Shown here: positions 1-48,122 of the stretch, piece by piece
Numbering within the stretch: the first letter of the stretch is position 1
How the letters are laid out: each line of letters opens with the position of its first letter
Assembly: GCA_947167765.1 (NCBI GenBank)
Contig: CAMVJI010000005.1
Location: 1 to 48,122, forward strand
Origin: an uncultured Butyrivibrio sp.
GTDB lineage: Bacteria > Bacillota > Clostridia > Lachnospirales > Lachnospiraceae
Length of the DNA: 48,122 bases
Direction: 5' to 3'
Program-made: the position numbers and the translations under genes
The notes under the pieces: model-generated
Seen by the model: the letters and a program-made list of their open reading frames with translations, nothing else
Database searches by the model: none
Told to the model about the DNA's origin: nothing

Positions 1-786
1 AATAGTAACAAACTTGAATCCTAAATCTGTAAATCTTTTATAGACTGATTCTCTTATGTCTTCCTCAACCAGTTTCGGAATGTCATTTGCCGGGACTTCA
101 ATCCTTGCTATATTGCCATGAAGCCTCACCCTTTCTTCCAAGAAACCGTGTTCTATAAGAAACTGTTCAGCTTGATCGATCATATAAAGCTTCTCTTCTG
201 TTATCTCTTCTCCATATACGAATCTTGATGCAAGACATGCATATGCTGGTTTGCTCCAGGTAGGAAGCCCCATTGCTTTCGAGATTATCCTTATTTCATT
301 TTTTCTAAGGCTGGCCTCACGAAGCGGGCTTTTTACAGAAAGCTCAGCTGCTGCCTTAAGCCCCGGCCTGTAATCTCCCATGTCATCCAAGTTAGAACCC
401 TCTGCCATAAATGATATCCCGTTTTCATCCGCAATTCTTTTCACTTCTGTGAAAATACCATGTTTACAAAAATAACATCGGTCTGGTCCGTTATGCCTAT
501 AACCGTCTTCACTAAGGGGGTTAACTCTGCAAATAATATGTTTTATTCCACGCTCCTCACAAAACTTAGTAGCTTCTTTCACTTCGCGTTCGGGCACAGA
601 AGCATCTGTTCCTGTCACTGCGATCACGTTGTCTCCAAGTACCTCTTTAGCTACAGCCAATAAAAGTGAAGAATCTACCCCTCCGGAGAAACCAACTGCA
701 AGTGATCCAAGGCTCTCTATGTATGTTTCTAATTTTTTCAGCTTATTTAAAAGCTCTTCATTTAAATCGTCTTTGTTTATTTTCAT
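1..786 (-). CDS. larE: ATP-dependent sacrificial sulfur transferase LarE (3' end outside window)
   Basis: LarE-type enzymes insert sulfur into the nickel-pincer cofactor precursor of lactate racemase-like proteins. The frame is open from ATG 784-786 to the window edge, giving 262 codons; the family is about 270 residues, so only the last few are missing. A PP-loop SGGVDS lies near residue 35, typical of ATP-dependent sulfur transferases. The pair C104/C107 (RCYFCKHG) and C184 (YACLASRF) make three cysteines. Some LarE proteins use a single sacrificial cysteine, while others hold a [4Fe-4S] cluster with three; this one has the three-cysteine pattern. The start follows GGAGATAAGA. No larB, larC or larA is visible here, so the substrate protein must lie elsewhere. 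Inference: sulfur transferase of the cluster-bearing subtype. Confidence 0.88.
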   Translation of the reverse strand, partial: MKINKDDLNEELLNKLKKLETYIESLGSLAVGFSGGVDSSLLLAVAKEVLGDNVIAVTGTDASVPEREVKEATKFCEERGIKHIICRVNPLSEDGYRHNGPDRCYFCKHGIFTEVKRIADENGISFMAEGSNLDDMGDYRPGLKAAAELSVKSPLREASLRKNEIRIISKAMGLPTWSKPAYACLASRFVYGEEITEEKLYMIDQAEQFLIEHGFLEERVRLHGNIARIEVPANDIPKLVEEDIRESVYKRFTDLGFKFVTI

Positions 787-1051
787 TCTTATCTCCAATT
801 TACGTTCTATATACACAAACCAAGCAGTCATAATCCTATATGAGAATTATGACTGCCCAGCTTCCCTCATTCATCTAATTATTTTCAAGCCGCAGATGCT
901 TCTTTGGATTCAAGCGCTTTTTCTGCAACCTTTCCTGTTGAAATAAATGATAATGGAGTTTTATCATCTTGGCTAATATGTGATGGTTATTGCCTGCGAT
1001 AACCTCAGACTATAACCCAAACCTTATACAGATTTAGGTTGCTTATTTCTA
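787..1051. other. Gene-poor stretch with a hairpin and a short possible coding remnant
   Basis: This gap between larE and the sirtuin gene holds a perfect 11-bp inverted repeat (GCAGTCATAAT, 824-834 and 846-856, 11-nt loop) about 40 bases upstream of larE. It has no T-run on either side, so it is more likely an operator or leader structure than a terminator. On the minus strand, 885 to about 986 reads as a short open stretch ending in STGKVAEKALESKEASAA and a stop. That resembles a protein C-terminus with no start, so it may be a remnant of a deleted gene. I could not assign a family. Confidence 0.4.
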
Positions 1052-1087
1052 TAAAAAATAAAAAGGACTGCTCGCTTTGAGTAATCC
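1052..1087 (-). terminator. Rho-independent terminator of the macrodomain-sirtuin operon
   Basis: On the minus strand a 9-bp stem with one wobble pair and one mismatch (GGATTACTC pairing with GAGCAGTCC, loop AAAGC, 1065-1087) is followed by TTTTTATTTTTT. It lies 17 bases after the sirtuin stop codon. Confidence 0.75.
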
Positions 1088-1103
1088 TTTCTGAACCAAA
1101 CAT

Positions 1104-2078
1104 TTATTTTGAAATCTGCGTTTCAAATACTTCTCCTATATCACCATCAATGCATATACTTCTATCTGCAATTTCCTCTGGGCAGAATGATTCACCATAA
1201 TTTAAGCAGGCATATACCGCTTTCTCATTTGCCAGCGTCATCTGCCAGAACGGATACTTTATTATTACGGGCGTATTAGCTCCTACTCCCAATTCAAGAT
1301 AAAGAACATGGAGATTCTCATGTCTGCGAATAAAATCAGAATATGCCGCAGATGCCCTATGCCATCCTTCATCTTCGACAAAAGAATCATCCGCTCTCAA
1401 ATTCATAGTCATATCAGAGCCGTCATCAGGACACTTTGGAATCATCTCAGAAGGAATTTCCATCAGTAGCTTACCATCAATCGGTACCTGAAATACTCCC
1501 TGATCATCTCTTACAAAACCTTGTGCTTCCATAGCTTTCATTACCCACTCTTCATTATCAAAGGTTTTCTGAATAGCAGGATTCACGCTCTGAAACAAAC
1601 CATAATCACCCTGAGTATAGAACAGTCTTTTCTTGTCAAAACCTGCTCTTTGAAACTGGTGATCTACATTTGTTGTGATAACAAAATAATCCTTATCGGA
1701 AACTATCTTAAGAAGATCCCTATACACTGGCTTTGGAGCATCAATATATCTGTTAAAATAAATATGTCTTGCCCACCAGGCCCAGCGGATTTCTTCACTC
1801 GGAAACGGGTAGAAACCACCTGAATACAAATCTCTTATTCCAAATCTTTTGGCAAAGTCATAGAAGTATTTTTCAAAACGCTTGCCGCTATATGTTAAGC
1901 CAGCAGATGTTGATAGTCCCGCTCCTGCTCCAATGACAATTGCGTCTGCTTCCTTGATTTCTTGCAAAAGCCTTTTTATTTGCTCTTCTTTGCTTCCTTT
2001 ACCATAGGACATGCTTTTAGTAAAGTATCTCACGGCATTCATTCCTTTCTCTATAGTTTCCTGATAACCGTTAGGCAT
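1104..2078 (-). CDS. Class M sirtuin (SirTM), probable protein ADP-ribosyltransferase
   Basis: This is a Sir2-fold protein of the microbial SirTM class, which uses NAD+ to ADP-ribosylate a partner protein instead of deacylating. The NAD-binding GAGAGLSTSAG motif is near residue 50 and TTNVDHQFQ near 140. The usual catalytic His-Gly is replaced by Gln in TQGDYGLFQ, the replacement known for SirTM. A GVGANTP motif and FW follow near the C-terminus. Only one clear zinc-site cysteine (PKCP) is visible, so the zinc knuckle may be lost. Several starts are possible: 2129 overlaps the macrodomain gene by 50 bases, whereas ATG 2078 lies just past that gene's TGA and gives 324 residues, nearer the family length. 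Neither has a strong ribosome site, so translational coupling is likely. The partner macrodomain is directly upstream. Confidence 0.85.
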   Translation of the reverse strand: MPNGYQETIEKGMNAVRYFTKSMSYGKGSKEEQIKRLLQEIKEADAIVIGAGAGLSTSAGLTYSGKRFEKYFYDFAKRFGIRDLYSGGFYPFPSEEIRWAWWARHIYFNRYIDAPKPVYRDLLKIVSDKDYFVITTNVDHQFQRAGFDKKRLFYTQGDYGLFQSVNPAIQKTFDNEEWVMKAMEAQGFVRDDQGVFQVPIDGKLLMEIPSEMIPKCPDDGSDMTMNLRADDSFVEDEGWHRASAAYSDFIRRHENLHVLYLELGVGANTPVIIKYPFWQMTLANEKAVYACLNYGESFCPEEIADRSICIDGDIGEVFETQISK

Positions 2079-2079
2079 A

Positions 2080-2886
2080 TCATTGTATAAGTTTTTCGTA
2101 AATGGTCTTATCTTCATCTTTGAAAACATTGAATATCACTCTTTCTACCTTACCAGGATTTTCACGAAGCCATTCTGACACAGTCTTAACGGCAATCTCA
2201 GCTGCTTTTTTGTTAGGAAAATGAAATACTCCTGTTGAAATACAGCAAAAAGCAACGCTCTTCAGGCTATTTTCAGCACACATATCCAAAGTGTTTCTAT
2301 AGCAGTTCTCCAAATCCATTTCCAATTCAGGAGTAAGTTTGTACTGGACAATTGGTCCTACTATATGAACTACTTTCTTTGCCGGAAGATTATACGCTTC
2401 AGTGAGCATTGGAACGGCGGTCGGCTGCTCATAATCTCTTCCATATCTGATTCGAAGTTCATTCATCTGCCTGTTGCACTCAGCTCTTAATTGTACTCCT
2501 GCAAAAGTATGGATACAGTTATCTATACAGGTGTGCATCGGAACAAAACAGCCAAGCATCTGCGAATTTGCAGCATTCACAATAGCATCCACCGAAAGTC
2601 TCGTAATATCACCCTGCCAGATGGATAGTCCGTCCCTGATAACCGGGATGTCTGACAGATTTACCACACCCTTTTCAGCCGCTCTTTCAGTCAGATATTC
2701 ATCCTGTACTTTCATGACCTCAGAAGATAATTCTTTTGGCATACGAATATTCATAAGTGACCTTAAGATTCGTCTTTTATCTTCCGTACTATTTGGAGTC
2801 TTTAAATCCTTATATTCAGCAGAATCTGCCTTAAACTCTTCTACGAGATAATCAAGGCGTTCTTCCTGTGTTGTATTCTTTGACAT
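2080..2886 (-). CDS. Zinc-dependent macrodomain ADP-ribosyl hydrolase (SirTM partner)
   Basis: A helical N-terminal region of about 85 residues precedes a macrodomain beginning DIPVIRDGLSIWQGDITRL. The ADP-ribose-binding NAANSQMLG loop is followed by a Cys-His-Cys set in GCFVPMHTCIDN, the zinc-binding signature of Zn-macrodomains, which are known to sit in operons with SirTM. The second loop is CISTGVFHFP. The expected role is removal of the ADP-ribose put on by the sirtuin, making a reversible modification pair. ATG 2886 is preferred to the ATG nine bases upstream because AGAAGG is then correctly spaced. The sirtuin starts within or just after this gene's stop. The GcvH-like and lipoate-ligase genes found in the classical pathogen operons are absent. 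Confidence 0.88.
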   Translation of the reverse strand: MSKNTTQEERLDYLVEEFKADSAEYKDLKTPNSTEDKRRILRSLMNIRMPKELSSEVMKVQDEYLTERAAEKGVVNLSDIPVIRDGLSIWQGDITRLSVDAIVNAANSQMLGCFVPMHTCIDNCIHTFAGVQLRAECNRQMNELRIRYGRDYEQPTAVPMLTEAYNLPAKKVVHIVGPIVQYKLTPELEMDLENCYRNTLDMCAENSLKSVAFCCISTGVFHFPNKKAAEIAVKTVSEWLRENPGKVERVIFNVFKDEDKTIYEKLIQ

Positions 2887-2960
2887 ATTCCACATCCTTC
2901 TAAATCTTTCGACTTATAGCCACCGTTTTTATATCAAAACACGCTTATTTTAAATACAGA

Positions 2961-2987
2961 AGCAGCTACAGATTTCTCCAAGCTGCT
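2961..2987 (-). terminator. Hairpin, possible weak terminator
   Basis: Inverted repeat AGCAGCT (2961-2967) and AGCTGCT (2981-2987) lies about 30 bases after the stop of the hydrolase fragment. On the minus strand it is followed by an AT-rich stretch without a clean T-run, so termination would be weak. Confidence 0.35.
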
Positions 2988-3016
2988 GTAATGAGTTACA
3001 TCAAATTCTTGATCCG

Positions 3017-3355
3017 TTACTGCTGGAACAACCATTCCATAACTGCTATACAGTTATAGGCGTAATCAAATGAAGCCATATGGTATGTAGCTCCGCCTCC
3101 GGCGCCTCCACCATTTCCGCCCATCATTCCTTCAGGCTTTTCGCCGGTCATTTCCATTGCGGGCTTATCTTCGCTTACATCTGAAGAAGCATCTGTTGCA
3201 GACTCAGAACTTGAAAGATTTCCTTCTTCAGAAGGACTCATCTGTCCGCCGTTTTCTCTTTCTCCAAAGCTGCCATCTCCACCGCCCATAGGTGAATTCC
3301 CTGTTTCTGCATCAATCGTTCCTGTTTTCCAGGATATGAATTCACACACATCATT
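3017..3355 (-). pseudogene. C-terminal fragment of a secreted alpha/beta hydrolase (esterase-like)
   Basis: The open frame reads a Gly/Ser/Glu-rich linker (for example GNSPMGGGDGSFGE and GGNGGGAGGG) and ends HMASFDYAYNCIAVMEWLFQQ-stop. A terminal AY...WLF-Q element is typical of the last helix of secreted esterase/depolymerase-like alpha/beta hydrolases, but no nucleophile elbow or oxyanion region is present. The frame extends upstream to 3475, but that part only overlaps the DUF1349 gene in another frame. I read this as the tail of a hydrolase whose catalytic part was deleted. The family assignment rests on about 20 residues and is tentative. Confidence 0.4.
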
Positions 3356-3956
3356 AGTCTGGCTGCTGACCATCATGGGCAAGCCATTTGCATTCTGTAA
3401 GTTCCATATCCGTGAATGTTGCCTTAAATGATGAGTTTTCAGCACTGCAAGCATATATGCCAAAGGCAATTTCATTTTTTACATTAAACATATGGCAGAT
3501 GCGCATCTGCTTAAATGTAACCCCATCAAAAGAATTTTCTATGCAGAAATCATCCTCACGTCTGCTGAATCGGAACCACACAGATTTTATTTTTGCATCA
3601 ATATCAGTTGAAGACCAGTCAGAATAACCATTGTTGGTCACTACGCTGCCAAGTCTCTGAATTTCCTCATTTTCATATTCCATGGAAGCCTTGATCCAAT
3701 TATCACTGTCAAGATACATGATAATCCCACTCTGGTCATAACGAACCTTGGTATCAAAGTCTGTCCTCACTACAAATGAAAAGAACTGTTCCTCTGACTT
3801 CATCTGCAAAATAGGTGCATTATCATTCCTAAAATGATAATATGTTCTCTGCCAAAGATCAGTAAAAGGCTCAGTTGTGATTGTTACTTTATCCTCAGTA
3901 ATATTGCATACGTTCGGTTTTCTTATCCATTCCATTGTTCTTGCGTCAATTTTCAT
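3354..3956 (-). CDS. DUF1349 family protein (concanavalin A-like fold)
   Basis: This 200-residue protein matches the compact DUF1349 family, a jelly-roll fold related to carbohydrate-binding lectins and sometimes called regulation of enolase protein 1. Visible family features are WIRKPN near the start, repeated beta-strand motifs such as SGIIMYLDSDNWIKAS and VWFRFSRREDDF, and a C-terminal ECKWLAHDGQQP, so both ends look complete. There is no signal peptide, so it is predicted cytoplasmic. The start follows GGGAGAACAGAAGAA. Its stop meets the hydrolase fragment, suggesting a deletion just downstream. Substrate is unknown. Confidence 0.75.
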   Translation of the reverse strand: MKIDARTMEWIRKPNVCNITEDKVTITTEPFTDLWQRTYYHFRNDNAPILQMKSEEQFFSFVVRTDFDTKVRYDQSGIIMYLDSDNWIKASMEYENEEIQRLGSVVTNNGYSDWSSTDIDAKIKSVWFRFSRREDDFCIENSFDGVTFKQMRICHMFNVKNEIAFGIYACSAENSSFKATFTDMELTECKWLAHDGQQPD

Positions 3957-4006
3957 TTCTTCTGTTCTCCCTTACATATACTATGAAAACTTCACACAGC
4001 TGCATG

Positions 4007-4738
4007 TTAAAAAAAACTCCGTATCTCCTGCATCCTGCTCATCTGATCCACCGAGAACGGACATCTGCTGTTGCAATGACCGCAGCTGACACAATCAGAA
4101 GCATTCTTTTCAAGTGTCAGATAATGCTCTCTTGCCATGTCGTCTCCGATCCGGGCAAGATCATAGAACTTATTCACCGCTCCTATATCTATTCCTGCGG
4201 GACAAGGCTCACAATGATTGCAATATACACATTTACCGCTTGCTTCCGGCGGAGCAAAAGATCCAATAATACTATAGTCAAGCTCTTCTTCAGACTTCTC
4301 ATAGTATTCCAAAAGAGCATCTATCTCTGCTACGCTCTGCGCTCCGGGCAATACAGTAAGGATCCCCGGCTTATCAAGCGCATATTTTATGCACTGATAC
4401 TGTGTAAGTGCCTTTCCGAAGGGAGATGTCTTATCACTTAAAAGCTGACCTCCGGAGAATGGCTTCATAACTGATATACCAACACCCAGCTTTTCACATC
4501 TCTTATATACATCCGCTCTCTCGTCCACTCCGCCATATGCATAATCACCGTGATTATAATCGTATGCCGGATTGACCGAAAACATCAGCATATCAATAAG
4601 GTCTGTATCCAATATTTCCTGTATTACAGAAGGCGTATGGGATGATGCTCCAATGTGCTTCACCACACCCTGGTCTCTCATATCCAAGAGATACTGAAGG
4701 ATGCCGTTCTTCTGTTCTCTCTGTATTTCATCCGACAC
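4007..4738 (-). pseudogene. Aldo/keto reductase with 2x[4Fe-4S] C-terminus, N-terminus missing
   Basis: The 243 residues match the C-terminal two thirds of the ferredoxin-containing aldo/keto reductase group, normally about 370 residues. Present are the barrel strands around VVKHIGASSHTP and VSVMKPFSGGQLL-like segments, then two cysteine clusters CVYCNHCEPCP and CVSCGHCNSRCP that would hold iron-sulfur clusters. The first ~130 residues, with the catalytic Asp/Tyr/Lys region, are absent. The frame could begin at GTG 4736-4738, but that is inside a conserved helix (EIQREQKNG), so this is truncation and not a natural start. It begins only 14 bases after the lipoprotein gene's stop, marking a deletion junction near 4740-4752. 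Confidence 0.75.
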
Positions 4739-4752
4739 CTCTTATCTGTTCC

Positions 4753-5871
4753 CTATTCGAGAGTAATTTCCACATCACCATTTCCCAGCAAATCGGTTAA
4801 TTCCTCTTGTGTCATGTCGATATGGCCAAGCCTCGTATATGCCCAGGTGTTTGATCCATAAAAGACTACAATCTGATTCCCGGAATACAGGACGATATCT
4901 CCATATCCGGTCGTGATCTGTTCATCATTTCTCGGCAGGCTTTCACCAAGGGATCCAACCTGCTCAAATCCACCGTACATAGACATCTTCACAGTCAGCG
5001 GACACAGTTCCTTCAATGCTTCTACCGACTCATTTTCTTCCCATTCAACCGGGTATTCTTCACCATCAATCATTAAGATCATACCTTCACCTGCTTCTTC
5101 ATTTATATCTTTTACAGACAGCTGCTCAATCTGTACATTAAGCTCATCATCCACTGTCACTCTGTATTTGTGATCAAGATTATCAGCTATAGGTGACCTT
5201 TCCTCTACAACCACCGTCGTCTCACCCGGTTTTATTCCGGTAAAAGTTATGATCTTATCAAAACCGGAGCCGTCCATTTCCCCTTGATCAGAGCTATGAT
5301 ATTTCACCTCGGTTTCGTATGAAACAATGCCTTCGTCAGCGATCAATACATTAAAATCGGGACCGCCTCCATCAAAAGACTCAAAGCTAAGTTTTGCTTT
5401 CTCACCACCGGCATTATCACTTGCCTCTTCCGTAACGATTTCTCCGGTCCAGTCCTCTATTCCACCGAACTCATAGACATTCACATATCCCATATCTGCC
5501 AGCTTTTGAGATGCTTCCTTACTTCTCCTGCCGGTACGGCAATAAACCAGTATGATCTGATTTTTGTCCGGCAACTCTTCCGGCGGAGTATCGGTAATAC
5601 TCTCATTCGGAATCAGGATTGCTCCCGGAATGTGTCCCTGTGCATATTCATCAGCCCTCCGGACATCTACGATAACGTGACCGTCATCATCCTGCATCAT
5701 AAGCTTGGCCTCGTCCTGTGATATCTGAGCATAGGTAAGTTCTCTCACCATACCGTCGCCATCCATTACCTGCCCGGTTTTTCCGCATCCAAACAATGAA
5801 ATCATCAGACACACTCCCAACAATATTGATAATCTTAAGCTAATTCGTCTGCTTAAATGCTTCGTACTCAT
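4753..5871 (-). CDS. Lipoprotein with rhodanese domain and cyclophilin-like domain
   Basis: The N-terminus has a positively charged start, a hydrophobic stretch and lipobox LFGC (Cys29), so the protein is predicted to be lipid-anchored outside the cell. A rhodanese domain (about 45-145) has VIVDVRRADEYAQGHIPGA and the active-site cysteine loop YCRTGRRS, so sulfur transfer or thiol handling is possible. A middle beta-rich segment (about 150-260) contains FTGIKPGETTVVVEE, resembling chagasin-like or Ig-like modules. The last ~110 residues (YGGFEQVGSLG, LPRNDEQI, NTWAYTRLGHI) match the bacterial cyclophilin-like fold family often found alone. The three-part fusion is unusual. It ends 14 bases before the truncated reductase. 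Confidence 0.82.
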   Translation of the reverse strand: MSTKHLSRRISLRLSILLGVCLMISLFGCGKTGQVMDGDGMVRELTYAQISQDEAKLMMQDDDGHVIVDVRRADEYAQGHIPGAILIPNESITDTPPEELPDKNQIILVYCRTGRRSKEASQKLADMGYVNVYEFGGIEDWTGEIVTEEASDNAGGEKAKLSFESFDGGGPDFNVLIADEGIVSYETEVKYHSSDQGEMDGSGFDKIITFTGIKPGETTVVVEERSPIADNLDHKYRVTVDDELNVQIEQLSVKDINEEAGEGMILMIDGEEYPVEWEENESVEALKELCPLTVKMSMYGGFEQVGSLGESLPRNDEQITTGYGDIVLYSGNQIVVFYGSNTWAYTRLGHIDMTQEELTDLLGNGDVEITLE

Positions 5872-5971
5872 ACTCTGCTTCCTTCATCTCCGATGCCGTA
5901 AAAGCACACAGCTTTACGTCTATGCCATAAAGCTCTTACACCAACAACGATATGAAACCATTTTCCTTTAA

Positions 5972-6688
5972 TCAATGACCATGTGGAACTTTATCAAGCA
6001 AACCTTTTTCATAAGATAGATCTGCATGAAACAGTCCGATAAATATTAAGAGCAGAATGACTGCGCTCCCCCAGATTGATCTGTACTGAAAGTATCTGCA
6101 CGCAACAGTAGAAATAACAGCACCACCCATAAAAAACAAGATGAGTCTGCCATGCGTTTTCACTCTCTCAGCGTATTTACTCTCATGGTGCCGCACATAC
6201 TTTGCCAGAAAGTGCCCCACCTGCCTGATATGATTTGTGACAAATGTTGTCGCAGCCGGTACTCCCTGTACCTGTCTAAAAGTGTTAAACTGCATAGAGC
6301 AGATAAAGTTCAAAGCCACCTGACATATCTGATCAGGAGCGTCCTCTGGTAGCAATCCAAGAAGTATCACCACAATGATTTCTATTGCAATGAGGACAGT
6401 ATCCCATCTGAGAAAATGATACTTCTTTACGCTTTTCCCAAGATACTCAGAAACAAATGCTCCTAGAAAATATGCTCCAATCGGCAGCAATAAATATGCT
6501 GCAGTTCTAAGATCTGCTTTCCCAAGTGCAATGGCGAAAAGGACAACATTAGCCGTCTGGGCATTACAGAATACTCCACCCCTTTGGATAAATGTATATG
6601 CCCCAAACCATCCTGCAGAAGCTATAAGAAGGTCATACACCCATCTTTTTTCACACTCAAGAAACTCTTCTTTGTCTGTGTTCTCCAT
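5972..6688 (-). CDS. DUF1275 (YoaK-like) integral membrane protein
   Basis: A 238-residue protein with about six hydrophobic segments and family features GAYTFIQRGGVFCNAQTANVV near the N-terminus and FNTFRQVQGVPAATTFVTNH in the middle. Together these define the DUF1275/YoaK membrane family. Its function is not established; it is common in firmicutes as a single gene. The start follows AAGGGAAAGAG. It is separated by 100 bases from the downstream lipoprotein gene and by 90 bases from the gene before it, so it is probably transcribed alone or in a loose operon. Confidence 0.82.
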   Translation of the reverse strand: MENTDKEEFLECEKRWVYDLLIASAGWFGAYTFIQRGGVFCNAQTANVVLFAIALGKADLRTAAYLLLPIGAYFLGAFVSEYLGKSVKKYHFLRWDTVLIAIEIIVVILLGLLPEDAPDQICQVALNFICSMQFNTFRQVQGVPAATTFVTNHIRQVGHFLAKYVRHHESKYAERVKTHGRLILFFMGGAVISTVACRYFQYRSIWGSAVILLLIFIGLFHADLSYEKGLLDKVPHGH

Positions 6689-6779
6689 TTTTCTCTTTCC
6701 CTTATATTACATTTATCTTACATTCATGTCTCATAATTTCTTGGTATCGCCCTTTCTTAGAAGTCTTTCCTAACAGATT

Positions 6780-7187
6780 TTAATTATTGGGTTTCCAAAC
6801 AAAAAGTCCTTCACCAGAAGCAATCTGCTTGATCAACTCCAGCAGTTGTGTGTCCGGATTAAAAACAGTTAGATGAGTGTCATCAGGCTCGGAAAGAATC
6901 ATACTTTCACCAACCATAATATAGAGATACCTTTTTTGCATTTCCTCGGCAATGTGCTCCGGTGACGGATTGATCACACTTTCATCAGATATCAATATAT
7001 CAGCGTAGCAATTCAACTTCAGAACCAGGTTAATATGTTTTTGTTTTATCTCATCTATCCGGTTGCCTTGCAGGAAGTATTCTTCGATAGCAAAGTATTG
7101 TCCAGAACTGTCTTTAGGCACTTGCGATGGTAATATATCAACAATCCAGTATGAACATTGAAGCAGCTCCTCTACCGTTTTTTTCAT
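6780..7187 (-). CDS. Conserved-looking hypothetical protein, 135 residues
   Basis: A soluble acidic protein starting MKKTVEELLQCSYWIVDILP. The ribosome site GGAGGGGGATTAA is excellent. Alternating hydrophobic strands around LVLKLNCYADILI and RYLYIMVGESMIL suggest an alpha/beta fold. There are no signal peptide, membrane segment or catalytic motif I recognise. It begins about 115 bases after the terminator of the neighbouring secreted-protein gene. I believe similar proteins occur in other Lachnospiraceae but cannot name a family. Confidence 0.65.
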   Translation of the reverse strand: MKKTVEELLQCSYWIVDILPSQVPKDSSGQYFAIEEYFLQGNRIDEIKQKHINLVLKLNCYADILISDESVINPSPEHIAEEMQKRYLYIMVGESMILSEPDDTHLTVFNPDTQLLELIKQIASGEGLFVWKPNN

Positions 7188-7302
7188 TTAATCCCCCTCC
7201 ACAGATGCAGGTTGAAATCACCACTGTTCCTTTGATTCCTTCTGAGTGCCCTGATTATCTGAAATGGCATACCTATTATAGTTATACACAAGAGGCATCC
7301 CC

Positions 7303-7347
7303 CAAAAACAAAAGGAATGCTACTACTATTATATCAGTAACATTCCT
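7303..7347 (-). terminator. Rho-independent terminator of the secreted-protein gene
   Basis: Minus-strand stem AGGAATG/CATTCCT (7313-7319 and 7341-7347), extended inward by four pairs after a mismatch, is followed by TTTTGTTTTT. It lies 36 bases after the stop at 7383. Confidence 0.8.
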
Positions 7348-7382
7348 CATTGGTTCGTATTATATGCGGCCTCTGAACTTTC

Positions 7383-7883
7383 TTACTTTGCAACTCTTCC
7401 TTCAGTTTTGCCAAAATTAGTATAATGCTCAAGGAGTTTATCTCCATTTGCACCTATAGCAGTCTGAAGATCAGCATTGTTCATATAATATGCATAGGCA
7501 TTGAACTCTGTTGTATTGCCCTTGTATGTCTTAAGGGCTTCTATCTCAGGAGAAAGAGCTGCCGCTGAGTTAGTTGTTACCGAAGCTTTGGCCGTAGTTG
7601 TTGCAGCTGTAGTACTTGTTGAAGTTGAAGCATCAAGTGATGCAGGATGGCACTTTGAGCATGCTCTAAATCCTTTATCCACAGCATCCTGTAATGTAGT
7701 TGCTATTTTACTTCTTCTAAGGCTGGCACACCCATCAGCATGGTAGCATTCCCCTGTTTTAGTAATGTAAACAGTTGTATCTCCACTAGCTGCTAAAGAA
7801 ACAGTTTTATCAATGAACAATCCAGAAAAAAGCATTGCTACCACTGACAAAACCACAAATCCCTTCTTAATTAACACCTTCAT
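7383..7883 (-). CDS. Secreted protein with Cys/His metal-site motif, under a c-di-GMP riboswitch
   Basis: The 166-residue product has a Sec signal peptide (MKVLIKKGF, a hydrophobic core, likely cleavage near residue 31 after SLA). Next comes a small domain with H and C ligands, YHADGCASLRRS followed by ACSKCHP about 20 residues on, a pattern like the Ada-type metal-binding motif of exported clostridial proteins. A Ser/Thr/Ala-rich linker follows. The C-terminal segment reads YYMNNADLQTAIGANGDKLL then HYTNFGKTEGR, a repeat found in secreted or cell-wall proteins. The start follows GAGGGTGCGTT. The leader carries a c-di-GMP-I riboswitch and intrinsic terminator, so output should follow c-di-GMP level, as for adhesion or motility-sessility proteins. 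A role at the cell surface is inference. Confidence 0.78.
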   Translation of the reverse strand: MKVLIKKGFVVLSVVAMLFSGLFIDKTVSLAASGDTTVYITKTGECYHADGCASLRRSKIATTLQDAVDKGFRACSKCHPASLDASTSTSTTAATTTAKASVTTNSAAALSPEIEALKTYKGNTTEFNAYAYYMNNADLQTAIGANGDKLLEHYTNFGKTEGRVAK

Positions 7884-7913
7884 AACGCACCCTCACTTTC
7901 ATCTTGTTTTATA

Positions 7914-7944
7914 GCAAAAGAAAAAGCACCGCCACCAGCGATGC
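7914..7944 (-). terminator. Riboswitch expression-platform terminator
   Basis: Minus-strand stem GCATCGC/GCGGTGC with one wobble pair (within 7926-7944) is followed by TTTTTCTTTT. It sits between the c-di-GMP aptamer and the start codon at 7883, so it is the likely on/off element. Confidence 0.8.
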
Positions 7945-7949
7945 AATCT

Positions 7950-8034
7950 CATATGTTCTGCAACTGGCTGACTTTAGAAAGTCCCTATAGCTTTGTGTCG
8001 CCGGATCACTCCGGTTTTACCCTCTATGTATTCT
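7950..8034 (-). promoter_or_regulatory. c-di-GMP-I (GEMM-I) riboswitch aptamer
   Basis: Read on the minus strand, the element shows GAGGGTAAAACC, then stem CCGGA closed by GNRA loop GTGA and TCCGG. This is followed by GACACAAAGCTATAGGGA (consensus GACGCAAAGC, one change), a second stem around ACTTTCTAAAGT, and the closing GCCAGTTGC. Order and spacing fit the GEMM-I fold with its tetraloop and tetraloop receptor. A terminator follows directly, so binding would switch transcription of the secreted protein gene. The base A in GACACAAAG differs from the common G and could alter affinity. Confidence 0.87.
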
Positions 8035-8553
8035 TATCCGCAAGAACAATTATATCTGTTCGCGGTGTTGATAGAAACAAATATCTTATAAAAAAAGTAT
8101 TAAAAAAGAATAAGTGATTTCATTCTTCTCTCCCATAGGACATCCTTAGGGCACATTGTTTTATTCCGTTCTTATCTTTACTCTTTTTCCTGAGAATAAA
8201 CATTATTCGGAAGGATGTCAATTTGCATTTGATATCCTTCCGAATATATTTCCGAACAAAGCCATCTTTATTTGGTTGATCTATAATCTCACACGATAAG
8301 CGCCCAAATCGGAAGAATATCAGCTTTTCAATCGGAACAATGTGAGGTTATACAAGAACCTTCATCTGTTTCAGAAGCCTCTCTCTTTTAGGCAAAAGAA
8401 TAACTGCCTTGCATCCTTTGCTGATTGCCCTGTTATGTTCATGTGAAATTTGCACAGCCAAATTTCCATTTCTAAATGCAGTGCATTCCTCCTTTCATTA
8501 CAGGGCGTGTTTTTTCGCGAGGTGAAAAGAAGTACTATTTTGCTGTTAACAGC
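8035..8553. other. Gene-poor stretch with palindromes and a short coding remnant
   Basis: No convincing gene is present. A long imperfect palindrome lies at 8206-8244 (separate entry). A second pair, ATAATCTCACA (8283-8293) with TGTGAGGTTAT (8341-8351, one mismatch), encloses two AATCGGAA copies. On the minus strand an open stretch from about 8490 to the stop at 8348-8350 reads NLAVQISHEHNRAISKGCKA then VILLPKRERLLKQMKVLV. It has no ATG in frame although AAAGGAGG lies just upstream, so it may be a decayed small gene. Everything else looks non-coding. Confidence 0.45.
8206..8244. repeat. 16-bp near-perfect palindrome
   Basis: TTCGGAAGGATGTCAA (8206-8221) and TTGATATCCTTCCGAA (8229-8244) pair at 15 of 16 positions around a 7-base loop. 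Neither strand shows a T-run afterwards, so it is not a standard terminator. It could be an operator, a recombination site or a small palindromic repeat element. Confidence 0.7.
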
Positions 8554-8676
8554 TCACAAATTCATCATTGGAGCTCTATAATAATTGTATGAAACTCCTA
8601 TTGAGTCATTCCCACAACCTGTAAAGAATACTGTTGCCCCAACAAAACACAATAACCAACTGATCTTTTTTCTCAT
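8554..8676 (-). CDS. Very small lipoprotein, 40 residues
   Basis: A short frame from ATG 8674-8676 to TGA 8554-8556 encodes MRKKISWLLCFVGATVFF then TGCGND. That is a charged start, a hydrophobic core and a lipobox FTGC (Cys21), followed by only 19 residues rich in Tyr and Asn. An AAGAGG sequence lies upstream with a rather long spacing. The signal sequence is convincing; the mature part is too short to assign. It may be a peptide lipoprotein or the surviving start of a longer gene. It ends before the gap with palindromes and follows the zinc-ribbon gene by 19 bases on the same strand. Confidence 0.6.
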   Translation of the reverse strand: MRKKISWLLCFVGATVFFTGCGNDSIGVSYNYYRAPMMNL

Positions 8677-8695
8677 AATAAATCTATTCCTCTTA

Positions 8696-9652
8696 TCAAT
8701 CGCATTCCTGCGCTAATCCATCGCACAACTTGTTTATAATATTCAAAAGCTCATATACTTCAGATTTGTTGAGCACTATGTGCTGACCTACGCTGTAATT
8801 ATTATCCCCTGATTTTTGAATATACTTATCATCCACAATGCCTGCATTATGCTCTAAGATATGACGTTTTTGGAATAACAGATTCATTCTATCAATCTCG
8901 TACTGTGATAGCCACGCTGAGTATTCCTTTCCACATGCATCTTTAAAAAGGTCGCTGCCCTTTTGCACCATCTGAAAATCATTCACTCTTACTTTCTTGT
9001 TTGTAATTTGTGAATAAAGCAATTCTGCATATTTCTGAAAGGCCGAGACAACATTTTCAAGACTGTCTTCCAGCATCTTTCTCGTCATATCTCTTGCGGT
9101 ATCCTTCCCAACCTTTTCTTCAAGAAGCGCCTCTATATCATCTAATGAATCAACCATCTTTTCGATAGAAACTAAGCTTTCCACAAGTGCTGATTTCACA
9201 TTATTATGACCACAGCATGGACAAAAATAGGCAGTCCCAATAACGCTATACCCTGTATCACACTCTGGGCAAACAATCTCTGTTTCCCATTCTTCCATTT
9301 GCCCAATAGGATTATTCACAAACGAAATACGCTTTCCAGGTTTATATTTTATTTTGATGAATTTATTCCTAGTACTACGTTCTAATTTCTTAAAACTTTT
9401 ATCTAACTCTGCCTGAATCTTGTTCATTGCATAGCTGGTGGCTATTTCGCGCATGGAATCAAGTTGTTCTTGCGTCCACCATTTATCTGCATCAGCAACA
9501 AATCCACACATTGGGCAATGAACTTCGTCAGATACCTTCTCTTTCCAGTCATTTAGTTTTATCTTAAATTGGTATAAGCATTCTTCATTAGGACACTCCC
9601 TATCAAAATACCCTTTTTCATCAGAACGAATCATAACTTCAATACTATCCAT
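8696..9652 (-). CDS. Zinc-ribbon protein with HEPN-like R-x4-H motif
   Basis: The 318-residue protein has two Cys sets. The first is CPNEEC with CPMCGF (about residues 20-50). The second is CPECDTGYS with CPCCGHNN (about 128-152), a complete zinc ribbon. A helical region follows, then RHILEHNAGIVDDKYI near residue 265. The R-x4-H spacing, here in RHILEH, matches the catalytic motif of HEPN ribonuclease domains, which often act in anti-phage abortive systems. The flanking hydrophobic helices fit that fold, but the motif alone is weak evidence. It is the last full gene of the AAA+/TerB/J-domain/HIRAN cluster, 49 bases after the 89-residue gene. A toxin or RNase effector role is inference. Confidence 0.65.
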   Translation of the reverse strand: MDSIEVMIRSDEKGYFDRECPNEECLYQFKIKLNDWKEKVSDEVHCPMCGFVADADKWWTQEQLDSMREIATSYAMNKIQAELDKSFKKLERSTRNKFIKIKYKPGKRISFVNNPIGQMEEWETEIVCPECDTGYSVIGTAYFCPCCGHNNVKSALVESLVSIEKMVDSLDDIEALLEEKVGKDTARDMTRKMLEDSLENVVSAFQKYAELLYSQITNKKVRVNDFQMVQKGSDLFKDACGKEYSAWLSQYEIDRMNLLFQKRHILEHNAGIVDDKYIQKSGDNNYSVGQHIVLNKSEVYELLNIINKLCDGLAQECD

Positions 9653-9701
9653 TTTCCCTCCAACAATATGTCACGCTGTACTATTTCACTAGATTCCCCA
9701 C

Positions 9702-9971
9702 TCAGTAACTGATTTTGTACTCATGATCCCTTAATACTCCGTTATCTTCAAGCTTCATGTCTAGCCAATGCACTGGAATCGGTAATATTTCTTCCACCGG
9801 CTTATTATTATTTCCCAACTGTATCTCACCGGTTTTCCTGTCAAAAACAAAATCACATTCAACCTTAGCATCAGGCGCTCTAAAATGGGCTTTGTACATA
9901 TTCTCATCATATTCTATGTTTTCAAAGTAGTAATTTATGTAGTAGCGGCCTTTATAATCATAATTGTACAT
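9702..9971 (-). CDS. Small hypothetical protein, 89 residues
   Basis: A Tyr- and Asp-rich soluble protein beginning MYNYDYKGRYYINYYFENIEY, with a beta-strand pattern and a terminal LRDHEYKISY. It has no motif I recognise. It starts two bases after the stop of the AAA+ ATPase gene, so translation is almost certainly coupled and the product probably works with that ATPase. The DFVFDRKTGEIQLG segment looks like a beta-hairpin module. Function unknown. Confidence 0.65.
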   Translation of the reverse strand: MYNYDYKGRYYINYYFENIEYDENMYKAHFRAPDAKVECDFVFDRKTGEIQLGNNNKPVEEILPIPVHWLDMKLEDNGVLRDHEYKISY

Positions 9972-9973
9972 AC

Positions 9974-11374
9974 TTACATTATCCCTTCCACATCTGCCAA
10001 CTCCAAGGTACTCAGTTCCTCATTTGTAAGATTTTCCTTACCAAAGAGCCTGTCAGCCTGGTTCATCATCGCAGTCTCAAAGAAGTTTCTTATCTCCCTG
10101 GCATTAGCAAAATTCTTGCTGCGGTTCTGGTACTTCTTTTCGAAGGCTGCAGCACAATACTTAATTGCTTCCTCGGTAGGAATGTAGCCAGCATGCTTAC
10201 ACATGAGCTTAAAGATCTCCAAAAGCTCAATATCATCGTAGTCTTCAAAGTTAATGTATTTATTGAAACGGGACCTAAGACCCGGATTGGAATCAATAAA
10301 CTCAGCCATCAACTCAGGATATCCGGCAACAATAACGATGAAATCCTCTCTGTGATCTTCCATGAACTTCAAAAGAGTATCCACAGCCTCAGCTCCGTAA
10401 TCATTGCCACTATCACTTCTGGTCAAAGAGTAAGCCTCATCAATGAACAGAACTCCACCAAGAGCCTTCTGGGCAACTTCCTGAACCTTCAGCGCAGTCT
10501 GACCAACATATCCTGCAACAAGCCCTGAACGATCCGTCTCAACAAACTGTCCCTTGGACAGAATTCCCATCACATGGTAGATCTGTGCAAGAAGCCTTGC
10601 TACCGTAGTCTTACCGGTTCCGGGATTTCCGTAAAAGACAAGGTGATTAGATACAGGTATCTCCTTAAGACCACGCTCTTTGCGGATCCTCTTAATTTCC
10701 TGCATATGGATCAGAGTATTAACATCCTTTTTAACAGACTCAAGGCCGATCAGCTCATTGAGCTCATCCAGAAGTTCCTCAAGAGTTTTCTCCTTGTTAC
10801 CTTCAGCATCAAACTTCGGGATGTTCTCTCCGGCATGAACATCACTGATATCGATAGAGCCCTTTACCTTATCAGAGAAAGAGGAATGCTCTCTCTTATA
10901 CTTTCTAAGAGTATCCATGTAAGTTGAGAAATCCTCAATCTCCTGCTTGTCGGCATCTCCATCGCAGACCAGGAACTCTTTTCCCAGACAGTCAAATACA
11001 TCAATATATGATGCACTTGCAGATGAAGCCAACTCCAGCCTCTGTTTGAAAAGAGCATTATCCTGAGCAACAAATCTCTCAAGAGTCTTCGGTGCTTTTT
11101 TCTCAAAAGCAGCAGAATAGGTTCCATTCTTCTCTACGTAGGTTTTCAGCTCTTCCGGAGTAAAGCTCTGTCCAAAGTATTCAGAAATAAACTGAGCCTC
11201 ACTCTCAGATATGGTTCCATCAGAAGATGACAGGTAAGACATAAAATCTATATACTCAGTCTTAAGCTGCTCCCTTTCTGTGCTTGTACTTGCAGCAGCC
11301 CCTGATACAGATGCACCATTAGGATCTGCCAATGTATAAAGTTCATCCATAACTCTTTTAAGCGCTGTATTCAT
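9974..11374 (-). CDS. AAA+ ATPase of the CbbX/SpoVK type with TerB-like N-terminus
   Basis: Residues about 35-160 contain a TerB-like helical module with SSSDGTISESEAQF, where acidic residues could bind metal. A CbbX/SpoVK-family AAA+ domain follows: LIGLESVKKDV, Walker A YGNPGTGKTTVARLL near 250, Walker B GGVLFIDEAYSL near 306, sensor region IVIVAGYPELM, and arginine finger SNPGLRSRFNKY near 367. This ATPase family forms hexameric remodelling rings. It sits between a second TerB-like gene (93-base gap containing a triple repeat) and the 89-residue gene. The family also occurs in secretion (EccA) and CO2-fixation contexts, but the neighbours here are nucleic-acid and chaperone genes, so a defence or stress role is inferred. 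Confidence 0.87.
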   Translation of the reverse strand: MNTALKRVMDELYTLADPNGASVSGAAASTSTEREQLKTEYIDFMSYLSSSDGTISESEAQFISEYFGQSFTPEELKTYVEKNGTYSAAFEKKAPKTLERFVAQDNALFKQRLELASSASASYIDVFDCLGKEFLVCDGDADKQEIEDFSTYMDTLRKYKREHSSFSDKVKGSIDISDVHAGENIPKFDAEGNKEKTLEELLDELNELIGLESVKKDVNTLIHMQEIKRIRKERGLKEIPVSNHLVFYGNPGTGKTTVARLLAQIYHVMGILSKGQFVETDRSGLVAGYVGQTALKVQEVAQKALGGVLFIDEAYSLTRSDSGNDYGAEAVDTLLKFMEDHREDFIVIVAGYPELMAEFIDSNPGLRSRFNKYINFEDYDDIELLEIFKLMCKHAGYIPTEEAIKYCAAAFEKKYQNRSKNFANAREIRNFFETAMMNQADRLFGKENLTNEELSTLELADVEGIM

Positions 11375-11390
11375 TACAAAACCTCTCTTT

Positions 11391-11465
11391 CAAAACGCCA
11401 TCCAAAAAGTTTACCAGTTGCGCTACTGAATTTGTTTACCGGAAGCGCTGACGAAAAAGTTTACC
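11391..11465 (-). repeat. Three tandem 25-bp repeats
   Basis: Read on the minus strand, three 25-base units each start GGTAAAC: at 11465, 11440 and 11415. Units 1 and 2 share GGTAAAC, then -CAGCGC- or -TAGCGC-; units 1 and 3 share GGTAAACTTTTT. The exact 25-base spacing is seen directly. They lie in the only sizeable gap of this operon. They could be binding sites for a regulator or the end of an IS21-type element, whose ends carry similar repeats. Confidence 0.75.
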
Positions 11466-11467
11466 GC

Positions 11468-12028
11468 TCAGCTTTTCTTAGGTGCCTCTACTCCCTTCTT
11501 GGAAGGGATCACTCTGCCATCAGTCCAGGTCTTCACAACAGGACCTTTTGAGTTCTCCTGCCTGTACTTCTCTATCACCTCAATGAATCTGCCCAGCTTA
11601 GCCTGTCTTTTTTCATCAGTGAAACCTTTGATATTAACAAAAAACTCGCCAAACAGTTTATAAACCTCGTAAGCAGCAACATAGGCTGTCATCTCTTCAC
11701 CGGCCTCATATAAAGTATTATCTATATCCACCATCACCATAAATGTATTAGGCGGCTGAGACAGGTAGCTTTCTTCGGAGTTCACCCTGCCAAGCTCCAT
11801 GATCTCATCCCAGTGGTCTCTGTTTATCTTAAAACCTGAAGCTTCTTCAACAGCCTTAAGCTCCTCTTCATCAAAAGAGCCATCATCAAAGATAAGGTAT
11901 AATCCCAGGAATGCAATCTCAGCTCTTGCAGGTTCCTCAAGGTCTGCGTCAGAGTTTGATTTCTCTTCAATAATCTTCATGGCTTTGCCAAAACTGTCGA
12001 CTGTATTTCTTAGTTCATGAATATCCAT
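11468..12028 (-). CDS. TerB-like helical protein
   Basis: This 186-residue protein has a TerB-like core with IAFLGLYLIFDDGSFDEEEL, an acidic motif similar to the one in the adjacent ATPase's N-terminus. A second part, MVMVDIDNTLYEAGEEMTAY, follows. TerB family proteins are linked to tellurite and phage stress responses and bind divalent metal. The C-terminus is basic (VIPSKKGVEAPKK). It starts 18 bases after the J-domain gene and is likely co-transcribed with it. Shared TerB-like modules suggest that it contacts the AAA+ ATPase; this is inference. Confidence 0.6.
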   Translation of the reverse strand: MDIHELRNTVDSFGKAMKIIEEKSNSDADLEEPARAEIAFLGLYLIFDDGSFDEEELKAVEEASGFKINRDHWDEIMELGRVNSEESYLSQPPNTFMVMVDIDNTLYEAGEEMTAYVAAYEVYKLFGEFFVNIKGFTDEKRQAKLGRFIEVIEKYRQENSKGPVVKTWTDGRVIPSKKGVEAPKKS

Positions 12029-12046
12029 CGCCCATCCTCACACGCA

Positions 12047-13042
12047 TCAAGCGTCCATCTCTTTCTGCAAAAGAGCTATCCTCTCATTAAGAGCTTCGAT
12101 TGTCGCCTTGCAGCTCTCGATTATCTTCATCAGCTCCTCCTGCCTTGCTGCCACAGCCTCATCATCAGCAAGGAAATCAACCATGTTGTAGGGAAAGCTG
12201 TTCTTAATGCCATCAATGTCAGTTTCAAGATTCTTTTTCTGGCCTGTCAGTTTCTCTTTTAATGCCTTTAGCCCCTCTATTCCCTCAGGTGAGTTCGGGA
12301 ATCTGCCTGCGATATCCGCATCATCGATAATTTCAGCTATTTCTCGTAACCTGTCCAGGTCTCCTTCACTGTAAGCTTTTATAGCTTCGTCCAAAAGAGC
12401 TTTCTCACGTTCCGTAATGTCCGGATTCATATCAGGATGCAGGGCTTTTACAATCTTATGGTAAAGAGCTTTCATCTCCACATCAGGATTTATATTCTTC
12501 TTTGCAGATGTCTGCTCCTGTTCATGGTCGTTACCCTCATCATGATCTCCGGCTTTTCCATGAGAAATATTTATATGGATCCAGTCAAAAAAGTCCTTCC
12601 AGTCAAAATCACTGTCATCCTCCGGCTCATAGCCGTTCTTTTTGGCATTCTCTTTGTCCTGTTCCCATCGCTGCCTGGCATACTCCTGCTCTTTCTTTAT
12701 ATTCTTGGCCTTCTTGTCCAGGTCCTCATAGAACTCATGAAGCTTTTCCTCGGCATCAGCCTCAGCCTCTTCTCTTGTTGCCTCCTCACCTCTGTTGACG
12801 GCTGCTTGCAGATATTCGATCATAGAGCGGAGCTTTTCTATTTCAATGTTATAGGAAGTGATCTCAAGTTCAAGTGCTCCGATCTTGTGGTCATATTCTG
12901 CCTTCAGCTCACGGCAGATATGGAGCTCAAGATCATCTTTTTCTGCTGTGAGATCTGCAATCTCATCCTTAAGCTTCTGCACTTCTGCAACCAGAGCATC
13001 GTATTCATTTTGCAATTCGGAAATAATGATCTCAGTACTCAT
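12047..13042 (-). CDS. Long coiled-coil protein with J-domain
   Basis: The 331 residues open with a long coiled coil (about 1-150: EYDALVAEVQKLKDEIADL and heptads after it). A J-domain-like segment follows with YHKIVKALHPDMNPDIT near residue 200; the HPD tripeptide that stimulates Hsp70 is intact. A second coiled coil ends the protein. J-domains recruit DnaK, so it may link a chaperone to the module's DNA- or RNA-acting components. It starts immediately after the HIRAN gene's stop with no gap, so the two are translationally coupled. I know no named protein with this exact layout. Confidence 0.72.
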   Translation of the reverse strand: MSTEIIISELQNEYDALVAEVQKLKDEIADLTAEKDDLELHICRELKAEYDHKIGALELEITSYNIEIEKLRSMIEYLQAAVNRGEEATREEAEADAEEKLHEFYEDLDKKAKNIKKEQEYARQRWEQDKENAKKNGYEPEDDSDFDWKDFFDWIHINISHGKAGDHDEGNDHEQEQTSAKKNINPDVEMKALYHKIVKALHPDMNPDITEREKALLDEAIKAYSEGDLDRLREIAEIIDDADIAGRFPNSPEGIEGLKALKEKLTGQKKNLETDIDGIKNSFPYNMVDFLADDEAVAARQEELMKIIESCKATIEALNERIALLQKEMDA

Positions 13043-13900
13043 TTACTTATCCTCAACATAAACATCAAAATCAAAGTTCAAAAGATGCGGAACCGTTGCT
13101 CTCTGCCTGTTCCTGACAACACCATATACATGTTTCCCGGCATCAAGCATGTATGAAAAAATCTTATTATCTCTGGATCCCATATGCCCATAATATCTCT
13201 TTTTGTCATCACTCCAGATTTCAATTGCCCAGGGATCATCTTCAGTAGCTCTTTTTATCAGCTTAAGTCTGTCGTCTACTTCCATCTGGTCGATTGCTTC
13301 GCTCATGCCCTCAAGATATCTGGAATCCCTGTCCATGAAAGAATATGCCAGCCAGACAGCATTGCCGTTCTTTTCCATAACTTCACTTTTGGCCTCTCCT
13401 AAAGCATAGGTGTTGGCTATATTAAGAGGCGAAGACTCTTCCATCCAGTATAGATCAAGAGTAACTGCTTTCTGTGTATCCAATTCCTCCATCGGCATAT
13501 CTACATTAAGCGAATGTACCTTGGCATACAGATGCTTTCCTGCCTTCATAAGCTCAGCCATTACATATCTCTCCGGAGGCTGGATATATCCCAGACACAA
13601 TCCTGCCAGCGTATGTACTCTTATTGATGACCCGTCGTCTGGGAAAGCAGATGCTACTGCTGTGCAATCAGGAGACTCACTATTATATTTTCGATAAAGA
13701 GTTACCCTGTCACCAATCTGAAGGCCCTGCACGTTCTCCATAAGATATTCCTTATTCCTAAGGCCATACACCTTAATAACCCCAAGGTAGGTCTCTCTTT
13801 CGAATGTAACCTTCTTTATCGCCTCTCCTACTTCTGTATGATGTAAAAAAGTTGAGACTCCGGAGGTCGAATATTCTCTAATAGCGCCATTATCAGACAT
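13043..13900 (-). CDS. Protein with two HIRAN-like domains
   Basis: HIRAN domains bind DNA ends and stalled forks. This 285-residue protein appears to hold two copies. The first is about residues 85-150: GLQIGDRVTLYRKY, then LAGLCLGYIQPPE, and LMKAGKHLYAKV. The second is about 210-275: DDRLKLIKRATEDDPWAIEI, YYGHMGSRDN, and MLDAGKHVYGVV. Each follows the family pattern of Asp/Asn-Pro/Ala-I, then a GY/GH turn and a LxAGKxVY strand. The start follows AAAGG with 8-base spacing. It is the first gene of the cluster read towards 8.7 kb, and the exonuclease/RecQ/UvrD gene lies upstream on the same strand. HIRAN modules are known to accompany SNF2 and nuclease domains. Confidence 0.75.
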   Translation of the reverse strand: MSDNGAIREYSTSGVSTFLHHTEVGEAIKKVTFERETYLGVIKVYGLRNKEYLMENVQGLQIGDRVTLYRKYNSESPDCTAVASAFPDDGSSIRVHTLAGLCLGYIQPPERYVMAELMKAGKHLYAKVHSLNVDMPMEELDTQKAVTLDLYWMEESSPLNIANTYALGEAKSEVMEKNGNAVWLAYSFMDRDSRYLEGMSEAIDQMEVDDRLKLIKRATEDDPWAIEIWSDDKKRYYGHMGSRDNKIFSYMLDAGKHVYGVVRNRQRATVPHLLNFDFDVYVEDK

Positions 13901-13994
13901 AACTATTACCTTTCTCCCCAGTGCCCCAACAACTTTGTGGTTCTTATAATTCTATTGTACGAAAAAGCTGTCCCATAAAAATGACAGTTCATCT

Positions 13995-14047
13995 AAGGAC
14001 CCAAAGTAAGGCCCCAAAGAAAGGACCCACAGCAAAGGAGCCAAAGA
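13995..14047. repeat. Four degenerate 13-bp tandem repeats
   Basis: Four units follow one another: AAGGACCCAAAGT, AAGGCCCCAAAGA, AAGGACCCACAGC and AAAGGAGCCAAAGA. They fill part of the 177-base gap upstream of the HIRAN gene and downstream of the RecQ fusion gene. Their position suits a regulator-binding array for the HIRAN operon, but no regulator gene is adjacent. Confidence 0.7.
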
Positions 14048-14077
14048 GGTCAAGTTAACTAACCATTCTGAGCATTT

Positions 14078-17000
14078 TTATTGATCGTCATGATCATCTC
14101 TCCTTAAGTACAAGTCAGGAAAGACTATAAGTAATTCTTTTTCATTATCCTTGCCTTTCCAAATGACTATATGACGTATTACCGCGTCGTAAACCTCAAA
14201 TCCTCTTCCTAACAATTCCTGAAGGTTTCCCTTTGCCTTCTTTGAAAGCATAGCAATTCCAGTGTTTTCATAAAATAAGATGCCATTATCCCAACGAAGG
14301 TGTGTTCCGCTCCTCAGCTTTGATATAATTCCCTGATAATGATCAAACCGACTTAATACAACCCCATCATAGGATAATTGCATAACAATACTGTTTGTTG
14401 ACGGATACATCTCAATATCAACATGTGATTCAACATAATCACTGTCAGTCACTTCAATGGCTTCATCATTTGTAAAAATGGTAAGAGTCTTTTTGGCTCT
14501 CGTCATTGCAACATAAAGCACCCGCAGATCCTGGGCAGACCATACATCCTTTTTCTCAAGAAGAATATATACATTATCAAATTCTTTACCCTTGGCTCTA
14601 TGCATAGTTGAAACAACAACTGCATTTTGGTTTTCTTCTTCGAAATCCTCCATTTTTGATTCAACCAAATACTCATATAGATCAGATAAGTATTTATCCG
14701 GATTCAGTAATTCAAATCTTCTGATGACAGAGCAAATAAAATCATGATCTTCGCTATTACCGAAAGAAGCATCTATAAATTCCTTACCGGAATCCCAGAT
14801 TTCATCTGAAATAATAGAATCTTCTGTGTTTTCAAAATGCTTCTTAATTTCATTGTAGAAACTTCTAATCCCATATAGATCAAAAAGTCTAAACCCATCA
14901 TTACTCTGAACAAGATGTGCCTGTACTCCATCTTTTAGAAGCTTACCAATTAGAAAGTACGTTCCACGATTTGTTGCTGTAAGAATGGCTTTAGTTCCAG
15001 AATAATGATCTCGCAACAACTGATCTACTAATGGAACTTCCATAAAACTATGGGTATGCTTGTAAATCTTTACTAGGCCCGGATCGGTATTCACAGCGAC
15101 AATAGGGGATACCTTCAACCTATTTGGAATCTTCTCTGCAAAAGAATTTGAGAACCTAACTATATTTTGCAGACTCCTATAGTTCTCCAAAAGCTCATAT
15201 TGATTAGCATTATGCTCTGTAATAATCTTTTGCATGTACTCCGAGCTGGAATTTCTAAACTCATATATATTCTGATCATCGTCTCCGACTGCTATTACTC
15301 GCATGTCTTCGTTATGTCTCATAAGCAGTTGCACAAGCTTGTACTGCTCTGCATCCATATCTTGAGCTTCATCAATAACCAAAACACTTTTAGTTATCTG
15401 GGATGTTTCAACCTCTCCAGACTCAATCAACGATATTGCCTCAGATATTACCGTGTCAGAATTATCCAAACTTCCAACTCTTCCCAGGATGTCAAAACAA
15501 AACGAATGAAATGTCTGAATTTTGACCATAAATCCAAGATTTCCAACCAGATTAACTAATCTCTCCTTAAATTCCATTGCAGCAGAACGTGAAAAAGTAA
15601 GCATCAAAAGCTGATCGCTTTTAACTCTTTCCAAAAGCAGGAGCGATGCCAACTTATGGACAAGTACTTTAGTTTTTCCGCTTCCCGGACCTGCCAAAAC
15701 AACTATATTAGCTGCACTATTGTCATCAATAATCTCTTTTTGACGCTTTGACAAACTTCCAAATATTCGCTCATAGGTATCTTTAGACATATTCTTGGTT
15801 ATTTCATTTAAATAACCTGGCTCAAACCACTTATCAAAGAACTGTTTCTCAGAAAGACCAAAGTAGTCCTTAAGTAGCTCCTTTCCTTTCTCCTCGCTAT
15901 CAAACATTACTTCCGCAAATTTCTTCATTGAGTGAATCATATGTTGTTTAGCGTGATAGTTCTTCTCAAGACTCCTGAAATCCTTCTTTTCAAATTTCCG
16001 CTTGCTATTCTTTTCTATTCTTTTCATCTGAAGGGCGTTGTAGCACACCAAAAAACCGCCCTCGATTTCTAACGCTTGGATCTTGGCCAAATATAAAATG
16101 GCATCCTGCACATCTTTAGTTGAGGCAATTATATTTTCGATGGCTAGTCTGTCGTCATTATACCTATTCTTAACGTCGATTACTGAGAAATCCACTTTCC
16201 CTTTTGTCTCATTATCAGCGTTTGAGCTCTTTAAATTGTCATATAGGTACTCCAAGATAAACCTTGCAATATTCGTCCGTAAATTAGACTTATCTTGTAG
16301 GTTCTTTTTACTTATCACAAAGTCAATATGTATCTTATTGTCGCCATGCTGGTTCTTTTTCTCCACATATCCAGTAAGACTCCAAAACATCAGCACAGTC
16401 TTTATAGACTTAACGTTAGATCCTTTAATGATTTTGGATACAGAATCATTTAATTCTTTATATGACACTTCTCCGGACTCTGGAATAACCTCAATCAGTG
16501 CGTCTTCAAGATCCTTAAAGAATTGCAATTGCTTTTTTGCCTCGCTCTTTCCTGATTGGGTAATATACGCAGATAGGTCCATGTCATCTGCGAGTATATT
16601 TGCATCTCGCATTTCATAAACAATTTCTATTATTTCTGATTTATCTGTTTTCAGATTATCCGCTATGTAATCCACTCTGTTTTCCGGATAATCATTACTG
16701 TTATCAGTATCTTTACAAGCAAGTAAATAACTAATAATTTCTTTTGCAATTCCCTTATGTTCTTCAGGAATTTTATCAGTTTCATCTATCTTGCGAGATG
16801 CATCTGCAATATTCTTAGCATTAATGCTGTCAGCATACACGTGAGGGGCATTATCCAATCTCTCTACAAATCCTGCCCCTTCTAACACCGAGACAGCTGT
16901 TTTAACTGCTGTTTCAATGCCATACCCATTGTCATTCCATCCAGCTTTTCTGGCCAATTCTATAGATGAAGCGCTAAATGCAGCCCATGACTTCTTGTAA

Positions 17001-18892
17001 GACACTTGCTTTACTGCTTTCCAAATCTTTTGGACATCCTTGATATCAAGCATGGTCTGAGAAAGCAACTGAAAATGATCTTCAAGGTCCTTTGGAGAAT
17101 ACAAAATATAACAATCCGCTTGTATAGATGAATCTCTACCAGCTCTGCCTGCCTCCTGGACATAGTTCTCAATGCAATCAGGTATGTCGTAATGCACCAC
17201 TAAACCAACATCCGGCTTATCAACTCCCATTCCAAAAGCTGAAGTAGAAACAATAATATCAGTATTGCCTTTTAGAAACGCATTTTGAATTCTCTGCTTT
17301 TCCTGCGAATCCATTTGGCCATTAAATGGCTCAGCATTAAAGCCATCCAAATGTAAACGATCAGCTATCTCTATAGTTTTCTTAACTCTTGATACATAAA
17401 CAATCGTTGGACAAGAATGCTGTTGGATAAGATTTCTAAGTATATTGTATTTTTCTTTTCTGCTATTAGTCTCGTCACTGATTTTCAGGACATAATAGTT
17501 CAGATTTCCTCGCTGTTTATCTGTATAGAAAGGCACAAAGTCAAGCTGCAGATTATCTTTGAAATAATCAAGTATGTCCTTAAGAACAGCCGCCTTAACT
17601 GTAGCTGTAAAGCAAGAAACAGGAATATCATAGCCTTTAGCAGCTCGTAATTCTTTGATGAACTTTGCTATATACTGATAATCAACTCTAAAATCCTGCC
17701 CCCAACTTGAGAAACAATGAGCCTCATCAACCACCACTCTAACTATGGTTCTCTTCTTAATTCTGTTCTTAAGAGAAGTGGATCTTAATGACTCTGGAGA
17801 AATGTACAGTATTGACGCTGCGCCATTTTCCAGCCTCTCCAGGGACAAAAGCCGTTCTAGTGGATCCTGCATTCCATTGATAGTGACAGCATCGGATATA
17901 CCCTTTTCCATCAGGCTATCAATCTGATCTTTCATTAGTGCCTGCAACGGGGAAATAACTATTGTTAAGCCCCTTTCAGCTTCACCTGCAATGAGCGCAG
18001 GCAATTGAAAAGTTAATGATTTTCCGCCACCAGTAGGTAAAATTGCTAATACAGACTTTCCATTTACTGCAGCCCTAACTGCCTTCTCCTGAAGCGGTTC
18101 TCCACCATAACTTCTGAATTCATCATAGCCAAAAAACTGCTTCAACTTCTTATGTAGGTTGAATCTCTCATCACAATAAGCACATCCCTTGGCGCAAGGT
18201 CTACCACAGAGGATATGTATAATAGTTGCTACATATGGAAATTTAAAAGTAATCCATGGCGGTGTAATTGAATACTTATCACCAGTCATGATAATAGCTA
18301 AAGCAAATGCCAATTCTGTAGGATGCTCAGCAATAAACGAATCAATTTCTGCATTTTCGCAGACCATTCCCTTAGTGCTTTTCTCTATCAATAACTTAAG
18401 ATCATACCCTGTTGGTTGAAAATCCATCCATTCAAAAAAGCCCTGGAAGCCCGAGCAATCATGTAAAAGCCCATAGTAAATAGTCTTCCAAGACTCTTCA
18501 AGTTCATTAAATCTATTCAGGGAATCCTCGAATACTTCTTTTGATAGTTCTGAATCTGTTAACGGATTATTTCTTTCTTTAGACACAAGCTTATAATCCT
18601 TTACCAGCCGATGATACGGGCGCTCTGCAAAGAACAGCGCAGATAGGTAAAGCGTATCTATGACATGACAATCAGGGCACCTCTCTTTTAATTTGTGCCC
18701 TATGTACCCAAGATCATGGTTAAGAATATTATGACCAGCTAAATACTTTGCTCCCTCAATGAACTTCCAAAACCCGTTTTCCGAATTACTGTGGTAGGAA
18801 CCTCCGTTGCGCTTTACTACACCATAATCTTCTATTTTTTCTGTTTTAGTATTCACTTCCAGATCAAAGAAAACTATATCCTTATTATTCAA
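14078..18892 (-). CDS. DEDDh exonuclease / RecQ helicase / UvrD helicase fusion
   Basis: A giant DNA-processing protein of about 1604 residues. The N-terminal DnaQ-like exonuclease has DLE (D10/E12), HNILNHD (D60) and HRLVKD, completing a DEDDh site. A cysteine knuckle CGRPCAKGCAYC lies near 235. The SF2 RecQ core follows: LPTGGGKSLTFQLP near 282, VVDEAHCFSSWGQDFR near 390, and ENYVQEAGRAGRD near 580, then a winged-helix-like region. The last third is an SF1 UvrD helicase: AGPGSGKTKVL near 1065, VIDEAQD near 1172, STMHRAKGKEF near 1428 and YVAMTRAKK near 1462. All catalytic motifs are intact. The TTG at 18892 is chosen because GGAGGG lies 7 bases upstream. Two helicases of different superfamilies plus a 3'-5' exonuclease suggest processing of DNA ends or forks, possibly phage-directed. 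Such fusions exist in gut anaerobes but have no settled function that I know. Confidence 0.88.
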   Translation of the reverse strand: MNNKDIVFFDLEVNTKTEKIEDYGVVKRNGGSYHSNSENGFWKFIEGAKYLAGHNILNHDLGYIGHKLKERCPDCHVIDTLYLSALFFAERPYHRLVKDYKLVSKERNNPLTDSELSKEVFEDSLNRFNELEESWKTIYYGLLHDCSGFQGFFEWMDFQPTGYDLKLLIEKSTKGMVCENAEIDSFIAEHPTELAFALAIIMTGDKYSITPPWITFKFPYVATIIHILCGRPCAKGCAYCDERFNLHKKLKQFFGYDEFRSYGGEPLQEKAVRAAVNGKSVLAILPTGGGKSLTFQLPALIAGEAERGLTIVISPLQALMKDQIDSLMEKGISDAVTINGMQDPLERLLSLERLENGAASILYISPESLRSTSLKNRIKKRTIVRVVVDEAHCFSSWGQDFRVDYQYIAKFIKELRAAKGYDIPVSCFTATVKAAVLKDILDYFKDNLQLDFVPFYTDKQRGNLNYYVLKISDETNSRKEKYNILRNLIQQHSCPTIVYVSRVKKTIEIADRLHLDGFNAEPFNGQMDSQEKQRIQNAFLKGNTDIIVSTSAFGMGVDKPDVGLVVHYDIPDCIENYVQEAGRAGRDSSIQADCYILYSPKDLEDHFQLLSQTMLDIKDVQKIWKAVKQVSYKKSWAAFSASSIELARKAGWNDNGYGIETAVKTAVSVLEGAGFVERLDNAPHVYADSINAKNIADASRKIDETDKIPEEHKGIAKEIISYLLACKDTDNSNDYPENRVDYIADNLKTDKSEIIEIVYEMRDANILADDMDLSAYITQSGKSEAKKQLQFFKDLEDALIEVIPESGEVSYKELNDSVSKIIKGSNVKSIKTVLMFWSLTGYVEKKNQHGDNKIHIDFVISKKNLQDKSNLRTNIARFILEYLYDNLKSSNADNETKGKVDFSVIDVKNRYNDDRLAIENIIASTKDVQDAILYLAKIQALEIEGGFLVCYNALQMKRIEKNSKRKFEKKDFRSLEKNYHAKQHMIHSMKKFAEVMFDSEEKGKELLKDYFGLSEKQFFDKWFEPGYLNEITKNMSKDTYERIFGSLSKRQKEIIDDNSAANIVVLAGPGSGKTKVLVHKLASLLLLERVKSDQLLMLTFSRSAAMEFKERLVNLVGNLGFMVKIQTFHSFCFDILGRVGSLDNSDTVISEAISLIESGEVETSQITKSVLVIDEAQDMDAEQYKLVQLLMRHNEDMRVIAVGDDDQNIYEFRNSSSEYMQKIITEHNANQYELLENYRSLQNIVRFSNSFAEKIPNRLKVSPIVAVNTDPGLVKIYKHTHSFMEVPLVDQLLRDHYSGTKAILTATNRGTYFLIGKLLKDGVQAHLVQSNDGFRLFDLYGIRSFYNEIKKHFENTEDSIISDEIWDSGKEFIDASFGNSEDHDFICSVIRRFELLNPDKYLSDLYEYLVESKMEDFEEENQNAVVVSTMHRAKGKEFDNVYILLEKKDVWSAQDLRVLYVAMTRAKKTLTIFTNDEAIEVTDSDYVESHVDIEMYPSTNSIVMQLSYDGVVLSRFDHYQGIISKLRSGTHLRWDNGILFYENTGIAMLSKKAKGNLQELLGRGFEVYDAVIRHIVIWKGKDNEKELLIVFPDLYLRRDDHDDQ

Positions 18893-18935
18893 AAGCCTAC
18901 CCTCCAAAAGGGAAGTGTCGGTAATATTTGTCCAA

Positions 18936-18976
18936 TTTTAAAAAATGCATGAAAACTTAATGTCCCCATGCATTTT
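18936..18976 (-). terminator. Rho-independent terminator after the pyrophosphohydrolase gene
   Basis: Minus-strand 10-bp perfect stem AAAATGCATG/CATGCATTTT (18967-18976 and 18942-18951) with a 15-base loop runs into TTTTTT. It separates the restriction-type operon from the RecQ fusion gene. The 150 bases before it show nothing else. Confidence 0.72.
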
Positions 18977-19129
18977 AATTATATCATTATTCAGTCATAA
19001 TATATCTTGTTATTGAACAGTATTTGATATAGCCATCTTCAACCAATATTTCTCATAAATTAAGGCACTTTACCAAAAACATTTTTTAGTTTCCGCACAT
19101 CAACGCGTACAATTCGCACGACGCCAAGA

Positions 19130-19462
19130 TTATTTTTCTGTAGTTCCCTCAAAAACTGTTTCTAAGTATATTTTTTTATTAAATCCCCCGCGTTTTTCTA
19201 CTTTCTCATGTCTTATTCTTTCCAATTCTTCAATTGTAAATCCCCTAGCTTCTGCAACGGCATACAAAACTTCCAACAGATCGGCCAACTCCTCAATGTT
19301 CTGATCGTTGTGGTACTCTATCAGTTCCTCGTCCAATTTAGCATCCAGAGCATTTAAATATTCATCCTCGTCTAGAATACGTACTATACATTTCTTACCA
19401 TCCTGCTGTATTATTTCCGGTATCTTATCTCTAACCAGCTTGTTATACGTTATAACTGCCAT
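19130..19462 (-). CDS. MazG-like all-alpha NTP pyrophosphohydrolase (PRA-PH type)
   Basis: A 110-residue protein starting MAVITYNKLVRDKIPEII, the hallmark of the small phosphoribosyl-ATP pyrophosphohydrolase-like/MazG family. The metal-binding helices carry DEELIEYHNDQNIEELADLLEV (E-x2-E and E-x-x-D type acidic pairs), expected to hold magnesium and hydrolyse nucleoside triphosphates to monophosphates. It starts 7 bases before the end of its upstream neighbour's spacer and follows GAGGATTGT. It is the last gene of the restriction-type operon. A nucleotide-depleting or nucleotide-cleaning role beside nucleases and a Nudix enzyme is inference. Confidence 0.8.
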   Translation of the reverse strand: MAVITYNKLVRDKIPEIIQQDGKKCIVRILDEDEYLNALDAKLDEELIEYHNDQNIEELADLLEVLYAVAEARGFTIEELERIRHEKVEKRGGFNKKIYLETVFEGTTEK

Positions 19463-19469
19463 ACAATCC

Positions 19470-19886
19470 TCATTTCATTTCTTTTTGAATTTTTTCAATA
19501 ATAGCTATATCTGCAGGTAACCAATCTACGCTATAAAGCTGATCTCTGTTCAGCCACTTGGCGGCCTCATGCTCAAGAAGCTGTAGCTTGCCTTCTTTTA
19601 CAGTTGCCCAATAGCAGCTCATGTGTAAATGAAACTTTTCATAGTCATAATCTATTACATCTAAAAGGTCATGAACTTCTATCTCCGCCCCAAGCTCTTC
19701 TCTGATTTCTCTTACCAGTGCTTGCTCTGGGGTCTCTCCTTCTTCTATTTTTCCACCAGGGAATTCCCAACCATCTTTGTAATCGCCATACCCTCGCTGG
19801 GTAGCAAATATCTTAGTTTTCTTGTCATAATCGTCACAGATAATAGCTGCAACAACATTTACAATCTTCATATTCTGTACTTTCAT
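19470..19886 (-). CDS. Nudix hydrolase, MutT/NudG-like
   Basis: A 138-residue (deoxy)nucleoside triphosphate pyrophosphohydrolase. The Nudix box is complete: GGKIEEGETPEQALVREIRE followed by ELGAEI, with the REXXEE catalytic glutamates. GYGDYKDGWEFPGG upstream and LNRDQLYSVDWLPADIAII near the end match the MutT/NudG group, which removes oxidised or modified dCTP/dGTP. It lies between the DUF2357 gene and the MazG-like gene with gaps of 16 and 7 bases, so it belongs to the operon. Substrates such as modified phage nucleotides are possible but unproven. Confidence 0.85.
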   Translation of the reverse strand: MKVQNMKIVNVVAAIICDDYDKKTKIFATQRGYGDYKDGWEFPGGKIEEGETPEQALVREIREELGAEIEVHDLLDVIDYDYEKFHLHMSCYWATVKEGKLQLLEHEAAKWLNRDQLYSVDWLPADIAIIEKIQKEMK

Positions 19887-19902
19887 ATCAGTTTTTTATT
19901 AT

Positions 19903-22392
19903 TCATGCATCAGCTGAATACTGTAGCAATCTAAAGGTACTTGCAGGTTTTTTTGCGAAATCGGAAATCTTGCATTTCTGAACAATCCGATTATTTCTGA
20001 TCGCCAAAATCTCACCACCTACAAAGCTATAGCAAGTATCTCCATGCTTAAAGCTGTAATCAGCTCTGCTCTCATCAATGTCAACATCCTTAGTTGCACG
20101 CTTGAGCTCTCGATAGAACCTATACTCTTCCTCAGATTTGATATTAAGCTCCGGTACCACATCACTATGCTGCAGCAAAAACATATTCGTGAAGCCTATA
20201 GCCATCCCCTGCTCAAGTGGCTTAATAGTCTCACCTGATTCATTAGTATCAGTGATATCTTTCCACTCTCGGACTGTAATCCTGTAGTATGGCTCATCGT
20301 CGTTGTTTCTTCCATGGCTAATCGGCACTTCTATTATTGATGATCTCTTTACTAGCTCAACACGAATAGCTTCGCCATAATACCTAATCTCACCCTTATC
20401 GCCAAACATATTGTTCGTCTGATACAAGGCAACGTAGTGAATTGGAAGCCTATCATCACTTACCATGCTCTTAGGAACATAATAGAATCTCTTCTGGTAA
20501 CAAGTTTCAAATTGTTCTGGTGACCTGAATGTTCCTATCAATACTTCTCTCTTATCCCAGTTAACCTTGGCAAGCTTTTCTTCTATACCTGCAGGAAGTG
20601 TTGCCCTTTCAAATGCGGATTCCTTAGAATCACTGATGAGGTCATCTAATAAGCTTCTCACAAGCTTGGTGGAGCCAGGCAAAAATGGAAGTCCGCCAAT
20701 ATTTACTGTTTCTATGCTCTTATAGAATCTATGATTTTTGTATTGTTCCTCGTCGTCATAAGGGAAAAGAATGTATGCACCAAACATAGTCTTTTCAAAC
20801 ATAAACTTGGATTCACGATTCTCATATACAATTGAATCCCTGTATCTATGCATAGTGTTGATATCGTCAACCTTTGGTCCTGGCTTATCATCAGGATAAA
20901 ACGGACTTGAAGGGTCTTTCTCTATGCGGTACTTAGCATCAAATACATACTTGTATGCTACATCCGTACCTCTTTTCTCCAATTCAAGCACATTGTCAGG
21001 TCTCTGATTGACGGTCTGTGTCTTTTGCTCTGAAGGATTATATACAAGTGTTATGTGCTCGCCGGTATTAGGATTGATAAATCTTGCTTCAGATCTGTGA
21101 CCTTTTACCAGCGTCACAGTTATTCCGTTATTATCGACTTTAACAATATCCGGAGAAACAAGCTTATATTCTTTCTTCAGTATGCTGAACAACTTGATGA
21201 AACACCAATACTCATAAAGAAGAGCCGTGTCCTTAACTGACATCTTAAATATATCTCCGTTAACAGAAAGGCTTCTGCTCAGCATGAGATAACACTTATA
21301 GAGCTCACTGTAGCCCGGAGCCATTCCAAACACAAGGGACATGCTCTTAGCAGCATGATACTCAGAAACATCCTGAAGGAACGATGAATGCATTACTCTC
21401 TTTACATCCCTCTTCATACGCTGTGCATCCTGGATAACTTTTTCTTCAGGCTCTCCGCCAGCTACATTCTTGGCGTACCTTGTGTATCTCTTAATGAACT
21501 CATCAAGTCTTTTTACTGTAGATTTCAGAATATACTTTACAAAGCGGTTCTCCTCTGTGTCATAGGTAAGCTGCTTCTTAGCTGTAAGGAGCCTCTCTGC
21601 AGCTACTACTCCATCAGTAATAACCATCCTATCCTGGCGCTTTCTTAGCCAGTTGATAGAAGTCTTATCAGTACTCTTTGCCTTGTAATATGGAACAACC
21701 TCATGCTCTGTAATCAGCTTGTGGTGTGGAACGCTGATAATCCTGTTTACTGCATTCATATAGTCATTAAAGATGACTGATAAAATCTGAAAATATACAG
21801 ATAGGACAGTGCTCTGCTTATCTCCGAGTTTGAATGTCTGATATGTCTTTTGCATAAAATCGATGGCCACTTCAGAAACCATTTCTGAAATATCATCGAT
21901 CATCTTTTGATAATCTTCTTTGTATGTGATCTTAGAGGGGAATACCTCTATTCGAATAGTAAGACATCTCACGCCATCTGCAGAGATTTCAAAGTCAGAA
22001 TAACCACAGGTATTCTCAAAATTGAGAACGCCTGATAGCAGAGTATAGTCGCCATCATAAGCGGAACCTACTCTGTCCTTTATAGAAGAGTTTTCATTCC
22101 AGAAAGAAAGCTGACTTCCATCATTGCTCTTTATAATGATCTCATAATCGGTCTGCTCAAAGAAAATTGGAGGAATTTCAAATTCATAATGAGCATAATC
22201 AAAATTCTCGCACTCAATATCCTCTTCTGTTGCTGCAATCTTAACCTCTTTAATATTCCTACCATCAAGCACAAGTGAAGAAGACCGGTTGGAAGTATCT
22301 CCCTGCCAGCTTCTTCTACTTTTGATAACGACATTCAGTTTTTCAGTGCTTATCTCTAATAACTTATCAGAGCCAGTAGGAAGTAAAGCCAT
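19903..22392 (-). CDS. DUF2357 protein with PD-(D/E)XK nuclease core (McrC-like)
   Basis: This 829-residue protein matches DUF2357-type partners of McrB-like ATPases. The N-terminal half is beta-rich, then helical, with SINWLRKRQDRMVI and ENRFVKYILKSTVKRLDEFI. A nuclease core near residue 480 has KYVFDAKYRIEKD, the D-x-K part of a PD-(D/E)XK site, followed by MHRYRD. The gene overlaps the MrcB-like ATPase by 26 bases, and AAGAGG directly precedes ATG. The expected role is the DNA-cutting subunit of a modification-dependent restriction complex. In known McrBC the nuclease partner is McrC at about 350 residues, so this one is much larger and probably carries its own DNA-contact or coupling domains. 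Confidence 0.75.
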   Translation of the reverse strand: MALLPTGSDKLLEISTEKLNVVIKSRRSWQGDTSNRSSSLVLDGRNIKEVKIAATEEDIECENFDYAHYEFEIPPIFFEQTDYEIIIKSNDGSQLSFWNENSSIKDRVGSAYDGDYTLLSGVLNFENTCGYSDFEISADGVRCLTIRIEVFPSKITYKEDYQKMIDDISEMVSEVAIDFMQKTYQTFKLGDKQSTVLSVYFQILSVIFNDYMNAVNRIISVPHHKLITEHEVVPYYKAKSTDKTSINWLRKRQDRMVITDGVVAAERLLTAKKQLTYDTEENRFVKYILKSTVKRLDEFIKRYTRYAKNVAGGEPEEKVIQDAQRMKRDVKRVMHSSFLQDVSEYHAAKSMSLVFGMAPGYSELYKCYLMLSRSLSVNGDIFKMSVKDTALLYEYWCFIKLFSILKKEYKLVSPDIVKVDNNGITVTLVKGHRSEARFINPNTGEHITLVYNPSEQKTQTVNQRPDNVLELEKRGTDVAYKYVFDAKYRIEKDPSSPFYPDDKPGPKVDDINTMHRYRDSIVYENRESKFMFEKTMFGAYILFPYDDEEQYKNHRFYKSIETVNIGGLPFLPGSTKLVRSLLDDLISDSKESAFERATLPAGIEEKLAKVNWDKREVLIGTFRSPEQFETCYQKRFYYVPKSMVSDDRLPIHYVALYQTNNMFGDKGEIRYYGEAIRVELVKRSSIIEVPISHGRNNDDEPYYRITVREWKDITDTNESGETIKPLEQGMAIGFTNMFLLQHSDVVPELNIKSEEEYRFYRELKRATKDVDIDESRADYSFKHGDTCYSFVGGEILAIRNNRIVQKCKISDFAKKPASTFRLLQYSADA

Positions 22393-24604
22393 CCTCTTCG
22401 AATCTCCTCATCATGTAGCATAGCTTCTGAGCTGAATTTTTATATTTGCATGACTTATTATTGATACAATCATCCATCTGCTTCCAGATATAGCTCTGGC
22501 TAAATCCAGAATAATCGCCGGCAAACATCTTGAACAAGTCACACATCATATTCTTGATGCCTTCGCTACTTCCTTGGATCCTCGGCAAAATCTTTTGCAT
22601 AATCTCATAGTCAAAAGCGGTATCGTAGTCTAGGAGCTTCGCAGCGTCATTGTTCAGCATGTAGAAAACAATTTCATCTCTTACTCTGTATCCAACATGC
22701 GCATTTGCCTGTTGCAACACTTTATTAATATTCTGCAGGTCAGCACTTACTCTTTTGGCAAGTTCCTGCTGCTCTGGCTTAACATCTGTTCCAAGAACAA
22801 GATACTGAGATTTGAAGAAATCATTACCCTTGTTCAGTGGAACTACCGCCTCTGCGCTTGATGAAAAGTTTGGTAAAAGATCCACATAAGAAAACTCAAT
22901 CGTATTTGCTCTATCAAGCACTTTCTTGCTGAATGGGAATGTGGTCTCATCCATGTTTACAGTACCTATAACATACAAGTTCTCGGGGATATAAAGATCT
23001 GGATAATTCTTCTCAGCAGCTTTATCCAATGTCAGTTTATATGTCTTAATCTCACCGTTAACATTTGTCCTTGTTTCGATAAGTGATAAGAAGTCGCTCA
23101 GGTAATACTCAACTCTGGAAAGATTCATTTCGTCCAAGCAAAGGAAATATGGATATTCTCTGTTCTCTTTGGCTTCCTTTACAAAATCAATAATAGCTCC
23201 AGGAATATAATTGCCATTAAGATCAGTATGTCCAAAAAGATCTGTTGAATCAGACCAATCAGGGCGAACTGAAACAAGCTTAAATCTGCCATTTCCGCCC
23301 GATTCCTTGGCATAAGCTCCAACAGCACCAGCAAAGAGTTTCACAAGGCGAGTCTTTCCTGTTCCACTGGTACCAGCAAGGATGACGAATGGCTTTGACT
23401 TCAAACTCAAATAGAAGTCTTCAATAAGTCCATCATTGTAGCTAAAGCCTTTAGCTGCTATGTACTTTTTGATTTGCTCTATATCGCCCTTAATAGACAA
23501 TGCATTTTCTCCATTAGTTCCATTTTCAACTTCAGTTGCTGTCTTTGGTTTAACACCAGCATATTCTCTGTAGATATCCATCATCTTGAATAAATCCTGT
23601 TGCAGCTCTGTCTCAGATGGTACGGCACCTCTTTTGTATTCCTTATAGAAGATGGTACCCTTCTGATACATTTCGCCTAAATCTGTAAGTCCTTGTCCAA
23701 GATCTATATCTTCATCTGTGTTAAATCCTCGGCTATCAATCCTTGCTGCAATTTCGGCAGCTCTCTCCCTCATGATCTTGATGGCCCCCAGCTTGCCATG
23801 AGTATTCTTGATATCAGTGCATCCCTGATTAAACGTAAGGTATAAGGATTCTCCAGTCTTTGAAAGCAGGTAAACAATGTAAACACCCTTCGTTGCTGTA
23901 GTTGTGATGCTGCGATCAAAGATACATATCCATGGGATTGTAGCCCAATTACCTTGCCCAACGCTGCCGGTTATCAGATAATTCTGCGGATCTACTAGGC
24001 CAGTATTGTAAATGGCATTAGGGATCTCAGACCTAACAAATGTACCGAAAGGACTTCCTGTAAAAGCTCCTTTCTTGGCATCCACATATCCATTTAAAAA
24101 CTTATCAATTACTTCTCTCAATTTGCCTTTAGCTCCGTTATCCATTGATGAATAGTACAATATCAGTTTCTGCTCAACTATGTCCAAAATCTTATCTATC
24201 TCAGCATTGGTAATTACTGCTGCTAATTCGGGAACCATTTGGAAACAGTCTTGTCCATCTTGCTTCTCAATTCTAAAGAATCCTTTATTTTGAATTACAT
24301 TGAAAGGATTTTTTAGGATAACATCGAGCACATCCTTTACAGTACTCTCCTCCGGACTTGCTATTGCCTTGCTGACATTTAAGTCAGGGACTTTCCCTTG
24401 ATGAAGTCTATTTATGTAATACTCCCTGAACAATGCAGCAATATGCTCTGTTGTAGTGGATTCTTCTCTTTTTAGACTCTCAAAATAAGACTTGTAGAAT
24501 ACAAGCTTATAAGATCTTTCATACCCTCCAAGACTATTAACTGGGCCAAGGTATTTGTAGAAATATGAGAGTATATCTGTATTAAAAGAATTATATGTAT
24601 CCAT
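22367..24604 (-). CDS. McrB-type AAA+ ATPase with MrcB N-terminal (DUF3578) domain
   Basis: The 745-residue protein has an N-terminal MrcB_N/DUF3578 domain (about 195-290: GQGNWATIPWICIFD then YIVYLLSKTGESLYLTFNQG), which in relatives is proposed to recognise modified DNA. An AAA+ motor follows with Walker A LAGTSGTGKTRLVKLFAG near 415, Walker B FLCLDEMNLSRVEYYLSDF near 490, sensor VIGTVNMDETTFPF near 545, and KVLDRANTIEF with the arginine finger. McrB relatives hydrolyse GTP or ATP to translocate DNA. It overlaps the DUF2357 gene by 26 bases, and its ATG lies 2 bases from the upstream helicase gene's stop. Together they form the core of a type IV-like restriction system. Confidence 0.85.
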   Translation of the reverse strand: MDTYNSFNTDILSYFYKYLGPVNSLGGYERSYKLVFYKSYFESLKREESTTTEHIAALFREYYINRLHQGKVPDLNVSKAIASPEESTVKDVLDVILKNPFNVIQNKGFFRIEKQDGQDCFQMVPELAAVITNAEIDKILDIVEQKLILYYSSMDNGAKGKLREVIDKFLNGYVDAKKGAFTGSPFGTFVRSEIPNAIYNTGLVDPQNYLITGSVGQGNWATIPWICIFDRSITTTATKGVYIVYLLSKTGESLYLTFNQGCTDIKNTHGKLGAIKIMRERAAEIAARIDSRGFNTDEDIDLGQGLTDLGEMYQKGTIFYKEYKRGAVPSETELQQDLFKMMDIYREYAGVKPKTATEVENGTNGENALSIKGDIEQIKKYIAAKGFSYNDGLIEDFYLSLKSKPFVILAGTSGTGKTRLVKLFAGAVGAYAKESGGNGRFKLVSVRPDWSDSTDLFGHTDLNGNYIPGAIIDFVKEAKENREYPYFLCLDEMNLSRVEYYLSDFLSLIETRTNVNGEIKTYKLTLDKAAEKNYPDLYIPENLYVIGTVNMDETTFPFSKKVLDRANTIEFSYVDLLPNFSSSAEAVVPLNKGNDFFKSQYLVLGTDVKPEQQELAKRVSADLQNINKVLQQANAHVGYRVRDEIVFYMLNNDAAKLLDYDTAFDYEIMQKILPRIQGSSEGIKNMMCDLFKMFAGDYSGFSQSYIWKQMDDCINNKSCKYKNSAQKLCYMMRRFEEDGFTSYWL

Positions 24605-24605
24605 T

Positions 24606-26516
24606 TTACTTCCTCTGCTTTTCAGCTAACTTCTGAGCATATGCCTGTAGCCTTTTCTGAGCATTATTAACGCGATCAATCTCAATGCGTAAATAATTCC
24701 TAAGATCAGGATCCATTACATATAAATAAAGCCCTTTCTGACCTCTAGTGAACAAAACCTTGTATGTATTACGGATAATACGATCCAAAATCATAGAATC
24801 CTCTGGTTTTGGCTTCCTTTGGTGAGGTCTTTTAAACTCTCCAGAGCCTTCTGGATGTCTTGTATAATCCGTTTCAACTCTGCCGTTACGGTAAACAAGA
24901 TCATCACCTATAATAAGTCCCACATATTCAAATTCCATTCCCTGAGAAGTATGGATGCATCCAACCTCATCTATGGACATAGGATCCACAGCAAAAGCTT
25001 TTGTCTTATTCCACTGTGCACTAAATCCATCCAGGACAATATCAATCTGAGTCTTATCATTCATGCTTATCCATGGAAAAACATCACCACTTAGCATTCT
25101 GCATGGATACTTGCACTCTGCATTTTTCTTCTTTACAGCCTCATACATTGTAGGTAAATCATCAAACATCCTGATCTCATAATCCATTATTTCAGTCATA
25201 GGTTGCTGAGGCTTGTTGTATAAGGTGTTTTCGACCCACTGTATATACTCATCAGAGCCATTACACCTGAACTGAGCTTTTAACACATACTTGTCATCCT
25301 GAATAACCGTTGCTCCCTCTGCGGCAGCTGCAGCCTTGATATTCTCTATTGTTCCAAAATCCTTAATGTCTATTTGCTGTGTCTCATCAATGAAGAAAAC
25401 AGACACTTTTGACGCATGTATTATTTCCTGAATCTGATTATTACCATAGAACATGAATGAAACTTTTGTTTTCTCCGTAAGTCTATGGGCTTCGTCAACG
25501 ATAAGGCAGTCAAACTGCTTATTTCCATTGAAAGCTTCTTTATGAAAATCTCCTGATCCTCTAAATAAAGTCCTTAATATCTTATAATCTGGGATATTAC
25601 GAGTAAGCATCTTAAAATATGATTCTTTGATATAACTACTCTTCGCTACGTAAAAGGCGGTTCTACCCTTCTTATGCAATTCTCCCAAAAGGTGAAGGGC
25701 AATAAGCGACTTTCCAGTTCCAGCCCCTCCTTGAACAATAATAACCTTCCTATCATTTGTCTTAAGCGCCTGGTCTATCTCACGCTTTATATTCGAAAAT
25801 GCAATACGCTGCTGTCCTATAAGCTCAATATTGTCATTTCCATTTAAGGAGTCTGCCAAGCAATCAATAAGAAACTTAGAAGGCTTAATGCGTCCATTAC
25901 TAAGCTCATAAAGCAAATTATCCTCAGGAGCCTTAGTTATCTTAGATCCAATATAATTCGCAAACTTTACCCACTCATCATTTATAAATGCCGGTGCTTT
26001 ATCTAATCCTTCAGAGTATACATCATGCTTTATTTCACCTTCATACTCTGTCTTATAATCATGTAGAAAGCAGCATGTGAAAATATTTATTGGATTATTT
26101 TCAACATACTCATTAAAGTTAGATATTGTAGTTCCATATGAGAATGCCTGCCATGAAGGATGAACACGTTCTTCTGATCCTAAGAGTACAACATCGCTCA
26201 TATCGGTATGCTTTACCTGTTCCCACTGTTTGAGCTCTACTATGACAACATTTCTATTATCCTGGTCATCTCTTCCGGCAATAATGAAATCGATACGTTT
26301 ATTGGTTAATGGCACATTAAGCTCAAGACCAACCTGCGCTCCTGCAGGAATGCTCACATTAGCCAATGCATTCTTCACAGATGCCAAAGAAATCCTGAAA
26401 GACTTCTTCTCACTCTCAGAAAAGTCTCTACAAAGAGCTTTCTGTATAGCATCTACAATTTGTCCCCTATTAATATCAATGCAAAACTCATCATATGATT
26501 TGTTGTAAGCAAGCAT
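24606..26516 (-). CDS. PD-(D/E)XK nuclease plus SF1 helicase (DUF2075 type)
   Basis: A 636-residue protein. The N-terminal ~200 residues hold a nuclease-like core, RIDFIIAGRDD then NVVIVELKQWEQ near 90-110, where D and E-x-K fit PD-(D/E)XK. A DUF2075-type SF1 ATPase follows: VQGGAGTGKSLIALHLL near 262, CLIVDEAHRLTEK near 340, FFIDETQQID, CIHTSQGMEFEYVGLIIGDD near 520 and YKVLFTRGQKGLYLYV near 590. It is the first gene of the operon, with AGGAGG four bases before ATG. Pairing with MrcB and DUF2357 suggests a three-component DNA restriction machine. The DUF2075 name is from memory of the family; the motifs are seen directly. Confidence 0.82.
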   Translation of the reverse strand: MLAYNKSYDEFCIDINRGQIVDAIQKALCRDFSESEKKSFRISLASVKNALANVSIPAGAQVGLELNVPLTNKRIDFIIAGRDDQDNRNVVIVELKQWEQVKHTDMSDVVLLGSEERVHPSWQAFSYGTTISNFNEYVENNPINIFTCCFLHDYKTEYEGEIKHDVYSEGLDKAPAFINDEWVKFANYIGSKITKAPEDNLLYELSNGRIKPSKFLIDCLADSLNGNDNIELIGQQRIAFSNIKREIDQALKTNDRKVIIVQGGAGTGKSLIALHLLGELHKKGRTAFYVAKSSYIKESYFKMLTRNIPDYKILRTLFRGSGDFHKEAFNGNKQFDCLIVDEAHRLTEKTKVSFMFYGNNQIQEIIHASKVSVFFIDETQQIDIKDFGTIENIKAAAAAEGATVIQDDKYVLKAQFRCNGSDEYIQWVENTLYNKPQQPMTEIMDYEIRMFDDLPTMYEAVKKKNAECKYPCRMLSGDVFPWISMNDKTQIDIVLDGFSAQWNKTKAFAVDPMSIDEVGCIHTSQGMEFEYVGLIIGDDLVYRNGRVETDYTRHPEGSGEFKRPHQRKPKPEDSMILDRIIRNTYKVLFTRGQKGLYLYVMDPDLRNYLRIEIDRVNNAQKRLQAYAQKLAEKQRK

Positions 26517-26579
26517 AGAGCCTCCTTCTAGGAATCGTGCTTTAAATCAGCACCCCAGCATTAACAAATGTAGACTTTC

Positions 26580-26699
26580 TTACAAATCCTGAGTATATCT
26601 GCAATTAGGAAAATTGCTACAGCCATAAAACTGATTGCCAGCGTAGCCTCCTTTTCCTTGTATACTATAAAACAAAGGAATCTGATTTAGATATTTTAT
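26580..26699 (-). pseudogene. Topoisomerase-type zinc-finger tail, in frame after the HNH gene's stop
   Basis: Directly after the TAA of the next gene (26700-26702), and in the same frame, 39 sense codons read NQIPLFYSIQGKGGYAGNQF then YGCSNFPNCRYTQDL before TAA 26580-26582. FYGCSNFPNCRYT is a good half of a topoisomerase-type C4 zinc finger, as found at the C-termini of nucleases and topoisomerases. The first Cys pair is missing. It may be a remnant of a deleted gene, or a former C-terminus of the HNH-like gene cut off by a stop. The rest of the 183-base gap shows nothing. Confidence 0.6.
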
Positions 26700-27740
26700 T
26701 TATATTTTAACTGCATGTTTTGGTAGTAATAAATTCGTTATCTCTTCTGGTTGTATTGCTCTATACTTGAAATCTTGTGGATCAGCTAGATAACCCAAAT
26801 TTGGTAAACCATAATTTTCTTGCGAAAGAAGCTGCAGTTTTTCATCATCTTCTAAAATCTTACTAATGCCTGGTGAAAAAAAATAATTCTCTGTATATTT
26901 AAAAATCCAATAATTTATATATTCAAGTTTTTTATCATGTGATAGGCAATTAAACTGATGATGAAATCTTCGATAATTCTTATCTCTTCTATGATAAAAC
27001 ATTATTACTGCAGTGCCCTCTTCTAGAGGAAATATAGATACATGAAGATTCTGTATACGCACTTGCTCTGATGTATCAAATATGTCATTAATCATATTTC
27101 CTTCAAAATCCGTATCTAATACCAATGCTGTTTGTGTTGCAATAGGAACTGTATATGATAATTTTTCATAAAAAACAACTCTAAACTGTTCATTTGTATC
27201 CACAGTTATACTCTTATACAATTCCATCTCATCCATATAATCTCTTATATCAAGCTCCTGGACTGTCTTCATATAATCCATTCCCCTAATACTGCCAATT
27301 TGAGCCGCTCGCTGCCACAGCACTGTCTCCACATTTCTTTTACTAAGCATAAGCAATACGTCTTTTAATGCAATCTGCGCCAAGACTTTGTCTGTTGGCA
27401 CAACGTCTGTCCATACATTTGGATTTTCATAATCCTGAAACGATTTACTATCACACTCATTGCAAATAAAGTGGAATGTTCCTGAATTGTTTACTCCCTT
27501 TGTTATATCTATTGTTTCGGCACCTACAAGCTCATTTGCCTGTAGCACCTTACCGTTTACCGCTATATTTTTCAAGCACATCCTTGGGACAGAATGAGAA
27601 TTGCAAAAGCTTGTTTTCTCATTCCCACATAAAATGCACTTATTTGGCTTTGAATCTTGTTGAACACTTCTTAAAAACGAACTAACTTTTTTCTTTGCTT
27701 CAATTGGATCCATCCCCTCTGGAATCTTTCCAACCTTCAT
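26700..27740 (-). CDS. HNH-like zinc-finger protein, third gene of the OLD-UvrD operon
   Basis: A 346-residue protein. Near the N-terminus, CILCGNEKTSFCNSHSVPR resembles the start of HNH-like nucleases (C-x2-C, then S-H-S/I-x-P-R). ICNECDSKSFQDYENP some 60 residues later supplies a second C-x2-C pair. The rest is helical and beta-rich with no known motif. The ATG at 27740 is preferred because AAGGGGGG lies 8 bases upstream; a TTG 21 bases further up is possible. It follows the helicase gene by 22 bases. A nuclease or DNA-binding accessory to the OLD/UvrD pair is inferred. Its stop is followed in frame by a zinc-finger tail. Confidence 0.6.
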   Translation of the reverse strand: MKVGKIPEGMDPIEAKKKVSSFLRSVQQDSKPNKCILCGNEKTSFCNSHSVPRMCLKNIAVNGKVLQANELVGAETIDITKGVNNSGTFHFICNECDSKSFQDYENPNVWTDVVPTDKVLAQIALKDVLLMLSKRNVETVLWQRAAQIGSIRGMDYMKTVQELDIRDYMDEMELYKSITVDTNEQFRVVFYEKLSYTVPIATQTALVLDTDFEGNMINDIFDTSEQVRIQNLHVSIFPLEEGTAVIMFYHRRDKNYRRFHHQFNCLSHDKKLEYINYWIFKYTENYFFSPGISKILEDDEKLQLLSQENYGLPNLGYLADPQDFKYRAIQPEEITNLLLPKHAVKI

Positions 27741-27762
27741 ACATAATCCCCCCTTGCACAAT

Positions 27763-28881
27763 CTACTTGTAGTATTTATCTTTCATATTTTCAAACTCAT
27801 CTGGTGTTACAATATATAAATCCCCTTTTGTGCGTGTAAGTGCCACATATAATTTATTCACGGTTACCGGTTTTAGCGTTGAAACAGAAAAAGAGCTTTC
27901 TAAAAGGTTTTTAGTTGGACCATTCAAAATAACGCATGCAGATTCATATGTATCCCCCTTTGAATAGGACCAATTTACTGCCCGAAATGAATAGCGAGAA
28001 GCATTTTCATATACAAGTTTTACAATACTATTATCATCCAATATCTCTCGTATATTTGATGGTCTTACCACACGTCCCGAATTTATCCCTACCGATTGAA
28101 TCTGTATTCCTAGCTTATCGTAAATAAAAGAACATATTTCCTCAGAACAACGTCTTGATCGAATCAATGTTGTTTCATCAACGTCAAATTTCTTTCCCTG
28201 TAGTTCTTCGACAAAATCTTCATAGCTAATTTCAGTCCCAGCCTTCTTAAATGGCTTACCTGAATTATTCTGACCTGAAACAGAATGTTGATGGTAATCT
28301 CCTACCAACACTATATTTGTAAGATATTTAGATAATCTTACTATAAGCTCATAATCATACTCTCTAAAGTCTTGAAATTCATCTATAAATACATTATCAA
28401 AGAAGAGATTAAGTTTCTCCGCCGCAATACGAGCAAGAGATTTACGCCCTTGTTTTACATACATTGCTAATTCAGATAAAGTTTCACAATAATACTGTTT
28501 CCTTTCATCCATGTAGTGCTGAAGGAATTCTTTCTTTTTATATTTTCTATTAGGTACATCTCGGCCATTAACTTTAATTCTCTGCTTAGGTGGTTTTTTT
28601 AACGTTATACTCGTCTCACCATACTTATAATCTTCTCCAAAAAAATCAAATATTGAAGATTCATACGGGCGAATGAGCATATGGTAAACAAATGCATCAA
28701 ACGTCATAATCCTGGTCATCTCAGGAATTTCACCATATGCTTTTATCAATTCACTTTGTATATTCTTAATATTTGCATGCGTAAAGGCAACTATTAGATT
28801 CCTTTTATCTGGCTGTATTTCATGACAAATATGGTAGGTCTTCCCAGCACCTGCAACCGCAAGTATTACTCGTTTAGCCAT
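27763..28881 (-). CDS. Compact UvrD-like SF1 helicase (GajB-like)
   Basis: The 372 residues contain an early Walker A AVAGAGKTYH (8-17), IVAFTHANIKNIQSEL (motif Ia), VFIDEFQDFREYDYEL near 168 (motif II), LVGDYHQ near 197 (motif III), and a terminal TVNKLYVALTRTKGDLYIVT (motif VI). The usual 1B/2B domains of full-size UvrD are reduced, making it shorter than typical GajB (about 490 residues). It overlaps the OLD nuclease gene by 16 bases, so translation is coupled. In Gabija, GajB senses DNA ends and works with GajA; class 2 OLD proteins are also paired with UvrD-type helicases. Assignment to Gabija itself is probable, not certain. Confidence 0.82.
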   Translation of the reverse strand: MAKRVILAVAGAGKTYHICHEIQPDKRNLIVAFTHANIKNIQSELIKAYGEIPEMTRIMTFDAFVYHMLIRPYESSIFDFFGEDYKYGETSITLKKPPKQRIKVNGRDVPNRKYKKKEFLQHYMDERKQYYCETLSELAMYVKQGRKSLARIAAEKLNLFFDNVFIDEFQDFREYDYELIVRLSKYLTNIVLVGDYHQHSVSGQNNSGKPFKKAGTEISYEDFVEELQGKKFDVDETTLIRSRRCSEEICSFIYDKLGIQIQSVGINSGRVVRPSNIREILDDNSIVKLVYENASRYSFRAVNWSYSKGDTYESACVILNGPTKNLLESSFSVSTLKPVTVNKLYVALTRTKGDLYIVTPDEFENMKDKYYK

Positions 28882-30443
28882 TCGATTGCATCCTCCACAT
28901 ATACAGGAATATTGAAATCTTCCTCAGAAATAAGCATCTGGTATGCTGTTTCCACCTTATTAGCAAGCATCTTTCCCAACACCTGCCCATAATTATTTCC
29001 ATGGAAAAGATATTGTGCACCTTCTTGAATCTGAATCATTTCATCAAGTTTTTCCTGATTACAGTTATATACGCAAGCCTCCCATGTCCAATCATCCATT
29101 GTAGATCCCATAAAAACATGCTGTTTCTCATTTAGCAGATTAAATGCCCCCGCTTCATCAATTTTATTTTGGTCATGATCATTATCTGTTATTACAGCTA
29201 TCTTTTTATCGGTTTCCTCTGCTATCTCCAAATATCTCCTATAAGAAATTCCATTGCATGATATTATTGAAACACCATCATTTTCGACAGTCCTACCGGT
29301 TTTCTTTTCATAGAACTTCGGCAACAACAAATATTCTGTGGCGCCTTCTACAAGTATTACCTTTTTTGAAAGCAAAAGCTGTAAAAACTCATTATCATCT
29401 GCCTTTTCAAAAAAAGCAGATGTTTGAGAATCAACATTTTTTAATGATAAATAGTGATTCTCTGCAATCCAAATAACATTTCCAAGATTAAGTCTGCTAG
29501 CAATCATGTTGCTATGCGTAGTGAGAATAATCTGGGAATCTTGTTCATGATCCAATATTTGTTGAAGCATTTGCTTTAAGTTTGTAAAACACAAATGATT
29601 TTCAGGTTCCTCTATCAAAATAGTGTCAAGATTATCCTCTCGATTAAGTGCTATTTGCGTTTTTACTAAACTTTCCATCCCGCTTCCCTTGTTTTCAAGC
29701 GGAATAGAGTTTTCATATACTGACAGAACGCTTTCTAGTACAACCTTTTTATTATCTATCCCAAAGCGTCTTCTATCATCAATATCCGGAAGACTCACAT
29801 CTTCAAACGATGTATTCAATTTCTCTCTGAACGCGTTCTTAGCTTTAAGTTTTGTATCATTACTATAAAGATTTGAAAAAAGCGCTCTATTAAAATAGTT
29901 AAAAGCAGAAGACTTTGACGTCTCTGATGTATCAATGAATAGATTCTTTATTGGTCTCTTAGCCACTTTGTATGGCAGATTTGCATAAGTCTGCCATGTC
30001 AATGAATAATACTCAAAGGGTATTTTCCCATCATTAATCGAATCAGCAAGTTCATCAGAAAAATCTTCATCGAATTTACATTCAAACCTAATTCCATATT
30101 TTTCTTCATCTCGATTACCGTACTCATGATTTGGTCCGTAAAAATCAATAAACCTTGGTGTATTATCTAACTGTAAATCGATTTCAATCTTTATTTGGGG
30201 CAAAGTCGCTATACTAGGACTATCTTGAAAAGATCTAACATTTTCTAAATTAAATAAATCCTGCAAGACAGATTTATCTGCATTCCAATACTGCTGGTTT
30301 AATACTATTCTAATAGCTTCAAGTATTGTACTTTTGCCAGCTTCATTTTCACCCACCAATATACTCAAGCGCTCATTGAACTCTATTTCGAAATGTTGAA
30401 AACGCTTTAAACCGTTAATATATAATCTCTTTACATATCCCAT
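28866..30443 (-). CDS. OLD-family ATPase/Toprim nuclease (GajA-like)
   Basis: A 525-residue protein with an SMC-like ABC ATPase and a Toprim nuclease. Walker A LVGENEAGKSTILEAI lies near 30-45, the signature/Walker B region near 270 has ILIEEPENHLCF, and the switch is LTTHSNMI. The Toprim part starts at VILVEGATEYLLLPKFYE near 364 (catalytic Glu) and has VITDNDHDQN near 418 (D-x-D-x-D). GajA of Gabija is a sequence-specific nickase held inactive by nucleotides and freed on phage-induced depletion. Order and overlap with the UvrD gene match gajA-gajB. Start: GGAGG six bases before ATG. It lies right after a SIR2-domain fragment. Confidence 0.88.
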   Translation of the reverse strand: MGYVKRLYINGLKRFQHFEIEFNERLSILVGENEAGKSTILEAIRIVLNQQYWNADKSVLQDLFNLENVRSFQDSPSIATLPQIKIEIDLQLDNTPRFIDFYGPNHEYGNRDEEKYGIRFECKFDEDFSDELADSINDGKIPFEYYSLTWQTYANLPYKVAKRPIKNLFIDTSETSKSSAFNYFNRALFSNLYSNDTKLKAKNAFREKLNTSFEDVSLPDIDDRRRFGIDNKKVVLESVLSVYENSIPLENKGSGMESLVKTQIALNREDNLDTILIEEPENHLCFTNLKQMLQQILDHEQDSQIILTTHSNMIASRLNLGNVIWIAENHYLSLKNVDSQTSAFFEKADDNEFLQLLLSKKVILVEGATEYLLLPKFYEKKTGRTVENDGVSIISCNGISYRRYLEIAEETDKKIAVITDNDHDQNKIDEAGAFNLLNEKQHVFMGSTMDDWTWEACVYNCNQEKLDEMIQIQEGAQYLFHGNNYGQVLGKMLANKVETAYQMLISEEDFNIPVYVEDAIEWLNE

Positions 30444-30465
30444 TTCCAGCCTCCATTCCTCTGTA

Positions 30466-30623
30466 TTACACCCCCTTATCTTCTAAAGCTTTTGTTGTTT
30501 TTACAAAATCCTTAAGTTGAGGGAGAGCTCTCCCATTTGCCCCAGCACCAAATAGAAAATTTATATGTGCCGAAGCTAATATATTTTTTCCATGCAAATA
30601 ACCATCTTCAAGTATCCTTCCAT
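30466..30623 (-). pseudogene. N-terminal fragment of a SIR2-domain protein
   Basis: An open minus-strand stretch reads GKNILASAHINFLFGAGANG then RALPQLKDFVKTTKALEDKG and stops 23 bases before the OLD start. INFLFGAGANG with PQL-x2-F is the NAD-binding start of SIR2-like defence proteins, which deplete NAD+ on infection. No ATG is in frame; a TTG (30595-30597) could start it. The remaining ~250 or more residues of a SIR2 domain are absent, so I read it as the truncated front of a lost defence gene. Confidence 0.6.
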
Positions 30624-30649
30624 GTTATCTGTATTTACTGTCTTTTATG

Positions 30650-30853
30650 TCATTTTTTTATCAATTTTCTTCTTGCAGAGTAATGTTTTGTATTCAAAGC
30701 AATAGCATTTTCATATTGCTCTTTGACTATTGGAATCTTCCACTACTGAAAAATATTGTTCCTGTAATACTTAATGTAGGCTCTGTTGATTTTAATAATT
30801 GCAAGATTGTGCTTTATAGCTCCTCTAGTAAGCCTATCCATTCCATCCACCAT
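30650..30853 (-). pseudogene. Small ORF interrupted by an in-frame TAG
   Basis: From ATG 30851-30853 to TGA 30650-30652 there are 67 codons with one TAG at codon 37 (30743-30745). The two parts read MVDGMDRLTRGAIKHNLAII-KINRAYIKYYRNNIFQ and WKIPIVKEQYENAIALNTKH-YSARRKLIKK. Both are basic and protein-like, with matching frame and composition, so one nonsense mutation is the simplest reading. No family recognised. It follows the coiled-coil gene by about 20 bases and may have been its third operon member. Confidence 0.45.
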
Positions 30854-30872
30854 GCTGCAACGCCCAAATTCT

Positions 30873-31361
30873 TTATATTAATATCCCCTTCATTTTTAAC
30901 AAAATACTAATTGCCGAGATAACAACCTGCACACCACCATCTGCCGCTTTATCCTTCCAATCAACTTTTTCACCTCGGTCAAGAGTTGCAGATATCTCAC
31001 ATGCCAGTGCATTAGCTTGTTGAAGTAATTCCTTCTGCTCAAGACCATTTTGAAAGTTGACATCAAATATTTCTTGTAAAACTCCATATATGTCTGACAG
31101 CGATTTTTCTAAGCCTTCATTCTTCTCTTCCAACAACTCATTATTTCTTTTCAATACGCTGTTCATATCCTTCAGTACTTCAATTGTTTCTTGCGCATTT
31201 TGAGCCAAAAAATCAAGATTATCATGATTTTCTTTATCTTGTTTTTCTTTTCTTATTTTGTCTTCGTATTCTATTCTCTTACTTTCTTCTATTGCATTAT
31301 TCAATGCCTGCACTCGCATAGCCGAATTTGCTATTGCCTGATTAAATCCACTTAAGTCCAT
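30873..31361 (-). CDS. Coiled-coil protein with hydrophobic C-terminus
   Basis: The ATG at 31361 follows GAGGGG with ideal spacing and gives 162 residues, overlapping the upstream DUF3800-like gene by 20 bases. A long coiled coil (about 30-105: IEESKRIEYEDKIRKEKQD, VLKDMNSVLKRNNELLEEKN) leads to a helical segment and a hydrophobic tail VQVVISAISILLKMKGILI that could insert in the membrane or pack in a complex. Coiled coil plus hydrophobic tail is a common layout of small effectors or tethers in two-gene defence systems. No enzyme motif. Function with the DUF3800-like partner is inference. Confidence 0.68.
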   Translation of the reverse strand: MDLSGFNQAIANSAMRVQALNNAIEESKRIEYEDKIRKEKQDKENHDNLDFLAQNAQETIEVLKDMNSVLKRNNELLEEKNEGLEKSLSDIYGVLQEIFDVNFQNGLEQKELLQQANALACEISATLDRGEKVDWKDKAADGGVQVVISAISILLKMKGILI

Positions 31362-32850
31362 TTTCCCCTCGCTCCAAAACGTCTGCATGCCAGCGTCCGC
31401 CCTGCTTTGCAAATCGCACCATTGCAGGCAAAATCGCTTGTCCTCTATTCTTATATGCCACTAATGTCATAGCCCATTCACTTAACTGCTCGGGGATTCT
31501 ATAACAGTTGTATTCTCCATCTTCATAGATGGTTACTGTTGGAATACCCTTTGCATCAAATCCAGCATTTACAACTTCACATTCACGCATACCGTTTTCA
31601 ATTTCAAGTCCCGGCTGCTTAGTAGCATCTGCATAAACCTTTGCTCCCCACTTATTTATGAAGCAGCCTTCATTATCTAAGCTGATGTTTTCTTTTGGAA
31701 GCTTATGATGTATCTCTTCTAACCTGTCTTGCAGATTACTAATGCAATATCTATTGAACAACTCAGGGCAATCAGTATTCTCTAGCTGAGCAATCGTATT
31801 TGCATCTATAAACTCTAACAATGAAATAAAACTCAGCAAATCATCAGTAAAAAGCCCTGCATAAGATTTATCCCAGGAATCATTGAGTTCTGAAATCACA
31901 TAATGAAGTCTTCTATACAGCTTTTTCCTGTTTTCATCCAGCTTGAACCACTTTTCTTCAAGAACAACTTTTGAAACGACATCATAATTTGAATGCAACG
32001 CCGCATTCATAGCCTTCATGAATTTGGTCAGAAGACCTGCCATCATATCAGCCATTCTTATCCCAACATAATCTTTGGAATCTCCTTCGACAACTGAAAT
32101 ATGCCCCATATGCTTGGCTGCAATCAATGTCTTTTGCTCACTGCCTTCTCTATCTATAACAAGTTTATACTCTGATATTTTCTGCTCTTTCAGATACTTG
32201 GAAAAGCCATCAAATAGCATATGATAATCCCAATTATCTGTAATAAGTGGCTCTACATCATCTAAGATGATTAGAAGCTGCTCATAAGCATTATTCTCAT
32301 TTTCTTTAAGCTGGATGTTCACTTTATTCTTTTCAATTCTGTCCCTAAGAAATGACTTAAGCTCGACAACCAATTGCTCTGGCTTTTCATAGATGCATTC
32401 CATCACCCTATCGGGCTTATATGTATTTATTGCCTTCACAATGGAGTATTTAACTGCATCAGCATCCAAGATTAAATCATTGTGATAATTGGTAAATAGC
32501 TGATGGATAATAAACTCCACTTTACTCTGAGACGAAAAGCACCAATACACATGCTCATCAAATAGATTCAAAAAATCGCTTACAAACTCGATATTATCAT
32601 CCGTCATCGATGCAAATCCGTTCTTGAACTGCTTCTGACTAAGCGTTGTGCTTTTTAATTCGCCTTTGCTTTTTCTATCCTGGTACTTATCCTCAAATGC
32701 GAGATATCTATCTTCTATCGCAGACTCATGCTTCTCATCCCATCCTACAATTACTGTAATGAAATTATCGTAGTAATTATCTGCCTTTAGAGTTTTCAGG
32801 TTTATCTTCCTACTATGTTCAGTTTCATCATAATAAAACTTATATGCCAA
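31342..32850 (-). CDS. DUF3800-like protein (RNase H-like fold)
   Basis: The 502-residue product begins MAYKFYYDETEHSRK, like the DES/DET acidic start of DUF3800, an RNase H-like family frequent in mobile and defence regions. Further acidic positions are YKLVIDREGSEQKT near 220 and SKDYVGIRMADMMAGLLTKF near 258, where D and the A-D-M/L-A element match the family end. The C-terminal half (about 290-500) is extra and ends with WAMTLVAYKNRG and RWHADVLERGENGLKWI, unassigned. TTG 32848-32850 is the start, with GAGGGGG four bases upstream. It overlaps the coiled-coil gene. Nuclease activity is plausible but not shown. Confidence 0.7.
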   Translation of the reverse strand: MAYKFYYDETEHSRKINLKTLKADNYYDNFITVIVGWDEKHESAIEDRYLAFEDKYQDRKSKGELKSTTLSQKQFKNGFASMTDDNIEFVSDFLNLFDEHVYWCFSSQSKVEFIIHQLFTNYHNDLILDADAVKYSIVKAINTYKPDRVMECIYEKPEQLVVELKSFLRDRIEKNKVNIQLKENENNAYEQLLIILDDVEPLITDNWDYHMLFDGFSKYLKEQKISEYKLVIDREGSEQKTLIAAKHMGHISVVEGDSKDYVGIRMADMMAGLLTKFMKAMNAALHSNYDVVSKVVLEEKWFKLDENRKKLYRRLHYVISELNDSWDKSYAGLFTDDLLSFISLLEFIDANTIAQLENTDCPELFNRYCISNLQDRLEEIHHKLPKENISLDNEGCFINKWGAKVYADATKQPGLEIENGMRECEVVNAGFDAKGIPTVTIYEDGEYNCYRIPEQLSEWAMTLVAYKNRGQAILPAMVRFAKQGGRWHADVLERGENGLKWI

Positions 32851-32925
32851 TATTCCCCCTCAACCATTTCAAATCTTGGTAACAACAGCAAAAACAGTTA
32901 TAGCTATAAACGATAATTTAGCGGC

Positions 32926-33541
32926 TTAATCTAGTACTGATGCTTGACCATTCATAAGCATTGGAAGAATGCCTTCCCTAGTACTTTTTAGGGATGAATT
33001 TTGGTCATTATTTTTTAGTATTGCTGAACGTATAGAATGAGCAAGTTTTTGATAGCTATTCAGTAATTCTGTTGGAGGAAGAACAATAAAAAGCATACTT
33101 AAATTGGTCTCACTTAATGAAGCACGAGTAGATGCCATGCACGAATTATGGAGGTACTGATATACAGCATCATTTTCAAAATAAGACCTGATATATTCCT
33201 GACAACATGCCCTATCTACATTAATTTTACCTAGTGCAACATTAAATGCCCCAGAAATACCATAACGAACAGCTCCGGCATCACCAATTTATCCATTAAA
33301 ATATCATAGCGATCTACAATGCTAAGACTTTTTTTGAATGGGATGTACGTAATATGGTCGTCGGAATCATAATCCCTATTTTGAATAAAGCGAACATACG
33401 AAAAGAGCCAATAAAAATATTGGTATCTTCATCATATTGTCCCTCAGTGTCTTTTAACGACCTATATGTATATCCAAGTCGTGTGAAATGCACTAACGCA
33501 GGAATCTTTACTCTGGAATTTTCATTATGAATTGTTGCCAT
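32926..33541 (-). pseudogene. Type I restriction scar: hsdR start joined to hsdS end
   Basis: Starting at ATG 33541 behind GTGGAGGTGCCGAT, the first ~43 residues (NSRVKIPALVHFTRLGYTYR, YDEDTNIF) are an HsdR N-terminus. Near 33412 the sequence switches, in another frame, to the last third of an HsdS specificity subunit: SYVRFIQNRDYDSDDHITYI, SLSIVDRYDILMDKL. A further frame change near 33285 leads to GDAGAVRYGISGAFNVALGK, IRSYFENDAVYQYLHNS, and finally LHSI-like helices ending STREGILPMLMNGQASVLD. Three frames are needed, so neither product works. The junction shows that a deletion removed most of hsdR, any hsdM between, and the first two thirds of hsdS. Confidence 0.78.
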
Positions 33542-33626
33542 ATCGGCACCTCCACATGTATAAAGTAATGGCGGATATTCTCTTACAATTACTAACTTAG
33601 CAAAATACCTGTCCTACTAGTCGGGC

Positions 33627-33833
33627 TTAGTCATCGAACGTTATTTCTGCAATATCACTAAGCTGACATTTTAGTTCTACACAAATCTTATCAAGTACAC
33701 TCATTTCGACGTTATAACCTTTCTCAAGCTTGGCAATGGAGCCATAGCTTAGGCCAGTCATATCTTTGAGATCCTTTTTCTTGATGTCACGGTCGATCAT
33801 CAGCTTGAATAATTTTTTGTATGATACTGCCAT
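33627..33833 (-). CDS. XRE/Cro-type transcriptional regulator, 68 residues
   Basis: A minimal helix-turn-helix repressor: MAVSYKKLFKLMIDRDIKKK, DLKDMTGLSYGSIAKLEKGY (recognition helix), then a short tail DKICVELKCQLSDIAEITFD. This is the YozG-like group, which usually binds its own promoter. ATG 33833 is chosen because AGGAG lies 7-8 bases upstream; the open frame reaches 33869, but that part lies in the promoter palindrome. It stands between the type I restriction scar and the reverse transcriptase, so it may once have regulated the restriction locus. Autoregulation is suggested by the palindrome. Confidence 0.82.
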   Translation of the reverse strand: MAVSYKKLFKLMIDRDIKKKDLKDMTGLSYGSIAKLEKGYNVEMSVLDKICVELKCQLSDIAEITFDD

Positions 33834-33858
33834 AAAATTGCTCCTCTCATAAAACAAA

Positions 33859-33905
33859 AAACAAGGCAACGACTGGTAAAATTATACCATATCGTTGCCT
33901 TGTTT
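33859..33905 (-). promoter_or_regulatory. Promoter inside a 14-bp palindrome (autoregulatory operator)
   Basis: AAACAAGGCAACGA (33859-33872) and its perfect complement TCGTTGCCTTGTTT (33892-33905) flank a 19-base centre. That centre carries, on the minus strand, the extended -10 TGGTATAAT and the inner pair TGGTA/TACCA. A dimeric regulator on both arms would cover the promoter. The XRE gene begins 26 bases downstream. The arm next to it is followed by TTTTTTG, so a transcript starting upstream could also be terminated here. Confidence 0.7.
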
Positions 33906-34023
33906 AGTTGAAAATTCACTCGTTCGTGGTAATTGTAATTGCTGAAAAAACAAAAGCTGCATTGTCTATGTAAAGCGAAATTTCAAATTTCAAACGATGT
34001 ATCGTCTTTCTCTTCTACTATCA

Positions 34024-35373
34024 TTATTTTCCTTCTAACGTTTTCTTTATCTTGGCCATATGCCTCTTGGTATCCTTGTTAATAGGATCATTTACAAATA
34101 TATTTGTTGCCCGATCAACATAATCCAAAAAATTAGCACGATCATTTTCAGTCACACGCATTCCTCTAGCGCGCTTATAGCATCTACTACCCTTGTATGA
34201 ATATAACTTATACAAGTTCCTCCTTCCTGCCTTGGTCTTCTTACGAGTCATTCCACCATTTGATATAACGCCATTTGCTTTTCTATACATTTTATGATAA
34301 TACTTCGATATCGTCTTTGATCTGATACTGACTATTTCCCCATCAAAAGAAAAGCCTAAAAAGTTTATTATTCTCTTATTACTTCTTAGCGAAAGATTTG
34401 TAATAATGCCGCCTTCCTTTTGATAAGTCTGTGTTTTATGGTCCTCAAGAACAACCTTAGCTTTTTCCAATATTCTTTTTATACTATCCACATGATCAGA
34501 ATAGTTCTTAAAATGAGTTCCAGGTATTACAACCATGAAGTCATCACTATATCGCATGTAGAAACCGTCTAGTCCTTTGCAGTATTCCAATATCTCTTTA
34601 TCAATCTCAAGCATATACACATTTGCTAACACTGCACTAATGGGTGAACCCTGTGGAACTCCGCATGGTCCATTGTGAATGATGCCATCTTTTCCTTTTG
34701 ACAAGGCTTCTAACTCAGCTTTTGACATCACGGGCTTATTGTTAGAATTTAGCTCCTTTATCCCTTTTCTTCCTTTGTCCAAGCCTCTTAACTCAAGTAT
34801 TTTTTCGATATCAACATACGAATACTTGGTCACAGCTTTGAACACATTGAAATAATCTTTACTTAGATTCTGTACACCAAGAAGCGCCTTTAACTGTTTT
34901 TTTAGATATACATGATCTAATTTATCGAAGAAATCCTTAAAGTCACCTATTATCACAAGGCAATCTTGTTGGTCTCTGATAAACGAAAACGCTTCATAGG
35001 CAAAGTTAATATTATTTTTCCCCAAATTGCTTCTATAAGCAACTGAAACGCTATTCAAACCATTCTCAAGGACTCTTTTGTTATAGTGCTCATTAATAAG
35101 ATATGCATAATACCTGAATATCCAGCTATCCAAGTGTGCTGCGTACTTGATATTTCTTACTTTAGGAGCGCCATTTCTCATAGTCCCATTTTTATTCTCA
35201 AGCCTTCTTGTTTTCATAGTGTAATGAATAAATGGGTAAAAGGCATATCTCCCAACATAGTCAGGATCTGTAATTTTGTTAAAACATGAATCCAACGATA
35301 CTGGATAGTCAAAGTGTGCATAATGTGTTATTTTTTTCTTTTTCCATTTCTCCCGGAAACCTATCTCTTCCAT
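34024..35373 (-). CDS. Standalone reverse transcriptase of the antiviral (DRT/UG) type
   Basis: The 449-residue protein from ATG 35373 (GGAGG four bases upstream) has the RT fingers/palm. IIGDFKDFFDKLDH near 146 holds the first catalytic Asp, GPCGVPQGSPISAVLANVYM lies near 237, and MRYSDDFMVVI near 274 has YSDD in place of the group II YADD. FLGFSFDG follows. The N-terminal region (THYAHFDYPVSL, RYAFYPFIHYTMKTRR, RNIKYAAHLDSWIFRYYAYL) recalls the unknown-group RTs of phage defence, closest in my memory to DRT2/UG2. No maturase/HNH domain or group II intron RNA is seen, so it is not an intron RT. In DRT2 the RT copies an upstream non-coding RNA; the leader here fits such an RNA. The exact class is uncertain. 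Confidence 0.83.
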   Translation of the reverse strand: MEEIGFREKWKKKKITHYAHFDYPVSLDSCFNKITDPDYVGRYAFYPFIHYTMKTRRLENKNGTMRNGAPKVRNIKYAAHLDSWIFRYYAYLINEHYNKRVLENGLNSVSVAYRSNLGKNNINFAYEAFSFIRDQQDCLVIIGDFKDFFDKLDHVYLKKQLKALLGVQNLSKDYFNVFKAVTKYSYVDIEKILELRGLDKGRKGIKELNSNNKPVMSKAELEALSKGKDGIIHNGPCGVPQGSPISAVLANVYMLEIDKEILEYCKGLDGFYMRYSDDFMVVIPGTHFKNYSDHVDSIKRILEKAKVVLEDHKTQTYQKEGGIITNLSLRSNKRIINFLGFSFDGEIVSIRSKTISKYYHKMYRKANGVISNGGMTRKKTKAGRRNLYKLYSYKGSRCYKRARGMRVTENDRANFLDYVDRATNIFVNDPINKDTKRHMAKIKKTLEGK

Positions 35374-35545
35374 AATTCCTCCAAAATAGAGCAATACCCG
35401 CTGGTGCGGCGGCAGTATGCCAAATTCACAGCGGGTAATGTTTCTTAACTTCACCAATTCACTTTACCAAGTATCATCAGTGAACTGCCTATTAAATTCT
35501 TAAGTGATAATTATATTATAATAATTACCAGAAAGGATTATATCG
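35374..35545 (-). ncRNA. Structured leader upstream of the reverse transcriptase (candidate RT-associated ncRNA)
   Basis: Reading towards the RT gene, hairpin TTCACT/AGTGAA (within 35458-35486) is followed by a strong hairpin of perfect arms ACCCGCTG (35396-35403) and CAGCGGGT (35429-35436). The latter encloses a smaller GGCA/TGCC hairpin (35411-35421). The second ends 23 bases before the RT ATG. AT-rich -10-like sequences (TATAAT-type) lie at about 35510-35545 on both strands. Structured RNA directly before a defence RT often is its template or cofactor. The extent of the RNA is not defined, and it might start further up, towards 35780. Confidence 0.5.
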
Positions 35546-35547
35546 CA

Positions 35548-35688
35548 ATGATACTCATTATCATAATTGCGCTGGCGTTACTTGTAGTAACTCCGGACAA
35601 CAGATACGATAGTTGGTGTGATATCACACACAAACTGATTAGCATCATATTGACAATAATCTTCGCCTCTAACACCGGTGCACGTTAG
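35548..35688 (+). CDS. Possible 46-residue hydrophobic protein opposite the RT leader
   Basis: A plus-strand frame ATG 35548 to TAG 35688 encodes MILIIIIALALLVVTPDNRY, then DSWCDITHKLISIILTIIFA and SNTGAR, with two hydrophobic segments. AGAAAGGA lies 10 bases upstream. A TATAAT-like box precedes it near 35515, and a plus-strand terminator follows at 35746. That makes a complete small unit divergent from the RT. It might be a membrane toxin-like peptide, or the complement of the RT's RNA template. It is the only gene-like frame in this gap, but short ORFs arise by chance. Confidence 0.4.
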   Translation: MILIIIIALALLVVTPDNRYDSWCDITHKLISIILTIIFASNTGAR

Positions 35689-35745
35689 AGTAAGATCATG
35701 ATAACACATCATAATCTATCAAGCCAACTTATTTCACGTTTTTAG

Positions 35746-35774
35746 CCACATTTCAAATACAATATGTGGTTTTT
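35746..35774 (+). terminator. Terminator downstream of the small plus-strand ORF
   Basis: Plus-strand hairpin CCACAT/ATGTGG (35746-35751 and 35764-35769) runs straight into TTTTT. The stem is only 6 bp, so it is moderate. It lies 7 bases before the end of the convergent RlaP-like gene. Confidence 0.5.
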
Positions 35775-35781
35775 GACAGTA

Positions 35782-36540
35782 TTATACAATCCCCCTAAAC
35801 AGCTCATTAAGTGCTGTCCAGTCATGATTATGATCATCCGTAAGGTTATCTGCTATTTCTTTCTGCCTTGTCACTTCAGTTTCAATGAACCCTTTGATCA
35901 CCGGTAGCTGAGGATTCTCTTCTTTCTCAGTTGTCCTTTTCTTAATTTCAAGAAGTTCGTCGATGGCGCTTCTAAGCTCTAATGGCAGATCCATTTTAAG
36001 CAACTCATCGAAAAGAACTGGAGGTGCTACGTGGTTTTCCTCAATGTACATTGCAGCGAGCAGCGGTCTTAACGCATAGAAATACTTTTTATACCTGACA
36101 GTGTCTCCCATAAGATAATCATGGAGAGTTCCGTTGGCTGTTCCATAATAGTGGTAAACAGCTGATTTTTCCGAAAAATACTGTTTTGACACTGCAGCTA
36201 TTTTCTTCCACTCCAGTGTTGTGCGGTAGACTATCGGTGAACCACTCCACTCAAACAATGTGGCATTTCCTCTGGCAAATTGCTTAAGAGCCTTCTTAAG
36301 ATCCCAGCCATTTATATCAAGGACTTCATCAAGTTGCCATTCGATTACATCTCTTGGTTCATCAAGCCTTAGATAATCATCCCTCTTCCTGACATATACA
36401 AATCTGACATCATAATCACTATCAGGTGATGCAAAGCCCCAGGCCCTGCTTCCAGACTCTACTGCGTGAAGGATCTTCACATTTTCTTTTTCTTCAATTT
36501 CACTTAACTTTTCATCTATCTCTTTTAAAATATCTCTCAT
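35782..36540 (-). CDS. RlaP-type nucleotidyltransferase (first of two)
   Basis: The 252-residue protein belongs to the RlaP/YcgL-like nucleotidyltransferase group (polymerase beta fold). AVESGSRAWGFASPDSDYDV near residue 27-46 gives the G-S-x-A-x-G and D-x-D metal site, followed by RFVYVRKRDDYL and VIEWQLDEVLDINGWDLKKA. Helices around AVYHYYGTANGTLHDYL and VRYKKYFYALRPLLAAMYI match the family C-terminus. RlaP proteins accompany RNA repair systems, and their substrate is unknown. The ATG overlaps the stop of the next gene upstream (4 bases), so the pair is coupled. Both copies keep their catalytic aspartates. Confidence 0.85.
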   Translation of the reverse strand: MRDILKEIDEKLSEIEEKENVKILHAVESGSRAWGFASPDSDYDVRFVYVRKRDDYLRLDEPRDVIEWQLDEVLDINGWDLKKALKQFARGNATLFEWSGSPIVYRTTLEWKKIAAVSKQYFSEKSAVYHYYGTANGTLHDYLMGDTVRYKKYFYALRPLLAAMYIEENHVAPPVLFDELLKMDLPLELRSAIDELLEIKKRTTEKEENPQLPVIKGFIETEVTRQKEIADNLTDDHNHDWTALNELFRGIV

Positions 36541-37559
36541 TCAAGTTCTCCAGTCACTACATATCTGTTGATGCGCTCTACAAATTTCTCAACCTGTTCC
36601 ATATCTGGATTATCAGGCAGAGTGGTCTTTCCTGCAGCCTCATCAAGTTTCTTTTCATACTCATCAAGCATCTCAAAGAACGCTGTAGAAAATGTTCCGT
36701 CTTTTTCCATGTAGTCGCCTCTGCGAATAGCGAGAAGCAGATCCAGATCATTGGCTCTGTGTGTTATGATCTCGCCTTTTTCCAGAATATCAATCGCCAT
36801 CATAAAGAGCCTTATCAGGTGCATGGCATGCTTATTAAGGTGATTGTCGTCTTTCTTTTTGTTGCGTTTACCAATCTTGTCATAGTCACGGACAACGCTT
36901 CTCATCACACTCCAGACATCCTCATAATCGCGGAGCGGGAAGTGTTTGTAATTGGCATCCACAAATATCTCAGTATCAAGTTCCGGATTCTCAGCTTTAT
37001 CAATGTACAGCTTCAGACCACCATCAGTTTTTCCGTAGTATCTTCTGTTCACATCATCAAGAGCATGCATTACTGATTTCAGGATGTGCTTCTCCCTGTC
37101 ACTCTGGGCAAGGGTATCTCTTGCTATTGCATTCTGAAGTCTACGCAGCTGAGAGTCTGCATATCCCCCGAAGCTCTTGATAGCTCTTTTCGATAAAAAG
37201 AGATGTGTATTATCTATCAGTTCCTGGCCCAGTTCAGATTTGATAAGATATTGATTCTCATCAAGGCCAAGCATTTCACAGGTGTTCGGATTGCACTCCA
37301 AAAGAAGCTTTACCAATTTGTTGAAGCCATAGATCACAGTGTCAGTCTTATCATCTTCGTACTGTTCAAACTCCGTCAGTCCCAAAAGGTCTGATGGCAT
37401 CTGAAGCGTGACACCTCTGAAATCAATATCGCTGTTGTCATTATTGGTGCCATAGGCATAGCTTCCGCCAAGGCCAAGGAGCATTATTCTGTTTCCAAGT
37501 CTTTCGTTGGCTCTGAGGAAGTCGTATTCCTCTGAATTCATAAGTTTTATAAAATCCAT
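36537..37559 (-). CDS. RlaP-type nucleotidyltransferase (second of two, longer)
   Basis: A longer relative (340 residues from ATG 37559) with RIMLLGLGGSYAYGTNNDNS then DIDFRGV, giving GGS-x10-D-I-D, the nucleotidyltransferase metal site near residue 26-45. TDTVIYGFNKLVKLLLECNP and TCEMLGLDENQYL follow, typical of the group. The last 100 residues (DLDLLLAIRRGDYMEKDG) are variable. A TTG at 37592 could extend it by 11 residues; neither start has a strong site, and the gene overlaps or abuts the one before it. Two different members in tandem suggest a two-subunit or two-substrate enzyme. Function inferred as RNA or small-molecule nucleotidylation. Confidence 0.82.
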   Translation of the reverse strand: MDFIKLMNSEEYDFLRANERLGNRIMLLGLGGSYAYGTNNDNSDIDFRGVTLQMPSDLLGLTEFEQYEDDKTDTVIYGFNKLVKLLLECNPNTCEMLGLDENQYLIKSELGQELIDNTHLFLSKRAIKSFGGYADSQLRRLQNAIARDTLAQSDREKHILKSVMHALDDVNRRYYGKTDGGLKLYIDKAENPELDTEIFVDANYKHFPLRDYEDVWSVMRSVVRDYDKIGKRNKKKDDNHLNKHAMHLIRLFMMAIDILEKGEIITHRANDLDLLLAIRRGDYMEKDGTFSTAFFEMLDEYEKKLDEAAGKTTLPDNPDMEQVEKFVERINRYVVTGELE

Positions 37560-37581
37560 ATCAATAACGCATCTTTCCTTG

Positions 37582-38475
37582 TTAATAGCCAATCTCTCTG
37601 CAGAACAGATCTACAGATTGTACTCTGGTTTCATTAGGACGATCACTGCTCTTCATTTGAATCTGTCCGTCTGCCCTGATTTCCAAAGTAATAGTTGTTC
37701 CATTAGACTTTTTTACAGTCATCTTCTCACCTGTAGGCGTTCCAGCCACATCTCCTTTATTTGAGTATTCCTCAGAAAAAAGGCTATGCCAACGACTCAT
37801 GAATCTATCAATGATCTTTCTATACATTACAAAATCCTTTGGGTGAATCAGGAATATATATGAGCGCTGGGTTCCTTTATGGAATGTAAGGATTACCGGT
37901 TTTGCATCCGTAATCCTGTCAAACATCGCATTCTTATAATCATCCCACTGAGTATATGTTCGCCTACCTTTATGGCAGTAGTAAACAACATTGTAACCTT
38001 CGTTGTAATATCGTTTTATCTCATTGGGAAAGATATACTTATCTGCATTCTTGGCGAGATAATCGTTGTTGTCCATTAGTCCGTTGTCCGGGTCCATAAA
38101 GATCAACTCTGAACCTGCCAGTGCGTCCATGCTTTTATTGAACCATGTAATTCTTCGATGTTCTTTCTCCGGCGGATTTCCCTGAATTTTCAGAAGATCA
38201 TCATAGTATAATGCATTGTCAATAATCCCAGAGTCCTGAACAGCCTGAACTGATCTATTTCCATTATCTACAAGTTTCTTTAAAGCATCAAAAACCACAG
38301 AATCATATCTTCGCATATCCTCTTTTTCCAGATAACTGATATGTTTGCCATCATTTGAACCATCATCTTCTGTGAGATACCAGTTTATTCCCACATTAAC
38401 TCCGGCCTCAGAAAAGGCTCAAAGCAATGAGTATTTACTGTAATCACCAACATCACCTACATACTGATTTTTCAT
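37582..38475 (-). pseudogene. Gene with in-frame TGA at codon 19; hypothetical 297-residue protein
   Basis: From ATG 38473-38475, preceded by AGGGGGCGCT, the frame reads MKNQYVGDVGDYSKYSLL, stop TGA (38419-38421), then AFSEAGVNVGINWYLTEDDG and on to 37582. The N-terminus with YVGD-GDY and the segment INWYLTEDDGSNDGKHISYL fit one continuous family protein, so CGA or another codon has become TGA. Other segments are ELIFMDPDNGL, YNVVYYCHKGRRTY and RSYIFLIHPKDF. A shorter product could start at GTG in VNVGINW. It belongs to the operon with the phosphoesterase and RlaP genes. It is a broken gene or a base-call error; function unknown. Confidence 0.65.
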
Positions 38476-38483
38476 AGCGCCCC

Positions 38484-39134
38484 CTAATTACTTATTCTCT
38501 GAAGAATCCCTGCAACATCTACTCCAGGATGTGTAAAGTACATCCTGCATATCTGTTCAGAAAGTTCTTCTGGTATTTTCAGTTTTGCAGCTATCTCTTC
38601 GTGAGAATATCCCTTGTCGGCAAGTTTCATTGCTTTGGTAATGATCGAGTCTATATTCTTTGGTAGAGATCCTGTACTGCCAGTGGACTTTATAACTTTC
38701 TTTTCAAAAGAAAAATCGTTCTTTCCCCAGATCTCAAGAATCGCATATGAGACTTCCTGATCCGGTTTTCTTTTTCCACAACATCCGGGATTGAACCAAA
38801 CCTGTCCATTCTTCTCTACAAGGGAATATTTATGGCTGTGACCATAAATAATTATGGGAAGATCCATAATGAAATCATCAATCTTTCCCTTGTTGTGGAT
38901 CACATAGATCTTATTGCCTTCAAATTCGAGAAGTGCTTTCTCTGGAAGGTACACTGCCCAATCCTTGTCAGCATTTCCTCTGACCGCAGTCACCGGAGCT
39001 ATCTTTTCAAGCTCATCAAGCACTTCCTTCTTATCAATATCTCCAGCATGAATTATGTGATCAACACCCTGCAGGCCTTCTATCACTTCTCTCCTGAGAA
39101 GGCCATGAGTATCAGATACAATACCTATTCTCAT
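38484..39134 (-). CDS. Metallophosphoesterase (YfcE/MJ0936-like)
   Basis: A 216-residue two-metal phosphodiesterase. All five motifs are seen: GIVSDTHG, HAGDID, VRGNAD, VIHNKGKI (His), and IIYGHSHK, followed by WFNPGCCGKR. The C-terminal ~65 residues after the catalytic domain form a helical extension (KGYSHEEIAAKLKIPEELSE) like a small helix-turn-helix. The usual family is about 160-180 residues, so the extension is extra. It starts 14 bases after the DUF4298 gene and lies 8 bases before the interrupted gene. It probably acts on phosphodiester metabolites in the cytoplasm. Confidence 0.85.
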   Translation of the reverse strand: MRIGIVSDTHGLLRREVIEGLQGVDHIIHAGDIDKKEVLDELEKIAPVTAVRGNADKDWAVYLPEKALLEFEGNKIYVIHNKGKIDDFIMDLPIIIYGHSHKYSLVEKNGQVWFNPGCCGKRKPDQEVSYAILEIWGKNDFSFEKKVIKSTGSTGSLPKNIDSIITKAMKLADKGYSHEEIAAKLKIPEELSEQICRMYFTHPGVDVAGILQRISN

Positions 39135-39148
39135 CTTATGTCTCCATC

Positions 39149-39700
39149 TTAATCTTCGGTTTCATCCTCTGTAAGATATGGTTTCAGCACTTTCATAATT
39201 TCTTTGTTCTGCTCAAGCAAGTTATAAACTCCATCTTCAGATAAAACTCCGCGCTTCAGATCTTCCGGATATAGTCCTTGCTCATCCGCCTCAAAGTCTT
39301 TTCGCCACTGCTTGTTGCCATAGTAGTCGGACAGCTTCTGAAGATCATCCTGCATATGCTGAAGGTCAAAGATGTTAGCCTCCAAGGCTTTGAGAGTTGT
39401 AGTGGCCTTTTGATATATTGCTTCCATCTTGTTCAGATTCGCCGGAACATTATCTCTCTGAAGGCACTTAGCGAAATGATTCTTCTTATGCTCGTACCTC
39501 TCGGCAGCTTCCTCCGGGAATAAATGAATACTTCTGTTGTTCAGGGCTTCAGCAACTCGCTTGTGAGCTTCCTCATCAGAAAAGCCTTCCTTTATCTGGT
39601 CCTTATATATTGCATACATCAGATTTGTGCAAAGAGCCTTGGCACGCTGCTTCAGATCTGAGTAGTGTTTTACTCTTGGAGGATGCTTCTTTTTGCTCAT
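39149..39700 (-). CDS. DUF4298 protein
   Basis: This 183-residue helical protein has DUF4298 features in its second half: ALEANIFDLQHMQDDLQKLS, DYYGNKQWRKDFEADEQG, YPEDLKRGVLSEDGVYNLL. The first half (KHYSDLKQRAKALCTNLMYA) is less familiar. DUF4298 has no known function and appears in firmicutes and their elements. It is the first gene of an operon continuing with the phosphoesterase, the interrupted gene and two nucleotidyltransferases. A promoter with an extended -10 lies 35 bases upstream. Confidence 0.75.
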   Translation of the reverse strand: MSKKKHPPRVKHYSDLKQRAKALCTNLMYAIYKDQIKEGFSDEEAHKRVAEALNNRSIHLFPEEAAERYEHKKNHFAKCLQRDNVPANLNKMEAIYQKATTTLKALEANIFDLQHMQDDLQKLSDYYGNKQWRKDFEADEQGLYPEDLKRGVLSEDGVYNLLEQNKEIMKVLKPYLTEDETED

Positions 39701-39734
39701 GGCTAGTTTCCTTCTTGTAATAATCAGCTTTTTA

Positions 39735-39778
39735 AATTATAGCAAAAAACTACACCACCGTTCACCGATAGCGTAGTT
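39735..39778 (-). promoter_or_regulatory. Promoter of the DUF4298 operon, preceded by a hairpin
   Basis: The minus strand carries TGCTATAAT, an extended -10 box (TATAAT at 39735-39740), about 35 bases before ATG 39700. No good -35 is seen. Just upstream, AAACTAC/GTAGTTT (39746-39752 and 39772-39778) forms a hairpin leading into TTTTTT, which may terminate transcription from the right. Confidence 0.55.
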
Positions 39779-39840
39779 TCCATAATATCAACCTATTTTT
39801 TCATGCTGAAGTAAATGCCGCTGGATTACAATTTCCTAAC

Positions 39841-40078
39841 TTAGTTTTTGTTTTGAGCTGTTGCCTCATCAAGTGTAGCCATGGTCTTTTCTTCCATGAC
39901 CTTAGTGTTAACATCAGAAATAATTGATGAGGCAGTTTTTCTGATTATGTCCATGGAAGCTTTCAGCTCCTTGAGATCTTTGTCCTGACTCCAGCTGGCA
40001 ATATACCCTTTTGTCGGTATCCGCATTTCTGATAGCAATATCTTTGGTCAGCCTTCCCATGATTATTGCCTTGTTCAT
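39841..40078 (-). pseudogene. ssb 5' fragment joined to an unidentified helical remnant
   Basis: ATG 40078 begins MNKAIIMGRLTKDIAIRN, the N-terminus of single-stranded DNA-binding protein (MNKAIIMGRLT-x-D). After about 18-20 codons the homology ends. In another frame the sequence continues GYIASWSQDKDLKELKASMD, IIRKTASSIISDVNTKVMEE, and stops at 39841. That helical part is not SSB and I cannot name it. No intact gene is here. It lies 25 bases downstream of mazF. Confidence 0.55.
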
Positions 40079-40103
40079 ACTTGTAATATTCCAAATAACT
40101 TAC

Positions 40104-40415
40104 TTAATCATACTCAAATATTCCCTGAACAGCATCGGATACATTCATTATGTTTTCATACGAAAGAAAATCAACTCGGCTACATCCCCTCGCCTTGGGG
40201 TCAATGGCCTTTATCTGTTCACATATTACTGTGCCCGACTCACCATTCTTACCTTTCACTTCCAGATGTATTGGTCCGGCTGGAATCCCTGAAATCATTG
40301 GACATACATGAAATATACCCGTTGCTCTTATAAATGCATTTTTACTAACAATTACAAATAACTGCTTTTTAAATCCGCTAATCTTAATTATGTCCCCTTG
40401 ATTAAATTCAGTCAT
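40104..40415 (-). CDS. mazF: MazF/PemK-type endoribonuclease toxin
   Basis: A 103-residue toxin of the MazF/PemK fold. The N-terminal FNQGDIIKISGFKKQLFVIVSK, the central VCPMISGIPAGPIHLEVKG and the loop SGTVICEQIKAIDPKARG match the family, in which the conserved Arg/Thr/Ser region cuts single-stranded mRNA. It overlaps the antitoxin gene by 4 bases (ATGA), so translation is coupled. Target sequence cannot be read from the gene. Confidence 0.87.
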   Translation of the reverse strand: MTEFNQGDIIKISGFKKQLFVIVSKNAFIRATGIFHVCPMISGIPAGPIHLEVKGKNGESGTVICEQIKAIDPKARGCSRVDFLSYENIMNVSDAVQGIFEYD

Positions 40416-40654
40416 AAAATTTCTCTCCCCACCGGTTCACCCCAGTCAAAATCGCAAACCGTTATTTCTCCGTTATATTCTGCCAACCTTTCTTCAAAAG
40501 TTTTATGGACAAACTGCTTCTTCAGCACAATTGTGTCATCCTTTATTTCAATGTCCAGTACATCAGAGTTTTTTAACTGCATTTTATCAAGTATATCCTT
40601 TGGAATTCTTATACCCTGACTGTTTCCCCAGGATCTTATTACTACTTGTTCCAT
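40412..40654 (-). CDS. mazE: MazE antitoxin (AbrB/SpoVT fold)
   Basis: An 80-residue antitoxin: an N-terminal swapped-hairpin AbrB domain (RSWGNSQGIRIPKDILDKMQ, LDIEIKDDTIVLKKQ) binds the operator, and the C-terminal acidic tail (TVCDFDWGEPVGREIL) blocks MazF. The ribosome site GAGGAGGTGATTCC precedes ATG. Its strong promoter overlaps a palindrome, in line with autoregulation by MazE-MazF. Confidence 0.9.
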   Translation of the reverse strand: MEQVVIRSWGNSQGIRIPKDILDKMQLKNSDVLDIEIKDDTIVLKKQFVHKTFEERLAEYNGEITVCDFDWGEPVGREIL

Positions 40655-40671
40655 GGAATCACCTCCTCATT

Positions 40672-40710
40672 ATGTATATACATTATACAGTATAATTATG
40701 TGTGCTTCAA
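40672..40710 (-). promoter_or_regulatory. mazEF promoter and operator
   Basis: On the minus strand -35 TTGAAG (40705-40710) and -10 TATAAT (40682-40687) are 17 bases apart. The perfect 12-bp palindrome ATGTATATACAT (40672-40683) touches the -10 box, a good binding site for the MazE dimer. Confidence 0.75.
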
Positions 40711-40742
40711 CTTCCCTTAACCTCTGTCCGTCGCGCAAACTT

Positions 40743-40784
40743 AAAATAGCTGATCCCCTCAATCAGAGGGCAATCAGCTATTTT
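40743..40784 (-). terminator. Strong bidirectional terminator
   Basis: A 12-bp perfect stem AAAATAGCTGAT/ATCAGCTATTTT (40743-40754 and 40773-40784) with inner pairs CCCTC/GAGGG is flanked by TTTTTT on the plus side and TTTT on the minus side. It ends the P-loop/DUF4869 operon before mazE. Confidence 0.85.
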
Positions 40785-40834
40785 TTAACATCCAAATTAT
40801 TCAAATATAATATTTCCATCGGCCACAATTTCAA

Positions 40835-41509
40835 TTATAGCCTGTTCATTTCAGGTCCTATGGCTGCTCCATCTGCGATCACACAGATTTCATCGCCTTT
40901 ATTTTCCAAATTTATTGTGGAAAAGATCTTTGATTTGCCACCCGCTGATTGGCACTGTATCCCACATTCTTCTCCAACCGATTTAAAAAACTCGTATCCT
41001 GAATTGGAATCTTCAGTAATCACAAGTTTCGGCTTTACAGGCATACTGCCATCAATATTCTTAGCATATACCTGATACATTTGTTGATATATCCTGTTTG
41101 TATTCTGATACTTACCCGAAGACTTTATGCCGTAGATTTCCTCAACGCTATATGGAAGATCATATAAGTTTTCTCTGGTAATAAGTACAAAATAATTATC
41201 GGATTCTTTTACATGTCTTGCGAATTCTTTTGTATGGATAAAAGCATTTTCCTCATCAATAAAGATTATATTCTCATGCACAGAAGACAGGATCACTTTC
41301 CAATCAGTCCCGGCAAGTGTGCGACAAGTCACATCGCAAATAAGTTCAATTCCACTGGACATGCCGAGATTCTGGTACTGGTTTATCATCTCGATAAGAG
41401 TTGTTTTTCCCGTGGCACTATCGCCTTGTATTATAGTGATATTTCTCTTTATCTCGAACTCATAATGAAGTTTATTGTTTTTTACAATAACTCTGTGCTT
41501 TCCCCTCAT
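40835..41509 (-). CDS. Small P-loop protein paired with DUF4869
   Basis: A 224-residue protein with Walker A IIQGDSATGKTTLIEMI near residue 27 and Walker B-like ENIIFIDEENAFIHTKEF near 78. Sensor-like VLITRENLYDLP follows. A lone P-loop fold with a tail SAGGKSKIFSTIN and VIADGAAIGPEMN resembles a Toprim-like or OLD-like end (D-G-A-A acidic residue), which I note only as an impression. It starts 3 bases after the DUF4869 gene's stop. The two-gene unit recurs in Lachnospiraceae in my recollection. Function unknown; an NTP-driven sensor or nuclease is possible. Confidence 0.7.
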   Translation of the reverse strand: MRGKHRVIVKNNKLHYEFEIKRNITIIQGDSATGKTTLIEMINQYQNLGMSSGIELICDVTCRTLAGTDWKVILSSVHENIIFIDEENAFIHTKEFARHVKESDNYFVLITRENLYDLPYSVEEIYGIKSSGKYQNTNRIYQQMYQVYAKNIDGSMPVKPKLVITEDSNSGYEFFKSVGEECGIQCQSAGGKSKIFSTINLENKGDEICVIADGAAIGPEMNRL

Positions 41510-41512
41510 TGA

Positions 41513-41953
41513 TCAGACATACTCCCCTGCAATCTCCACATATTCTTTCACGCTGTTCACAACGATGCCATTATTTAGGATTCTGGCTTTAAAATCCCCA
41601 TCTCCAAAGTCCATCACATGTCGAAGATTGATAGTTAGATCCTTGCTCTCTGCAATTTTCAAAATCCATTTTGCGCAGTTATTTCCACAGGCAGAAGCAT
41701 TAAATACTTTGCCGGTTTCGTCAAATGCCATGAGTATCAGAGTTTTTACACCACCCGACAGTTCCTTGGTTGAAATAGGTCCAAGGACAGGACTCTGGAT
41801 AAGGTGAGGACCAACCACCTCAGACTTATCCACATCCTTTATCATCTCAACTGACAATGGAGCTGTAATCCAGTTATCTTCATAAGTATTGTCAAAATAT
41901 GTCGGTGGATGATATATAGTATTGTCCGCGTTTCCAAAAATAATGCTTAACAT
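41513..41953 (-). CDS. DUF4869 protein
   Basis: A 146-residue protein beginning MLSIIFGNADNTIYHPPTYF, then YEDNWITAPLSVEMIKDVD and the central LGPISTKELSGGVKTLILMA, typical DUF4869 features. FNASACGNNCAKWIL has a C-x3-C pair that could bind metal. No enzyme activity is known. It is the first gene of the two-gene unit; GGGAGGTGGACGT precedes ATG and the promoter has an extended -10. Confidence 0.8.
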   Translation of the reverse strand: MLSIIFGNADNTIYHPPTYFDNTYEDNWITAPLSVEMIKDVDKSEVVGPHLIQSPVLGPISTKELSGGVKTLILMAFDETGKVFNASACGNNCAKWILKIAESKDLTINLRHVMDFGDGDFKARILNNGIVVNSVKEYVEIAGEYV

Positions 41954-41981
41954 ACGTCCACCTCCCGACTATTGATATAGT

Positions 41982-42005
41982 AATTATACCATAACGAAAA
42001 TACGA
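41982..42005 (-). promoter_or_regulatory. Promoter of the DUF4869 operon
   Basis: Minus-strand extended -10 TGGTATAAT (TATAAT at 41984-41989) lies about 30 bases before ATG 41953. The -35 region is AT-rich and weak (TTTATA). It is followed by a short leader with a good ribosome site. Confidence 0.6.
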
Positions 42006-42007
42006 TA

Positions 42008-42062
42008 TAAAAAAAGACAATATACTTCGAAACCACATATATTGTGGTTTCAAAATATATTG
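42008..42062 (-). terminator. Rho-independent terminator of lysS
   Basis: Perfect 9-bp arms GAAACCACA/TGTGGTTTC are extended outward by CAATATA/TATATTG with small internal gaps (42018-42062). On the minus strand they are followed by TCTTTTTTT. It lies 11 bases after the lysS stop. Confidence 0.9.
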
Positions 42063-42072
42063 TTTTTTATAT

Positions 42073-43635
42073 TTATTTATCTAAACTCTTCAAAGTCGGG
42101 AAGAGCAACACATCTCTGATTCCTGCACTATTTGTCAGCAGCATGCAAAGTCTGTCGATACCATATCCGATACCGCCTGTAGGTGGCATACCGATCTCCA
42201 GGGCATTGAGGAAGTCCTCGTCGGTGTGCTCAGCCTCTTCGTCGCCTGCTGCCGCATTGGCATCCTGCATAGCGAAACGCTCACGCTGGTCGATAGGATC
42301 GTTGAGCTCTGAGTATGCGTTGCACATCTCCCAAGTGTTGATGAAGAGCTCGAAACGCTCAACCTTCTCAGGATCTGAAGGCTTCTTTTTGGTAAGAGGT
42401 GAGATTGCAAGAGGGTGATCCATGATGAATGTAGGCTGGATCAGCTCTTTCTCGCAGAACTCTTCAAAGAAGAGATTGATGATATCGCCCTTGGTGTGGC
42501 GGTCCTCAAACTCGATGTGGCGCTCCTTGGCAAGAGCCTTGGCCTCTTCGTCTGTCTTAACCTGATCAAAGTCAACGCCAGCATATTTCTTGATAGCATC
42601 GTTCATGGTAAGACGCTCGAAAGGCTTGCCAAGATCAATGATGTTGTCGCCGTAAGGGATCTGTGTTGTGCCGCAAACCTTCTCAGCAAGGTAACGGAAC
42701 ATGCTCTCTGTAAGCTCCATCATTCCCTCGTAGTCTGTATATGCCTGGTAGAGCTCCATAAGTGTGAACTCTGGGTTGTGTCTTGTGTCTGTACCCTCGT
42801 TTCTGAATACACGGCCGATCTCAAATACTCTCTCAAGGCCGCCAACGATGAGTCTCTTAAGATAGAGCTCAAGGGAGATACGAAGCTTTCTCTCCTCATC
42901 AAGGGCATTGTAATGTGTAATGAATGGTCTTGCAGCAGCACCGCCTGCGTTCTCAACAAGCATAGGTGTCTCAACTTCCATGAAGTCTCTATCTGCAAGG
43001 AAATTTCTGATCTCTCTGATGATGGCTGATCTCTTCTTGAAGGTCTCTTTTACCTCCTCATTCATGATGAGGTCAACGTATCTCTGTCTGTAACGGATCT
43101 CTGTATCTGTAAGTCCGTGGAACTTCTCTGGAAGTGGCATAAGAGATTTGGATAAAAGAGTGAGTTCCTTAACGTGCACTGAGATTTCCCCTGTACGTGT
43201 TCTGAAGGCAAATCCCTTAACACCAATGATGTCACCGATATCCATCTTTTTGAAATCAGCATAAGCCTCATCGCCGATGTCGTTTCTTGAAACATACAGC
43301 TGCATGCGGCCGTCTCTGTCCTGAAGGCCTGCAAAAGAAGCCTTACCCATGACACGCTTGCTAAGCATACGTCCTGCCAGGGAAACAACCTTGTCGGCTG
43401 GGATATCTTCAAAAGGAACAACTACTGCCTTGCCCTCTTCGTCAACTGGTGGTACAAACTCAAGTGCATCAAAATTGTCCCTGATATCCTGGGTGTGATG
43501 AGTCTGGTCGTACTTGACGATCTGGAAAGGATCCCTGCCCTGTGCCTGAAGCTCAGTCAGCTTGTCTCTTCTGACCTGACGAAGTCTTCCAACGTCTTCC
43601 TGTGGTGCGTTGTTTTGCTGATTATTCTCTGCCAC
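42073..43635 (-). CDS. lysS: Lysyl-tRNA synthetase, class II
   Basis: Charges tRNA-Lys. The N-terminal OB-fold (VSLAGRMLSKRVMGKASFAG) is followed by the class II core: motif 1 area SAIIREIRNFLADRDFMEVE, motif 2 FEIGRVFRNEGTDTRHNPEF, and motif 3 GGIGYGIDRLCMLL near the C-terminus. The length of 520 residues is close to the usual 500. GTG 43633-43635 is the start because AGGAGG lies 7 bases upstream; the open frame continues to 43695 without a site. It follows greA, the typical order in this family, with a hairpin in the leader. Confidence 0.95.
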   Translation of the reverse strand: MAENNQQNNAPQEDVGRLRQVRRDKLTELQAQGRDPFQIVKYDQTHHTQDIRDNFDALEFVPPVDEEGKAVVVPFEDIPADKVVSLAGRMLSKRVMGKASFAGLQDRDGRMQLYVSRNDIGDEAYADFKKMDIGDIIGVKGFAFRTRTGEISVHVKELTLLSKSLMPLPEKFHGLTDTEIRYRQRYVDLIMNEEVKETFKKRSAIIREIRNFLADRDFMEVETPMLVENAGGAAARPFITHYNALDEERKLRISLELYLKRLIVGGLERVFEIGRVFRNEGTDTRHNPEFTLMELYQAYTDYEGMMELTESMFRYLAEKVCGTTQIPYGDNIIDLGKPFERLTMNDAIKKYAGVDFDQVKTDEEAKALAKERHIEFEDRHTKGDIINLFFEEFCEKELIQPTFIMDHPLAISPLTKKKPSDPEKVERFELFINTWEMCNAYSELNDPIDQRERFAMQDANAAAGDEEAEHTDEDFLNALEIGMPPTGGIGYGIDRLCMLLTNSAGIRDVLLFPTLKSLDK

Positions 43636-43671
43636 GATATTTCCTCCTAGATTTTCGATGATAATATATAA

Positions 43672-43691
43672 GCCGACGATGGTTCGCCGGC
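43672..43691 (-). terminator. Hairpin between greA and lysS
   Basis: Minus-strand GCCGGCGA/TCGTCGGC with one wobble pair and loop ACCA (43672-43691) is followed by TTATATATTAT, a weak T-run. It may partly terminate or attenuate before lysS. Confidence 0.45.
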
Positions 43692-43724
43692 TCAAATGTC
43701 ACTTTTTAGACCTTGGAAAAGAGA

Positions 43725-44210
43725 TTACTCTGCCTTGGTCTTGTCGATTGCAAGTACCTTGTACTTGAACACGCCAGCCGGTGTCTCTACAGAAACTGTC
43801 TGTCCCTTCTTGGCACCAAGCAGAGCCTTACCTACAGGTGACTCGTTGGAGATCTTGCCCTTAAGGCTGTTAGCCTCCTGTGAACCGACGATCTTGTATT
43901 CAAGATCCTCATTGAGCTCAAGATCACGGATCTTAACGTTACATCCGATGCTGATCTTGTTGGTATCAACGTCCTCTTCTACTACTACCTCAGCATTTTT
44001 GAGGATCTTCTCAAGAGCCTCGATCCTTGCCTCGATATCACGCTGCTCATCTTTTGCTGCGTCGTACTCAGCGTTCTCTGAAAGGTCTCCCTGCTCTCTG
44101 GCCTCTTTGATCTTCTGAGCAACTTCCTGACGCTTGTTTACCTTAAGGTCCTGAAGCTCATCCTCATACTTCTTAAGACCTTCATAAGTTAAGATGTTTT
44201 TCTTTTCCAT
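43725..44210 (-). CDS. greA: Transcription elongation factor GreA
   Basis: A 161-residue factor that rescues backtracked RNA polymerase. The N-terminal coiled coil has the tip acidic residues in [13 protein letters not shown], and the C-terminal domain reads [40 protein letters not shown]. Family length is 158. ATG 44208-44210 is chosen since [19 protein letters not shown] is the conserved start; GGAGG is 13 bases upstream, a long spacing. A consensus promoter lies in the end of dusB, 80 bases upstream. Confidence 0.94.
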
Positions 44211-44289
44211 AGTGCCTAAACAACCTCCATAAGAAAATCTAAATCTATATCTATATGTAAATACTATTCTTTCCCTTTTTAACTTTGCT

Positions 44290-44318
44290 ATTATACTGTT
44301 ATTTATTTCCTGTGTCAA
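44290..44318 (-). promoter_or_regulatory. Consensus sigma-A promoter for greA-lysS
   Basis: The minus strand carries TTGACA (44313-44318), exactly 17 bases, then TATAAT (44290-44295), a full match to the housekeeping consensus. The -35 box lies inside the last codons of dusB. Predicted start of transcription is near 44283, giving a leader of about 73 bases before greA. Confidence 0.87.
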
Positions 44319-45303
44319 CAATAGTATCCTGAAGCATAACTCTGCCGCATGCAGCCTTCAGAGAAGTCATATCGGTCATCTGATTTATCTCGCCTCTGAA
44401 CTTAGCGCTGCCTGGCATTCCTGTGGTGTACCAGGACACGTGCTTTCGCATCTCGCGGATCCCGATGTATTCCCCCTTATATTTAAGCTGCATATCTGCA
44501 TGCCTTATGACTGTGTCGTAAATTTCCTGATTTGTTGGACGAGGACAGCTTTCCCCTTTTTCAAAAAAGCTGACAATCTCCCTGAAGATAAACGGATTAC
44601 CCTGGGCTGCCCTTGCTACCATTACGCCGTCGCACCCGGTCTCTTCGAACATTCTCTTTGCGCTTTCACCATCCACCACGTCGCCGTTTCCGATGACCGG
44701 GATCTTAACAGCTTCTTTCACCTGTCTGATGATATCCCAGTCAGCCTTACCTGAATAGTACTGCTCCCTTGTCCTTCCGTGAACAGCAACTGCAGAAGCT
44801 CCCCCAGCCTCTGCTGCCAGTGCGCACTCCACTGCATTTACCATTTCGTCGTTGAAGCCTTTTCTTATCTTCACCGTAACAGGTCTGTCTGACACTTCAA
44901 AAAGAGCTCTAACTATCTTTTCAATCAGCTCCGGATTTTTCATTAGTGCTGAGCCTTCCCCATTTCCAACAACCTTTGGAACAGGACATCCCATGTTCAC
45001 ATCAAGGATATCGAAAGGCCTGTCCTTTATCATGTCGTAGGCTTTTTGCATGATCTCAGGTTCTGAGCCAAATAGCTGCAGTGAAACCGGATGCTCATTT
45101 TCATGGATCTCAAGGAGCATATTTGTATTGCGGTTTTTATAAGTAATTGCCTTGGCGCTTATCATCTCCATACACACAAGGCCAGCTCCCATCTCGCTGC
45201 ATAAAACACGAAAAGGCAGGTCTGATACACCTGCCATTGGTCCTAGGATTATGTTATTTGGTAAAGTTACACTGCCGATCTGCAGCTTGCCGTAGCCTGC
45301 CAT
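44299..45303 (-). CDS. dusB: tRNA-dihydrouridine synthase, DusB family
   Basis: An FMN enzyme reducing uridines in tRNA. The N-terminal TIM barrel shows [40 protein letters not shown] (catalytic Cys in NMGCP), [40 protein letters not shown] and [15 protein letters not shown]. The C-terminal helical part is [11 protein letters not shown]-like. The 334-residue length is normal. AGGAG precedes ATG. It lies between a DUF6145-like gene, across a palindrome-rich gap, and greA. Confidence 0.94.
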
Positions 45304-45323
45304 TCTTTTCTCCTAACAAGGAA

Positions 45324-45388
45324 GTTCTGCTCTCGCCTGCAAGCAGGCTCGCCAGAACAAGCTTCGCTCACGGAAATCAGAGATTTCC
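45324..45388. repeat. Two palindromes between dusB and the DUF6145-like gene
   Basis: A large hairpin has nested arms GTTCTG...CAGAAC (45324-45329 and 45353-45358) and GCCTGC/GCAGGC (45335-45340 and 45343-45348). A second perfect pair, GGAAATC/GATTTCC (45372-45378 and 45382-45388), follows. No T-run. It may be a repeated palindromic element or an RNA-processing site. Confidence 0.7.
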
Positions 45389-45392
45389 TATC

Positions 45393-45899
45393 TCAGCTTT
45401 CGTCGCTATCCAAAATATCTGCAGGATTCTCGTGAAGCACGTATATCCTGTAGTAAAGCCCAAGGGCCTCAAACAGATCCTGTCTCTTTCTTCTTACTTC
45501 GCTTACAAGAAGTCCCGCTGTGATCTCATCGTAGGTGATGTCCTCTTCGTCAGCGTTGGTCTCGATGGAGATGCTGCCATCCTCCTCAAAGACAATGGTA
45601 AAGATACCGCCTGCCTCCTGGGTAAAGAGGACGCTGATGATATTGAGCTCCTTCTTGATGCTGTCAGGGATCTGTCTGAAGATCGGGTTAAAATAGTACT
45701 TCTGCTCATAAGCGTTAGCTCCGCAAATAACTACTCTCTCCCCGGCAACCTTCTCAAACTCCCTTGCCTTGTTGGTCTTTTGCATCTCATCTATTTTGAG
45801 ATCTTCTTTTGTCTCTTCCTGTTCTTCTTCAAAGTCGTCCTCAGGAATGATCCCTTCAAACTCTCTTTTATATTCTCTTTCAAAATCCTTAGCGCTCAT
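45393..45899 (-). CDS. DUF6145-like protein of Lachnospiraceae
   Basis: A 168-residue acidic protein. After a charged N-terminus, the core reads ERVVICGANAYEQKYYFNPI, IKKELNIISVLFTQEAGGIF and SEVRRKRQDLFEALGLYYRI, which I recall as the Lachnospiraceae family DUF6145. The gene lies 6 bases after coaX; ATG 45899 is used because GGAG is nine bases upstream, while the GTG before it overlaps coaX. Function unknown. Its fixed place between coaX and dusB suggests a housekeeping role. Confidence 0.72.
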   Translation of the reverse strand: MSAKDFEREYKREFEGIIPEDDFEEEQEETKEDLKIDEMQKTNKAREFEKVAGERVVICGANAYEQKYYFNPIFRQIPDSIKKELNIISVLFTQEAGGIFTIVFEEDGSISIETNADEEDITYDEITAGLLVSEVRRKRQDLFEALGLYYRIYVLHENPADILDSDES

Positions 45900-45904
45900 A
45901 TTTC

Positions 45905-46720
45905 TCACTCCGGTTGATTGTCATCTTCAAATTCTTTGCTCTGGGGCTTGTGTTTCCTGTTCTTGTCATACAGGATCTGAAGTCCCTTAAGTGTCAGTGT
46001 CGGGTCGTAGATATCTATGGAATCTGTCTCGTTGGCGATGAGCCTTCCAAGACCGCCTGTGGCTACGACCTTCATTTCAGGGCAGTTCGAAGCTTTTTTG
46101 ATCTCGTCAATGATATACTCCGTCTGTCCGATCTGTCCATATATGAGACCTGCCTGCATACTGGATATTGTATCCCTTGCAAGAATGCTTCCTGGCTTTT
46201 TGATCTCGATCTCAGGAAGCTTGGCTGTTCCCTCCCAGAGAGCAGAAGCTGAAATCCTGATGCCTGGTGAAACGACACCTGCGTAGAACTCGCCCTTTTC
46301 ATTTATAGGAACATAGGTTGTTGCAGTGCCGTAGTCCACAACCAGCACCGGTCCGCCGTATATCTCAAATGCTGCAACTGAATCAACGATAAGATCCGGG
46401 CCAACTTCCTTGGGGTTGTCGATGGTGACCTTGATACCAGTCTTGATGCCAGGTCCAACTATGTATGGCTTTTTATCTATGTACTTAACAATGGCGTTTA
46501 CAAGCGCGTGCATGACCTGTGGCACAACGCTGGCGATCATGACACCCTCGATCTCTTCTTTTTTAACTCCGTTCATGCCAAGCATGGTAAGGAGCTCCAC
46601 TCCGTACTCGTCGGAGGTGCGGGCTGTCTTGGACATCATTCGAAATGACGTCGTCAGCTCTTTTCCCTTAAAGACTCCAAATGTGATATTGGTATTACCT
46701 ACATCGATAACTAAGATCAT
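45905..46720 (-). CDS. coaX: Type III pantothenate kinase
   Basis: First step of coenzyme A synthesis, insensitive to CoA feedback and needing a monovalent cation. Motifs of the ASKHA fold are intact: [16 protein letters not shown] at the start, [43 protein letters not shown] and [12 protein letters not shown]. From ATG 46720 (GGAGG six bases upstream) it has 271 residues, within the usual range; the six codons before it lack a site. The C-terminus [14 protein letters not shown] is a charged tail. It follows birA, the common order. Confidence 0.94.
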
Positions 46721-46776
46721 AGCTAGCCTCCATTTCAATCGTCACCTGCTGCCTGTGCAGCTTGGCGCGCGGCCAT

Positions 46777-47721
46777 TCATACGTAGCTGTAAAGTCCTCT
46801 TACCGACACCTCTCCGGCGCCGACTGTTCTGATATCTCTATGGTGAGAGCCTGCCTGCTCTCCTGTCACGTCCACAAGAAGTTCTCCGAGGTCCGTAATT
46901 CCAAGGGCAGTTCCTACTGTTCCGCTCCTTACATCCCAGGCAGCTGGAGTTCCTCCGGTCTTGCCCGAATCCAGAATTTTCACCTTTTCACCCTTGTTGA
47001 TGAGCCTGGATTCGTACTGCTCTTTTAAATAAGACAAATCGTAGCCCATCTGGAACTTTTCGTAGTTTTCTTCAAACCGCTCCATGACCCGCGCCACCAC
47101 AAGGCTCCTGTTAACTCTTTTTCCGGTCTGGGTCAAAAGAGATCCAGCAACGCCTTTTATCTCATCCGGGAAATCAGTCATGTTTACATTGATCCCAACG
47201 CCGATGACAACATCCCTTATGGAATTGTCCGGGTTCATGTGAAGCTCTGTAAGAATACCACAGATTTTTTTCTTGTCAATAACAACGTCGTTGGGCCACT
47301 TGATCTGTGCCCAGAGCCTGCTGCCGTTTGATGCGGATTCCTGGGCCACCGCGGCATCTTCCAAAGTACCTGCCTGAGCCAACGCGGCATCTGCGCTTGT
47401 TTCTGCAATTGCCAGGTCAACACCCTCTGCAACAGACAGTCCCATTACCAGCGTCAGCATCGATATCCTGTCTGCCGGAGCTGTAGGCCTTATCACCAGG
47501 CTCATGGCGATGTTGGTACCAGCTGGAGTTTCCCAGCTCCTGCCACGGGAACCGCGACCAGCTTCCTGCTTGTCAGCAACCACCAGCGTTCCGTGGGCAG
47601 CGCCCTCTGCAGCCATGTCCCTGGCGTCATTGTTGGTTGAACCCGTTACATCCTTATATACAATATTGCAGGCAGCCCACCTGGTGGTGAGCCGCCTTTC
47701 TATTTCTTCCTTGTTAAGCAT
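46777..47721 (-). CDS. birA: Biotin-protein ligase, monofunctional, with Ala-rich insertion
   Basis: Joins biotin to acetyl-CoA carboxylase and other biotin enzymes. GSTNNDARDMA, KQEAGRGSRGRSWETPAG, IKWPNDVVIDKKKICGIL and GVGINVNMTDF are intact. There is no N-terminal helix-turn-helix, so it cannot repress like E. coli BirA. Two inserts stand out: an Ala-rich stretch of about 30 residues near 110-140 (ETSADAALAQAGTLEDAAVA) between conserved strands, and DSGKTGGTPAAWDVRSG near 270. The length of 314 is longer than typical HTH-free ligases (about 240-260). ATG 47721 begins MLNKEEIERRLTTRW. It is upstream of coaX, 56 bases apart. Confidence 0.9.
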   Translation of the reverse strand: MLNKEEIERRLTTRWAACNIVYKDVTGSTNNDARDMAAEGAAHGTLVVADKQEAGRGSRGRSWETPAGTNIAMSLVIRPTAPADRISMLTLVMGLSVAEGVDLAIAETSADAALAQAGTLEDAAVAQESASNGSRLWAQIKWPNDVVIDKKKICGILTELHMNPDNSIRDVVIGVGINVNMTDFPDEIKGVAGSLLTQTGKRVNRSLVVARVMERFEENYEKFQMGYDLSYLKEQYESRLINKGEKVKILDSGKTGGTPAAWDVRSGTVGTALGITDLGELLVDVTGEQAGSHHRDIRTVGAGEVSVRGLYSYV

Positions 47722-47760
47722 TTATTCTCTTCTTGTCTTACCGCATTTATTGCGCGGTCT

Positions 47761-48122
47761 TTACTTCTTAAGTGTAGCGTACATAACTGCCTTGATGGTG
47801 TGCATCCTGTTCTCAGCCTCTTCAAAGACAATTGATCTGTCTGACTCAAAGACTTCATCAGTAACTTCCATCTCATCAAGTCCGTATTTCGCCTTAATGT
47901 CTTTTCCTATACCAGTATTGAGGTCGTGGAAAGAAGGCAGGCAGTGCATGAATACGCACTGTGGTCCGGCGTTGTTCATAATGTCCATGGTTACGCGATA
48001 AGGCTCAAGGTCCTTAATGCGCTCCTCCCAGACTTCATCAGGCTCGCCCATGGATACCCAGATATCAGTGTAGATAACGTCTGCTCCCTTGGTTCCCTCA
48101 ATAGGATCCTCAGAGAAATCAA
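47761..48122 (-). CDS. argF: Ornithine carbamoyltransferase (5' part outside window)
   Basis: The last ~120 codons of an arginine-synthesis enzyme that makes citrulline from ornithine and carbamoyl phosphate. [18 protein letters not shown], the ornithine/carbamoyl-phosphate motif [10 protein letters not shown] and the terminal [15 protein letters not shown] are clear. HCLPSF has Ser where many enzymes have Ala. The gene runs off the right edge. Its stop is 39 bases before birA; a short hairpin ACCGC/GCGGT in that gap lacks a T-run. Confidence 0.92.

Follow-up and report, generated by a model that had tools for sequence, protein, structure and literature searches.

A DRT2 reverse transcriptase locus of an uncultured Butyrivibrio sp. 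appears to assemble a hidden gene at a template repeat different from the described one

The window, by which we mean the whole stretch of DNA analysed, comprises 48,122 nucleotides of a contig from an uncultured Butyrivibrio sp., a bacterium of rumen type (CAMVJI010000005.1, assembly GCA_947167765.1). The locus of interest consists of a minus-strand reverse transcriptase (RT) gene and the 408-base leader preceding it (35374–35781), and its features are listed in table 1. The encoded RT is a member of the Drt2 family: PADLOC assigns it Drt2 scores of 455 and 314 bits, with the next family, Drt9, at 74 bits and thus not the best RT model, and its sequence matches the RT of the solved DRT2 structure 9c0i (KpnDRT2) with an E-value of 2.7e-59 at 31% identity. 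The score against the NCBIfam Drt2 model NF041746 (368.6 bits) narrowly misses the equivalog cut-off of 390 bits, which is the border of that model and no functional criterion. RVT_1 is the sole Pfam domain found, in keeping with the initial annotation, made from the bare sequence, which had described a YSDD RT devoid of a maturase or HNH domain. That annotation had named a retron or group II affiliation as contrary to its reading, an outcome that did not occur, the best retron RT model giving 50 bits against a cut-off of 235 and the group II RT/maturase model 72 of 300 bits. We took the ATG at 35373 (minus strand) as the start codon; an alternative TTG at 35457 would extend the protein by 28 residues.

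Table 1. Coordinates of the features of the DRT2 locus in the window.
Feature	Position	Strand	Basis
DRT2 (UG2) reverse transcriptase, 449 aa, YSDD active site, RT domain only	34024..35373	-	profile and structure-sequence matches
Predicted DRT2 ncRNA, ~295 nt, predicted ends	35395..35691	-	homologous leaders; fold z -3.8
Terminal hairpin of the 3' domain, TACCCGCTG...CAGCGGGTA	35395..35437	-	stem search, fold
Pseudoknot strand 2, ACTGCC, within the loop of the 8-9 bp hairpin	35411..35416	-	stem search
Pseudoknot strand 1, GGCAGT	35484..35489	-	stem search; relatives covary
Putative jump motif copy 2 (RNA UUA), directly 3' of the template	35501..35503	-	junction scan
Predicted cDNA repeat / neo unit, 156 nt = 52 codons, with a single frame free of stops through the junction	35504..35659	+	junction scan
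-10 box TATAAT of the predicted neo promoter, unit start; 17 bp from TTGACA only once joined	35517..35522	+	junction scan
SD-like AGAAAGGA of neo	35530..35537	+	sequence scan
46-codon hydrophobic ORF: predicted neo from its ATG (35548) to a genomic TAG past the template end	35548..35688	+	ORF list, junction scan
-35 box TTGACA of the predicted neo promoter, unit end	35650..35655	+	junction scan
Putative template-end site, counterpart of jump motif copy 2	35657..35659	-	junction scan
5' handle hairpin CTCTAAC...GTTAGAG	35667..35690	-	comparison with L011
Candidate ncRNA promoter: TTGGCT, 18 nt, TATCAT, preceding TG; 9/12 matches	35698..35727	-	weak

The DRT2 locus lies in what its predicted gene content marks as a defence island. 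Downstream of the RT region are GajA-like and GajB-like genes (Gabija defence, by PADLOC; 27763–30443), and further on a protein with a Schlafen group 3 helicase domain (24606–26516) and a McrBC-like pair (19903–24604; an MrcB_N/AAA_5 protein followed by a DUF2357 and PD-(D/E)XK protein). A 1609-residue double-helicase fusion with DEAD/Helicase_C and UvrD parts is encoded at 14078–18907. Immediately upstream of the leader, at 35782–37592, stand two neighbouring genes of the RlaP family of RNA repair nucleotidyltransferases. Judging by their motifs, the neighbouring genes at 1104–2895 are presumably sirtuin-like and macrodomain-like; PADLOC finds no match for them. Beside a DUF3800 gene, the interval 32926–33541 holds only short minus-strand ORFs and is possibly a decayed gene, and Rfam identifies a c-di-GMP-I riboswitch on the minus strand at 7956–8031.

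Relatives of the RT are rare, being detected in two of the 79 genomes from the genus, eight of 397 at family level, 12 of 392 at order level and four of 391 at class level, with the genome's own copy counted each time. In a tree of 30 RTs the protein falls within a weakly supported group of 21 (81/64) made up mostly of sequences from its own family, order, class or phylum and from phage or viral contigs, with the RT of 9c0i as the exception; its sister is L022 (support 98/94), and several deeper forks are left open. A search of genome contigs yielded two loci, one of which (L002) starts within the RT, where its contig ends, and so has no leader. A search of viral contigs with the single RT protein retrieved no relative; with an alignment it retrieved 15 loci, six of which (L027–L031 and L036) were used and nine, weak or partial, were dropped. 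Further family searches added zero loci. With L012 (C-terminal half only), L018 and L019 (contig-end fragments) and L046 (record begins beside the gene) excluded, the set comprises 31 leaders, the window included, among which are some close kin (such as L013 and L014), so that they are not independent. The only close leader found is that of L011, the second Butyrivibrio leader (genome G416). The RT of this sister Butyrivibrio is split across two contigs (L011 and L012) and carries a TAA in its C-terminal part, attributable to an insertion, decay or an assembly break.

The leader contains no minus-strand gene, as the initial annotation had maintained for some 400 bases upstream of the RT, the two minus-strand ORFs of 44–45 codons in it being unsupported. 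No Rfam family matches it at gathering thresholds. The predicted RNA (35395–35694) folds more stably than 200 of 200 shuffled sequences (z = -3.8), and the leader of L011 aligns well with it from the 5' hairpin through the RT, the ends being conserved and the middle more variable. The 5' hairpin itself, CTCTGAC/GTCAGAG in L011 as against CTCTAAC/GTTAGAG in the window, differs by one compensatory pair (A-U to G-C). It is this hairpin of the minus-strand RNA, at 35667–35690, that had been taken for a terminator belonging to the plus-strand ORF, a claim that we find unsupported, as no terminator-like site was found in 35340–35900. Sites resembling the candidate promoter of the ncRNA number five in the region, compared with 2.3 in shuffled sequences.

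Just before the RT start, perfect hairpin arms had been described, and they are exact: ACCCGCTG (35429–35436) pairs with CAGCGGGT (35396–35403) over 8 bp, or 9 bp counting the flanking T-A. A smaller hairpin said to lie inside them is indeed drawn by the folding program, but its ACTGCC more likely pairs with GGCAGT as a pseudoknot, a helix that covaries in the relatives. In eight relatives aligned with the window left aside, this helix has seven pairs, with 100% of cells paired and five double-sided changes. Of 500 shuffles compared with the full 26-pair structure, none equals it in four of the five measures used, and 24 do so in the fifth. The covariation count rests on eight of the 12 relatives first aligned, L008, L016, L017 and L021 having been dropped for arms badly placed by MAFFT; in several leaders (including L005, L008, L017 and L020) the automated search for the stem and pseudoknot put the best pair elsewhere, and the arms were there set by eye. 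A covariance model of the eight relatives, built without the window, matches four of the 22 loci not used in building it (L014, L008, L017 and, with an E-value of 0.36, L011) and gives a stray match on L007 (E = 0.15). With default filters it finds nothing at E ≤ 1 in the window; with filters off and all 48 kb searched, the best of seven matches is at the right place (E = 0.73), the E-value falling to 0.007 when the leader alone is searched. The stem and pseudoknot of the window are equalled by 24 of 500 shuffles (those of L011 by six of 500). The covariance test proposed by the initial annotation is thus positive for the leader family but weak for the window itself, and we therefore regard the window RNA as a divergent member of the family. 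Its overall architecture, with a 5' handle, a template and a pseudoknotted 3' domain, looks like that of a DRT2 RNA.

In the available portions of two studies of DRT2 (PMC12039810, PMC11100668), the template of the associated RNA is copied into tandem repeats, the junction between repeats builds a promoter with 17-bp spacing, and the resulting gene, neo, is encoded antisense to the ncRNA, the length of each repeat being a multiple of three. The antisense strand is here that of the plus-strand hydrophobic ORF of 46 codons whose existence at 35548–35688 we corroborate, and the proposals of the initial annotation that the leader may serve as a template RNA of the DRT2 type and that the ORF may be an image of the template strand agree with this and with the PADLOC and 9c0i matches. 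In the genome, the plus-strand elements stand in the order TATAAT, SD-like AGAAAGGA, ATG and TTGACA, with 127 bases separating TATAAT from TTGACA, and the scanned leader of the window holds just one such perfect pair of boxes. When they are set 17 bp apart, the junction, predicted to read TTGACAATAAGTGAT, falls in a repeat that the two ends of the template share, TAA on the cDNA and UUA on the RNA. Exactly one plus-strand frame is free of stops through the resulting 156-nt unit, so the reading stays open across its own repeat junction, as the initial annotation had proposed to check. Because this frame is the one holding the ATG at 35548, the 46-codon ORF would be neo truncated by a genomic stop outside the template. 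The same design applied to L011 gives TTAA (RNA UUAA, a 4-nt repeat) and a unit of 153 nt with one open frame. The predicted Neo is hydrophobic (GRAVY 1.01), and GRAVY is positive in all 22 units with an accepted junction. The two Butyrivibrio units share 28 of 51 aligned residues, and their codons differ by 18, 16 and 12 changes at positions 1, 2 and 3, respectively, with no excess at the third position; selection on the amino acids of Neo is not demonstrated by this test.

The arrangement recurs well beyond these two leaders. In the strictest form of the rule (both boxes perfect, spacing 17, unit of 90–190 nt, stop-free concatemer), with 9,300 dinucleotide shuffles as the control, a perfect box pair is present in 22 of the 31 leaders versus 1.3% of shuffles (4/31 on the other strand), and boxes together with a stop-free concatemer in 20 of 31 versus 0.04% (other strand 0/31); L042 and L044 are the two perfect-box leaders not open at this spacing. 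Allowing one mismatch in the boxes raises the count to 23/31, compared with 2.1% of shuffles and 1/31 on the other strand. The units of the 22 leaders with an accepted junction span 111 to 168 nt, and four of them (those of L003, L005, L006 and L008) also have a stop-free frame on their opposite strand. The rule was formed by eye on the window and 21 loci and then applied to nine leaders fetched later. Under the bounds first set, with one mismatch tolerated and no less than 3 nt of repeat required, four of these (L027, L031, L036 and L044) pass, compared with 0.6% of shuffles. Widening the bounds to 60–230 nt, which was done after the misses had been seen, adds L042 (87 nt, 8-nt repeat). This form, with at most one mismatch and a repeat of at least 3 nt, is satisfied by 23 of 31 leaders versus 1.6% of shuffles, the misses being L006, L008, L015, L026, L028, L029, L030 and L045; L006 qualifies if two mismatches are allowed, and L008 if the repeat may be as short as 2 nt. 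When the partial loci L005 and L011 are added to the 21-RT group of the window, 19 of these 23 leaders pass, all except L006, L008, L015 and L045. Among nine distant plasmid homologues (L047–L055) the rule holds strictly in one (L051) and fails in eight, and we therefore take it as a rule of the window's group and not of all DRT2 systems. L053 has the same 129-nt unit as L051 with two box mismatches, and L050 an open unit of 144 nt at spacing 16.

The repeat at the template ends differs between lineages. It is UUA(A) in the two Butyrivibrio leaders and AUUG (cDNA CAAT) in L004, L005, L006, L007, L013, L014 and L022, and has two to eight bases in the others. Across the 22 accepted leaders, the two ends of the same leader share 4.3 nt on average (at least 3 nt in 21 of 22) as opposed to 2.5 nt for ends taken from different genomes, a comparison favouring own matches somewhat because, where a leader had several box pairs, the open-frame pair was taken, or the one with the longest repeat among open ones. 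In a permutation test with 15 representatives chosen from the 22, the total for own ends was reached in none of 100,000 permutations. The template ends of the Klebsiella DRT2 carry ACA, according to the available portions of the same two studies. ACA is not the matched motif in the window, where no TGT follows TTGACA in plus-strand 35656–35688; it is a trait of a clade and not the definition of the DRT2 family. The closer match of own ends fits what re-pairing of the cDNA end would predict and suggests that ACA is one lineage's version of the motif. Among open-licence papers we found nothing on a jump motif other than ACA or on DRT2 in Butyrivibrio.

We consider it very probable that the locus is a DRT2 anti-phage system making Neo via concatemeric cDNA. 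The basis in our own analysis is the RT family, the anatomy of the RNA in relatives, and the promoter, frame and repeat features with their recurrence; cDNA synthesis, the phage trigger, the second strand, Neo toxicity and defence are ascribed to it by analogy with the published Klebsiella system. The RT would bind the RNA transcribed from the leader via the 5' handle and the pseudoknotted 3' domain and, upon phage infection, would copy the template from its 3' side towards the handle. The cDNA end TAA could then anneal again to the second UUA, immediately 3' of the template, so that copying restarts and tandem 156-bp repeats are produced, each junction setting TTGACA and TATAAT 17 bp apart, followed by the SD and ATG. 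Transcription and translation of the double-stranded repeat DNA would give a hydrophobic Neo with 52 aa per repeat, which should arrest the infected cell.

Most, though not all, of this confidence extends to UUA as the exact jump site. The same mechanism might instead use AAG, present in the RNA beside the handle (GCGAAG) and again in CUUAAG, with a unit of 162 nt (159 in L011), a promoter TTGACA-18-TATATT or TATTAT, and the junction TTGACAATAATCTTAAGTGAT. The cDNA repeat would then be TCTT (4 nt) in the window and CTT (3 nt) in L011, and both units are multiples of three and open; this junction, the first one we considered, nevertheless needs an imperfect -10 box and 18 bp, whereas the UUA junction provides perfect boxes at 17 bp, a design open in 20 of the 22 perfect-box leaders. 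We demoted AAG on these grounds and deem it unlikely.

That the plus-strand ORF is an ordinary genomic gene for a small membrane protein, unrelated to the RT, is suggested by its ATG, SD-like site and hydrophobic stretch, and three plasmid records annotate ORFs antisense to drt2 leaders as small hypothetical proteins (L051 653–787, L053 659–787 and L055 653–805). The TTGACA nevertheless lies inside the ORF, downstream of its start, and is misplaced for a genomic -35 box; the frame is open also before the ATG and through the predicted junction; and the same arrangement recurs in relatives of quite different sequence. The annotated ORFs of L051 and L053, moreover, overlap the predicted neo unit, that of L051 starting inside the unit and ending past the template end, as a fragment of neo would. 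An independent gene is hence very improbable. We give still less credence to a template of the DRT9 or DRT10 type, from which a homopolymer or a very short repeat, but no gene, would be made. DRT2, DRT9 and DRT10 are indeed related RTs that each have an RNA partner (available portions of PMC12483538, PMC12632851 and PMC12489045), but the Drt9 score is far lower, and the relatives repeatedly show a long template with matching ends, promoter parts and a frame that is kept.

The DRT2 reading with a UUA jump can be set against several known systems. Like KpnDRT2, the locus encodes an RT-only protein and an upstream ncRNA with a 5' handle and a pseudoknot (280 nt there, about 295 predicted here), and it shares, as predictions, an antisense neo, a junction promoter at 17 bp, a repeat that is a multiple of three and a hydrophobic Neo. 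It is unlike KpnDRT2 in its distant RT, in the jump motif (putatively UUA versus ACA) and in the unit of 156 nt versus 120 nt, where close orthologues of KpnDRT2 have units of 111, 117 and 129 nt (available portion of PMC12039810). DRT9 (poly-dA) and DRT10 (short tandem repeats) likewise belong to the class 2 UG RTs, have an RNA partner and produce repetitive cDNA, yet in the accessible parts of their descriptions the product is not described as protein-coding. With telomerase, an analogy drawn by Wilkinson et al. (PMC12039810, as far as its available text goes), the system would have in common that repeats are added by annealing the end of the product to another copy of a short motif in the template, while telomerase has a much shorter template, a product that is no gene and an RT of a different lineage.

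For divergent DRT2 clades, the accessible text of the 2024 preprint by Tang et al. (PMC11100668) states that the ncRNA is predictable and annotation of Neo 'more challenging', and raises alternative mechanisms; whether these clades make Neo or use another mechanism was left open there. The group of the window is possibly the same, differing from that description in that a predicted Neo can be read by the same mechanism once the requirement for ACA is dropped. Our analysis suggests that the locus and its relatives make Neo in the same way but with a jump motif particular to the lineage, which would explain simply why Neo was hard to annotate in divergent DRT2s. The system thus appears to be an already known one, DRT2, with a short copying-guide sequence different from that described. 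As a broader proposition, which we hold to be moderately probable, template jumping may be independent of ACA as such, with lineage-specific repeats of about 3–8 nt whose two copies at the template ends co-evolve in the manner of a telomerase template and its alignment region, and with Neo made throughout the Bacillota clade, in which it had appeared to be absent. If this is true, the hidden gene can be read from raw DNA by matching ends, a 17-bp box spacing and a length divisible by three. It is also suggested that, among the small 'hypothetical proteins' annotated on the strand opposite to drt2 leaders, some represent pieces of genes complete only after reverse transcription.

Two of the deviating loci deserve mention. 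L045 has a 7-nt end repeat and an implied unit that is not a multiple of three, which may reflect decay, a sequence error or another mode. L015, which has a DRT2 RT, has no matching leader within 560 bases upstream of the match, and a stretch in that interval resembles, by eye, one that precedes the match in L008 and L017.
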